A stretch of DNA of 40,628 bases from Acidimicrobiia bacterium (GCA_040902765.1 JBBDWO010000031.1:26698-67325); one strand, 5' to 3'; counted from the first letter of the stretch, positions 1 to 40,628 are shown. Notes: generated by a model from the sequence alone, not told the origin. Numbers and translations: made by a program.

Positions 1-2
1 GC

Positions 3-287
3 CGGGCGCTCGCCCAAACGGGGGCGGTGACCCTGGACGACAACGACATCTTCGTGCCCGGCTGCGATCTGACCTTGGGTGGCGGCACCACGACCACGAC
101 GGTGGTCGGTGGCACTACGACCACGACGGTGGTCGGTGGCACTACGACCACGACGGTGGTCGGCTACGACATCCCCGACACCGGAGCAGGACAGGTGTTG
201 CCGGTCCTCATCGGTGGCCTGGCGCTGCTGGTTGCGGGAGGCGGGACGATCGTCGTCGCCAAGCGCAGGCGGGCCGACCTCCGATAG
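3..287 (+). CDS. C-terminal end of a surface protein with Thr-rich linker and sortase-like tail (5' truncated)
   Basis: The reading frame is open to the left edge of the window, so only the last 94 or so residues are visible; the GTG at 27 is probably internal. Seen: a short N-terminal part, three copies of a nine-residue GGTTTTTVV unit, then an IPDTG motif, a hydrophobic span of about 20 residues and a KRRRADLR basic tail. That order (linker, LPXTG-like pentapeptide, membrane span, positive tail) is the arrangement of sortase-anchored wall proteins. IPDTG is not the canonical LPXTG, so wall anchoring is likely but not certain; a simple C-terminal membrane anchor is the alternative. The function of the missing N-terminal part is unknown. 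Confidence 0.7.
   Translation, partial: RALAQTGAVTLDDNDIFVPGCDLTLGGGTTTTTVVGGTTTTTVVGGTTTTTVVGYDIPDTGAGQVLPVLIGGLALLVAGGGTIVVAKRRRADLR
81..161 (+). repeat. three tandem 27-bp units encoding GGTTTTTVV
   Basis: Units at 81-107, 108-134 and 135-161 are nearly identical at the DNA level; the first differs at a few third positions. They encode the Thr-rich linker of the surface protein, and their length is a multiple of three, so copy-number change would keep the frame. Confidence 0.9.
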
Positions 288-629
288 ACCCGCCCGACGA
301 GTCGGCGTGACGCCGCCCCAGAGGTCGACCTCGACTCTCACTGTCTGGCCGTGCGCCAGCCCCTCAGACCGTATATCGGCTAGATGCCCCGACGAGCCGA
401 GCGCGCCTCTGCGGTGCAGGAGCTCTGGCCGATGATCTCGGGCTTCCACCTCGCTTCTCTCGTAGCGTGCGGCAAGGGGCCGGGCGCGGGGGATCCTCGA
501 TGGGGTTCACAGGGTCGAAGGCTATTTCCGTGGGGGCCGGTCACGTGCACGAGATGTACCGAAGCTCCAAGGTTTCGAGATGGAGCGACCCGGGTATACA
601 ACTCCTTGCCCCCGAATGAGGAGTAACCC
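288..629. other. no gene recognised
   Basis: No reading frame here has a convincing start, ribosome site or recognisable product. The right end carries the ribosome site of the 19-residue peptide gene at 630. Promoter elements for that gene are not obvious. Confidence 0.5.
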
Positions 630-689
630 ATGTACATAGGACTTGGCACCGTGATTCTGATCATCATCATCTTCCTTCTCGTCAGGTGA
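630..689 (+). CDS. 19-residue single-span membrane peptide
   Basis: ATG at 630 follows a good ribosome site (GAGGAG at 617-622, about 7 nt spacing) and the frame runs to TGA at 687. The product starts MYIGLGTVILIIII and ends with a single Arg, so it is essentially one short hydrophobic helix. Similar tiny peptides beginning MYIG are familiar in actinobacterial genomes, but I cannot name a family. It lies 61 nt upstream of the haemoglobin gene and may share its transcript. The strong ribosome site is the main support. Confidence 0.55.
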   Translation: MYIGLGTVILIIIIFLLVR

Positions 690-750
690 GAGGCGACGGG
701 TCCAGGAGGTCGCCGCGGGCGACGCGCTGACCCAAACGAAAGGAGCACCC

Positions 751-1173
751 ATGGCAGCAGAGAAGACCCTTTACGAAAGGCTGGGCGGCGTTTTTGCTAT
801 CGCCGCGGTGATCGACCACTTCAGCGATGAGATCGTCAAGAATCCCATTGTTGGCCAGGCCTCAAAGAACCCCGCCCTACGGGAGTGGCACACCAACCAG
901 CTGGGCCGGCTGCCGGGCTTGAAGTTCATGCGAACTCTGTGGGTTTGCAACGTCGCGGGCGGACCTTTCTAATATGCAGGCACGAACCCAGGGTTGACGC
1001 CTCTCGGCTTGGAAGAAGCACATCGCGAGTTACGCATCTCTCCTGAGGAATTCGATGAGGTAGCGGCCGAGCTCGAGCGCACCCTCGACTTCGTCGGCGT
1101 GCCCCAGCAGGAGAAGGAGGAGGTTCTGGGTGCCTTCGCGGCGCACAAGAGCGAGGTGACTGAGGGATCCTAA
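751..1173 (+). pseudogene. group 1 truncated haemoglobin, interrupted by an in-frame stop
   Basis: ATG at 751 follows AAAGGAG. The first part (LYERLGG, AIAAVIDHF, then GGPF) matches the start of group 1 truncated haemoglobins, which bind haem and act in oxygen/NO chemistry. A TAA at 970-972 interrupts the frame exactly where family members have a residue such as Gln before Tyr in the GGPxxY segment. After the stop the same frame continues without a frameshift for 66 codons to TAA 1171, including the EEAH stretch that holds the expected proximal His and the normal C-terminal helices. A single CAA to TAA change explains the break. The 73-residue product alone would lack the proximal His. Sequencing error or readthrough are the alternatives. 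Confidence 0.85.
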
Positions 1174-1277
1174 GCCAGGTAGGACTTTTGATCTTCGAGG
1201 TTGGATGCGCCGGCACGAGCAGCCCGATCGCTTGAGTACAAAGTTCTCCGCCTCCCACGCCTCGCGCGAGTTACTCG

Positions 1278-1596
1278 TGACCTGGATCGAAGGGGCCTTT
1301 CGGCCCTACCTACCCCTCCCGGGGTGGGGTTGACTGGGCGGTGAGGTGAATCACATGTGGTATTGGCACGGTATGGGTCCCTGGGGGTGGCTGATGATGG
1401 TCGCCTTCTGGGCGGTGGTTGTCTACCTAATCGTCTGGGTGGTCCGCTCAAAGGCGACGCTTGGGCAGCAGGACGCGGACACTCCGCTTCGACTACTCGA
1501 TGAACGGTTCGCCCGGGGGGAGATCGACCGGGAGGACTACGAGGAGCGCCGCCAGGTTCTCGAGAGCCGCCGTTGAGGAGCGGCTACAAAGGCTGT
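1278..1596 (+). repeat. segmental duplication, copy A (pairs with 8314-8632)
   Basis: This stretch aligns over about 320 bp with 8314-8632. It includes a double-hairpin leader (GGGGCC-TTTC-GGCCCT at 1292-1307, then a CCCCTCCC/GGGG stretch), the SHOCT gene and the first bases of the CsoR-like gene that follows in the other copy. Homology stops just after 1596, where copy A jumps to sequence related to about 16057. Confidence 0.85.
1355..1576 (+). CDS. SHOCT-domain small membrane protein (copy A)
   Basis: The product of 73 residues has a His/Trp/Met-rich N-terminus (MWYWHGMGPWGW), one membrane span (about residues 10-30) and a C-terminal SHOCT motif (PLRLLDERFARGEIDREDYE). SHOCT domains are short C-terminal modules of unknown biochemistry, often on small membrane proteins. 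I chose ATG 1355 because GAGGTGA lies 5 nt upstream; the GTG at 1346 lies inside that ribosome site. It is a close paralogue of the gene at 8392-8613, which sits in the copper island, so a link to metal stress is an inference. Confidence 0.8.
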   Translation: MWYWHGMGPWGWLMMVAFWAVVVYLIVWVVRSKATLGQQDADTPLRLLDERFARGEIDREDYEERRQVLESRR

Positions 1597-1645
1597 TGAG
1601 AATACTCACCGGCGTCCGTGACACCCACGGCAGACATGAGGACGA

Positions 1646-1710
1646 TCTTTCACCGCACTTAGGCGCCGCGGAACGCATGATCGGCTTGAACCATGTCCGC
1701 TGATCCGCCC
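1646..1710 (+). pseudogene. remnant: 3' end of an ABC permease plus first codons of the next gene
   Basis: This segment closely matches 16057-16123: the permease tail (encoding a version of ...APRNA), its stop and the following MSAD start codons of the gene at 16105. None of the upstream permease is present. Together with 1278-1596 it shows that a second copy of the copper-type island once lay here and lost several kilobases between the two retained ends. The rest of 1597-1902 holds no recognisable gene. Confidence 0.75.
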
Positions 1711-1902
1711 GAGCGACCAGCAAGAAGACCGGGCGCAAGGCGGTACTCGCGAAGACGGGGCCTATCCGCCGGGTTGTCGTGTGCACACACCACCTCGAAG
1801 CGCCCATGGGCGCCGGATGCTCGACCCGTCGCCACCGAGGGTAGCGGCCGGCGGCGGCGGTCGGCTTCGGCGAGCAGGCGATTGGCGCGCTCGTGCATGA
1901 GT

Positions 1903-2646
1903 TCAGAGCCGGCCGGCCTCGATGATCCTCTGGAGGAACTGACGGGTTCTGGGGTGGGTGGGATCGCCGAACACCTGAGACGGCGGCCCTGACTCGAGCA
2001 CCCGGGCCTGGTCGAGGAAGTAGACCCGGTCGGCCACCTCCTTGGCGAACCCCATCTCATGGGTGACGATGAGCATGGTCATGCCACCGGCCTTGAGGTC
2101 GCGGATGACCGAGAGCACCCCACCCACCAGCTCGGGGTCGAGGGCAGCGGTGATCTCGTCGAGGAGGAGGACGTCAGGGTCGGTGACCATCGCCCGGACG
2201 ATGGCCGCCCGCTGTTGTTGGCCCGCGGAGAGCTTCTCCGGGTAGGACTCGGCGAACTCGCCCATCCCGAGACGGTCGAGCAGCCGGCGGGCCCGGTCCT
2301 CGGCCTCGTCCCTGCGTAAGTCGTGGACCCGACGCGGTGCCAGGGTCACGTTGTCGAGCACCGTCATGTGGGGGAACAGGTTGTAGGACTGGAAGACGAT
2401 CCCGATCCGTCTCGGGATCACGGTCCCCTTCAGGTTTTCGTCGTTGATGGAGACCCCGTCGAGGAGGACGCGGCCGTAGTCGAAGGAGACGAGACGGTTG
2501 ATGCAGCGCAGCAGGGTCGACTTGCCCGAACCAGAGGGCCCGATGAGCGCCACCACCTCGTGCTCGTCGACCCCGAGGTCGATCCCGTGCAGGACCAGCT
2601 TCTCCCCGTAGTACTTGGTCAGATCCTCGACCTCGATTCGTCTCAT
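1903..2646 (-). CDS. polar amino-acid ABC transporter, ATP-binding subunit (GlnQ/HisP-like)
   Basis: The 247-residue protein is the cytosolic ATPase of a family-3 amino-acid importer. Seen in order: Walker A GPSGSGKST (about 36-44), Q-loop FQSYN, signature LSAGQQQR, Walker B VLLLDEITAALDPE and switch His in VTHEM. The DEITAALD sequence differs from the usual DEPTSALD but keeps the catalytic Glu. Length is normal for the family. Its ATG shares one base with the permease stop, so the three genes form a translationally coupled operon. The substrate cannot be fixed from sequence alone. Confidence 0.93.
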   Translation of the reverse strand: MRRIEVEDLTKYYGEKLVLHGIDLGVDEHEVVALIGPSGSGKSTLLRCINRLVSFDYGRVLLDGVSINDENLKGTVIPRRIGIVFQSYNLFPHMTVLDNVTLAPRRVHDLRRDEAEDRARRLLDRLGMGEFAESYPEKLSAGQQQRAAIVRAMVTDPDVLLLDEITAALDPELVGGVLSVIRDLKAGGMTMLIVTHEMGFAKEVADRVYFLDQARVLESGPPSQVFGDPTHPRTRQFLQRIIEAGRL

Positions 2647-3518
2647 CAGATCGTCCTCTGGAGACGGCGCTTCTGGTCACGACTGGTGTACCAGTCGGCG
2701 AACCGGGCCATGGGCACGCTGGCGAGGAGAAAGAGGATGGCCGCCCCGGTCAGGCTGGAGAAGTTGAAGGTCTGGGCGGTGTAGATCCGTGCTTCGCGCA
2801 CGGCTTCACGGACCCCGATGATGCTGAGCAGGGCGACATCCTTCTGCAGCGCCACCGCCAGGTTGAGCAGGGCGGGTGTGACGTTGCGCACCGCCTGGGG
2901 GAGGATGGCGAAGCGGAGGGTTTCCCATTGGGAGAGCCCCAGTGCCTTGGCCGCGGCCCGCTGCGAATCGTGCACCGCCTCCATCCCCGAGCGGTATACC
3001 TCGGCGGTGTAGGCGCTGTAGGAGGCGACCAAGGCCACCGAGCCCCAGAACAGGTTGCTGCGGGGAAGACCGGGGAGCTGCAGGGCGGGCACCCCGAGGC
3101 CGAGTAGCAGCACCATCAGCAGGGCGGGAAGACCTCGGAGGAGGTCGACGTAGATGATGGCCGCCACTCGGAAGGGGGCGAATACCGGTCCGGTCAGGGA
3201 TCGGAGTACCGCGACCACCAGTGAGACCACCACGATGATCACCCCGCTCACCACCCACACCCGCATGTTGATCCAGAACCCCCGCAGGACCTGGGGGAAC
3301 GACGCCTGGATGTGGTCCCACGAGAAGAAGGAGTTTCGGAACGCCGGCCAGTACTGGGACGATGTGATCCACCAGGCGGCGAGACCGAAGACGATCCCAG
3401 TGCTGATGATGCTCACCAGCACCGGCGTCCAGCGTTCCCGGGCGCTCACCCGCTGGTGCGCCGGCGGCGGTGGTGGATGTGGTGGTGGATCGGGCACGAC
3501 GTGCCCGACGTGGGTCAC
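2646..3518 (-). CDS. polar amino-acid ABC transporter, permease subunit
   Basis: The 290-residue membrane protein has a Pro/His-rich N-terminal tail (about residues 9-22), then several hydrophobic spans. The EAA loop near the C-terminus (SQRAAAKALGLSQWETLRFA) is typical of family-3 permeases and contacts the ATPase. It overlaps the binding-protein gene by 4 nt (ATGA) and the ATPase gene by 1 nt. Only one permease gene is present, so a homodimer is likely. Confidence 0.9.
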   Translation of the reverse strand: MTHVGHVVPDPPPHPPPPPAHQRVSARERWTPVLVSIISTGIVFGLAAWWITSSQYWPAFRNSFFSWDHIQASFPQVLRGFWINMRVWVVSGVIIVVVSLVVAVLRSLTGPVFAPFRVAAIIYVDLLRGLPALLMVLLLGLGVPALQLPGLPRSNLFWGSVALVASYSAYTAEVYRSGMEAVHDSQRAAAKALGLSQWETLRFAILPQAVRNVTPALLNLAVALQKDVALLSIIGVREAVREARIYTAQTFNFSSLTGAAILFLLASVPMARFADWYTSRDQKRRLQRTI

Positions 3519-4360
3519 TCGCTCAGTCTTGGGATCTCGCCCTCACCGCTGGTCAGCCATCGGGTGGCGAGGGCGGCCAGCTCGCCGCGGGCGTCCAACG
3601 CCGCGAGGGCTTGATCGACGCAGGTCACGAACCCGCTGCCCTTCTCGAAGAGCATCCCAAGCCCTTCCCCGCCCCCGGAGTTCGGGAGTATCCCAGCGAT
3701 CATGGCGTCGGGGACCTGGACTGCGGTGGCGAACAGGGCGGTGGGTAGCCCGACCACGGTGGCCTCGATCTGTCTGCCTTCCATCGCCAGGAACACATCG
3801 GAGAGCTCGTCGAAGACGGCGACATCGGTGGCCCCGATCACGTCTTCGATGTAGGCGAGGTCGGTGGTGCCGATCATCGCCCCGTACCGGAGGCCCTGGA
3901 TGTCGGCCAGGCTCTGGGCGTCGGCCCCGGGGCTGTCGGGGAAGGTGACCAGGACCTTCTCCTCGCTGTAGTAAGGAGTCGAGAAGTCGACCACCTCACG
4001 ACGGTCCTCGGTGATCGAGTACTGCTGGATGTTGAAGTCATAGTCCTTCGCCCCGGGAGCGATGGCCCCCTCCCAGCTGGTGCGAACCCAGACCACGTCC
4101 CCGGCGTCGAAGCCGAGCTCGTCGGCCACTGCATAGACGACGGAGTTCTCGAATCCCTCACCACCGGCGGGGTTGTCGTCGAGCATCCATGGCGGGAACA
4201 CGGGGTCGCCGGTGGCGACGGTCAGCTTGCCGGCCTCGAACAGCGCCGGGTGCCCCGGGCCACACTCTCCTTCGCCGTTCGACGGCGTCCCTTCGTCGTC
4301 CCCGCAGGCAGCCAAGATCATGGCAAGCGATGCGGTCAGGGCGAGCAGCCTTCTCAACAT
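3515..4360 (-). CDS. amino-acid-binding lipoprotein (SBP family 3)
   Basis: I chose the ATG at 4360 because AGGAGGA lies just upstream and the protein then begins with a lipoprotein signal (MLRRLLALTASLAMILAAC, lipobox LAAC). The mature part shows family-3 features: LTVATGDPVFPPW at the first strand and the ligand-binding stretch EDRREVVDFSTPYYSEEKV, with the Arg that binds the carboxylate. About 281 residues is normal. It is first gene of the operon and would capture substrate outside the membrane for the permease and ATPase downstream. Confidence 0.92.
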   Translation of the reverse strand: MLRRLLALTASLAMILAACGDDEGTPSNGEGECGPGHPALFEAGKLTVATGDPVFPPWMLDDNPAGGEGFENSVVYAVADELGFDAGDVVWVRTSWEGAIAPGAKDYDFNIQQYSITEDRREVVDFSTPYYSEEKVLVTFPDSPGADAQSLADIQGLRYGAMIGTTDLAYIEDVIGATDVAVFDELSDVFLAMEGRQIEATVVGLPTALFATAVQVPDAMIAGILPNSGGGEGLGMLFEKGSGFVTCVDQALAALDARGELAALATRWLTSGEGEIPRLSE

Positions 4361-4472
4361 GGCGCATTCCTCCTGTTGGGGGACCACCTCCGGTCGCACG
4401 GGAGACTATACCCGGCACCGTCCTGCCGCCGCGAGGATGGAAGCTCGATGGAGCCTGGCCCCAGACGCGAGA

Positions 4473-4504
4473 GGCCCCGGTCAGAAATCCCTCTGACCAG
4501 GGCC
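4473..4504. terminator. hairpin left of tRNA-fMet remnant 1
   Basis: The arms 4473-4484 and 4493-4504 pair with one mismatch (core GGTCAG/CTGACC). It occupies the same position relative to the tRNA fragment as hairpins at the other copies, so it probably descends from a tRNA transcript terminator on the minus strand. Confidence 0.55.
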
Positions 4505-4520
4505 CTACTCGTTCGTTCGT

Positions 4521-4569
4521 TGGTAGCGGGGGCGGGATTTGAACCCGCGACCTTCGGGTTATGAGGCCC
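4521..4569 (-). repeat. attachment-site copy 1: 3' half of tRNA-fMet
   Basis: Read on the minus strand this is the initiator tRNA from the anticodon loop through the T arm and acceptor to an encoded CCA. It matches the tRNA at the right end of the window until just past the anticodon, where an extra G breaks the anticodon stem. No 5' half is present, so it is an integration footprint and not a working tRNA. Confidence 0.85.
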
Positions 4570-4595
4570 GATTGAGAGGGTACGGCCGGCCAGGA

Positions 4596-4760
4596 GAAAT
4601 CCGCATGGAGCGGCTCGGCCACAGCACCATCCAGGTCACCCTTGGCACCTACGGGCACCTGTTTCCGAGTCTCGAAGCTGCCCTTACCGACGCTCTCGAC
4701 GAGGTCTACCGGGCCGCCGAGCCAGCTCGCCCGGCGGACATCCGGAAGATCGAAGGGTGA
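4596..4760 (+). pseudogene. C-terminal stump of a tyrosine integrase
   Basis: The frame reads ...RMERLGHSTIQVTLGTYGHLFP..., the box II region of phage-type tyrosine recombinases with the catalytic His (LGH) and nucleophile Tyr (TYGHLF), followed by a normal C-terminal tail and stop at 4758. The catalytic Arg and HxxR regions are absent, since the frame runs straight into the att copy at 4569. It is therefore the end of a lost integrase gene that sat next to its own attachment site. Its sequence differs from the intact integrase at 31964 (TMKQYAHVMP), so it came from a different element. Confidence 0.85.
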
Positions 4761-4809
4761 GAGCAGCTGTGGCCGGACCGTACGATGGAGATACCCGGGG
4801 GATGGTGAG

Positions 4810-5007
4810 GTGACGGCTTCCCTTCGAGCACACGCTGAGGCCCTAGCTGGTTACTTGAACGACGCGGTCCTCGACTACGACGAGGTTAAACGAGCGCCGA
4901 CATCCTTCCTCGGTATCACCCTGGTCGAGGATCCGGTCTCGGACAGCACCTACACCTACTACGAGTTGTTCTCGAAGACTGACAAGACCCGCGAGGCCGA
5001 CGACTGA
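4810..5007 (+). CDS. hypothetical 65-residue acidic protein
   Basis: GTG at 4810 follows GGTGAG, and the frame runs to TGA at 5005. The product (LRAHAEALAGYLNDAVLDYD ... DPVSDSTYTYYELFSKTDK) has plausible protein composition, with one predicted helix and then strands. I do not recognise a family. It lies between the integrase stump and the AbiE operator on the same strand, so it may be cargo of the same mini-element. Confidence 0.45.
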   Translation: MTASLRAHAEALAGYLNDAVLDYDEVKRAPTSFLGITLVEDPVSDSTYTYYELFSKTDKTREADD

Positions 5008-5041
5008 CCGGCGGACCGCCAAGGTTAGCCGTGTTACGAAT

Positions 5042-5070
5042 CCTCGGCATTTCCTCTAGAATTGCCGAGG
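5042..5070. promoter_or_regulatory. palindromic operator of the abiE operon
   Basis: CCTCGGCA (5042-5049) and TGCCGAGG (5063-5070) form a perfect 8-bp inverted repeat with a 13-bp centre, ending 20 bp before the abiEi start. AbiEi antitoxins are known to repress their own promoter by binding inverted repeats, so this is the likely autoregulatory site. A weak -10-like TAGAAT lies inside the centre. Confidence 0.7.
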
Positions 5071-5090
5071 TATAGGAACTGAGCAGTGGG

Positions 5091-5687
5091 ATGACTAGGT
5101 CGGAACAAGTACTCGAGCTGGCGCGAGCGACGGGCGTGGTTCGCCCCCGCGATCTCGCCGCGCATGGGATTCCCCGCATCTATCTGACCCGGCTGGTACG
5201 TCAGGGTCTGCTTGAGCGGGTAGGCAGGGGCCTCTACACCCTCCCGGACGCCGAGGTGAGCGAGCACCGTTCGCTGGTTGAGGCCTCCAAGCAGGTCCCT
5301 CATGGGGTGGTATGCCTGCTCTCGTCCCTCCGCTTCCACGAGCTCACCACGCAGAATCCCTTCGAGGTGTGGATGGCCGTCCACCACAAGGCTTGGCCCC
5401 CCCGATCCGACGGACCACCGCTGCGGATCGTGCGTATGTCGGGTGCCGCCTTTGACAGTGGTGTCGAGACCCACCAGATCGAGGGAGTCACCGTCCGCGT
5501 GTACGGACCGGCTAAGACCGTGGCCGACTGCTTCAAGTTCCGCAGCAAGGTCGGCCTCGACGTAGCCCTGGAGGCGCTGCGGGACTACCGGCGGGCCTAT
5601 CCCGCCGGCACCGACGAGCTGTGGCGGTACGCGAAGGTGTGCCGGGTCTCCGGGGTGATCCGTCCCTACCTGGAGGGCCTCGGGTGA
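5091..5687 (+). CDS. abiEi: AbiEi-family antitoxin (type IV toxin-antitoxin)
   Basis: The 198-residue protein has an N-terminal winged-helix (VRPRDLAAHGIPRIYLTRLVRQGLLERVGRGLYT) and a C-terminal AbiEi domain (HGVVCLLSSLRFHELTTQ; VYGPAKTVADCFKFRSKVGLDVALEAL). In characterised AbiE systems the antitoxin represses the operon and counters the nucleotidyltransferase toxin without direct binding. The ATG at 5091 follows the palindrome, and the stop overlaps the toxin start (GTGA). The module sits alone between two tRNA-derived att copies, as expected for mobile-element cargo that stabilises the element or blocks phage. Confidence 0.9.
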   Translation: MTRSEQVLELARATGVVRPRDLAAHGIPRIYLTRLVRQGLLERVGRGLYTLPDAEVSEHRSLVEASKQVPHGVVCLLSSLRFHELTTQNPFEVWMAVHHKAWPPRSDGPPLRIVRMSGAAFDSGVETHQIEGVTVRVYGPAKTVADCFKFRSKVGLDVALEALRDYRRAYPAGTDELWRYAKVCRVSGVIRPYLEGLG

Positions 5688-6625
5688 ACAGAAAGGAGCC
5701 GAAGGACCTGGCGGCCTCGATCCGCCAGCGGCTGCTCAACCTGGCCCGGGAAAGGGGCGAGGACTTCGAGCTGGTGCTTATCCACTACGCGGTGGAGCGG
5801 TTCCTCTACCGGCTGAGCCGCTCCCTTATCGCCGACCGTTTCGTCCTCAAGGGCGCCATGTTGTTCTCCACCTGGGTCGAGGTACCACGGCGGCCCACCC
5901 GTGATCTCGACCTCCTCGGTTTCGGCGATGACGCCGTCGTCTCCGTGGAGAGATCGGTGGCCCAGATCGTACGTACCGAGGTCGAGCCCGACGGCCTCGA
6001 GTTCGACGAAGGCTCCATTCGCGGAGAGGAGATCCGAGAGGGACAGGAGTACGCAGGGGTGCGGGTTCGGCTTCGGGCCAGTCTGGCCGGTGCCCGCATC
6101 CCCCTCCAGGTCGACGTGGCCTTCGGCGACGTGGTCAGCCCCGAACCTCGGACCGTCGAGTACCCAACCCTGCTCGCCCTAGCGGCTCCCCGGCTGCGCG
6201 CCTATCCGCCCGAGCCGGTGGTCGCCGAGAAGTTCCAGGCCCTCGTGGCCCTCGGGATGGCCAACACCCGAATGAAGGACTTCTACGACCTGTGGCTCCT
6301 CGCCGAGCGGATGCGCTTCGACGGTCCACCGCTCAGGCAAGCCATGGAGGCCACCTTCCGACAGCGTGACACACCGGTGCCGTTGGACCCACCGGTCGCC
6401 CTGACAGCCGAGTTCCATGACGACGCCTCCAAGCAGCAGCAATGGGCGGCGTTTCTCACCAGGAGCGACCTCCAGGCGCCCGCGCTGCCAGCGGTCATCG
6501 AGCGCGTGCGCACCTTCCTGCTCCCTCCCGCCGCGTCGATCGCCCGTGGCGAGTCGTTCGACGAGATCTGGCAGCCGGCAGGCGCGTGGGGATCTCGGCG
6601 AGAAATCTCGTCCAAACACGACTGA
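5684..6625 (+). CDS. abiEii: AbiEii/AbiGii-family nucleotidyltransferase toxin
   Basis: I chose GTG 5684, which overlaps the antitoxin stop; upstream codons in this frame lie inside abiEi. The 313-residue protein has the nucleotidyltransferase core: KGAMLFSTW (about 50-60), then RPTRDLDLLGFG with the paired acidic residues, and later VDVAFGD and the AEKFQALVALG..RMKDFYDLW helix typical of AbiEii. Family members transfer nucleotides to RNA targets such as tRNA ends and arrest growth. All core motifs are present, so the toxin looks intact. The C-terminal tail is less conserved. Confidence 0.9.
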   Translation: MNRKEPKDLAASIRQRLLNLARERGEDFELVLIHYAVERFLYRLSRSLIADRFVLKGAMLFSTWVEVPRRPTRDLDLLGFGDDAVVSVERSVAQIVRTEVEPDGLEFDEGSIRGEEIREGQEYAGVRVRLRASLAGARIPLQVDVAFGDVVSPEPRTVEYPTLLALAAPRLRAYPPEPVVAEKFQALVALGMANTRMKDFYDLWLLAERMRFDGPPLRQAMEATFRQRDTPVPLDPPVALTAEFHDDASKQQQWAAFLTRSDLQAPALPAVIERVRTFLLPPAASIARGESFDEIWQPAGAWGSRREISSKHD

Positions 6626-6742
6626 GCGAGGATCGAATGGAGGAGTCGACTCAGCCCTCCGGCGGGCCGTTCCGTGATCGGCGTGTGCGATGGACGTGCG
6701 ATGGAGGCCTAAGAAGCCGGGTTGAGGGGAGAGCCCGCTCAG

Positions 6743-6773
6743 CGGAAAACCCTTGCGATGCAAGGGTTTTCCG
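6743..6773. terminator. perfect 14-bp hairpin left of tRNA-fMet remnant 2
   Basis: CGGAAAACCCTTGC (6743-6756) pairs perfectly with 6760-6773 around a 3-nt loop. It carries A/T runs on both sides, so it could terminate abiE transcription from the left as well as tRNA transcription from the right. Confidence 0.7.
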
Positions 6774-6774
6774 G

Positions 6775-6823
6775 TGGTAGCGGGGGCGGGATTTGAACCC
6801 GCGACCTTCGGGTTATGAGCCCG
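6775..6823 (-). repeat. attachment-site copy 2: 3' half of tRNA-fMet
   Basis: Identical to the tRNA from an encoded CCA through the anticodon and part of the anticodon stem; homology ends at about 6823. It separates the AbiE mini-unit from the copper island. Confidence 0.87.
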
Positions 6824-7365
6824 GAGGCGGTGTTCAGGTGGGTGGTGCGGATTTCGGGTAGGCCCGCATTCATGCGGGTTCAGAGAGTTTCGATGCCTGT
6901 GAGTTCACGGTGCGTGGAAGCTCTTCCATCTCGTTCGTTTGACGCAGGTTTGACACCGGGCCGCTGACGACTCCACGCGCGCGCCCCGTGTCACCTTGGT
7001 ATGTTCTGGCCGTGGTGGAACACATCGCGATCCGTAAGGAGCAGTTCGTAGCCGGCGGTCGGCAAGGGCCGGAGATGGGTGTGCTCGTGCAGACGCATCC
7101 GCAGGTCGCGCCCACACCTCGGCGATCATGGAGCGATCGGGCCTGTGTCTTCGTGGCCGCGGTCGCCACCCTCGGACTGGCGTCGATCAGGCGACTGCAA
7201 TGCGCGGAAATTGTCGCCAATCTCGTCTATCGGCCCCGACAGTTCACTCGCACGCAGCCCCTGATAACGTCCGGGCCTCCACTCCGCTACAGGTTGTGTG
7301 TGCTCAGACTTTGAGCCGACCCGCTCATCGTTCGCACACCACCAACCACTTGAGAGGAAACCAAA
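6824..7365. other. left end of the copper island; no convincing gene
   Basis: The stretch holds the putative arm site at 6937. An open frame at 6988-7314 encodes an Arg-rich, unrecognisable product and has no good ribosome site, so I do not call it. The ribosome site of the cupredoxin gene (GAGAGGAAA) is at the right end. Confidence 0.5.
6937..6957 (+). repeat. putative integrase arm site, left end of the 6775 element
   Basis: GTTTGACGC-AG-GTTTGACACC holds two TTTGACrC boxes with 11-bp periodicity, about 115 bp inside att copy 2. The same motif at the same distance and orientation lies inside att copy 4 (24305-24324), both preceded by TTCG. Confidence 0.65.
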
Positions 7366-7860
7366 ATGACGAGACTTCTGACGCGGGCCGCCGCCCCAAC
7401 CCTGATACTCGCCCTCGCCCTGACCGTCGCAGCATGCGGACAGGAGACCGGCGATACCACCACTCCGGAGCCGACCGGGTCTGAGTTCGCGTTCGGCTCG
7501 CCCGCCAACGCGGCCGACGCCGACCGAGTGATCGAGATCCGGACAAGCGATGATCTGAGGTTCGAGCCGGCGGACATAACCGTTGCGCCCGGCGAGACCG
7601 TCACCTTCCGGCTCACCAACGACGGAGCTGTGGACCATGACTTCACGCTCGGTGACCAGGCCACACAAGACCGACACGAAGCCGAGATGTCTGAGATGGC
7701 AGGAATGGCCCACGATGAGCCGAATGTGGCCACGATCCCCGCAGGCGAGACGGTCGAACTCACCTGGACCTTCGGCGTAGGGGGCACCGTCCTCATCGGC
7801 TGTCACCAACCTGGCCACTATGCCGCGGGAATGACCGGCCGGATCACCGTCGAGGGATGA
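7366..7860 (+). CDS. cupredoxin-domain lipoprotein
   Basis: The 164-residue protein starts with a lipoprotein signal (lipobox TVAAC, Cys at about 24). The rest is a plastocyanin/azurin-like fold: FEPADITVAPGETVTFRLTN, then DHDF with the first copper His, and GCHQPGHYAAGM with the Cys, His and Met ligands near the C-terminus. A His/Met-rich insert (HEAEMSEMAGMAH) could bind extra metal. It probably carries electrons or copper on the outer membrane face. It overlaps the cytochrome c gene (ATGA), which suggests a shared redox role. Confidence 0.88.
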   Translation: MTRLLTRAAAPTLILALALTVAACGQETGDTTTPEPTGSEFAFGSPANAADADRVIEIRTSDDLRFEPADITVAPGETVTFRLTNDGAVDHDFTLGDQATQDRHEAEMSEMAGMAHDEPNVATIPAGETVELTWTFGVGGTVLIGCHQPGHYAAGMTGRITVEG

Positions 7861-8282
7861 ACAGGCTCATGGTGGTGGCGGCGGTTCTCGCCGCCACCAG
7901 CATCATTGGATGCGCCTCTGATACCGAGACAGTGTCAGGGGAGGTCGTCCAACGCGGGGGTCAGCTGTATCAAGCCAACTGCGCGTCATGTCATGGAGCC
8001 GACCTGGCCGGAGCGCCAGACTGGAAGAGCCCTAGCGAAGACGGCTCCTATCCAGCCCCGCCCCAGGACTCCTCTGGGCACACCTGGCACCACTCAGACC
8101 ACGTGCTGATCGAGATCATCCGCGACGGCTCCGACTTCCCCAAGTCGCGGATGCCCGCCTTCGGAGACCGTCTCACCGACGAGGACATCGAAGCGATCCT
8201 CGAGTTCATCAAACGCAGCTGGGGACCCCAGGAGAAGGCATATCAAAGCCAGATCACCGAACAGGAGGGCGCGAAGCCATAG
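7857..8282 (+). CDS. c-type cytochrome lipoprotein (single haem)
   Basis: The 141-residue protein has a lipoprotein-like signal (lipobox SIIGC) and one CASCH haem-binding motif at about residue 42. RMPAFGDRLTDEDIEAILEFIK supplies the distal Met and the C-terminal helix of class I cytochromes. HTWHHSDHVL in the middle is His-rich. It is translationally coupled to the cupredoxin, so the two may pass electrons to each other or to a terminal acceptor. The CcdA-like gene downstream fits the need for haem-thiol reduction. Confidence 0.88.
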   Translation: MNRLMVVAAVLAATSIIGCASDTETVSGEVVQRGGQLYQANCASCHGADLAGAPDWKSPSEDGSYPAPPQDSSGHTWHHSDHVLIEIIRDGSDFPKSRMPAFGDRLTDEDIEAILEFIKRSWGPQEKAYQSQITEQEGAKP

Positions 8283-8313
8283 TCGTGGCCTCCCTGCCTC
8301 ATGCGGGTCACGT

Positions 8314-8632
8314 TGACCTGGGTACGAAGAGGCCCTTCGGCCCTACCGACCCCTCCCGGGGTGGGGTTGACTGGGCGTGGAGGTGAATCACATGCGGTAT
8401 TGGCACGGTATGGGTCCCGGGGCGTGGCTGATGATGGTCGCCTTCTGGGCGCTGGTTGCCTACCTGATCGTCTGGGCGGTCCGCTCAACGGCGACGGCAG
8501 GGCAGCAGGATGCGGTCACCCCGCTTCGACTACTCGATGAACGGCTCGTCCGGGGGGAGATCGACCGGGAGGACTACGAGGAGCGCCACCAGGTTCTCGA
8601 GAGCCGCCGTTGAGAGCGGCTACGAAGGCTGT
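8314..8632 (+). repeat. segmental duplication, copy B (pairs with 1278-1596)
   Basis: Same leader hairpins, SHOCT gene and start of the CsoR-like gene as copy A. Here the flanking island is intact, so copy B shows the original order. Confidence 0.85.
8392..8613 (+). CDS. SHOCT-domain small membrane protein (copy B)
   Basis: The 73-residue protein has N-terminal MRYWHGMGPGAW, one membrane span and the SHOCT motif PLRLLDERLVRGEIDREDYE. I chose ATG 8392 for its GGAGGTGA ribosome site rather than GTG 8377. Its stop overlaps the TTG start of the CsoR-like gene (TTGA), which suggests coupled translation. The function is unknown; the Met/His/Trp-rich outer end could touch copper, but that is a guess. 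Confidence 0.82.
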   Translation: MRYWHGMGPGAWLMMVAFWALVAYLIVWAVRSTATAGQQDAVTPLRLLDERLVRGEIDREDYEERHQVLESRR

Positions 8633-8939
8633 GGGGTTCAGACTTCGCTCCGCTCGTGACCATCTCGACGGGGTGATGCATATGGTGGAGGACGACCGTT
8701 ACTGCGTCGATGTCCTCCATCAGCTGTTCGCGGTGCAGGGTGTTTTGGATCGCGTCCGCCGTGACATTCTGGAGGCGCATCTGCGGGGATGCGTTCCGGA
8801 GGCGGCCGCCGAGGAGCGCGTCCACGACGTTGTAGATGAGTTGCTGGCGGCGGCATTCGGCGCGACTTCCGGTTCGACAGCTGATCACCACCGTCAGCAC
8901 AGCGGGGAATTTCCATCAGTGGCTGCGGCGGGTTATTGA
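8610..8939 (+). CDS. CsoR/RcnR-family metal-sensing repressor
   Basis: The core RLRSARDHLDGVMHMVEDDRYC ... AVQGVLDRVRRDILEAHLRGCV is the all-helical DUF156 domain. The Cys of DRYC, the His of EAHLRGC and its final Cys form the C-H-C set that binds Cu(I) in CsoR. The C-terminal tail is longer than usual. TTG 8610 overlaps the SHOCT stop; GTG 8631 is a later alternative. As a copper-released repressor it could control part of the island, but I see no clear CsoR operator. Confidence 0.82.
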   Translation: MRAATKAVGFRLRSARDHLDGVMHMVEDDRYCVDVLHQLFAVQGVLDRVRRDILEAHLRGCVPEAAAEERVHDVVDELLAAAFGATSGSTADHHRQHSGEFPSVAAAGY

Positions 8940-8940
8940 G

Positions 8941-9219
8941 ATGCGACCGCCAATCGGTGTGTTGGTGGTCATCAGCCCTAGCTGTCACTTCTGCGACGAC
9001 GCCCTCAGGTTGCTGGACGAGTTGGCTGAGAGCAGTCCACTGCAGATAGAGACGGTCCCTCTGACCTCGGAACGGGGTCGATCGCTCCTGGTCCGTCACC
9101 GGGTCCCCTTTCCGCCGATCGTCTTGGTCGACGGCGAGTTCTTCGGCTACGGGCGGATCTCCCGTCGAAAACTAGAAGCACACCTAGTGAGCGTTATGAC
9201 AAGCGCGCGGGCCGACTGA
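8941..9219 (+). CDS. small thioredoxin/glutaredoxin-fold protein
   Basis: I chose ATG 8941, immediately after the CsoR-like stop. The 92-residue product has PSCHFCDDALRLLDEL (active-site CHFC at about 17-20), then VPFPPIVLVDGEFFGYGRIS, which holds the cis-Pro strand and the substrate loop of glutaredoxin-like proteins. It has no signal peptide, so it acts in the cytosol. It could pass electrons to the CcdA-like membrane protein encoded 1 nt downstream. Confidence 0.8.
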   Translation: MRPPIGVLVVISPSCHFCDDALRLLDELAESSPLQIETVPLTSERGRSLLVRHRVPFPPIVLVDGEFFGYGRISRRKLEAHLVSVMTSARAD

Positions 9220-9220
9220 G

Positions 9221-10144
9221 ATGGAGGGACTGTTCCTGGGCGGTTCGCTGCTGGCAGCCTTCATAGCCGGATCAGTGGCGCTCTTCGCTCCCTGCTGCAT
9301 CGTGGTCATGTTCCCCTCTTTTCTGGCGGCGTCGGTGCGGAATCACCGCTGGCGACTGGTTCCATTGGCGTTCGTTTTTGCCGCCGGAGTAGCCACAGTG
9401 ATGCTCCCGGTGACCCTGGGGTTGAGCCTGCTCACCGAGAGCCTCCTCCGCTTCCACACTGTGGTCTATGGCGTCGGGGCACTCCTCCTATTCGGTCTCG
9501 CCGTGATCTCCCTGGGGGGCGGAACCTGGTCGCTGCCCTTCCTGCGCAGTTCACCTGACATCTCCCGGACCGACTCCGCCGGGGTTTACGCCCTCGGAGT
9601 GTTTTCGGGCGCGGCCAGCGCCTGCTGTGCCCCGGTTCTGGCCGGGGTGCTGACCCTGTCGGCGGTGTCACCCGGTCTGCTATCCGCTGTCGGCATCAGC
9701 CTGGCCTACGTATTCGGCATGGTCTTCCCCCTGGTGATCATGACGCTGCTCTGGGATCGGCTGGGCCCCGAGCGCGCCACCTTCGGGAGCAGACAGGTCT
9801 CGTTCCTAGTCGGTCCATTCAGGGTGTCGACTACGACCGCAGGGTTGGTGGCATCGGTCATGTTCCTGGTCATGGGGGTAGTACTTGCAGTAGTCGCGGT
9901 CACCGGGTCCTCGCTGTCACCGGCGGTCCTCGCCTCCCTTGGAACCCGGATCGAAGGTCTCCTGACGCCCATCCTCAACGGGTTGTCATGGATTCCCGAC
10001 GCGGTCATCGGCCTGCTGCTCATTCTCGTCGCCGCCGGCGCCATATGGATATCCGCCAGACCGCGCAATCGAAGTCGAGAGCCACAAGAACACGAAGAAC
10101 GGAGTTGCCATGAACACCGCCAAGACGCCACCCCGGTCGGCTAA
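9221..10144 (+). CDS. CcdA/DsbD-like transmembrane thiol transporter
   Basis: The 307-residue protein is mostly membrane spans. FAPCCIVVMFPSFLA near residues 20-35 and ASACCAPVLAGVLTLS in the middle are the paired Cys/Pro motifs of CcdA-type proteins, which carry reducing power across the membrane for cytochrome c maturation or thiol repair. The vicinal CC pairs differ from the usual single Cys. The last 35 nt overlap the redoxin gene. Neighbouring cytosolic and extracytoplasmic thioredoxin-fold proteins complete an electron path. Confidence 0.85.
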   Translation: MEGLFLGGSLLAAFIAGSVALFAPCCIVVMFPSFLAASVRNHRWRLVPLAFVFAAGVATVMLPVTLGLSLLTESLLRFHTVVYGVGALLLFGLAVISLGGGTWSLPFLRSSPDISRTDSAGVYALGVFSGAASACCAPVLAGVLTLSAVSPGLLSAVGISLAYVFGMVFPLVIMTLLWDRLGPERATFGSRQVSFLVGPFRVSTTTAGLVASVMFLVMGVVLAVVAVTGSSLSPAVLASLGTRIEGLLTPILNGLSWIPDAVIGLLLILVAAGAIWISARPRNRSREPQEHEERSCHEHRQDATPVG

Positions 10145-10700
10145 GCGTCCTCCGGTACCAAAGACCTCGCTATGGCGTTGGATCGGGTTCATCGCCATCC
10201 CCTCGGCCCTGGCCATCCTGGTGGCGGTCGCCACCGTCTCCGAGACGAATGACACTGGCCCGAAGGAGGCGATCCAGTTCGAGCTTCCCACCACCGACGG
10301 CAACACCGTCGCGTTGAACGAGATCCTCGCCGAAGGGGACACCCTCCTCTACTTCTCTATGGGTGTGGGCTGCGATGGCTGTTTCGCCCAGATCCCGGAG
10401 ATCGAAACCGCCCTCGCCGAACGCGGGCTGAACCTGCTGTCCATCATGGTCGATCCCGCCCCGCTGGTCGCCGCCGAGGCGGCCCGTTTCGGCATCGAAA
10501 CCCCGATCCTCATCGACGACGGCGCCCAAGTGTCCCGGGATTACGGAATGGTCGGGATCTACGGCCACGCCGACCGGCCCAGCCATAGTTTCTCCCTGGT
10601 CCGCCGAGACGGGACCATTGGGTGGGTGCGCCACTACGCCGAGATGTTCGTACCGGCAGATGCCCTGCTCGCCGAGCTGGACGCCGCACTCGGGTCGTGA
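10110..10700 (+). CDS. membrane-anchored redoxin (TlpA/peroxiredoxin-like)
   Basis: The 196-residue protein has a basic N-terminus, one membrane anchor (about residues 23-43) and an extracytoplasmic thioredoxin fold. IQFELPTTDGNTVALNEI is the start of a redoxin domain and GVGCDGCFAQIPEIE holds the active-site CDGC; PSHSFSLVRRDGTIGW is the cis-Pro region (here Ser before the strand). It probably receives electrons from the CcdA-like protein and reduces cytochrome c or copper-protein thiols. Confidence 0.83.
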   Translation: MNTAKTPPRSAKRPPVPKTSLWRWIGFIAIPSALAILVAVATVSETNDTGPKEAIQFELPTTDGNTVALNEILAEGDTLLYFSMGVGCDGCFAQIPEIETALAERGLNLLSIMVDPAPLVAAEAARFGIETPILIDDGAQVSRDYGMVGIYGHADRPSHSFSLVRRDGTIGWVRHYAEMFVPADALLAELDAALGS

Positions 10701-11071
10701 GCTCCACTCTTTCTCCCGGCAAGCTCCGACTGATCAATGTGCTTCGTCACGGTGTTTCCGTGGCATGGGGTGCGGTGACCGGTGTGGCTCCCCACGTGCT
10801 CCATCACGTCGGCCCACTGGCCGGCGCCGCGCTTCTCGCCGGAGCCACCGGTCGGATCCTCTTCTTCCTTCTCGGGCTGCTGGCAGCGACCCCGATGCTC
10901 ATCCGCCTCTACCGTCGGTTTCGTACCTGGGTGGCACCCGCCGTCGCCGTGGTCATATTCGCCGTCGCCTACACGCTGTCCTCCCTCCTCCTGGGGCCAT
11001 GGCTCACCGGAGGGGCCAATGCTGCGGACGAGTTCGGAGTGACAACGACGACCGACCCGCACGGTCATTGA
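10697..11071 (+). CDS. small membrane protein of the copper/redox operon
   Basis: GTG 10697 overlaps the redoxin stop (GTGA). The 124-residue product has three hydrophobic segments (about 35-55, 55-70 and 80-105) and a His-containing C-terminal tail ending TTTTDPHGH. HHVGPLAGAALLAGATG is reminiscent of small heavy-metal transport proteins, but I cannot assign a family. It is last in the seven-gene run from 7857. Confidence 0.7.
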   Translation: MSSTLSPGKLRLINVLRHGVSVAWGAVTGVAPHVLHHVGPLAGAALLAGATGRILFFLLGLLAATPMLIRLYRRFRTWVAPAVAVVIFAVAYTLSSLLLGPWLTGGANAADEFGVTTTTDPHGH

Positions 11072-11111
11072 CCGCATCCGCTTGAGTCTGGCCGGGGCCA
11101 GATTCCACCGC

Positions 11112-11143
11112 TTGACATTCCAGTCGCATGGAAGGTCTACGTT
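11112..11143 (+). promoter_or_regulatory. MerR-type promoter 1
   Basis: TTGACA (11112-11117) and a TACGTT -10 (11138-11143) are separated by an overlong 20-bp spacer. The spacer holds the dyad TTCCA-N6-TGGAA. Overlong spacers with such dyads are the mark of MerR-activated promoters. It drives the broken Met-rich gene at 11168. Confidence 0.75.
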
Positions 11144-11167
11144 CGTAGTGGCAGCAAGGAGGCCAGC

Positions 11168-11472
11168 ATGGCGATCTTCAAGATCATCGGAGCCGCCTGG
11201 GTACTCATCGCCACAATGGTGACAGTGGCGATCGTCGCGGACACCCCGCCCCAGGCTTCGGTTCTACCCTCGCCACGAACGGCGGTTGTGACCGACCTCG
11301 GGGCATCTGAGATGCTGGAGAGCGACATGCGGATGCTGGGCAGATGCGGACCGCGGTTTCTCCGTTGATGAACGGCATGATCGCAGCAGACCCGATGTGG
11401 TCGGATCCCGACATGATCCGCGCTCAGGAGCAGTATCAGGCTCAGATGGACCGGATGGTTGGCAGACCCTGA
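11168..11472 (+). pseudogene. secreted/anchored Met-rich small protein, single-base frameshift
   Basis: ATG 11168 follows AGGAGG. The first frame gives an N-terminal hydrophobic segment (MAIFKIIGAAWVLIATMVTV) and stops at 11366. If one base is restored near 11340 the frame instead continues as MNGMIAADPMWSDPDMIRAQ... to TGA 11470, a Met-rich acidic tail with normal codon use. A one-base loss in the GGG run near 11341 explains this. The MerR promoter upstream suggests a copper-induced protein. Function unknown. Confidence 0.65.
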
Positions 11473-11485
11473 ACACACCACAGGG

Positions 11486-11507
11486 CCGCCGACCGTCACC
11501 CCGGCGG
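11486..11507. terminator. hairpin between convergent genes
   Basis: CCGCCG (11486-11491) pairs with CGGCGG (11502-11507) around a 10-nt loop between the Met-rich pseudogene and the end of the MerR gene. There is no clear T-run. Confidence 0.4.
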
Positions 11508-11511
11508 TGGG

Positions 11512-11973
11512 TTAGTGGTGGTGGCCAGAGGGAGCGGTATGCAGGTGGCGCAGGCCGCGATCCGAGTTGACGTTCGTTCCCTGGGTGATGGTCTGACATC
11601 GGTTGGGGTTGCGGCACTGGGTGGGGTCGAGGCTCCGGGCCTGTTGGGTGAGCTTGGCCAGCTTCTCACGTGTGGCACCCAGACTGCGGATGTGCTGGTC
11701 GAGCGCTGCCAAGTGCCGATCGAGCAGATCGATGACGTGGTGGCAGGTGGCCTCACCCTGGCTGCGGAGGTCGAGGACGGAAGAAATCTCGGTGAGTGTC
11801 AGCCCCGTGGCTTGGGCGTCCCGAATGAAGGCGAGCCGATCCACCGTCTCCTCCGGGAAGTTGCGGTAGTCATTGGCCTCCCGGTCCGGCTCGGGCAGGA
11901 CGCCGATCGATTCGTAGTAGCGGATGGTCTTGGTGGGCACACCGGTACGGCGGGCAAGTTCTCCGATTCTCAT
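11512..11973 (-). CDS. MerR-family metal-responsive regulator
   Basis: I chose ATG 11973 (MRIGELARR), the usual MerR start; the upstream ATG at 11997 lies in the promoter. The 153-residue protein has the winged helix (TGVPTKTIRYYESIGVLPEPDR), the long dimer helix and metal-site cysteines: one in EATCHHV at the start of the dimer helix and two in TQCRNPNRC. Three Cys resemble ZntR/MerR/PbrR sensors more than CueR, but the promoter it faces is that of a Cu(I)-type ATPase. The His-rich tail (LRHLHTAPSGHHH) is unusual. Confidence 0.88.
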   Translation of the reverse strand: MRIGELARRTGVPTKTIRYYESIGVLPEPDREANDYRNFPEETVDRLAFIRDAQATGLTLTEISSVLDLRSQGEATCHHVIDLLDRHLAALDQHIRSLGATREKLAKLTQQARSLDPTQCRNPNRCQTITQGTNVNSDRGLRHLHTAPSGHHH

Positions 11974-11990
11974 AAGTCCATTATCCCCTA

Positions 11991-12021
11991 TTGACATTCC
12001 AGTCGACTGTATGGCTTAGGT
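11991..12021 (+). promoter_or_regulatory. MerR-type promoter 2 (copA)
   Basis: TTGACA (11991-11996), a 19-bp spacer with the perfect palindrome CAGTCGACTG (12000-12009), and TTAGGT (12016-12021). The 19-bp spacing is standard for MerR activation. The MerR gene starts just to the left on the other strand, so the site may also set its own expression. Confidence 0.8.
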
Positions 12022-12029
12022 TTGTGGGT

Positions 12030-14306
12030 ATGGAACCATCGCATGAGTCAGGTCTCACGGATCCGGTATGTGGGATGACGGTTGGACCCGGGGCGTTGAG
12101 GCTCGACGAATACCCCGATGTGGGTTTCTGTTCGGAGCATTGCCGCCGCAGTTTCCTCACCGATCCTGCAAGTGTTGGCTCCGCTGGCGGGCACAACCCC
12201 GACGACCATGCCCGGCCTGACGTGGGAGACAGTCGGGTGGGGCCAGCCGTGGCCCCTTCGGAGGAGTCGGAAGCCTCAGACTCCGAGCAAGACGGCCGGC
12301 AGCGGCTGTATCGGAGCCTGCTGCGAAAGTTCTGGTTCGCCACGGTGGTGTCGTTGCCGGTGATCTACTTCTCCTACCCGGAGCTCTTCCCTGGGGTGCC
12401 GGAGAAAGGGTCGACGGCGCTGAATCTGATCTGGGGTGGCATGGCGTTGGTCACGCTGGCGGTGATGGTCTATTCCGGTTCGCAGTTCTTCAGCGGCGCC
12501 TGGGCGGCGTTCAAGCACCGATCGGCGAATATGTACACGCTGATCGCCCTCGGGATCTCCGCCGCCTGGCTGTATTCGACTGTGGCGTTGCTGTTCCCCG
12601 GATTCTTCCCCGAGGAACAGCTTCGGGATGTCTTCTTCGATGTGACCGCGGTGGTGACAGCTCTGGTCGTGTTGGGCTCGGCTCTGGAGATCCGGGCCCG
12701 GGCCCGCACCTCAGAGGCCCTGAAGAAGCTGATCGGCCTCCAGGCAAGAACCGCCCGGGTAATCCGTGACGGCTCAGAGGTGGAGATACCGATAGAGGCG
12801 GTAGCCGTCGACGACATCGTCGTGGTCCGTCCCGGTGAGAAGATCCCCGTCGACGGGGTGATCATCTCCGGAGTGTCGGCCGTCGACGAGTCGATGGTCA
12901 CCGGCGAGTCCATCCCTTCGGAGAAGACCGAGGGCGATACGGTCATCGGCGCCACCATCAACAAGACCGGTTCGTTCCGGTTACGGACCACCCGAGTTGG
13001 TCGGGACACCATGCTGGCTCAGATCATCCAGATGGTCCGCGACGCTCAAGGGTCGAAGGCGCCGATTCAGCGGACGGTGGACAAGGTGGCTGGCTACTTC
13101 GTTCCGGCGGTGATGATCGTGGGGATCCTGACCTTTATGGCCTGGTTTACGTTCGGTCCGGCTCCCGCACTGGTCTATGCGGTGATCACCGCGGTGACGG
13201 TGCTGGTCATCGCCTGCCCGTGCGCCCTGGGCCTGGCCACACCCACTTCGCTGATGGTGGGGATCGGGAAGGGCGCTGAGAACGGCATCTTGATCAAGTC
13301 AGGCGATGCCCTGGAGACCGCCCATCGGGTCGACACCGTGGTGTTGGACAAGACCGGCACCATCACCAGAGGCGAACCGGCCCTCACCGATCTGGTCGTC
13401 TTCAATGGCTTCGACGAGAATCGGATATTGGCTTTCGCCGCCTCGGCAGAAGTCGGCTCGGAGCACCCATTGGGTGAGGCCATCGTCGCCGGCGCTCGGT
13501 TCCGGAACGTTGAGGTGGTCGAGGCAGCCGACTTCGATGCGGTACCAGGTCACGGCATCGAAGCGACGGTGGGCGGAAGGCATGTGGTGTTGGGCAACCT
13601 CAAGTTCATGGCCGACCGCGGTGTCGCCGCCGGGGCTGCCGAGGAAACGCTGGGGCAGCTCGCTGACGAAGGCAAGACCGCCGTGGTGGTCGGTGTCGAC
13701 GGGGAGTTGGCAGGTGTCATCGCCGTTGCCGACACTGTCAAGGAAGACTCCGTGGCAGCGATACGCCGGCTCCACGACCTCGGTCTCGAGGTGGTGATGC
13801 TCACCGGTGACAACCAGCGCACCGCCGCCACCATCGCCCGTCTGGTCGGTGTCGACCGGGTGTTGGCGGAGGTTCTCCCCGAGGACAAGGCGACACAGGT
13901 CAAACTGCTCCAGGCCGAAGGCAAGACTGTGGCTATGGTCGGCGACGGGATCAACGACGCTCCCGCCCTCGCTCAGGCGGATGTGGGCATGGCCATGGGC
14001 ACAGGCACCGACGTTGCCATGGAGTCCGGGGACGTCACCCTGGTGAAGGGAAGCCTGGGCGGGATCGTCACCGCCATTGAGCTCTCCAAGGCCACCATCA
14101 GAAACGTCCATCAGAACCTCGTGGGCGCCTTCGCCTACAACACGCTCGGCGTTCCCATCGCCGCCGGTGTCTTCTACCCGCTCTTCGGGATTTTGCTCAG
14201 CCCGCTGCTGGCCGGCGCGGCGATGGCGTTCTCCTCCGTGACCGTGGTGTCCAACGCCAACCGGCTTCGCCGTTGGCGGCCCTCCATTCAGCAAGGAGCG
14301 AGCTGA
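12030..14306 (+). CDS. copA: Cu(I)-type P1B ATPase with N-terminal YHS-like domain
   Basis: ATG 12030 gives 758 residues. Seen in order: a short cysteine module (DPVCGMTV ... [12 protein letters not shown]) resembling a YHS domain in place of the usual CxxC HMA domain, membrane spans, TGES in the actuator domain, [12 protein letters not shown] in the metal-binding span, DKTGT phosphorylation site, [19 protein letters not shown] and [10 protein letters not shown]. The late spans carry YN and MAFSS, which match the Cu(I) subgroup. It exports Cu(I) using ATP. It leads a coupled operon with the cupredoxin and small membrane genes. Confidence 0.95.
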
Positions 14307-14677
14307 TGACGGTGCTCATCGTTGATCTTGCGGGGCTGGGTTTCATCGCCCTGATCATCTGGTACTTCTGGCTATCCAAGCCCCAAGGCTCACTAGCTGT
14401 CATCGGCGCAGGTGGCGTCCAGGAGGCGTTCATCGTGGTCAAGGGCGGATACAGCCCGGACACCATCAGGGTCGAAGCAGGGCAACCGGTCAAATTGGTC
14501 TTCAACCGCCAAGAGGCAGACCCATGCTCGGGAAAGGTCGTCTTCGACGCATTTGGCGTCTCCGCCGACCTCCCCGAAGGCGAGAACGTCTCCATCGAGT
14601 TCACGCCCTCGGAGCCCGGCGAATACGAGTTCGCCTGCCAGATGGGCATGCTCCGCGGCAGGGTGGTCGCCTCATGA
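14306..14677 (+). CDS. membrane-anchored cupredoxin (CupA-like copper chaperone)
   Basis: ATG 14306 overlaps the copA stop (TGATG). The 123-residue protein has one N-terminal span (about 5-22), then a cupredoxin-like domain: GYSPDTIRVEAGQPVKLVFN, DPCSGKVVFD and FACQMGMLRGRVV. The Cys in DPCS and the Cys/Met cluster in CQMGM resemble the Cu(I) sites of CupA, the membrane cupredoxin that feeds CopA in Streptococcus pneumoniae. Direct coupling to copA supports that role. The assignment rests on pattern and context. Confidence 0.8.
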   Translation: MTVLIVDLAGLGFIALIIWYFWLSKPQGSLAVIGAGGVQEAFIVVKGGYSPDTIRVEAGQPVKLVFNRQEADPCSGKVVFDAFGVSADLPEGENVSIEFTPSEPGEYEFACQMGMLRGRVVAS

Positions 14678-14916
14678 CCCCCGGCTCACATAACAGTCGC
14701 TTCGGCCCGGTGATGTGGGGAGTCATCGCCATCGCCGTGATGATCCTCGCGGTGGTCGCGGTCTACCAACAACTCGACTCTCGAGTCGTCGGCTATGCCG
14801 TCGGCGCACTCGTACTTGTCTGTCTCGCCGTCTGCGGCGCCACCTTCTGGCTCGACACCGGCTCCGTACGGACCACCAAACGGTCCGTTGACCAACTCCG
14901 CAGGTCCAACCACTAG
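14674..14916 (+). CDS. small two-span membrane protein of the copA operon
   Basis: ATG 14674 overlaps the cupredoxin stop (ATGA). The 80-residue product has two hydrophobic segments (about 13-32 and 40-60) and a basic C-terminal tail. No family recognised. Tight coupling to copA and the cupredoxin suggests a role in the same copper export unit. Confidence 0.7.
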   Translation: MTPGSHNSRFGPVMWGVIAIAVMILAVVAVYQQLDSRVVGYAVGALVLVCLAVCGATFWLDTGSVRTTKRSVDQLRRSNH

Positions 14917-14923
14917 ACGTCGA

Positions 14924-14938
14924 AGGCCCTCTAGGCCT
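14924..14938. terminator. short hairpin after the copA operon
   Basis: AGGCC (14924-14928) pairs with GGCCT (14934-14938) around a 5-nt loop, just after the last gene of the copA operon. Confidence 0.4.
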
Positions 14939-14980
14939 GCACCTCCTCCCTGCCCAGTCATATCGGGACCTTCGACCCTA

Positions 14981-15012
14981 TTGACCTTCCAGCCGTCTGG
15001 AATGCGTACGTT
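14981..15012 (+). promoter_or_regulatory. MerR-type promoter 3 (ABC transporter)
   Basis: TTGACC (14981-14986) and TACGTT (15007-15012) with a 20-bp spacer holding the dyad TTCCAG-N4-CTGGAA. It closely resembles promoter 1 and shares TTGAC-TTCCAG with promoter 2, so one MerR protein probably serves all three. Confidence 0.75.
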
Positions 15013-15044
15013 GGAGTGAGAGCAGATGCCAAGACAGGGTTCGA

Positions 15045-16092
15045 ATGATGGAGACGGATACCCCCCGGAACGCGCAAGATGACGATCGACTCTCCGACCA
15101 GTCGCTGGTCGCCACGGGGATAGCCAAGACCTACACGCGGGGAATGTGGCCACGTCGACGGTCGCTCGAGGTTCTCCGTGGAGCAGATGTGGTGCTCCGA
15201 CCCGGTGAGATCGTGGGCCTGGTCGGCGAGAACGGGTCGGGCAAGTCGACTCTGATGAAGATCCTCGTCGGGAGCATCGACCGCGATGGTGGCACCATCG
15301 TCAGGTCGGGCTCAGTCGGCTACTGCCCACAGGACCCCATCCTCTACGAGCGGCTGACCTGCGACGAGCACTTTGGGCTCTTCGGCATGGCCTACGGGAA
15401 GGGTGCTCCTGGTCGGGCTGCCCCTGTTCTTCATCACCCTCTCCATAGCGGTTACTCCAGACGACCCCGCACCGGTCGAGCTGGTCGTAAACGGGCAGAG
15501 CAGCATCTCTATCCTCTCTACGACCGATGTCCACGGGGCGATCATGGTTGCTATCACCGTCGCGTTTCTCGCCGGGCTCGCCGGGCTTTTCGTCGTGCTC
15601 GGCTCCGTCGAAGGAGACCGCCGCCTCGTCCTCGCCGGGTTCAAGCCACGCGAGGTGCTCGTATCCCGGCTTGGCGTCATCACTCTCGCCGCGGTACTGG
15701 TCAGTGCCGTCTCTCTCGCCGTCACCGCGGCCAGCTTTCAACCGCGAGTTTGGGTCACCTTCGCCGGCGCCACCCTGGCGGTGGCGGTCACCTACGCCTT
15801 GATCGGAGTGGTCGTGGGCCCGCTCGTTGGACGACTCGGTGGCCTCTACCTGATGTTCCTACTCCCTTTCCTCGACGTGGGGTTGGCCCAGAACATCATG
15901 TTCGACGCCGCCCCACCATCGTGGGCGGCGTGGATGCCCGCCCACGGCGCAGTCCGGCTGCTCATCGACGGCGCCTTCACCCCCACGTTCGACGAGGCCG
16001 GCGGCCTCGTCCTCGCCCTGGGCTGGCTCCTCGGTCTCGCTGCCGCCGCAGCCGCCATCTTCCAGCGCACTTCGGCGCCGCGGAACGCATGA
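15045..16092 (+). pseudogene. ABC transporter: ATPase N-terminus fused by deletion to permease C-terminus
   Basis: From 15045 to about 15400 the frame encodes an ABC-2-type ATPase start: VVLRPGEIVGLVGENGSGKST (Walker A) through CPQDPILYERLTCDEHFGLF. It then breaks off before the signature and Walker B. From about 15402 a different frame encodes the C-terminal two-thirds of an ABC-2-type permease with several membrane spans, ending APRNA at 16092. A deletion removed the end of the ATPase and the start of the permease and left them out of frame. The original frame stays open by chance to 16115 with an Arg-rich product, which is not real. Neither half can work alone, although GTG 15402 follows GGGAAGG and might start a truncated permease. 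Confidence 0.82.
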
Positions 16093-16104
16093 TCGGCTAC
16101 GACG

Positions 16105-16704
16105 ATGTCTGCTGATCCCGCCCTCGCTCTCACGGTCGCCTACCTACGACTCAACGGCTACTTCCTCCTCACTGAACAAGAACTCCATATCCGAGAGCCG
16201 GTCGGATTCCGCGCCCTCACCGACATCGACATCATCGCTCTCCGCCCACCCACAGCACCCGGACCGGCGCACCATCGTCTCGGTCAAGAGGTCGAAGAGT
16301 GCCTAATCGTCACCGAAGTCGATCCCACTCTCGATGTCGACACCAGCCGATTTGACGTCATTGTCGGAGAAGTGAAGACCGCCGCAGCCGAGTTCAACCC
16401 TGCCATGCTCACACCCGGCGCCCTACATGCCGCCCTCCGCCGCACCGGCGACCTCCACGGCACGCCCCTTGACCAGGTCATCGACCAGCTGATCTCCGGC
16501 GGCTCAGCCACCACGCCAACTTCTCGCGTTCGGCTCGTGGTGTTCGCCGGACACGGACGTGTGGGACGTGCAACCACGATTCATCTCGGAGACGCTGCCC
16601 GATTCATCCGCAACCACCTCCGGACCTACCAGGACCTCTACCGCGTGACTCGGTTCTCCGACCCGGTGATTGCTCTCCTCGCACTCCTCGAGAAGGCCCC
16701 GTAG
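16105..16704 (+). CDS. hypothetical protein with PD-(D/E)XK-like nuclease motifs
   Basis: ATG 16105 gives 199 residues. An N-terminal helix (LTVAYLRLNGYFLL) is followed by RALTDIDIIAL and FDVIVGEVKTAAAEFN. The Asp in TDIDI and the E-x-K in GEVK have the order and spacing of a PD-(D/E)XK nuclease core, with a preceding helix as in Mrr-like and Holliday-resolvase-like folds. I do not recognise a named family. Its first codons also survive in the scar at 1693, so it is an old member of the island. Ribosome site is weak. Confidence 0.65.
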   Translation: MSADPALALTVAYLRLNGYFLLTEQELHIREPVGFRALTDIDIIALRPPTAPGPAHHRLGQEVEECLIVTEVDPTLDVDTSRFDVIVGEVKTAAAEFNPAMLTPGALHAALRRTGDLHGTPLDQVIDQLISGGSATTPTSRVRLVVFAGHGRVGRATTIHLGDAARFIRNHLRTYQDLYRVTRFSDPVIALLALLEKAP

Positions 16705-16755
16705 GAAGCCGCCTCTCAGTGGTTGCGGTTTGACGATGTCGATGGTGGCCGGGTG

Positions 16756-17043
16756 TCAGCCCACCTCGACGCCAGTGCCCGGTTCTGTCGTCCCAGGTAG
16801 CTTCGCTTTACGCTCCATGACTACAAGACGCTCGTAATAGTCGGGGAACTCTCGAAGGTGAGCCAGGGCAATCTTCGCTGTTATCACGGGGTCGTCACCA
16901 CTCACATCGAGGTCGGGGAACCTGGTTCCGTGCTCCAACTCGACATTCATCCCGTCCCGAACATCCTCCAAGCCAAACCGCTCATCAGATATGTCAACAC
17001 CGGCAGTCGTCAACGCTGCAGCGGCATCCTCAGCCGTGAACAT
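16756..17043 (-). CDS. DUF5661-family protein
   Basis: I chose ATG 17043, which has AGGAGG just upstream; the open frame extends to 17157 without a start signal. The 95-residue protein (FTAEDAAAALTTAGVDISDE ... DDPVITAKIALAHLREFPDYYERL) matches DUF5661, a small family of unknown role. It is acidic, soluble and probably helical. It is transcribed towards the nuclease-like gene. Confidence 0.75.
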   Translation of the reverse strand: MFTAEDAAAALTTAGVDISDERFGLEDVRDGMNVELEHGTRFPDLDVSGDDPVITAKIALAHLREFPDYYERLVVMERKAKLPGTTEPGTGVEVG

Positions 17044-17212
17044 CGCTCCTCCTATCTGGAGACGTCGCACGATTCGAACGAGGTCTTCCACCGCGGCCAT
17101 TCTCCTCGCAGTTGCCCAGATTCGATCAGAGGCGAAGGTCACTGGTGTCAGGCCCATTTAGCGTTTCGGCACGAGCGCCTTAGCGGGGAGATTGACGGGG
17201 TGCCCGCACAAG

Positions 17213-17243
17213 CGAAGACCCCTTGCAGTGCAAGGGGTCTTCG
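17213..17243. terminator. perfect 14-bp hairpin left of tRNA-fMet remnant 3
   Basis: CGAAGACCCCTTGC (17213-17226) pairs perfectly with 17230-17243 around a 3-nt loop. It has the same design and position as the hairpin at 6743-6773 but a different stem sequence. Confidence 0.7.
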
Positions 17244-17244
17244 G

Positions 17245-17295
17245 TGGTAGCGGGGGCGGGATTTGAACCCGCGACCTTCGGGGTATCAGCCCGAC
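17245..17295 (-). repeat. attachment-site copy 3: degenerate 3' half of tRNA-fMet
   Basis: The CCA, acceptor and T-arm part is identical to the other copies, but the anticodon region has two changes (TATCAG in place of TATGAG). No 5' tRNA half follows. It marks an older integration boundary. Confidence 0.8.
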
Positions 17296-17363
17296 CCGAA
17301 GGAGGAGACCCTCTAGTCGGATGCTGTGGACCGTGCCCATCCGAGCGCTCCCCACCCACCGGG

Positions 17364-18383
17364 CTACCGGCCAGCCTCGAGATGTCCGCCAAAGCCGAAG
17401 CGCATCGCTGAGAGCACCTTGTCGGCGAAATCGGCCTCGCCCTGAGACGAGAAGCGGGCGTAGAGCGCCGCGGTCAGCACCGGAGACGGCGCCGAGACGT
17501 CGATGGCGGCGATACTCGTCCACCGTCCCTCCCCCGAATCGGAGACCCGGCCCTCGAAGTCGGCCAAATCGGGGCTCTGACCGAGGGCTTGAGCGGTGAG
17601 ATCGAGCAGCCACGAGGTGATCACGCTGCCGCGCCGCCACACCTCGGTGACCGCTGGCAGGTCGAGCCGGTACTGGTAGAGCTCAGGGTCGCGAAGCGGC
17701 GACGTCTCGGCATCGACCTCGCGTTGCTCGAAGCCCGCCCCCGCATGATGGAGGATGTTGAGGCCCTCGGCGTAGGCAGCCATGAGACCGTACTCGATGC
17801 CGTTGTGGACCATCTTGACGAAGTGACCAGAGCCGGACGGCCCACAATGAAGGTACCCCTGCTCGGCTCGCGTCGGCGCGCCGGACCGGCCCTGTGTACG
17901 CGGAGCCGCCTCCACCCCGGGTGCCAACGCCAGGAACAGCGGGTCGAGGCGGTCGACGGCCGCACCCGGACCCCCGATCATCAGGCAGTAGCCGCGCTCG
18001 AGACCCCAGACTCCGCCGCTCGTGCCGCAGTCGAGGTAGTCGATTCGCCGGTTGGCCAGTTCCTTGGAGCGGCGAATGTCGTCGCGGTAATTGGAGTTGC
18101 CTCCATCGACGACCGTGTCGCCGGATGCCAACAGTGGGACCAGCTCCTCGAGGGTTGCATCGACGGACGCGGCGGGCACCATCAGCCAGACGGTCCGCGG
18201 CGCTGGGAGTTGCGCGACGAGATCCTCAAGCGAGCTGGCACCCGCGCTAATGGTTCCGTCGGCGACGAAGCCCTTGACCGTCTTGGCGGTGCGTGCGTAG
18301 CCGACCACCGTGTGTCCGCCACGCAGCCACCGCCTCGACATGTTGGCGCCCATCCTCCCGAGCCCGATCAGACCGAGCCGCAT
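17364..18383 (-). CDS. gnd: 6-phosphogluconate dehydrogenase, decarboxylating (NAD-type)
   Basis: I chose ATG 18383 (MRLGLIGLGRMGANM), which starts at the Rossmann fold; upstream codons are Arg-rich non-protein. The 339-residue protein has GLGRMG, then VDGGNSNYRDD, DCGTSGGVWG (substrate site) and GSGHFVKMVHNGIEYG with the catalytic Lys and following His-Asn. The length fits the short Gnd class (about 300-340 residues), which oxidises 6-phosphogluconate to ribulose 5-phosphate and CO2. It begins just inside att copy 3 with no obvious partner genes, so it may be a metabolic cargo gene. Confidence 0.92.
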   Translation of the reverse strand: MRLGLIGLGRMGANMSRRWLRGGHTVVGYARTAKTVKGFVADGTISAGASSLEDLVAQLPAPRTVWLMVPAASVDATLEELVPLLASGDTVVDGGNSNYRDDIRRSKELANRRIDYLDCGTSGGVWGLERGYCLMIGGPGAAVDRLDPLFLALAPGVEAAPRTQGRSGAPTRAEQGYLHCGPSGSGHFVKMVHNGIEYGLMAAYAEGLNILHHAGAGFEQREVDAETSPLRDPELYQYRLDLPAVTEVWRRGSVITSWLLDLTAQALGQSPDLADFEGRVSDSGEGRWTSIAAIDVSAPSPVLTAALYARFSSQGEADFADKVLSAMRFGFGGHLEAGR

Positions 18384-18763
18384 GACGCCTCGCCTTCTGC
18401 GACGCAGATACCGACCGAGGCGTCGCGAGCGACGTCGGGGGCTCGCTCGGTGCTGGCGATCCGACCGACGCAAGGTTTGTGTATCACGGGCGCCATTGGG
18501 GCAGTCCAGGTGCTGGGCAGCATGGGTTGTACCTCCTCTGCTCGATCGTGTGGCTCACGGTCACGGCACGTGTCCGCAGCCGGAACATCTTCTACGACTC
18601 GCTGGACATTTTCAATTCGGGCGTACTGGTGGTATCGCTGCGGTCCGACCCAGCTATCAAGACTCACTCGGGCGTCGCATGAAGGAGGCTCGACGTCGCG
18701 GTCGCGACGTCGAGTAGCCAGGTCGTTGGTGCCTTAGGATGACCGTGCCGCGGAAGGAATGTC
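18384..18763. other. no gene recognised between divergent genes
   Basis: This gap separates gnd and the epimerase gene. Short open frames here (for example 18479-18682) lack convincing starts or recognisable products. It contains the palindrome at 18689-18714 and the ribosome site of the epimerase gene (GGAAGGAA). Confidence 0.5.
18689..18714. promoter_or_regulatory. perfect 12-bp inverted repeat upstream of the epimerase gene
   Basis: CTCGACGTCGCG (18689-18700), GT, then CGCGACGTCGAG (18703-18714). The 2-nt centre is too short for a normal RNA loop, so it may be an operator; a terminator with an opened tip is the alternative. It ends 49 bp before the epimerase start. Confidence 0.55.
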
Positions 18764-19888
18764 ATGACTGCAGATAGCGGCATCATCATCGTCACTGGCT
18801 CGAACGGTCGAATCGGGGATGCATTGATGCGGCGCTTCACCGACCGCTTCGATGAGGTGGTCGGCTTCGATCGCAGGGCGGACAACCCGCCCCCGCCGGG
18901 CTGTGTGGGCGTCCCCGTCGACATCACCTCAGACCAGAGCGTGCGGGAGGGGCTCGCCGCGATCCAACAGCACCACGGGAGCCACGTTGCGTCGTTGATC
19001 CATCTCGCCGCCCACTACGACTTCTTGGGGGAACCGAGCCTGCAGTACGAGGAGATTACCGTGCGTGGCACAGGCCGGCTGCTGCGCGGGATGCGCGAGC
19101 TCGACTTCCATGTCGAGCAGTTCATCTTCTCCAGCACGATGCTCATACACCGACCCACCACGCCCGGCCAGCTCATCAACGAGGATTCGCCGATCGACCC
19201 GGGCTGGGCATATCCGGAGTCGAAAGTGAAGACGGAGCAGGTGATCCACGACGGGCGCGGCGACATCCCGGCTGTGCTGCTGCGCATCTCTGGTGTCTAT
19301 GACGACGGGTGTCACTCGATCCCGCTGGCCCAGCAGATTCAGCGCATCTATGAGCGCCGGTTCAGCAGCCACGTGTATGCGGGTACCACCGCCCACGGCG
19401 CGTCCTACCTACATATGGACGATCTGGTGGACGCCGTCGTTACGATCGTGGAACGGCGCGCGGCGTTGCCGCCGGAACTGGCGCTACTGCTCGGCGAGAC
19501 GGAGACACTCAGCTACGACGAGCTCCAGCACACGCTCGCTGGCCTGCTTCACGACGAGGATCTGGAGACGATCCCGATCCCGATACAGCTGAAACCGCTG
19601 ATCAAGATCGGCGCATGGCTGATGGCCCATATCCCCGGCCGAGAGCGGTGGATCCGACCGTGGATGATCGACCGCGCCGGCGACCATTACGCCCTCGACA
19701 CCACCCGGGCACGCACGATGCTGGGATGGGAGCCGATTCGCTCGCTGCGCCCCACCCTCTCGGTGATGGTCGCCGCGCTCAAGGCGGACCCGCTGGGCTG
19801 GTACCGCGAGAATGACTTGGAGCCTTCCCGTTCCCTTCGCAAGTCCGCCAAGGATCACGGACGCCAGGCGCCGACCAGTGGAAGCTGA
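18764..19888 (+). CDS. NAD-dependent epimerase/dehydratase (extended SDR)
   Basis: The 374-residue protein has the N-terminal nucleotide-binding motif VTGSNGRIG (TGxxGxxG, about 10-18), HLAAHYDF, the FSSTMLIH strand with catalytic Ser/Thr, and YPESK with the catalytic Tyr and Lys. The C-terminal half resembles NDP-sugar epimerases and ends in a longer basic tail. Substrate unknown. The SPW-VKOR gene follows at once in the same direction; I have the impression that this pairing occurs in other bacteria. Confidence 0.88.
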   Translation: MTADSGIIIVTGSNGRIGDALMRRFTDRFDEVVGFDRRADNPPPPGCVGVPVDITSDQSVREGLAAIQQHHGSHVASLIHLAAHYDFLGEPSLQYEEITVRGTGRLLRGMRELDFHVEQFIFSSTMLIHRPTTPGQLINEDSPIDPGWAYPESKVKTEQVIHDGRGDIPAVLLRISGVYDDGCHSIPLAQQIQRIYERRFSSHVYAGTTAHGASYLHMDDLVDAVVTIVERRAALPPELALLLGETETLSYDELQHTLAGLLHDEDLETIPIPIQLKPLIKIGAWLMAHIPGRERWIRPWMIDRAGDHYALDTTRARTMLGWEPIRSLRPTLSVMVAALKADPLGWYRENDLEPSRSLRKSAKDHGRQAPTSGS

Positions 19889-19955
19889 CCCGGGCCATGG
19901 CCAGCACCCGGCCCAAGGCGAAGCCGTCGCCGAGTCCGAGGAGAGGTCCGGCGCG

Positions 19956-21251
19956 ATGACGCCGCACGGGCAGGCTACGCCCTCGGCCCACTTCTTCGCC
20001 GCCATCATCTTGGGTGTCTGGCTGATCACAAGCCCCTTCGCTCTGGACTACGGCAGCAGTGCACTCACATGGAGTGATGTGATTAGCGGGGCCCTTGTGA
20101 TCGGGTTCTCCACGGTGACACTCGTGCGCGGGTCGGTGTGGGCGCCATGGGCGAACTCGCTGGTCGGGGTATGGCTCCTTTTTGCCCCGCTCGTCTTCAA
20201 GGCGCCGACGGCGGCCGCCTACGCCAATGACACTCTTGCGGGGGCGCTCGTGATCGCCTTCGTCCTGCTCATGCCGGGGATGCCGGGCATGAGGATGCTT
20301 CCGGGCCCAGACGTGCCGCCCGGCTGGTCCTACAACCCCTCGACCTGGTCACAACGGGCACCCATCATCGCGCTCGCCGTGCTCGGCTTTTTCCTTTCCC
20401 GGCAGATGGCCGCCTACCAGCTCGGCTATACGAGCTCCGTTTGGGAGCCGTTCTTCGATCCCGGGACCAGAGCGGTCCTCGACTCGGATATCTCGCGTTC
20501 CTTCCCCATTTCTGACGCGGGACTCGGCGCGGTCCTCTACATGGTCGAGGCGCTGATGGGGTTCATGGGCGACAAGGCGCGCTGGCGGACCATGCCCTGG
20601 ATGGTGGCCTTCTTCGGCATCCTCGTGGTGCCCCTCGGCATCGCCAGCATCACCCTCATCATCCTCCAGCCGGTGGCGGTCGGCGCCTGGTGCACGCCCT
20701 GCCTGATCGCCGCCCTGGCGATGCTGATCATGATCGCCTTCACCCTCGACGAGGTAGTCGCCATGGGCCAGTTTCTGGCCCAAACCCGGCGCGACGGCGA
20801 GTCGGTCTGGCGCATCTTCTGGATGGGCGGCCCACTCACCGAGACCGGCTCCGACCCCGGCGAGGTCCGCCCTGACGTGGTGAGCGCCGAGGCGATGAAG
20901 TGGGGGATAACGCTGCCCTGGAACCTGCTCGCCAGCGCGGCGGTGGGGTTGTGGCTGATGGCCTCGCCCGCGGTGTTTGGGACGATGGACAGGGCAGCAG
21001 ACAGCGACAACATCGTCGGGGCACTAGTGGTGACCGTGGCGATGATCGCCCTGGCCGAGGTGGGCCGCGCTGCCCGCTTCCTCAACGTCGCCTTCGGCGC
21101 CTGGATCGTCGCCGCCCCCTGGCTGCTCGGAGGCGGTACGACAGCCTCCCGGTGGAACGACGTCGCCGCCGGCGCTCTGCTGATCCTGCTCAGCCTCCGG
21201 CGCGGACCTGTCGGAGAGCGCTATGGGAGTTGGCAACGTTTCATCCGTTGA
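19956..21251 (+). CDS. SPW-repeat membrane protein with VKOR-like domain
   Basis: I chose ATG 19956 (GAGGAGAG upstream); GTG 19878 is an earlier in-frame option. The 431-residue protein has SPW-type spans near both ends (GVWLITSPFALDY; GLWLMASPAVFG; AWIVAAPWLLGG) and in the middle a VKOR-like part with four or so spans and GAWCTPCLIAALAML, which carries the CxxC active site of vitamin K epoxide reductases. VKOR proteins reoxidise thiol-disulfide partners with quinone. A fused DsbA-like domain is absent. Confidence 0.82.
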   Translation: MTPHGQATPSAHFFAAIILGVWLITSPFALDYGSSALTWSDVISGALVIGFSTVTLVRGSVWAPWANSLVGVWLLFAPLVFKAPTAAAYANDTLAGALVIAFVLLMPGMPGMRMLPGPDVPPGWSYNPSTWSQRAPIIALAVLGFFLSRQMAAYQLGYTSSVWEPFFDPGTRAVLDSDISRSFPISDAGLGAVLYMVEALMGFMGDKARWRTMPWMVAFFGILVVPLGIASITLIILQPVAVGAWCTPCLIAALAMLIMIAFTLDEVVAMGQFLAQTRRDGESVWRIFWMGGPLTETGSDPGEVRPDVVSAEAMKWGITLPWNLLASAAVGLWLMASPAVFGTMDRAADSDNIVGALVVTVAMIALAEVGRAARFLNVAFGAWIVAAPWLLGGGTTASRWNDVAAGALLILLSLRRGPVGERYGSWQRFIR

Positions 21252-21648
21252 CACGAAACCACACCATCGCGGCAACCTGGCAGTGGCCGGGGTTCGACGA
21301 TCGAGTCCAAGGCAAGGTCGAGCGGTTCAGCTCTGGGGTTCGAGTCCGGTGTTCAATGAGGCGCCTGACGTGCCGCTCGACCGGTTCGTACTCGTCTTCG
21401 TCACCAGGGTCAGGACGCTGACGGCGGTGGTGTGGGTCGGGTTGGGCCTGGCGGACGACGGCGGGTTGGTCGATCCACGATCTCTACGCAGCCTTCTACG
21501 TCAACGCCAACACCGGTCACTGTTTCCCTGCAAACCCCCCCGTGTCGCCAACCCGCCACCAGAGCGCAGGCACCCACCACGGATCAGCAGACTCCGAGGA
21601 GAGGGCAAGCCGACAAGTCAGGACCGCGACAGCCGCGTTGCTCGACTG
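21252..21648. other. no gene recognised
   Basis: This gap lies between the ends of convergent transcription units (VKOR protein from the left, DUF4177 gene from the right). Open frames crossing it have Arg/Pro-rich products and run antisense into the neighbouring genes. No tRNA or repeat is convincing. Confidence 0.5.
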
Positions 21649-21873
21649 CTAGTCGCGCTCTCTCTTAAGGAACACGAGATACTGGTGTCCCTTGAGTTTC
21701 GTCTTCTGAATCCCGCCGTAGACCGGGATGGTCTCGTACGAGATCATCTCCCAACCTGTCTGGCCGAGTGCCGAGAGTCGCTCCTCGAAGCGCTTGGTCT
21801 CTTCTGCGGAGCGTTGAGCGCCCCACCGGTCTGTAAGCGCCATTTCCTCGACCCGGTATTCCCAAGTCTTCAT
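21649..21873 (-). CDS. DUF4177-like small protein
   Basis: ATG 21873 follows AAGGAGG. The 74-residue product starts MKTWEYRVEEM and has LSALGQTGWEMISYETIPVY and HQYLVFLKRE, the strand-helix-strand pattern of DUF4177, whose role is unknown. It is the last gene of a three-gene unit with the zinc-ribbon and TPR/L7-L12-like proteins. Confidence 0.8.
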   Translation of the reverse strand: MKTWEYRVEEMALTDRWGAQRSAEETKRFEERLSALGQTGWEMISYETIPVYGGIQKTKLKGHQYLVFLKRERD

Positions 21874-21882
21874 GCGGCCTCC

Positions 21883-22191
21883 TTAGTGTCGATACCGTCC
21901 ACGCTTGACCTCCGTCGTCACATCTACCGACATCACCTCCCCTGTCGGACCCACGGTTACCCGGAAGTACTTCTTCGGGAAGATCTTGATCTCAACGATG
22001 GCTTCGTCAGCCGAGACCCGATTCACGACGCCGTTTCGATCTCCAAGCAGTGTTGCCGCGTGCTCGTCGAGTATCTGGCGCCGTTCATCCATCGACAGCT
22101 TCTGAGCCACGAGCGCGGCCCCACAGCGAGGGCAGGCCTCAGCCCTGGTCGAGACCTCTGCGCCGCACTCCTCACATGCAACTAGCGCCAT
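21883..22191 (-). CDS. zinc-ribbon protein
   Basis: I chose ATG 22191 with GAGAGGAG upstream. The 102-residue protein starts with a zinc ribbon (CEECGAEVSTRAEACPRCGA, two CxxC pairs) and continues with a short helix (SMDERRQILDEHAATLL) and a strand-rich part (EAIVEIKIFPKKYFRVTVGP). Its start overlaps the end of the TPR gene by 10 nt, which suggests coupled translation. The C-terminal part is not recognised. Confidence 0.78.
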   Translation of the reverse strand: MALVACEECGAEVSTRAEACPRCGAALVAQKLSMDERRQILDEHAATLLGDRNGVVNRVSADEAIVEIKIFPKKYFRVTVGPTGEVMSVDVTTEVKRGRYRH

Positions 22192-23801
22192 CGTTGCTCC
22201 TCTCTCAGTACCGTCCATAGTCGTATTTGGACGCGAGCACCATGTCCCTCGAGTCGCCGTCGGGCCTGCTCCAGATGGGCCTCATATGGTGCCGACATGA
22301 CCACGACAGGCGCTCCTGCGACGATTCTTCTCGCGCGACTGAAATCGCCGCCAAGCAGCTCCTGGACGTACCGCGCGACCTCGAAGGCTCGGTCACCGGC
22401 TCCTTCCAAGACGAGCGCGTAGTCCTGGTAAGGCTCGGCAGCCACCGCAGAACCTGCGAGTGGGTCCGAGAGCACGGCGCGGGCGGTCTCGCGAAGCCGA
22501 TCCGCCGCCTGCCATTCTGGAGTGCTGGCACCTGACAGAGCATGCTCAGACCTAGGCCTGCCCTTGACCGACGCGAGTGTGAGACCACCGAGGACGACCG
22601 CGAGAAGAACGACCATCACGCCAGCGGAGCTCCCACCTGAGAAGGCCCGCCCAAGCAGACCGAGGCCGACCAGGGCTACTGCCCAGACCATCCACGGATC
22701 GATGTCGACCATTGAAAAGAGCGTCGACCGAGCGCTAGAGCGATCAGCGTCAACGGATCGGGCTATCGCCGCTTCCTGCGTCGCAGCCTGAGAATCCATG
22801 GCATTCGGCAGTCTTCCAAGTGCGTTCTGGAGCTCATCGGCAACGAGTTGGTTGCGCCCCATGACGGACAGAAGGTCGGCGTCTCCCTCGTCATGGGCGT
22901 CTGGTTGCGTGTGATGGGGCACGCCACCCGCCAAACGGAATGCCTCATCCCGGAGTCCTCGCATCTGATGCCTCACAGTTCGGGCTTCCTGGATAACGAT
23001 GTCTACGGCCTCCGAGGGGTATTGGATCCGCGTCTCGTGCGCAAGCAGCCTGAGTACCAGGACCGGATCGAGGCGGAGGGCACCGACCATCGCACGTTGA
23101 GCTACTTCTGGTATGCCGCCAACGTCGGCTCGGATGGCGAGTTCGTACGTGGTCTCGACTCGCGACGGGTCGAGATCGTGAGCGCCCTTCGCCGCAATGA
23201 ACGCGCCGTGGGTGTCCCCCATATCACCCAGGGTCCGAGCAATTCCGGCTAGCGAAGAAGCGCCCCATCGTCGAGACTCGACCTCGTCGCCCACGACCCT
23301 GAAACTAAGCAGGGCTGCAGCGTCCGCCTCCCCAAGCTCGAGGAGTTCGACCAGGTCATCTCGCCGCTCGTCGGTTAGGCCCGGAAGTAGGCGATCAGGG
23401 TACTGAGTGGGTTCGATCGATTCGGGGTGGGGGGTTAGCGCGACGAGCGCTGCGCTCCGGTACGAAGTCAGCGCGCTGTCGAGTTCCATACGAAGGAAGT
23501 AGATATGCCCCTGAAGGCACCAACTCTGATAGTCGAGGGGATTTTCATCGAGTACCTCGGTGAACAGGCTCAAGGCATCGTCGAACATGCCCTTGGCGTA
23601 TGCCGCACCCGCAAGTTCCCGTCTGGCCCCTCCCTGAGTTGGGTCGTCGGCGATTCGGAACTCGTTGCTGTGCCCTTCTCTGAGAAGAGACCGCGACGCT
23701 TGGAGTAAATCGGCCGGCGAGTCCCGGAACGGTCGCCCATCGAGAACGGCGCAGTCGGAGGCCTCAATCAGCGCCGGATCGATCCGCAAATTCGTCGGCA
23801 C
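22182..23801 (-). CDS. TPR protein with membrane spans and L7/L12-like C-terminal domain
   Basis: GTG 23801 gives 539 residues. The N-terminal half has TPR-like helix pairs (AAYAKGMFDDALSLFTEVLD ENPLDYQSW region, then DTHGAFIAAKGAHDLDP). A membrane region follows (IDPWMVWAVALVGLGLLGRA and VMVVLLAVVLGGLTLA, about 365-410). The last 70 or so residues (YALVLEGAGDRAFEVARYVQ ... ARRIVAGAPVVV ... QARRRLEGHGARVQIR) follow the pattern of the ribosomal L7/L12 C-terminal domain, including the GxxGLxxAKxLVExAP-like helix. That domain occurs outside ribosomes as a protein-binding module. Function unknown. Confidence 0.75.
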   Translation of the reverse strand: MPTNLRIDPALIEASDCAVLDGRPFRDSPADLLQASRSLLREGHSNEFRIADDPTQGGARRELAGAAYAKGMFDDALSLFTEVLDENPLDYQSWCLQGHIYFLRMELDSALTSYRSAALVALTPHPESIEPTQYPDRLLPGLTDERRDDLVELLELGEADAAALLSFRVVGDEVESRRWGASSLAGIARTLGDMGDTHGAFIAAKGAHDLDPSRVETTYELAIRADVGGIPEVAQRAMVGALRLDPVLVLRLLAHETRIQYPSEAVDIVIQEARTVRHQMRGLRDEAFRLAGGVPHHTQPDAHDEGDADLLSVMGRNQLVADELQNALGRLPNAMDSQAATQEAAIARSVDADRSSARSTLFSMVDIDPWMVWAVALVGLGLLGRAFSGGSSAGVMVVLLAVVLGGLTLASVKGRPRSEHALSGASTPEWQAADRLRETARAVLSDPLAGSAVAAEPYQDYALVLEGAGDRAFEVARYVQELLGGDFSRARRIVAGAPVVVMSAPYEAHLEQARRRLEGHGARVQIRLWTVLREEQRWR

Positions 23802-24066
23802 AGTGCCAATCCCATCCGATTGCTAGCCCGAGTCGATGTTAGGGAATCCGTCTCGGTGGTGCCGAGGTATGTTTTCCACTCAAGGTCGAGGTGGCCTTTG
23901 GCGACGCGGGACCGGGAATCCTGTCACTGGCCGCCATGTACCGCGCGGATGAGAAGTACGAAGTCCTCCAGCAGGCGGATGGCCGAGTCTGGATACGGCT
24001 CATCGACGATCGCTCGGCGGGTGACGATGATAGGCACTGGGGCTAGACCCTAAGGCGCGAGTGGCG
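23802..24066. other. gene-poor end of the 17-24 kb unit
   Basis: A short frame at 23936-24046 (36 codons, MYRADEKYEVLQQADGRVWI...) has protein-like composition and may be the end of a lost gene, since the frame stays open upstream through VEVAFGDAGPG. No ribosome site supports it as a free gene. Nothing else is recognised. Confidence 0.4.
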
Positions 24067-24086
24067 TCTGACACCCGTTTGACACC
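24067..24086 (+). repeat. putative integrase arm site, right end of the unit left of att copy 4
   Basis: Two TGACACC-type boxes 11 bp apart (TCTGACACCCGTTTGACACC), about 60 bp left of att copy 4. It aligns without gaps with 40493-40512, which has the same position relative to the tRNA at the right end. Confidence 0.65.
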
Positions 24087-24110
24087 GCCCGCGACCCTCC
24101 ACCAACGAGT

Positions 24111-24137
24111 AACCCCCAGGCCGATGACCTGGGGGTT
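24111..24137. terminator. hairpin left of att copy 4
   Basis: AACCCCCAGG (24111-24120) pairs perfectly with CCTGGGGGTT (24128-24137). The hairpin at 40537-40563 is nearly identical, so this one was copied with the att region. Confidence 0.75.
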
Positions 24138-24145
24138 CTCTTCGG

Positions 24146-24186
24146 AGCGGGGGCGGGATTTGAACCCGCGACCTTCGGGTTATGAG
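24146..24186 (-). repeat. attachment-site copy 4: 3' half of tRNA-fMet (left end of the defence element)
   Basis: Matches the tRNA at 40572-40612 base for base from the acceptor end to the anticodon, then diverges. With the flanking arm site and hairpin it makes a direct repeat of about 120 bp at a constant offset of 16,426 bp. Confidence 0.9.
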
Positions 24187-24304
24187 TTAGGCGAGCTGGT
24201 TCGGAAGGGTGCCGTGGGGTGCGCGGAGGTTCGAAATTCACTCGGAACTCGGACGTCGCGATGTTGGCGAGTCGGGTCCCGCACTGAGTGCTCATGGCTT
24301 GTTC

Positions 24305-24324
24305 GTTTGACACGGGTTTGACGC
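24305..24324 (+). repeat. putative integrase arm site, left end of the defence element
   Basis: GTTTGACACGGGTTTGACGC: two TTTGACrC boxes 11 bp apart, about 118 bp inside att copy 4. It resembles the sites at 6937, 24067 and 40492. The rest of 24187-24481 holds no recognised gene. Confidence 0.65.
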
Positions 24325-24481
24325 GCAGTCGGCGTTTCCAGTTGCGAACAGAGGTCTGTGCGACCAGCTGCAACGGCGGGGTGTCAGGCGACCGAACTGC
24401 GCCAGCGGAATTCCACGAGGCATCGCACTGGGCGAAACCTTGCGTGTGCCCGATGTGTCCGGCGTAGCAGCGAGCGCGTGA

Positions 24482-24730
24482 TCAATGCCGGGTATCTCGG
24501 GGTGGAACGGGGTCGTTGCCGGGCACCACCGTGTCGCTGTCGCGGACCCGGCCGTCCCGGCCATGGATTCGGACTTCGCCACCCCCGGCGTTCCTGACTA
24601 TGTCCTTTGCCCGCAGCTCGGCCTCGGACTGTGTGTCGTGATGGGAGCTCACGCGCTTAGCGTTTGGTGCCACGACGTCCCAACCGCCTTCAGGGTTCGG
24701 GACAACGTGCCGACGGTTCTTGGGGGACAT
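24482..24730 (-). CDS. DUF2188-family protein
   Basis: The 82-residue product (NRRHVVPNPEGGWDVVAPNA ... SEAELRAKDIVRNAGGGEV RIHGRDGRVRDSDT region) matches DUF2188, a short beta-rich family of unknown role common in actinobacteria. It is first inside the left end of the element and lies downstream of the DUF262 gene on the same strand. Confidence 0.75.
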   Translation of the reverse strand: MSPKNRRHVVPNPEGGWDVVAPNAKRVSSHHDTQSEAELRAKDIVRNAGGGEVRIHGRDGRVRDSDTVVPGNDPVPPRDTRH

Positions 24731-24816
24731 TCTGATTGCCCTTCGGTTCGCTGGTCAACACTTGAGAAGCGCTCTACGTTGGCCCAAGTGTGCGCGGTCC
24801 GCTGAGAATACCGTCC

Positions 24817-26523
24817 TCAAACGGGCCAAGTCCTCACCGCGAGCTCGGCCAAGCGCTTCTGACGGGCCACTACGGACTCCGGGGTCCAGTCATCTTCACT
24901 GCCAGCATCCTGAGTGAGACGCATTGCCGATTCCACGAGGATCGGCTTCTTGACGCTGAACGGCTTGTTGCCGATCCGACCGTTGGGGCCCTTGCTCAAT
25001 AGCGCTAGGTTGCCGATGCGGTGCAGGTGTGACCGCCACTGCTCCTCGGTGAACTGGGGCCAATCACTCTTCGATGGATTCCGTGGGAGGATGTGCTCGA
25101 GGTTGACTTCTGTTTCGTTCTCATTTGGCACAAGCTCCGGCTCGTCTTCTCCTCGTTCGGTACGTTCGAGAGCAGCCAAAATGTAGCGGGCGACTGTGCC
25201 CCGCGTTACGCGTGCCTGCTCGAAGCGCTCCCGAAACTCTGAATCGCCGTACACAATGCTTGACAGCTCCGAGGCGATATCACCCGCTGTCTTGACGTCT
25301 CCCGCTCTGACCTTCATCGCGGCATCGCAATAGAGACGCTCTGCGGTACCCCCGCCGATTCCGCCCACAATCAGCCCTCGAACCGACCACGCAACTAAGC
25401 CCTTGAGGGCGCTCTTGAGTTCCTGCTTCGTCAGGTGCTGCATGGCGGCGAGTAGCAAGGGTCGGTGCTGTTCCAGGTTGAGTCTGCTGAGTACATCAAT
25501 GTTGGTTTTGACTTCCGGTGGAAAGTCTGACCAGTAGTCGTGGTCGCTATGGAGTATGGCCGCATAGAGCCGCGAGGCTTGCTTCAGTTCGAGGGCGAGG
25601 TCCACGGCGTGCGAGCTTGCGGTGACTCGATCCTTAATGCGTGCGTATAGCTCGCGCTCGCGGGTTGCGCCGTACTTTGATGACCAGAAGTGGCGAAGGA
25701 AGTCAGTGAAGAGCTGACTTCCGGCGGCTGAGATATCGAGGTATGCGAGGGCTGACGTCCACGCGCCTCGGACAACATCCAACTTCGCCTCGGACCGACG
25801 AAAGAGAAAGTTCTTGAGGAGGTCAGCGATGGTTAGGTCTGCTCCCCGATCGTTCAGTGTCTCAAAGATCAGGAAGGCATCAGCTTCGGTCGGCACGTCA
25901 ACGACAATGATCCGCGCACGGTCCTCGAGATACTTGACCCACCTCGTCAGCTTCGTCTCCCACGGCACCGATGATCCTCCGACAGCGGAGCCGACATATC
26001 CCAGTAGGAGGTTGTATGCCCGAGCGATGAGGTCGTGGCTCTCGATCTGACTTGGGGTACTGATGTCGCCCTCGATGATGAACTGGCCAAAGAAGGGGTC
26101 GTCGTCGGCGTTGAGAGTCAGCTGCGGCAGGAAGGACGCGGTGGCGAGATCAGTTGATGCAAGGAACTTCTGCTGGATTGAGTCCGCTCTCGTCGTGTCT
26201 CCTTGACGCTTGAATACATCTCGTATGGCTGCAAGCAAAATGGCGGTGGTGGCAATGCGCTGCTGACCGTCAATGATGGTCGCGCGCTGTGAGTCCGCGG
26301 AGCCCTCCCGTGACACCACAACAGCGCCAAGGAAGTACTCCGTCTCATCGCCTTGGTCGAACGCCGCGCTGAGATCGTCCCAAAACTCTTGGACTTGATC
26401 TCGTTCCTTTGGGTCATCGCTGCCCCAGGCGTAGGACCGCTGGTGGATCGGGACAGCGAGGCGCCGGCTCGAGAGGGCGTGGGCAATCCCTACAGAGCTG
26501 AATCCGAACTTGGTCTCGCTCAC
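24817..26523 (-). CDS. DUF262-DUF1524 nuclease (GmrSD-like, type IV restriction)
   Basis: I chose GTG 26523, where recognisable sequence begins; upstream codons are Arg/Cys-rich. The 568-residue protein has the DUF262 ParB-like domain with IPIHQRSYAW-type start, YFLGAVVV and IIDGQQR (85-89), the NTP-binding motif, then FETLNDRGADLTIADLLKN. Near residues 475-525 it has NLEHILPRNP and HRIGNLALLSKGPNGRIGNKPF, the HNH-like DUF1524 nuclease. This fusion is typical of GmrSD, SspE and BrxU-type enzymes, which cut modified DNA or act with a modification system. It follows the methyltransferase operon on the same strand, 122 nt after the preceding gene. Confidence 0.9.
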   Translation of the reverse strand: MSETKFGFSSVGIAHALSSRRLAVPIHQRSYAWGSDDPKERDQVQEFWDDLSAAFDQGDETEYFLGAVVVSREGSADSQRATIIDGQQRIATTAILLAAIRDVFKRQGDTTRADSIQQKFLASTDLATASFLPQLTLNADDDPFFGQFIIEGDISTPSQIESHDLIARAYNLLLGYVGSAVGGSSVPWETKLTRWVKYLEDRARIIVVDVPTEADAFLIFETLNDRGADLTIADLLKNFLFRRSEAKLDVVRGAWTSALAYLDISAAGSQLFTDFLRHFWSSKYGATRERELYARIKDRVTASSHAVDLALELKQASRLYAAILHSDHDYWSDFPPEVKTNIDVLSRLNLEQHRPLLLAAMQHLTKQELKSALKGLVAWSVRGLIVGGIGGGTAERLYCDAAMKVRAGDVKTAGDIASELSSIVYGDSEFRERFEQARVTRGTVARYILAALERTERGEDEPELVPNENETEVNLEHILPRNPSKSDWPQFTEEQWRSHLHRIGNLALLSKGPNGRIGNKPFSVKKPILVESAMRLTQDAGSEDDWTPESVVARQKRLAELAVRTWPV

Positions 26524-26645
26524 ACGCCACTCCGCTCTGGGTTCTAGAAGTGTGGCATAGCGTTGCGCTGTGCGCCAGATGTGCCACCTGTCATAAGCGA
26601 CGCTGCTCGCGGCACGCCGGTGATCTGACCGAGGTGAGCCTCGGG

Positions 26646-27632
26646 CTAGTTGAACAACTCCCCGAATGTATCCGGCCACACCAGGCGGATGCCGATCGCA
26701 GCACAGAGCTCGGCCCACTCGTCGGCAGAGGGGCGCCTCTCCAGAGCGATGACCGGGATTCTCCTCGAGACCGGCCATCGCAGGAAGGCGCAGTAGCTCA
26801 GCACCTGACCGATGGCGTATCGCATCTGGCGGGTTTCGTTTTGCTCGGTCAAGCTCTTGACCTCGACGATATGAGCAACGTCACCGTCTACCCAGGCGAG
26901 ATCGAACTGCGGGTCGGCAGCTGCGGGGGACCGCGGTTCTAATCCAGCCTCTAGCACTCGCTCCTTGAGAGCATTCTGCGTCCGAGCGTGAGCATCGGTG
27001 GCGCGATCGAAGAGATCTGGATCAACCTCGAATACTCGCCGCTTGGAGGCTCCGGACGTCTCAGCGGCCTGTCGGTAGGACGCGCCCATCGCTGGGGGGA
27101 TACTGTCGGGTGTTTCCATCGGCGATGACCCGTGTACCCGGGCGATTAGACCATCCACGAGGTTCCCGCGAGGCACAACGACGACTCTCTCTGTCTCTCT
27201 CGCCGACCGGAGCTGTCGATCCTGCGTTGCCAGACCCTCTGCCAATGCGGATTCGATCGTCTCCCCTCTCACTTGCACGTTCGCGGACCAGCTGAAGTCG
27301 TTGTGGAGTGGGGCATCCCACAGGACGTAGACGCCGTCTTCTGGCGAGAAGCCCGCGAGCAGAACAAAGGCATCGTCCGAGAAGTCGAAGGTTCCGCGCT
27401 CTCCTCGACCTTGGCCTGGCGCGATCAACTGGATCTTGTGCTCCCCCGTGGGACGCCCACCCGGCGGGGAGGTGAGGTTGTAGATGTAGGCGCGAACCCT
27501 CTCAGGTAGGGGAGGGGACAGGGAGACCTCAAGAGGCTTGTCTTCGACCGCGCTTGCCTCAAGCACTAGGTCACCTAGATCTTCGAGGAACCCAATGTGC
27601 AGCGAAGCGGTGTCGAGTCGTAGTTCGGGCAC
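26646..27632 (-). CDS. PD-(D/E)XK restriction endonuclease-like protein
   Basis: I chose GTG 27632 (AAAGGA upstream); TTG 27638 is an alternative. The 328-residue protein has an N-terminal beta-rich module (RVRAYIYNLTSPPGG, KIQLIAPGQGRGERGTFDFS, YVLWDAPLHNDFSWSANVQV), which I think is a target-recognition domain found with restriction enzymes but cannot name. A C-terminal nuclease domain has Asp in QFDLAWVDG, E-x-K in AHIVEVKS (about 257-259) and a Gln in IGQVLSY. It starts 10 nt after the second methyltransferase, so it is the likely nuclease of that system. Confidence 0.78.
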   Translation of the reverse strand: MPELRLDTASLHIGFLEDLGDLVLEASAVEDKPLEVSLSPPLPERVRAYIYNLTSPPGGRPTGEHKIQLIAPGQGRGERGTFDFSDDAFVLLAGFSPEDGVYVLWDAPLHNDFSWSANVQVRGETIESALAEGLATQDRQLRSARETERVVVVPRGNLVDGLIARVHGSSPMETPDSIPPAMGASYRQAAETSGASKRRVFEVDPDLFDRATDAHARTQNALKERVLEAGLEPRSPAAADPQFDLAWVDGDVAHIVEVKSLTEQNETRQMRYAIGQVLSYCAFLRWPVSRRIPVIALERRPSADEWAELCAAIGIRLVWPDTFGELFN

Positions 27633-27642
27633 ATTCAATCCT

Positions 27643-29403
27643 TTAGGCGCCGGTGTAGAACCTACCCTCCCTCATGTAACGGGCGTCGCAGATGCGCTCG
27701 AACGCGCGATAGGACAGGCCCTCGGGGACGACATCCCGTTCAATGATGCCCGACACGGCGAGGGAGTAGAGATACTCAAGGCTGCGATGCTCATGGTCGG
27801 TGGGTCTGTCCGCTGCGTCAAGGCCCGCAAGGTGCTTATCGACGATCTGGGCGGCGATGTCTCCAGCCCCATTCAATCGCGCCCGTGATCCCCTCCCGAA
27901 GGTGATGATCAAGTCGTAGAAGGGGACGCGCTCCGCCCCCGACCTCCCCTTGTAGCCCTTCATCGACCTCTGCACCTTGTCCAGGAGCGCAACGTGCTTC
28001 TGGACAAAGCCGGCGCTTTCGGCGGCGTCGAGCAAGGCCCCCCAGACCGCATCGTCGGAGTTGTGGAAGACCACGCTGGCAAGACCCCCAGGCTTGAGTA
28101 CGCGCCGCATCTCTGTAAAGGAATCAATGAGCAGATCCCGGTAATCGGACACTGTCTTTCCGCCCTCTGCGGGACGCTTCGACCGATTGACCACGATCTC
28201 CTGGCTGCTGTCAGTCGTCGCGCCCAGCCATGCTTCCCACACCAAATTGCAGTCGGCGTAGAACAGGTTTGATCCGAAAGGTGGGTCCGTGAAGATGTAG
28301 TCGATGCTGTCGTCCTCTAGCCAGGCGAGATCGGTGGCCGTCCCGACCTGGACGTCGACGGGGTTGGAGCTGACATCGCCGAGCTGCTCGTAGTATCGGG
28401 CCACCTGCCGCACCTGGTTCCGGAAGACCTCGAAGACGTTGGGCTCGGCCACGAGCTGGGGGATGTACAGGGTGCCGGTGAGCGGGCGTTGGCCGCCGTG
28501 AGCGTTGTAGCGGCGCATGCGACTCGAGTGCCACGCCGTATTGGTGAATGCGAACCTAAACGCGTCGCGAGCTTCCTCGCTCTCGATTTTGGAGATCTGA
28601 GCCCACAGTCTCGACAGCGCCACTCTGGCCCTGCCCAGGTAAAAGTCGGTGACGGTCTCGATACCCTTCAGATGAAGGGCGGACCTCCGGTACATCTCTC
28701 GGTCAGACTCCACACGATCGGAGGGCAGCCAGGCACGGGGCCTTCGCCGTCCCTGGCTCTCGATCCTCGCCGATGCCTCGGGAGAGACCGACCCCGTTTG
28801 GAGCCCTCGGCAGTCACCCCCGCAGTCGACGGTCATCTGAACCGGCACCGAACGCGTAGCGACGGCGCCCGCTCGGGTGATCCATTCGCCGCAGTGCTTA
28901 CAGAGCACTTCACGCGGTACCTGTCCCGAGCCCGACGCATGATCGAAGAGGAGTTCCTCGCCGCGGCAACTCGGGCATGTGAGCGTCTCGCTCCAGATCG
29001 TGTGCCGCGCGAGACCGGCCGAGCCGCATCTTGGGCAAGCAGCGTCATACAGCTGTCGCTCTGCTCGTCGCATCCAGCGTCTATCCAACGCGGCGGCAGC
29101 TGCAGTAAGGGCCTCGGGGTCGGCCGGCCGCGTGTGACCCATGGCCACATGTGTGGCGCCAGGTGACAGGTCTGACAGGGATGCTCGACGGCCCGCCTGC
29201 AACGCCGCCACTCCCGTCATGCCCGACCCGCAGAAGGGGTCCAGCACGAGGTCGCCGGGCTCACTGCATGCCTCGATGAAGGGTGCGATGGCTTCGGGCG
29301 GGACCTTGGTCGGATAGCTGTGCGCCCGGTAGGCGAAGCTGGTTTTGGGCGCCGACACCGAGGCTGGCAGCGCCGACGTGCGAGACGACGATTGGCGGTT
29401 CAT
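27643..29403 (-). CDS. zinc-ribbon DNA methyltransferase 2
   Basis: ATG 29403 overlaps the upstream gene's stop (ATGA). The 586-residue protein has motif I LDPFCGSGMTG (about 54-64), Cys pairs between about 123 and 199 (CPRC, CPSC, CKHC and CGGDC) that look like zinc ribbons, and motif IV TDPPFGSNLFY (about 372). RAHSYPTKVPPEAI precedes motif I, as in COG1743-like methylases. The DPPF tetrad is compatible with adenine-N6 or cytosine-N4 methylation; which one cannot be told. It is a diverged paralogue of methyltransferase 1. Confidence 0.88.
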   Translation of the reverse strand: MNRQSSSRTSALPASVSAPKTSFAYRAHSYPTKVPPEAIAPFIEACSEPGDLVLDPFCGSGMTGVAALQAGRRASLSDLSPGATHVAMGHTRPADPEALTAAAAALDRRWMRRAERQLYDAACPRCGSAGLARHTIWSETLTCPSCRGEELLFDHASGSGQVPREVLCKHCGEWITRAGAVATRSVPVQMTVDCGGDCRGLQTGSVSPEASARIESQGRRRPRAWLPSDRVESDREMYRRSALHLKGIETVTDFYLGRARVALSRLWAQISKIESEEARDAFRFAFTNTAWHSSRMRRYNAHGGQRPLTGTLYIPQLVAEPNVFEVFRNQVRQVARYYEQLGDVSSNPVDVQVGTATDLAWLEDDSIDYIFTDPPFGSNLFYADCNLVWEAWLGATTDSSQEIVVNRSKRPAEGGKTVSDYRDLLIDSFTEMRRVLKPGGLASVVFHNSDDAVWGALLDAAESAGFVQKHVALLDKVQRSMKGYKGRSGAERVPFYDLIITFGRGSRARLNGAGDIAAQIVDKHLAGLDAADRPTDHEHRSLEYLYSLAVSGIIERDVVPEGLSYRAFERICDARYMREGRFYTGA

Positions 29404-31226
29404 TTCTTTGGCTCGCTCGGGCTCGGAGGACGGAGCTCCCACTGGCCACCGGTCCATGAGAAGTGTGCCTGACAGAGATCCTCGACGGCCTTGTAGGTCC
29501 AGCCCTCAAGTGCCAGCCCGGCTTCGAGCAGGATCCGCATAACGAGTGAGTGAAGGTATGGCGTCGTTCGCTTCGAGGGCGTCGCTGTCGCCAGGTGATC
29601 CCTGAGCGCGGCGACGATGACCATCTCCTTGGCTGCCACAGATCCGGTCCTGGTGGGGGTGCCGCCGTGGGATCGAAGGTGCAAGACGAGATCGAAGGCG
29701 GGTACGCGCTCGCCGTCCAGCAGGGTCTTTACCCCCTTGAACGAGGGCTGGGACTTGTCGAAGGCGACGGCGGAGGCGACCTCAAACCCGGCAGCCTCGA
29801 CGGCCCGTTGCAGCGCGCTCCACACTTCATCGTTGGAGTTGTGGAACATGACGCTCGCCCAGGCACCATGTCTGAGGATACGGGCCATCTCCTCGAACGC
29901 CGAGGCCATCAGCTTCTCGTAGTCGGCAACGTCCTTACCCCCGTGCTCGGGATCGAGTGAGCGATTGACAACCGTTTCGAGCTTGGGATCGGTGCTTTCC
30001 TGGAGCCACGCCTCCCACAGGAACGAGGAGTCCCCGTAAAATATGTTCGAGCCGAAGGGTGGGTCGGTGAACACATAGTCGACTGACCCATCCGGGATGT
30101 GCCCCAGCTGCTGTGCTGGTGCCTGGTGCACCTCAGCGGACCCCGGCAGTGTCGTTGTGGCTCGATAGAGGTCCCGGATGGTCTTGAGCTTCCGTCGCAG
30201 GAGGGAGAACACATTGAACTCGTACGACAGAGACGCGACATACATCGTCGACGAGAGCACATTGGTGGGCCGTTTCGGGTTCCACTGGTAGCGGCGCGAA
30301 GCGCGGTTGACGATGGATGTGAAGGCAAAACTGAGCGCAGACTGGGCGTCCGGGAGATGCGACGAGGCGATACGCTCCCACACCGCTGCCAGTGCCCACA
30401 GGTTGCGCGGTGTGTAGAAGTCGGCAGCGGTCGCAAGCCCCTGTGCCGCGTGTTGGCCGCGCCACATCTCTCGCCAACTGTCGAAGGGATCCGTTGGATA
30501 CCAGTACGGAACGACGTCCTGGGTGAAGCCGACGGCGTGTGCAAACTCGTCGTCGGTCAGGATCCGTTGCTCCCGTGAGCGGCAGGTCGTGCAGCTCACT
30601 GACACTTGGACCGGTGTGGTGCGGGTCCAACCCAGGTCCTTCTTCCTCCACTCAGCGCTACACGCACTGCATGTGATCGTCCGCCCGACCGCGGTGCGGT
30701 CCCCATTCAAGCCCGACTCCCAGAAGACGAGCTCGGCGTCGCAAGCTGCGCACAGATGCACATCGGACCACACGGTGTACTCGATGCGTGCCCGACCTTC
30801 ACAAGTATTGCAATGGGTTCCGTAGAGCATCTGCTCTAGGTCGGAGAGATCATGCAGTAGTCGACGACCTGCTCCCTCGAACTGGTCGGGATCCACATGG
30901 GCTACGTAGTTTCGTGTGATGTGGACTGCTGCCGGTGAGAGGTCAGACAGCACGGCGCGGCGGCCGGTCAACAGACAAGCCACGCCGGTCATCCCGGACC
31001 CGCAGAAGGGATCGACCACGATCGCGCCCGGATCGGTGTAGTGCTCCACGGCCTCGGCGATGCCTTCAGGTGGGACCTTCGTGTGGTAGCTGTGCGCTCG
31101 GTAGAAGATAGAACCCTTGCCGCCGACGATCTCCTTGCGGTGGGGCGGTCGCACCGGGACGGGCCCGCGACCGGCAGAGAGCGGCTCGAGGTCAGGCGTG
31201 AGCTCGTTGAGCCGGAGCTGATCCAT
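29400..31226 (-). CDS. zinc-ribbon DNA methyltransferase 1
   Basis: ATG 31226 gives 608 residues. Same order as its neighbour: RAHSYHTKVPPEGI, motif I VDPFCGSGMTG (about 71-81), four Cys clusters between about 139 and 215 (CNTC, CAAC, CSAC, CTTC) and motif IV TDPPFGSNIFYGDS (about 387), then NRSLDPEHGGKDVADYEKLM. It is the first gene of the leftward operon MTase1-MTase2-nuclease, with 4-nt and near-zero spacing. Two methyltransferases of one type next to one nuclease suggest an asymmetric recognition site, each enzyme modifying one strand. Confidence 0.88.
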   Translation of the reverse strand: MDQLRLNELTPDLEPLSAGRGPVPVRPPHRKEIVGGKGSIFYRAHSYHTKVPPEGIAEAVEHYTDPGAIVVDPFCGSGMTGVACLLTGRRAVLSDLSPAAVHITRNYVAHVDPDQFEGAGRRLLHDLSDLEQMLYGTHCNTCEGRARIEYTVWSDVHLCAACDAELVFWESGLNGDRTAVGRTITCSACSAEWRKKDLGWTRTTPVQVSVSCTTCRSREQRILTDDEFAHAVGFTQDVVPYWYPTDPFDSWREMWRGQHAAQGLATAADFYTPRNLWALAAVWERIASSHLPDAQSALSFAFTSIVNRASRRYQWNPKRPTNVLSSTMYVASLSYEFNVFSLLRRKLKTIRDLYRATTTLPGSAEVHQAPAQQLGHIPDGSVDYVFTDPPFGSNIFYGDSSFLWEAWLQESTDPKLETVVNRSLDPEHGGKDVADYEKLMASAFEEMARILRHGAWASVMFHNSNDEVWSALQRAVEAAGFEVASAVAFDKSQPSFKGVKTLLDGERVPAFDLVLHLRSHGGTPTRTGSVAAKEMVIVAALRDHLATATPSKRTTPYLHSLVMRILLEAGLALEGWTYKAVEDLCQAHFSWTGGQWELRPPSPSEPKK

Positions 31227-31389
31227 GCCTTGTCCCCATCTCCTTCGTAGCTAGGAAGTGGATAACCGTGCCTGGCTCCGGCCATCGAATCACAGCATTG
31301 TAATTCATCTCTCGGCCCAAGGTACGACCCCTGGGTGACACGATTGGTCCTCACCGTGACACCACGGCGAAGCCTCTACGCGGCCCACG

Positions 31390-31617
31390 CTACCTGCCTG
31401 CCAATGGGCTGTGGCGGCTACGCCGCTTTCGTGCCCACCGTTCGACCGATGAGCGAAGCCACAACCGGGGCCGACCCTTTCCCAGGTCGATGACCGGCCT
31501 AGGCATGTCGGGGTAGCGCTTTTGATAGGCGCTCACTGTGTTCCGATGGGCCAAAGCCAGCAGCTCCGCGACGGCTTGGGCGTCGATGAGATCCTCGGTG
31601 TCCACTCTCGGAGCCAT
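31390..31617 (-). CDS. small helix-turn-helix DNA-binding protein
   Basis: I chose ATG 31617 (MAPRVDTEDL); the open frame extends upstream through the operator. The 75-residue product has a winged-helix-like pattern (LIDAQAVAELLALAHRNTVSAY, then VIDLGKGRPRLWLRSSVERW) as in AlpA/excisionase-type regulators. It is divergent from the excisionase-integrase operon and shares its operator region, so it may repress excision and integration genes and itself. Confidence 0.75.
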   Translation of the reverse strand: MAPRVDTEDLIDAQAVAELLALAHRNTVSAYQKRYPDMPRPVIDLGKGRPRLWLRSSVERWARKRRSRHSPLAGR

Positions 31618-31625
31618 CGGTGACA

Positions 31626-31678
31626 GGTTACACCTGTTGACTTCGTCATAGTCACTCCATAGGGTTACAGGTGTAACC
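31626..31678. promoter_or_regulatory. shared operator/promoter of the integration module
   Basis: The half-site GGTTACACCTG (31626-31636) recurs as CAGGTGTAACC (31668-31678), which is part of the near-palindrome GGTTACAGGTGTAACC (31663-31678). A rightward promoter TTGACT (31637-31642), 17-bp spacer, TAGGGT (31660-31665) sits between them, so a protein on both sites would cover both promoter boxes. Both neighbouring DNA-binding genes are candidates. Confidence 0.75.
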
Positions 31679-31745
31679 ACAAACCAGCCCCGGCGGTGCG
31701 CAAACACCCCGGGGCATGGCCGGAACCTGCAAAGGAGGTCCCGAC

Positions 31746-31964
31746 ATGACTCAGCCTATCTACGTCTCGACACTCGATGACCTGGAGCGTCGACTCACGC
31801 TCTCGATCGCGGAGACCGCAGCGCTTCTCGGTCTTGGTCGCACGTCCGCCTACGAGGCAGCGCGGCGCGGCCAGATCCCGACCCGGCGCCTCGGGCGGCG
31901 CGTCATGGTGCCCGTGCCGGCCCTCCTCGAATGGCTTGGCGCTACCGATCGGGAGGTCGCGTGA
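31746..31964 (+). CDS. excisionase-family helix-turn-helix protein
   Basis: ATG 31746 follows AAAGGAGGT. The 72-residue product has LTLSIAETAALLGLGRTSAY EAARRGQIPTRRLGRRVMVP region, the standard excisionase/MerR-like winged helix, ending in a hydrophobic ALLEWL helix. Its stop overlaps the integrase start (TGATG). It probably directs excision by bending DNA near the arm sites. Confidence 0.87.
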   Translation: MTQPIYVSTLDDLERRLTLSIAETAALLGLGRTSAYEAARRGQIPTRRLGRRVMVPVPALLEWLGATDREVA

Positions 31965-33133
31965 TGCAGGGCCACATTCGCAAGCGGGTCCACACCACGA
32001 AGGACGGCCGCCAGACCACGAACTGGTATGTGGTCATCGAGATGCAGCGGGCTGGCGATGGGAAGCGTCGGCAGAAGTGGCACGGTGCCTTCGCCACTCG
32101 GCGCGAAGCCGAGGCTGCGAGGGCGAAGATCATTCACGATATGAACCTCGGCATCTACGTCGAGCCGAGTTCGCTCACTCTCTCGGGGTGGGTGCGAGAC
32201 CACTGGCTGCCGACGATGCGGTCCCGGGTGAAGCCGAGCACGTTCGACTCATATCGCCGGAACCTCGAGCTCCACGTGCTGCCACGGCTGGGAGGTCTCC
32301 GGCTAAGCAGGCTTACGCCCGTGATGCTGAACGGCATATACGCCGACTTACTGACCGACGGTCATCTCAAGGCTGATCGCGGGTTGAGCGCCAAGACCGC
32401 GCGCTACATCCACACGATCCTCCACAAGGCCCTCGCGGACGCGGTCGACGCAGGCTTGGTGGCCGTGAACGTTGCGGCACGTGCCAAGCCGCCGCGGCCC
32501 CGGAGTGCACCCGCGAGTGAAATCAAGGCGTGGAAGCCTGCTGAGCTACGCGCGTTCCTCGAGATGGTCGAAGGCCATCGCCTGGAGGCGGCGTGGCATC
32601 TCATCGCCATGACGGGGATGCGGCGCGGCGAGGTCCTTGGGCTCCGCTGGAAGGACGTCGACCTCGGTGCTGCGCGGATCTCGGTGCGTCAGGCTTTGGT
32701 GGCGGTCGCCTACAAGGTCATTGTCTCAACGCCGAAGACGCATCAGGCAAGGGTGATCGATCTCGACTCTGGAACCGTCGCTCGGCTCCGGGCTCACTGG
32801 ACCCGTCAGCAGGCGGAGCTTGAAGAGTGGGGTACGGACTACCAGGACGCAGACCTCGTGTTCTGCAAGGAGAACGGGACGCCGATTCATCCGCACACGT
32901 TCTCTCAGGCGTTCGAGCGCCTGGTAGCCAGATCCGATCTACCGCAGATTCGACTCCACGACCTCCGGCATACCCACGCGACGATCGCGTTGAATGCCGG
33001 GGTGCCGATCAAGGTCATCAGCGAGCGTCTCGGTCACGAGACACCGGCCTTCACCATGAAACAGTACGCCCATGTGATGCCGGGTATGCAGGCGGAAGCG
33101 GCCGAGGCAATCGCGGCCCTGGTGGGCCCCTGA
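31964..33133 (+). CDS. int: tyrosine integrase
   Basis: ATG 31964 gives 389 residues. The N-terminal part holds an arm-binding-like domain (GKRRQKWHGAFATRREAEAA), the middle a core-binding SAM-like domain (LSGWVRDHWLPTMRSRVKPS), and the C-terminus the catalytic residues: Arg in TGMRRGEVLGLRW, HxxR in LHDLRHTHAT, His in ERLGHETP and Tyr in MKQYAHV. All are present, so the enzyme looks active. It should recombine the tRNA-fMet att copies; the presence of an arm-binding domain fits the paired TTTGACAC boxes at the element ends. Confidence 0.93.
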   Translation: MQGHIRKRVHTTKDGRQTTNWYVVIEMQRAGDGKRRQKWHGAFATRREAEAARAKIIHDMNLGIYVEPSSLTLSGWVRDHWLPTMRSRVKPSTFDSYRRNLELHVLPRLGGLRLSRLTPVMLNGIYADLLTDGHLKADRGLSAKTARYIHTILHKALADAVDAGLVAVNVAARAKPPRPRSAPASEIKAWKPAELRAFLEMVEGHRLEAAWHLIAMTGMRRGEVLGLRWKDVDLGAARISVRQALVAVAYKVIVSTPKTHQARVIDLDSGTVARLRAHWTRQQAELEEWGTDYQDADLVFCKENGTPIHPHTFSQAFERLVARSDLPQIRLHDLRHTHATIALNAGVPIKVISERLGHETPAFTMKQYAHVMPGMQAEAAEAIAALVGP

Positions 33134-33184
33134 AGCGGCTTCTCGGTCGGTACAGATCTGTCGGTGCGAGTTGATCGACCGCTC

Positions 33185-35983
33185 TTAGCGGGATCGCGGT
33201 TCTCCGAGGGGGTGCAGGTGATCGCGGGGTCCGAGGTTCTCGCTGGCCCATTCGAAGACGTCGTCCTCTTGGCTGAAAAGGATCACCTGATGTCCGGTAC
33301 TCACCTCATGGAGGACGTCGAGGATTGCCGAGGTGCGCTGAGGGTCGGACTGCACGGTGCTGTCGTCCAGGAGCAGGGGACAGCTCGCGCCGTTGGCGAT
33401 GAGGATCTCCGCCATGGCGATGCGCAGCAGCAGGTAGATCTGCTCGGCAGTGCCGTGCGACAGCAAATCGGCATTCTGCCAACGACCGTCCGCGTCCTGC
33501 ACTTGCACCTGGAGCGTTTCGGGGTTCACGATGACGTTCTCATAGCGGCCCGCGGTGACCCGGGCCAGGCGCTCGCTCACCTTGGCGGCGAGGACAGGAG
33601 CGATGTTGCGATGCACACGTTCCTGGGCGTCGGTGAGGAACGCTCGGGTGGTATCGAGCACCGCCTTAAGTGATTCGACACGTTCCAGGTCCCCTAGAGC
33701 GGCAGCGAGCTGCTCGTCCGCTTCGGCGACGCTCGGCGCCTGCTCGGCGCGGAGTTCCAGTTCACGGCGTGCCTCGGCGGCTTCGATGTCCAGCCGGTCG
33801 GCTTGTTCGCGAAAGTTGCGTACAGCGGTCTCGGGATCGTCCCCCAGTTCCATGCCCTCGATGAGGTCTGGGTCGAGATCTCGGCTCAGCTCCTCGAACC
33901 GTTTACGAGCAGCACTCTCCAGGGCTTCAAGGTCGTTGAGGCTGCGGCCATCGAGGAGCACCTGGAGGCGAGTCCACTCCCGGTTGGTGACCTCCATCTC
34001 GTCACCCTTGCGGTCTCGCTCCCGCTGCCAAGACCCGAGCCCGTCTACCAACTCGGCCTCAGAGAGAGCGGGCGCCGTCGCCTCGTTGGCGAGGCCTACG
34101 GCCGTCGCGGCATTACGAAGGGCATCGCGCGCGCGCTTGAGCCGTTCCGTCTCCTCGGCCAGCTGGCCTTCGGCGCGCCGGCGTGCGGCCACGGCCTGCT
34201 CGAGGGCTGGCCGTTGACTGGACTCGGTCGCCTGGTGCCTCCGCCTTAGGCATGCCGCTTCGTAGCGCGCGACTGCCGCATCCAGATCCCTAGTGTCGGC
34301 CCCCGCCTCGACCTCGCCGCCGCGCTCCGCGAGAGCGCGCCGCAGCGCTTCGGCCGATGCGGCGACTGTTTCGCCGAGGTCTCGTTCTCGGGTCTCCCAC
34401 TCGGCTCGTCGCCGTGCAGAGTCCTCGGTCCGGCGGATCTGGTCGGCGAGGGGACGGAGGATGGCCGGGTTTGGTTCAAGACCCGCATCCTCGGCGCGCC
34501 TGACAGCGTCCCTTCGGCGTTGCTGCGCCGCCACGGCGAGCTGCTCGGCCATCATGAACTTGGCCTCCGCGGCGGCCAGCGCCCGGTCGTCGGCAGACGG
34601 GGTTCCAGGCCAGTGCCACATGGCGACGGCTGCGAGGCCGAGGAGGACGCCGACGCCGATGCCGACGCCTCCGGGGACGGTGCTACCGGTGGCGAGCAGC
34701 GCCGTGCCGGTGACGATGGAGACGACGGCGGCGACAATAGCGACGATGCCGGAGATGGGCGGTCTCCTTGCACGTGGGACGGTCGGCTGCTTTCGCAACC
34801 CCTCCGCCTCCGCGCGTAGCGCGGGATCCACCTCCGGAATCGGTGTCTCCAGCTCTCGGGCGAGATCGATGAGCTCGGCCTCGCTGATTGTCGTCGGCTC
34901 GCCCGCCGGGTCGAGGGGTCTCTGTTGGTCGTGGGCTTCGTAGCGGCGCTGCACATCGAGGAGTTCGCGGTGCGCGATTCGCACCGTGTCCGCCGGTTCG
35001 AGGTCGCCGGTCGGCGGGTCCGGCAACGACCGCAGTCGCGCCTCGAGGTCGTCGGCGGACGCGCCGCTCAATGGCGCTGGGTCGGGACGCTGTTCCCAGT
35101 CGTGGAGCGCGGCGGCCACCTGCCCGGCGAGCCGCTCGTTGTCCCGCAGGTCGGGGGGCGGCGACGGATGACGCTCGGTGAGGGTTCGGGCTTCGCTCAG
35201 CCGGTCCGCGAGCTGCTCGGCAGCGTCTCGTACCCGGCGGCCTTCGGCGGCACGCGCTGCGCGCCGGGTCTGGGCGGCCCTGGCCCGCAGTTCGACCAAC
35301 CGCTCCTCCCGCTCCAGCCAGTCTTGGTGCTGGACGACCACACTCTTATGCGTCGCCTCGGCGCGCTCCACACTCCTCCTCGCCCTCAGCAGGGGCTTGG
35401 TGGTGGACCGCTCGGTGCCCACGTGATCCCGCGAATACGTGTCGAGGGCGCTGAGGGCAGCTGCCGCGGTCTCGTCCGTTCCCGCCGTTGCCGCCGCTCG
35501 CTGCAGGTGCTCCTGAAGGTTTCCGGCGTCTTCCGTGAGCGCCAGGATGTGCGCCTGGCGGATGGAGGCGACGGCCAGGAAGGCTCGGCGATCGAGTCCC
35601 AGCCAACGCGAACCGTCGGGGGCACCTTCGTGGATGATCTCCGAGGTGAGATCGGTTCCGAGGTTGGCGTCCCGGGCGCTGCTGTCGACCCCCCCGGACA
35701 GATCGTGAGTCAGTGCGATCGTCCGTCCGTCGGGTAGGTCTATCACGCAGGAGGCTCGCCACTGGTCGCGACCCCACGGCTTGTGCCGCTGGATGAAATC
35801 CTGGTCCTCTTTGCGTCGGCCCGCCCCTCGCCGCATGCCACACAGCGCAGCGTAGATAGCGGCGTGCCAGCTGGACTTGCCGGACTCGTTGAGTCCGGTG
35901 ATCACCGTCATGCCCTCAGCTAGGTCGAGGCACTCGTCGTCGAAGGGCCCAAACGGATGGGCGCGCACCTCGCGGATCCGCAT
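33185..35983 (-). CDS. YhaN/SbcC/Rad50-like ATPase with central membrane spans
   Basis: ATG 35983 gives 932 residues. Walker A GLNESGKSS lies at about 30-38. Two long coiled-coil arms flank a centre with two hydrophobic segments (about 410-456) where Rad50 has its zinc hook; YhaN-type proteins have the same arrangement. Near the C-terminus are an ABC-like signature (LSHGTAEQIYLLLRIAMAEI) and Walker B (CPLLLDDSTVQSD). It is encoded next to its likely nuclease partner (stop and start 2 nt apart) and should form a membrane-associated DNA-end or DNA-structure sensing complex. It converges on the integrase gene. Confidence 0.88.
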   Translation of the reverse strand: MRIREVRAHPFGPFDDECLDLAEGMTVITGLNESGKSSWHAAIYAALCGMRRGAGRRKEDQDFIQRHKPWGRDQWRASCVIDLPDGRTIALTHDLSGGVDSSARDANLGTDLTSEIIHEGAPDGSRWLGLDRRAFLAVASIRQAHILALTEDAGNLQEHLQRAAATAGTDETAAAALSALDTYSRDHVGTERSTTKPLLRARRSVERAEATHKSVVVQHQDWLEREERLVELRARAAQTRRAARAAEGRRVRDAAEQLADRLSEARTLTERHPSPPPDLRDNERLAGQVAAALHDWEQRPDPAPLSGASADDLEARLRSLPDPPTGDLEPADTVRIAHRELLDVQRRYEAHDQQRPLDPAGEPTTISEAELIDLARELETPIPEVDPALRAEAEGLRKQPTVPRARRPPISGIVAIVAAVVSIVTGTALLATGSTVPGGVGIGVGVLLGLAAVAMWHWPGTPSADDRALAAAEAKFMMAEQLAVAAQQRRRDAVRRAEDAGLEPNPAILRPLADQIRRTEDSARRRAEWETRERDLGETVAASAEALRRALAERGGEVEAGADTRDLDAAVARYEAACLRRRHQATESSQRPALEQAVAARRRAEGQLAEETERLKRARDALRNAATAVGLANEATAPALSEAELVDGLGSWQRERDRKGDEMEVTNREWTRLQVLLDGRSLNDLEALESAARKRFEELSRDLDPDLIEGMELGDDPETAVRNFREQADRLDIEAAEARRELELRAEQAPSVAEADEQLAAALGDLERVESLKAVLDTTRAFLTDAQERVHRNIAPVLAAKVSERLARVTAGRYENVIVNPETLQVQVQDADGRWQNADLLSHGTAEQIYLLLRIAMAEILIANGASCPLLLDDSTVQSDPQRTSAILDVLHEVSTGHQVILFSQEDDVFEWASENLGPRDHLHPLGEPRSR

Positions 35984-35984
35984 A

Positions 35985-37088
35985 TCAGTCGACCCCTAGG
36001 TCGTGGCGCCCCTCCAGGGCGCGCAGTCCCGTGATGAGGATCCGACGCTTCATTTCGGAATCGAGAGACGAGGCGCGCACATCAGCCACGAACTGGCCGC
36101 GGACCGTCGACTCCCCAGCGATGGCGTCAAGGTCGTAGGCGACGGTGATCTCGCCCAGCCTCGGGACGGTCGCGTCTAGGTGCTCCCCCACGCCGTCGAG
36201 GCAGGCCAAGGTGACGTCGACATCAGGCGCCACCTCGCCGTGGAGGGTGACTCGCACGATGCCGGATCGGGAGGCGAGTTCCGCCTGCGCCCGGTTGCGG
36301 ATTTCCTGGGTGCTGGAGCAGCCGGTCACGTCCACGGTCACGTCGGCGACCACGGACTGTGCCACGCGGTGGCGGGTGCGGGTTACCGTTCCGTCGTCAT
36401 GCACGTCGATGATCACCAGTCCTCGCTCGCCCTCTTCTCCGAAGGTGAGCGGATCCGGGTTGCCCGGGTAGGTGTGCCACTCGCCGTCGCGCGGTGTGTG
36501 GAAGTGCCCGACGAGCGCGTGATGCAGCCCGGCTTGGGGGATCTGCTCGGCGTCGAACGGGGCATGCGGTTGCTTTCCGTCCTCCTCAAAGGGGAGCCCG
36601 GACCGTAGCGAGCCGTGGAAAAGCGCCATATGGATTCCATTGGCGTCCCGGTCAACGGTGAATCCGTCGAGGAAGTTCGGGGTACCCGCGGGCTGTCGAT
36701 GGGCGGCTCCCCAGATGGTGAGTCCAGCCGTGAGCTCATACGCTTGCAGTCGCGCCTCCGTATAGATGTGAACGTTCGGTGTCCACTCGGTCCGCGCATA
36801 GACGCTCTTCGGACCGAACCAGTCGTGGTTTCCGGGGGCCACGAGCACGGGCACGTGAGAGAGGCGGGCGAAGGCACTTTGGAGGACCGCTGCTGTATCG
36901 GGGGCAACTCGGTCGTGCTCGTACAGATCCCCGGCGCAGCACAGAGCATCGACGCCTTCCTCTTGGGCCACATCGATTATCGAGTCGAGCGTGTCCCGCA
37001 GCGCCTGACGGCGCCGCCGTGCTACGTCCGAAGGCGCCCACTGAAAGGGCACGTCAAGGTGTAGATCCGCGAATAGGGCGAGTCTCAC
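35985..37088 (-). CDS. Mre11/SbcD/YhaO-like metallophosphoesterase nuclease
   Basis: GTG 37088 gives 367 residues. All five calcineurin-like motifs are visible: DLHLD, GDLYEHD, GNHDW, ALFHGS and GHFHTP, so two-metal nuclease activity is expected. The C-terminal 120 residues are a capping region that may bind the ATPase. This and the YhaN-like protein form a Mre11-Rad50-type pair. The GTG overlaps the stop of a small upstream frame (37085-37234). Confidence 0.9.
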   Translation of the reverse strand: MRLALFADLHLDVPFQWAPSDVARRRRQALRDTLDSIIDVAQEEGVDALCCAGDLYEHDRVAPDTAAVLQSAFARLSHVPVLVAPGNHDWFGPKSVYARTEWTPNVHIYTEARLQAYELTAGLTIWGAAHRQPAGTPNFLDGFTVDRDANGIHMALFHGSLRSGLPFEEDGKQPHAPFDAEQIPQAGLHHALVGHFHTPRDGEWHTYPGNPDPLTFGEEGERGLVIIDVHDDGTVTRTRHRVAQSVVADVTVDVTGCSSTQEIRNRAQAELASRSGIVRVTLHGEVAPDVDVTLACLDGVGEHLDATVPRLGEITVAYDLDAIAGESTVRGQFVADVRASSLDSEMKRRILITGLRALEGRHDLGVD

Positions 37089-37234
37089 GCCAGGAACCTT
37101 TCGTCTCCTACGAAAAAGTACCAGGTTGAACTCTGCGAAGAGGGGTCTCCGGCATTCAAGCCGCTGGGGCCGTTGGGAAGCCGTGACTTGCAGTGGCGAA
37201 CGATGGACTCAGGCGTGTTCTTGGACGACTTCAC
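37085..37234 (-). CDS. possible 49-residue protein coupled to the nuclease gene
   Basis: The frame beginning at GTG 37234 encodes KSSKNTPESIVRHCKSRLPN and then GDPSSQSSTWYFFVGDERFLA before a TGA that overlaps the nuclease GTG (GTGA). The aromatic-rich end looks like real protein and the overlap is the usual coupling geometry. A ribosome site for this start is not evident, and it may be the end of a once-longer gene. No family recognised. Confidence 0.4.
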   Translation of the reverse strand: MKSSKNTPESIVRHCKSRLPNGPSGLNAGDPSSQSSTWYFFVGDERFLA

Positions 37235-37314
37235 TCGGTGAGGTGAGCAGCTAGCCCTCCTCACCGTCCGAGCAGCCGGTTGAGTGGTCCCTTCTTCGCG
37301 TTGGCCTCGCCTCC

Positions 37315-39546
37315 TCACTGGGGCACTGTTGGCGGCGTGTCTTCGCTGTTCTCGCCGGTGGAGGCTCCCTGCCAGGGGTTGGTCTCCGGCTGGGATGAGG
37401 GTGCATGGACAGTTGGGTCCGTCAGGGCTTCGTCGATCTGCCGGATAAACCGATCCCAACCACTCTCACCCCCCCCGAAGAGGTCTCCGAATCGCCTCCA
37501 CCTTGGGGTTCCGAACTCTGCGATCGTGGGCTTCGCTCCCTTCGCTTCTCGGCATTGGATGAGGCGGATGGCGCCGCGAGCCGCGTCCGCGGCCCTATAG
37601 ACGGATGCTCTCGCTTCCTGCTCAGCCCCGGTCGGGACCTCAACGGTGAAGCGCCCGAGAGGCCGGCCTCCCAACGCTCTGAACACTTTCTGGGCGAGGG
37701 CGGCGACGTTTTCAGGCATGAGCCTGTCGTACTTGGGAACGACAGCGCGCTTCTCCCCGATGGCTGCGTAAACGCTTCCGAGGTCTCCTCCGAACCAACT
37801 GTTTGCTGTTCGGTTTGCGATCCTCGAGAACTGCCGAAGGGTGGGTGGCTTTCCGATATCGGCGATTCGGCGGTGATAGGCGCCATGTACTTCCTCAAGA
37901 TCGCGACGCCATCTCTGAAGATAGTTCTGGAGGTGCGAGTCCATCCACGAGCGCCGGTGTTGGGTCACGACGTCTCTCAGAAACTCAAAGCCTTCCCGGC
38001 GCTGGCCAAAGCGCATCGTGATCGACAACGACGCTGATGATCCCATCTCGCGCTCGATGTCCTCGGGTGGTCCGAGCTTCTTCTCCGCCCGTGCGAGGTC
38101 AGTGAATAGGTTTACATCGATCGGGTTTCCCACCTCGTCGAGACGCTTGATGAGCTTCGAGTAGTAGCTCGACAGTCCTGCGACGTCGGTTCGCGAGTAG
38201 GGACCCTCGGCGACATACCAGATGGTCCGCTCAACGCCCTCCCAAAACTCCCACGCCGGCCCGACTGCTTTGGCGACCTGATTGAACGGGAGTACCTCCG
38301 TGTGTAAGCGCTCCGGCCAACGCTCGAACACCGCCATCCCCCATAGGTCGTTTACTCGTTCGATTGTCTCGCCACGCAGGACCGACTCCATGAGCGCCTC
38401 CTGGGGGTGTCCTGGGTCGTACTCGTCCTCGGTTAGATGGAATGCACGAAACTCAGACGTTTCCAAGCTCGGAAGCGGTCGCATCCCCGACTGCTGGTTT
38501 GCCTGGGCTTGGTCGAACTGTGACCAGATGTCGGTGAGTACTGCAATGCGAGAGGCGATTGGTGAGTCGGCCGGATCTTCGAGGGCGGTGCTCGCTCCCC
38601 TCCCCGCTTCCTCCCGGCCCTCCGCCCGCACGCGAGAGGAGGCTGTGTCAACGTCGATCCTGGCCACGGGCAGCTCGTACACCACTTCCTCGTCAGGGTG
38701 GGGCTGTTCGCCGAGGTAGTCGAGAAGGGCGAGCCAATCTCCGCCAAAAAGCGCAACCAGATGAGGCCCGTATTGCTTCGTGATGACGCGTCGGCGGAGC
38801 GCACTCCGGTCGGCGTTGGCGCGGTCGTAGTATCGGTCGGCGAGCTCGGAAAGGTACAAGGCGCGATAGAGGCTCCCCGAACGGTCTGCCCAACCGTCAT
38901 ACAGCGCATGCCTTAGCGCGACTCGCGCCTCGACCACTTGATTCGCGTTCCGTCGACTCCAGCCATGACCGGGGAGAAAGGGTTGGAGCGCATCGCCCAC
39001 GTCGATGCCCAAGGCCTCTAGGAGATCCCGGTAGGTATCGAATCGTGCCTTGACCTCGTCGGTAGCGAGCTTTCCCGACTGGCGACCCCGAATTTCGAAT
39101 GGGTCGAAGAGGTCCCCCGCGAGGCGATTGGTGAGGGACCACGTGAGGATGCACTCCCACGTATCGAGGGGGAGTGTCCCTGCGATGTTGCGGGCATTGC
39201 TGAGCGCGAATCGGGGACCGTTGTCGAGGAGCTGGGGCAGGCTGATCCACCCTGGCTCAAGTCGGCCCCGTTCTGGTAGGAACCAGCCACCGCGCCCCCG
39301 GACTCCGTCAGGGCTATACGCATCTGACAGCCATGATCTTTGAGTCCTGCTCATCCACGAGTACTCAACCTTCACCAGTCTCGCGCCTTCAAGTGTCCAC
39401 GTGAGCGGGTGGCTGCCATCGAGAATCCGCTGACCGACCTCCTTGATGACGTCGTCAAGGACCGAGAACCGATCGTCTCCCAAGTCCACTTCTAAGCCAA
39501 GGATCCTCGCCGGTGTTGCTCCTACGAAGTCGCGGTGCCCAATCAT
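37315..39546 (-). CDS. large protein of unknown family in the putative defence operon
   Basis: ATG 39546 gives 743 residues. It is soluble and mixed alpha/beta, without signal or spans. I see no Walker, nuclease or methylase motif. Notable stretches are ALFGGDWLALLDYLGEQPHP (about 270-290), a charged linker with Ser/Ala/Glu near 305-330, and a Pro/Thr/Ser-rich C-terminal tail (SSQPETNPWQGASTGENSED). The helical segment around MDSHLQNYLQRWRRDLEEVH could mediate assembly. It lies between the 204-residue protein and the Mre11-like gene on the same strand and may be the effector or sensor. Confidence 0.78.
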   Translation of the reverse strand: MIGHRDFVGATPARILGLEVDLGDDRFSVLDDVIKEVGQRILDGSHPLTWTLEGARLVKVEYSWMSRTQRSWLSDAYSPDGVRGRGGWFLPERGRLEPGWISLPQLLDNGPRFALSNARNIAGTLPLDTWECILTWSLTNRLAGDLFDPFEIRGRQSGKLATDEVKARFDTYRDLLEALGIDVGDALQPFLPGHGWSRRNANQVVEARVALRHALYDGWADRSGSLYRALYLSELADRYYDRANADRSALRRRVITKQYGPHLVALFGGDWLALLDYLGEQPHPDEEVVYELPVARIDVDTASSRVRAEGREEAGRGASTALEDPADSPIASRIAVLTDIWSQFDQAQANQQSGMRPLPSLETSEFRAFHLTEDEYDPGHPQEALMESVLRGETIERVNDLWGMAVFERWPERLHTEVLPFNQVAKAVGPAWEFWEGVERTIWYVAEGPYSRTDVAGLSSYYSKLIKRLDEVGNPIDVNLFTDLARAEKKLGPPEDIEREMGSSASLSITMRFGQRREGFEFLRDVVTQHRRSWMDSHLQNYLQRWRRDLEEVHGAYHRRIADIGKPPTLRQFSRIANRTANSWFGGDLGSVYAAIGEKRAVVPKYDRLMPENVAALAQKVFRALGGRPLGRFTVEVPTGAEQEARASVYRAADAARGAIRLIQCREAKGAKPTIAEFGTPRWRRFGDLFGGGESGWDRFIRQIDEALTDPTVHAPSSQPETNPWQGASTGENSEDTPPTVPQ

Positions 39547-39667
39547 GTTCTCTGAAGGATCGATGGGCTCGACCTACCTTCCCGTTGCACCACCAAAGAT
39601 GTGGCTCTGGCGCGGTCCGTGGCCGATGCTTCGAAAGTGGACCAGTGGCGGACAGTCTTCAAACCGA

Positions 39668-40282
39668 TCACGGCGCGACCTCAGCTAGCAACACCGCCAA
39701 TCGTTCCCTCAAGTTGGTGAGGTCGGGGCTCTGCCCGAAAGGCACAGCGCGTTCCGCTATTTCGAGCGCCTCGGCGAGGTAGCCCTCATCCAGGTAGAGC
39801 GAGAAAAGGCGCTGGAATGCTGGGATTGACACGAACGCGTTCCGGGCTGCCCCTGGCATCCGTACGGCCTCGGGGCGTGCTTCCACCAATCGCACATCGA
39901 GGAGACATAGCTTCTCGATCAGGTCACTAATCGAAGGGTGTTGACGGCGGATTCGCCACAGGGCGTCGTAGGCGCCGAGCAGCGCGAAGTGGTAGTCCGA
40001 GGCTTCGCCCGGAAGTAGGAGCGTCTCGGAGATTGTCCGCCGAACGTGCTCAAGATCTTCGGGCAGAGGGTCGTACGCTCGTTGGGACACGGGAGACTGC
40101 CCCTCCTCCACTCCAGGTTGGCTTATAGAGTCCCAGCGCCAGACCTCTGTGCCATCAGGCATGGTCCACTCGGACGGCCGTGGCCTGAAGTCTGCCCCCC
40201 GAAGTCGAGACCGATCGACATCGGCAAGGGGTTCGTACGCACCGATGATGTCGGCCAGTGTCTCGTACCACTCGAGCGTCAT
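39668..40282 (-). CDS. 204-residue protein of unknown family with TPR-like C-terminus
   Basis: ATG 40282 follows GGAAGGGA. The N-terminal half has MTLEWYETLADIIGAYEPLA and VWRWDSIS; the C-terminal half is helical, ending in a TPR-like pair (RLFSLYLDEGYLAEALEIAE RAVPFG region). It is the first gene of the leftward unit that continues with the 743-residue protein. The 121-nt gap to the next gene holds no gene I can see. Confidence 0.72.
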   Translation of the reverse strand: MTLEWYETLADIIGAYEPLADVDRSRLRGADFRPRPSEWTMPDGTEVWRWDSISQPGVEEGQSPVSQRAYDPLPEDLEHVRRTISETLLLPGEASDYHFALLGAYDALWRIRRQHPSISDLIEKLCLLDVRLVEARPEAVRMPGAARNAFVSIPAFQRLFSLYLDEGYLAEALEIAERAVPFGQSPDLTNLRERLAVLLAEVAP

Positions 40283-40491
40283 GCTTCCCTTCCGGGTCTT
40301 GACATGCCCCTTGAGCCTATCGGAGAGGAGGTTGGCGCGCTCCTCGGGGCCAGGTCAGCAACGGGATGTGGAACAACGGTCGCGACGACTTGTCTCGATT
40401 TGAGTTGCCAAGGGTCTGTCGTCCGGCCGATCTGTGATCACCGAGAAGCCATAGGTCCGCGAGAGCCACTGATCCTGCGGCCGAGCCGGAG

Positions 40492-40511
40492 GTTTGACAC
40501 CCGTTTGACAC
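40492..40511 (+). repeat. putative integrase arm site, right end of the defence element
   Basis: GTTTGACACCCGTTTGACAC: two perfect TTTGACAC boxes 11 bp apart, about 60 bp left of the tRNA. Same orientation as the left-end site. Confidence 0.7.
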
Positions 40512-40536
40512 GACCACGACTCTCGCTACGAACAAG

Positions 40537-40563
40537 AACCCCCAGGCCAATGACCTAGGGGTT
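40537..40563. terminator. hairpin downstream of tRNA-fMet
   Basis: AACCCCCAGG (40537-40546) pairs with CCTAGGGGTT (40554-40563) with one G-T pair on the transcribed strand. It lies 8 nt past the tRNA 3' end on the minus strand and should end its transcript. Confidence 0.78.
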
Positions 40564-40570
40564 CTCTTAG

Positions 40571-40628
<58 letters not shown>

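Follow-up and report, generated by a model that had tools for sequence, protein, structure and literature searches.

A twin-methyltransferase locus with an MTaX1-PD-(D/E)XK nuclease on a putative tRNA-Met-integrated element of an Acidimicrobiia bacterium

The window analyzed here, a 40,628-nt stretch of DNA from an Acidimicrobiia bacterium, contains three adjoining genes, M1, M2, and R, that form a coherent module. We read this module, with a probability of roughly 0.6, as a Type II-like restriction-modification (R-M) system in which M1 and M2 would be strand- or half-specific methyltransferases (MTases) and R would cut unmarked DNA, with the neighboring DUF262-DUF1524 gene, G, standing apart from it. 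The trio is a member of a little-described family in which a single adaptor domain, MTaX1, is joined to varied cutting enzymes. In the mechanism we propose, M1-M2-R would travel as cargo of a tRNA-Met-integrated element, and the two MTases, through different zinc-ribbon target-recognition regions, would each methylate a single strand, or half, of an asymmetric target. R would bind DNA with the aid of MTaX1 and cut through its PD-(D/E)XK domain where the mark is missing. G would be a separate DUF262-DUF1524 defense nuclease on the same element rather than a subunit of the trio, and its trigger could be either a foreign modification or, as in DndI, a missing self mark.

Layout of the locus and the surrounding element

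All four genes lie on the minus strand in the order M1, M2, R, and G (Table 1), with family matches far beyond chance; this order, as well as the 4-nt overlap (ATGA) between M1 and M2, confirms what a first-pass annotation of the sequence had given. The 10-nt gap that it placed between M2 and R holds when R begins at GTG 27632, which is most likely the start, as favored by an AGGA 6 nt upstream and by the homologue alignment. It was also right that a DUF262-DUF1524 gene comes next, but the start needed correction: the mechanical open reading frame (ORF) of G opens at 26778, within R, whereas homologues begin at GTG 26523, so that this is probably the true start and the R-G gap would be 122 nt. 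Consensus scans of this gap, which prove little in an actinobacterium, returned neither a terminator nor a sigma-70 promoter, and its RNA folded no better than shuffles, giving no sign of a special structure. Since R and G are on the same strand, 122 nt apart, and lack a recognizable terminator between them, a common transcript is possible.

Table 1. Positions of the features discussed, in the window unless another contig is named
Feature	Position	Strand	Remark
M1, predicted alpha-order N6A/N4C-type DNA methyltransferase	29400..31226	-	608 aa; start ATG 31226; PglXI-related (BREX-3)
M1 zinc-ribbon segment, putative target-recognition region	30582..30812	-	C139/C142, C159/C162, C186/C189, C212/C215
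M2, predicted paralogous DNA methyltransferase	27643..29403	-	start ATG 29403
M2 zinc-ribbon segment, putative target-recognition region	28810..29037	-	sequence comparison
R, MTaX1 + PD-(D/E)XK nuclease	26646..27632	-	alternative start TTG 27638
MTaX1 domain of R	27153..27500	-	PF20296, 4.1e-22
PD-(D/E)XK-like domain of R	26649..27026	-	invariant D246, E259-x-K261, Q278
G, DUF262-DUF1524 (GmrSD/DndI/HEC-06-like) nuclease	24817..26523	-	probable start GTG 26523
Small helix-turn-helix (HTH) protein	31390..31617	-	upstream of M1; possible regulator
Excisionase-like HTH_17 protein	31746..31964	+	profile match
Tyrosine recombinase/integrase	31964..33133	+	profile match
Distal copy of tRNA-Met 3' end, att-like	24146..24186	-	41 nt identical to copy 40572-40612
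tRNA-Met(CAT)	40570..40628	-	runs off contig end
Second MTaX1 arm, contig L035	5721-11078		second MTaX1 protein has N-terminal domain of no assigned family
Second MTaX1 arm, contig L039	11408-16888		as for L035
Second MTaX1 arm, contig L040	11409-17059		as for L035

The trio and G appear to reside on one tRNA-Met-integrated element, as judged from an integrase gene and from the tRNA 3' end being repeated, in direct orientation, at each border. The tRNA-Met(CAT) gene becomes complete after joining contig C14 through a 55-nt overlap. Five copies of its 3' end, all in one orientation, occur in the window (4523-4565, 6777-6823, 17247-17282, 24146-24186, and 40572-40612), with the copies at 17282, 6819, and 4565 differing in extent, and we read them as a putative tandem array of integrated elements. 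The stretch enclosed by the final two repeats holds the trio, G, a DUF2188 gene, the excisionase-like gene, the integrase, and an SbcC/SbcD-like pair. No empty integration site was found, the flanking genes, among them two of the element's border genes, being too rare in relatives.

Several other features of this region deserve mention. Two related palindromes, ACAGGTTACACCTGT and GGTTACAGGTGTAACC, at 31623-31637 and 31663-31678, sit before the small HTH gene and the divergent excisionase/integrase genes, and are likely operators. The DUF2188 gene, which follows G closely downstream and shares its strand (24482-24730), encodes a small protein. The genes for the SbcC-like AAA ATPase and the SbcD-like metallophosphoesterase (33185-37088) fall within the same putative element, and the ATPase was matched in 1 of 25 close relatives. 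Proteins of 743 aa (37315-39546) and 204 aa (39668-40282), encoded between this pair and the tRNA, were matched by nothing in Pfam (at E 0.001), PADLOC, or PHROGs. Elsewhere in the tandem array, one element holds an AbiEii gene (5621-6625), and a short integrase-like match lies near 4584-4676.

The methyltransferase pair and nuclease R

Both M1 and M2 match the Pfam family N6_N4_Mtase and share one motif order (motif X-like HSY.TKVPPE, motif I DPFCGSGMTG, and motif IV TDPPFGSN). Between motifs I and IV, each has four pairs of Cys of zinc-ribbon type. These SAM-binding and catalytic motifs, of the kind carried by the DNA MTase of a Type II R-M system, lead us to infer that both are SAM-dependent N6-adenine or N4-cytosine MTases; which of the two bases is methylated is not told by the motifs. 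They are apparently both intact, with conserved motifs, and paralogous, in keeping with the earlier description of a restriction module with two zinc-ribbon MTases. Cys 159, 162, and 186 of M1 are invariant in all M1 sequences, all M2 sequences, and the outgroups, while C189 is replaced by Gly, with an adjacent His, in eight M1 orthologues; the window and the Arthrobacter group retain the outer Cys pairs.

The next relatives of the pair include PglXI of BREX type 3. Specifically, the PADLOC model for this MTase family is matched at 1.7e-110 by M1 and 1e-89 by M2, with a fused MTase_II model scoring higher than PglXI, and one 1344-aa PADLOC MTase model is matched in successive stretches by M1 (180-742) and M2 (780-1266). 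BREX membership was considered and rejected: PglZ has no match in the genome, and the PglZ and BrxC/PglY core is missing from the neighborhood. A structure model of M1 added little, its best PDB matches being generic Rossmann methyltransferases, including CcrM and Dam.

In a tree of 31 sequences, the 12 M2 sequences, which span Actinomycetota and Sphingomonas, form one clade (support 99/98), and the 12 M1 sequences, of the same span, one group with weaker support (76/37). The duplication is therefore most likely older than the divergence of the Acidimicrobiia, Arthrobacter-group, and Sphingomonas loci, each of which has kept both copies. The pair is kept in 12/12 loci compared, and in Sphingomonas hankookensis M1 and M2 are fused in a single 1262-aa ORF. 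M1 orthologues share 21-49% identity over the zinc-ribbon segment (residues 111-240), compared with 64-83% over the motif I and motif IV segments, and between M1 and M2 of the window the ribbons are 18-24% identical. Zinc-ribbon segments are thus among the most divergent parts, as would be expected of target-recognition domains; the C-terminal 80 residues of M1 and M2 are likewise divergent, so the ribbon is not the sole candidate recognition region. This resemblance to a target-recognition region favors two different half-specificities and, hence, an asymmetric target, with which the suggestion of such a target in the first-pass annotation fits insofar as the presumed recognition segments differ.

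R combines the Pfam domain MTaX1 (PF20296) with a C-terminal PD-(D/E)XK-like domain. Its active-site residues (D246, E259-x-K261, and Q278, counted from TTG 27638) are invariant in nine R sequences, and this conservation suggests a working endonuclease; further, residues 207-328 are predicted to adopt a PD-(D/E)XK topology. The structure model of R is of low confidence (mean pLDDT 59.5) and returned nothing below E 0.001 in Foldseek, and with this low-confidence model VIA-align placed residues 205-330 near EndoMS, XisH-family proteins, Can2/Card1, McrC, and PspGI, at Z 7-9. The MTaX1 part aligned with Hjc-type resolvases at Z up to 8.5, scores that may reflect only a common arrangement, and we do not claim a nuclease fold for it. 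As in a Type II R-M system, the endonuclease gene is linked to an MTase gene, in 9/9 Acidimicrobiia loci. No relative of R or M1 came up in pattern scans of viral contigs.

Recurrence of the trio, the MTaX1 arms, and the place of G

A scan of genome contigs with R found eight other Acidimicrobiia contigs, in each of which M1, M2, and R keep this order, at identities to the window of 43-45% for R, about 52% for M1, and about 55% for M2; these contigs represent approximately three lineages and, therefore, are not eight independent tests (one is the same contig as G263, whose class points to an acidimicrobiial actinobacterium as host of the window). The scan also returned Sphingomonas and one fragmentary gammaproteobacterial locus, and wherever this R was found, M1 and M2 accompanied it. 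G was beside the trio in none of the eight other Acidimicrobiia contigs, and was absent from the Arthrobacter-group and Sphingomonas twin-MTase loci.

Across these loci, the twin MTases are accompanied by MTaX1 proteins with exchangeable cutters, namely, PD-(D/E)XK, PbeA/PbeC-like, and AAA ATPase. On Arthrobacter-group plasmids, M1-M2 is followed by an MTaX1-only protein, an McrB-like AAA ATPase, and a 668-aa protein. In the Sphingomonas locus, MTaX1 is joined to an HTH in one protein, and PbeA-like and PbeC-like genes accompany it. In three Acidimicrobiia contigs (L035, L039, and L040), one MTase pair has two effector arms alongside it: the trio is joined by a converging second MTaX1 protein and then two large genes, which in L035 match the PbeA and PbeC models. 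PbeA and PbeC genes are present in L035 and L042 and absent beside the trio of the window. A survey predicted that MTaX1 joins in the discrimination of modified DNA and saw it in R-M systems (PMC10853773), to which our results add that MTaX1 is linked to paired PglXI-related MTases, that it occurs fused to a PD-(D/E)XK domain, and that some loci have two arms. The idea that MTaX1 strictly tracks the specificity of the MTases was set aside: the Arthrobacter-group M1 is 57% identical to that of the window and its MTaX1 only 18%, so MTaX1 does not simply follow the MTases. MTaX1 was also found fused to HNH nucleases, and a Haloglomus plasmid (L046 8986-15125) has, one after another, genes for MTaX1-HNH, a DUF1156 methyltransferase, and a DUF262 protein, an MTaX1/methylase/DUF262 neighborhood of a kind unlike that of the window.

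G matches GmrSD_N (3e-28) and GmrSD_C (2.2e-25) in Pfam and carries the QR, DGQQR, FxxxN, and HNH-type motifs of a GmrSD-family nuclease; its best PADLOC matches are Orf5 and HEC-06, and its closest solved relative by sequence is DndI (E 1.2e-13). The first-pass annotation had suggested G as a functional partner of the trio, a view that is not supported, as the gene is conserved independently, which the annotation itself had named as refuting evidence. No MTase gene lies directly beside its relatives in G167, G248, G231, Methylobacterium, and Paraburkholderia, and the G188, G723, and Paracoccus relatives lie near an unrelated MTase or Type I system. Because these relatives are solitary or adjoin other restriction systems, G has the look of a gene that stands on its own and turns up repeatedly at restriction loci. 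DndI cleaves DNA on which the host phosphorothioate label is missing (PMC11662687), whereas BrxU, found with BREX (PMC8565348), and TgvAB, within a Type I R-M cluster of V. cholerae VPI-2 (PMC11411939), act on modified DNA; the preference of G is, therefore, not readable from its family, and the premise that the two nucleases of the window have opposite preferences is unsafe. Phosphorothioate sensing by G is itself unlikely, given that His26 stands where DndI has its sensing Tyr25 and that DndC had no match in the genome.

These observations bear on several alternatives to our preferred reading. That the trio and G are one module, in which R destroys plain and G modified phage DNA, would be in keeping with their common strand, short gap, and shared integrated element, as well as with the intact family motifs of G. 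Cases of GmrSD-family genes lying within or next to R-M or BREX systems have already been published, with the two proposed as complementary against plain and modified phages (PMC11411939, PMC8565348), so the idea of such a pairing, also advanced in the first-pass annotation, is plausible in kind and not new. However, the trio and G are not supported as a conserved unit, since G is in no other twin-MTase locus found and its relatives are located elsewhere, and DndI cuts DNA that lacks the host mark; we consider a combined module unlikely. It is quite unlikely, in our estimation, that M1 and M2 have unrelated specificities, such that R acts only on DNA missing one mark and the second MTase works as an orphan or in some other capacity: the low identity of their ribbons and the existence of solo M1 relatives without M2 are what one would expect from this, but the two are kept as an overlapping pair with a single R and are fused both in Sphingomonas and in the PADLOC model.

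The predicted part of MTaX1 in discriminating modified DNA (PMC10853773) also raises a modification-dependent R, with MTaX1 reading methylated DNA and either the host mark serving as a cue or foreign methylated DNA being cut. We find this very doubtful, as R is locked to M1 and M2 wherever this R was found, and cutting the M1/M2 product would be self-destructive unless gated. Least probable of all, we think, is that M1/M2 methylation is a shared self mark read by a set of interchangeable nuclease arms, which would be MTaX1-PD-(D/E)XK, MTaX1 together with PbeA/PbeC-like proteins, and, here, a DndI-like DUF262 nuclease sensing base methylation in place of phosphorothioate.

Implications and comparison with known systems

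Under the preferred reading, a Type II-like trio with G apart, the locus defines a testable family of PglXI relatives that occur outside BREX as a duplicated pair, with MTaX1 joined to different nucleases. The exchangeable MTaX1 arms are the part most worth following, because what MTaX1 reads would tell whether one methylation label serves several restriction effectors; shared-mark reading, if true, would amount to one label with plug-in effectors. Further, adjoining nuclease genes within a defense island need not be a functional pair.

Relative to known systems, the architecture of G (DUF262-DUF1524 with DGQQR and HNH-type motifs) is that of DndI, HEC-06, and GmrSD, although G deviates from DndI in having His26 at the Tyr25 position and a genome without dndC. 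Like TgvAB on VPI-2 and BrxU with BREX, a GmrSD-family gene here adjoins a methylation-based restriction system on a mobile island; unlike those cases, the R-M type is different, G is a single protein, and the association is not conserved in relatives. M1 and M2 have the motif order of PglXI (BrxXI) of BREX type 3 and the common zinc ribbon, but here two copies of the MTase accompany a PD-(D/E)XK nuclease in a genome without PglZ. MTaX1 loci with PbeA/PbeC-like genes (PMC10853773) resemble the window in combining an MTaX1 protein with DNA methylases, yet the MTaX1 of the window is fused to PD-(D/E)XK and adjoins no Pbe-like genes. Finally, Type II R-M systems in which two MTases serve an asymmetric site, such as the fused M1-M2 of MhoVII (PMC12898733) and SfaNI-like systems (PMC9799307), likewise set two MTases, separate or fused, beside one endonuclease; the trio described here differs from them in that its zinc-ribbon MTases belong to the PglXI branch and MTaX1 lies within the endonuclease.
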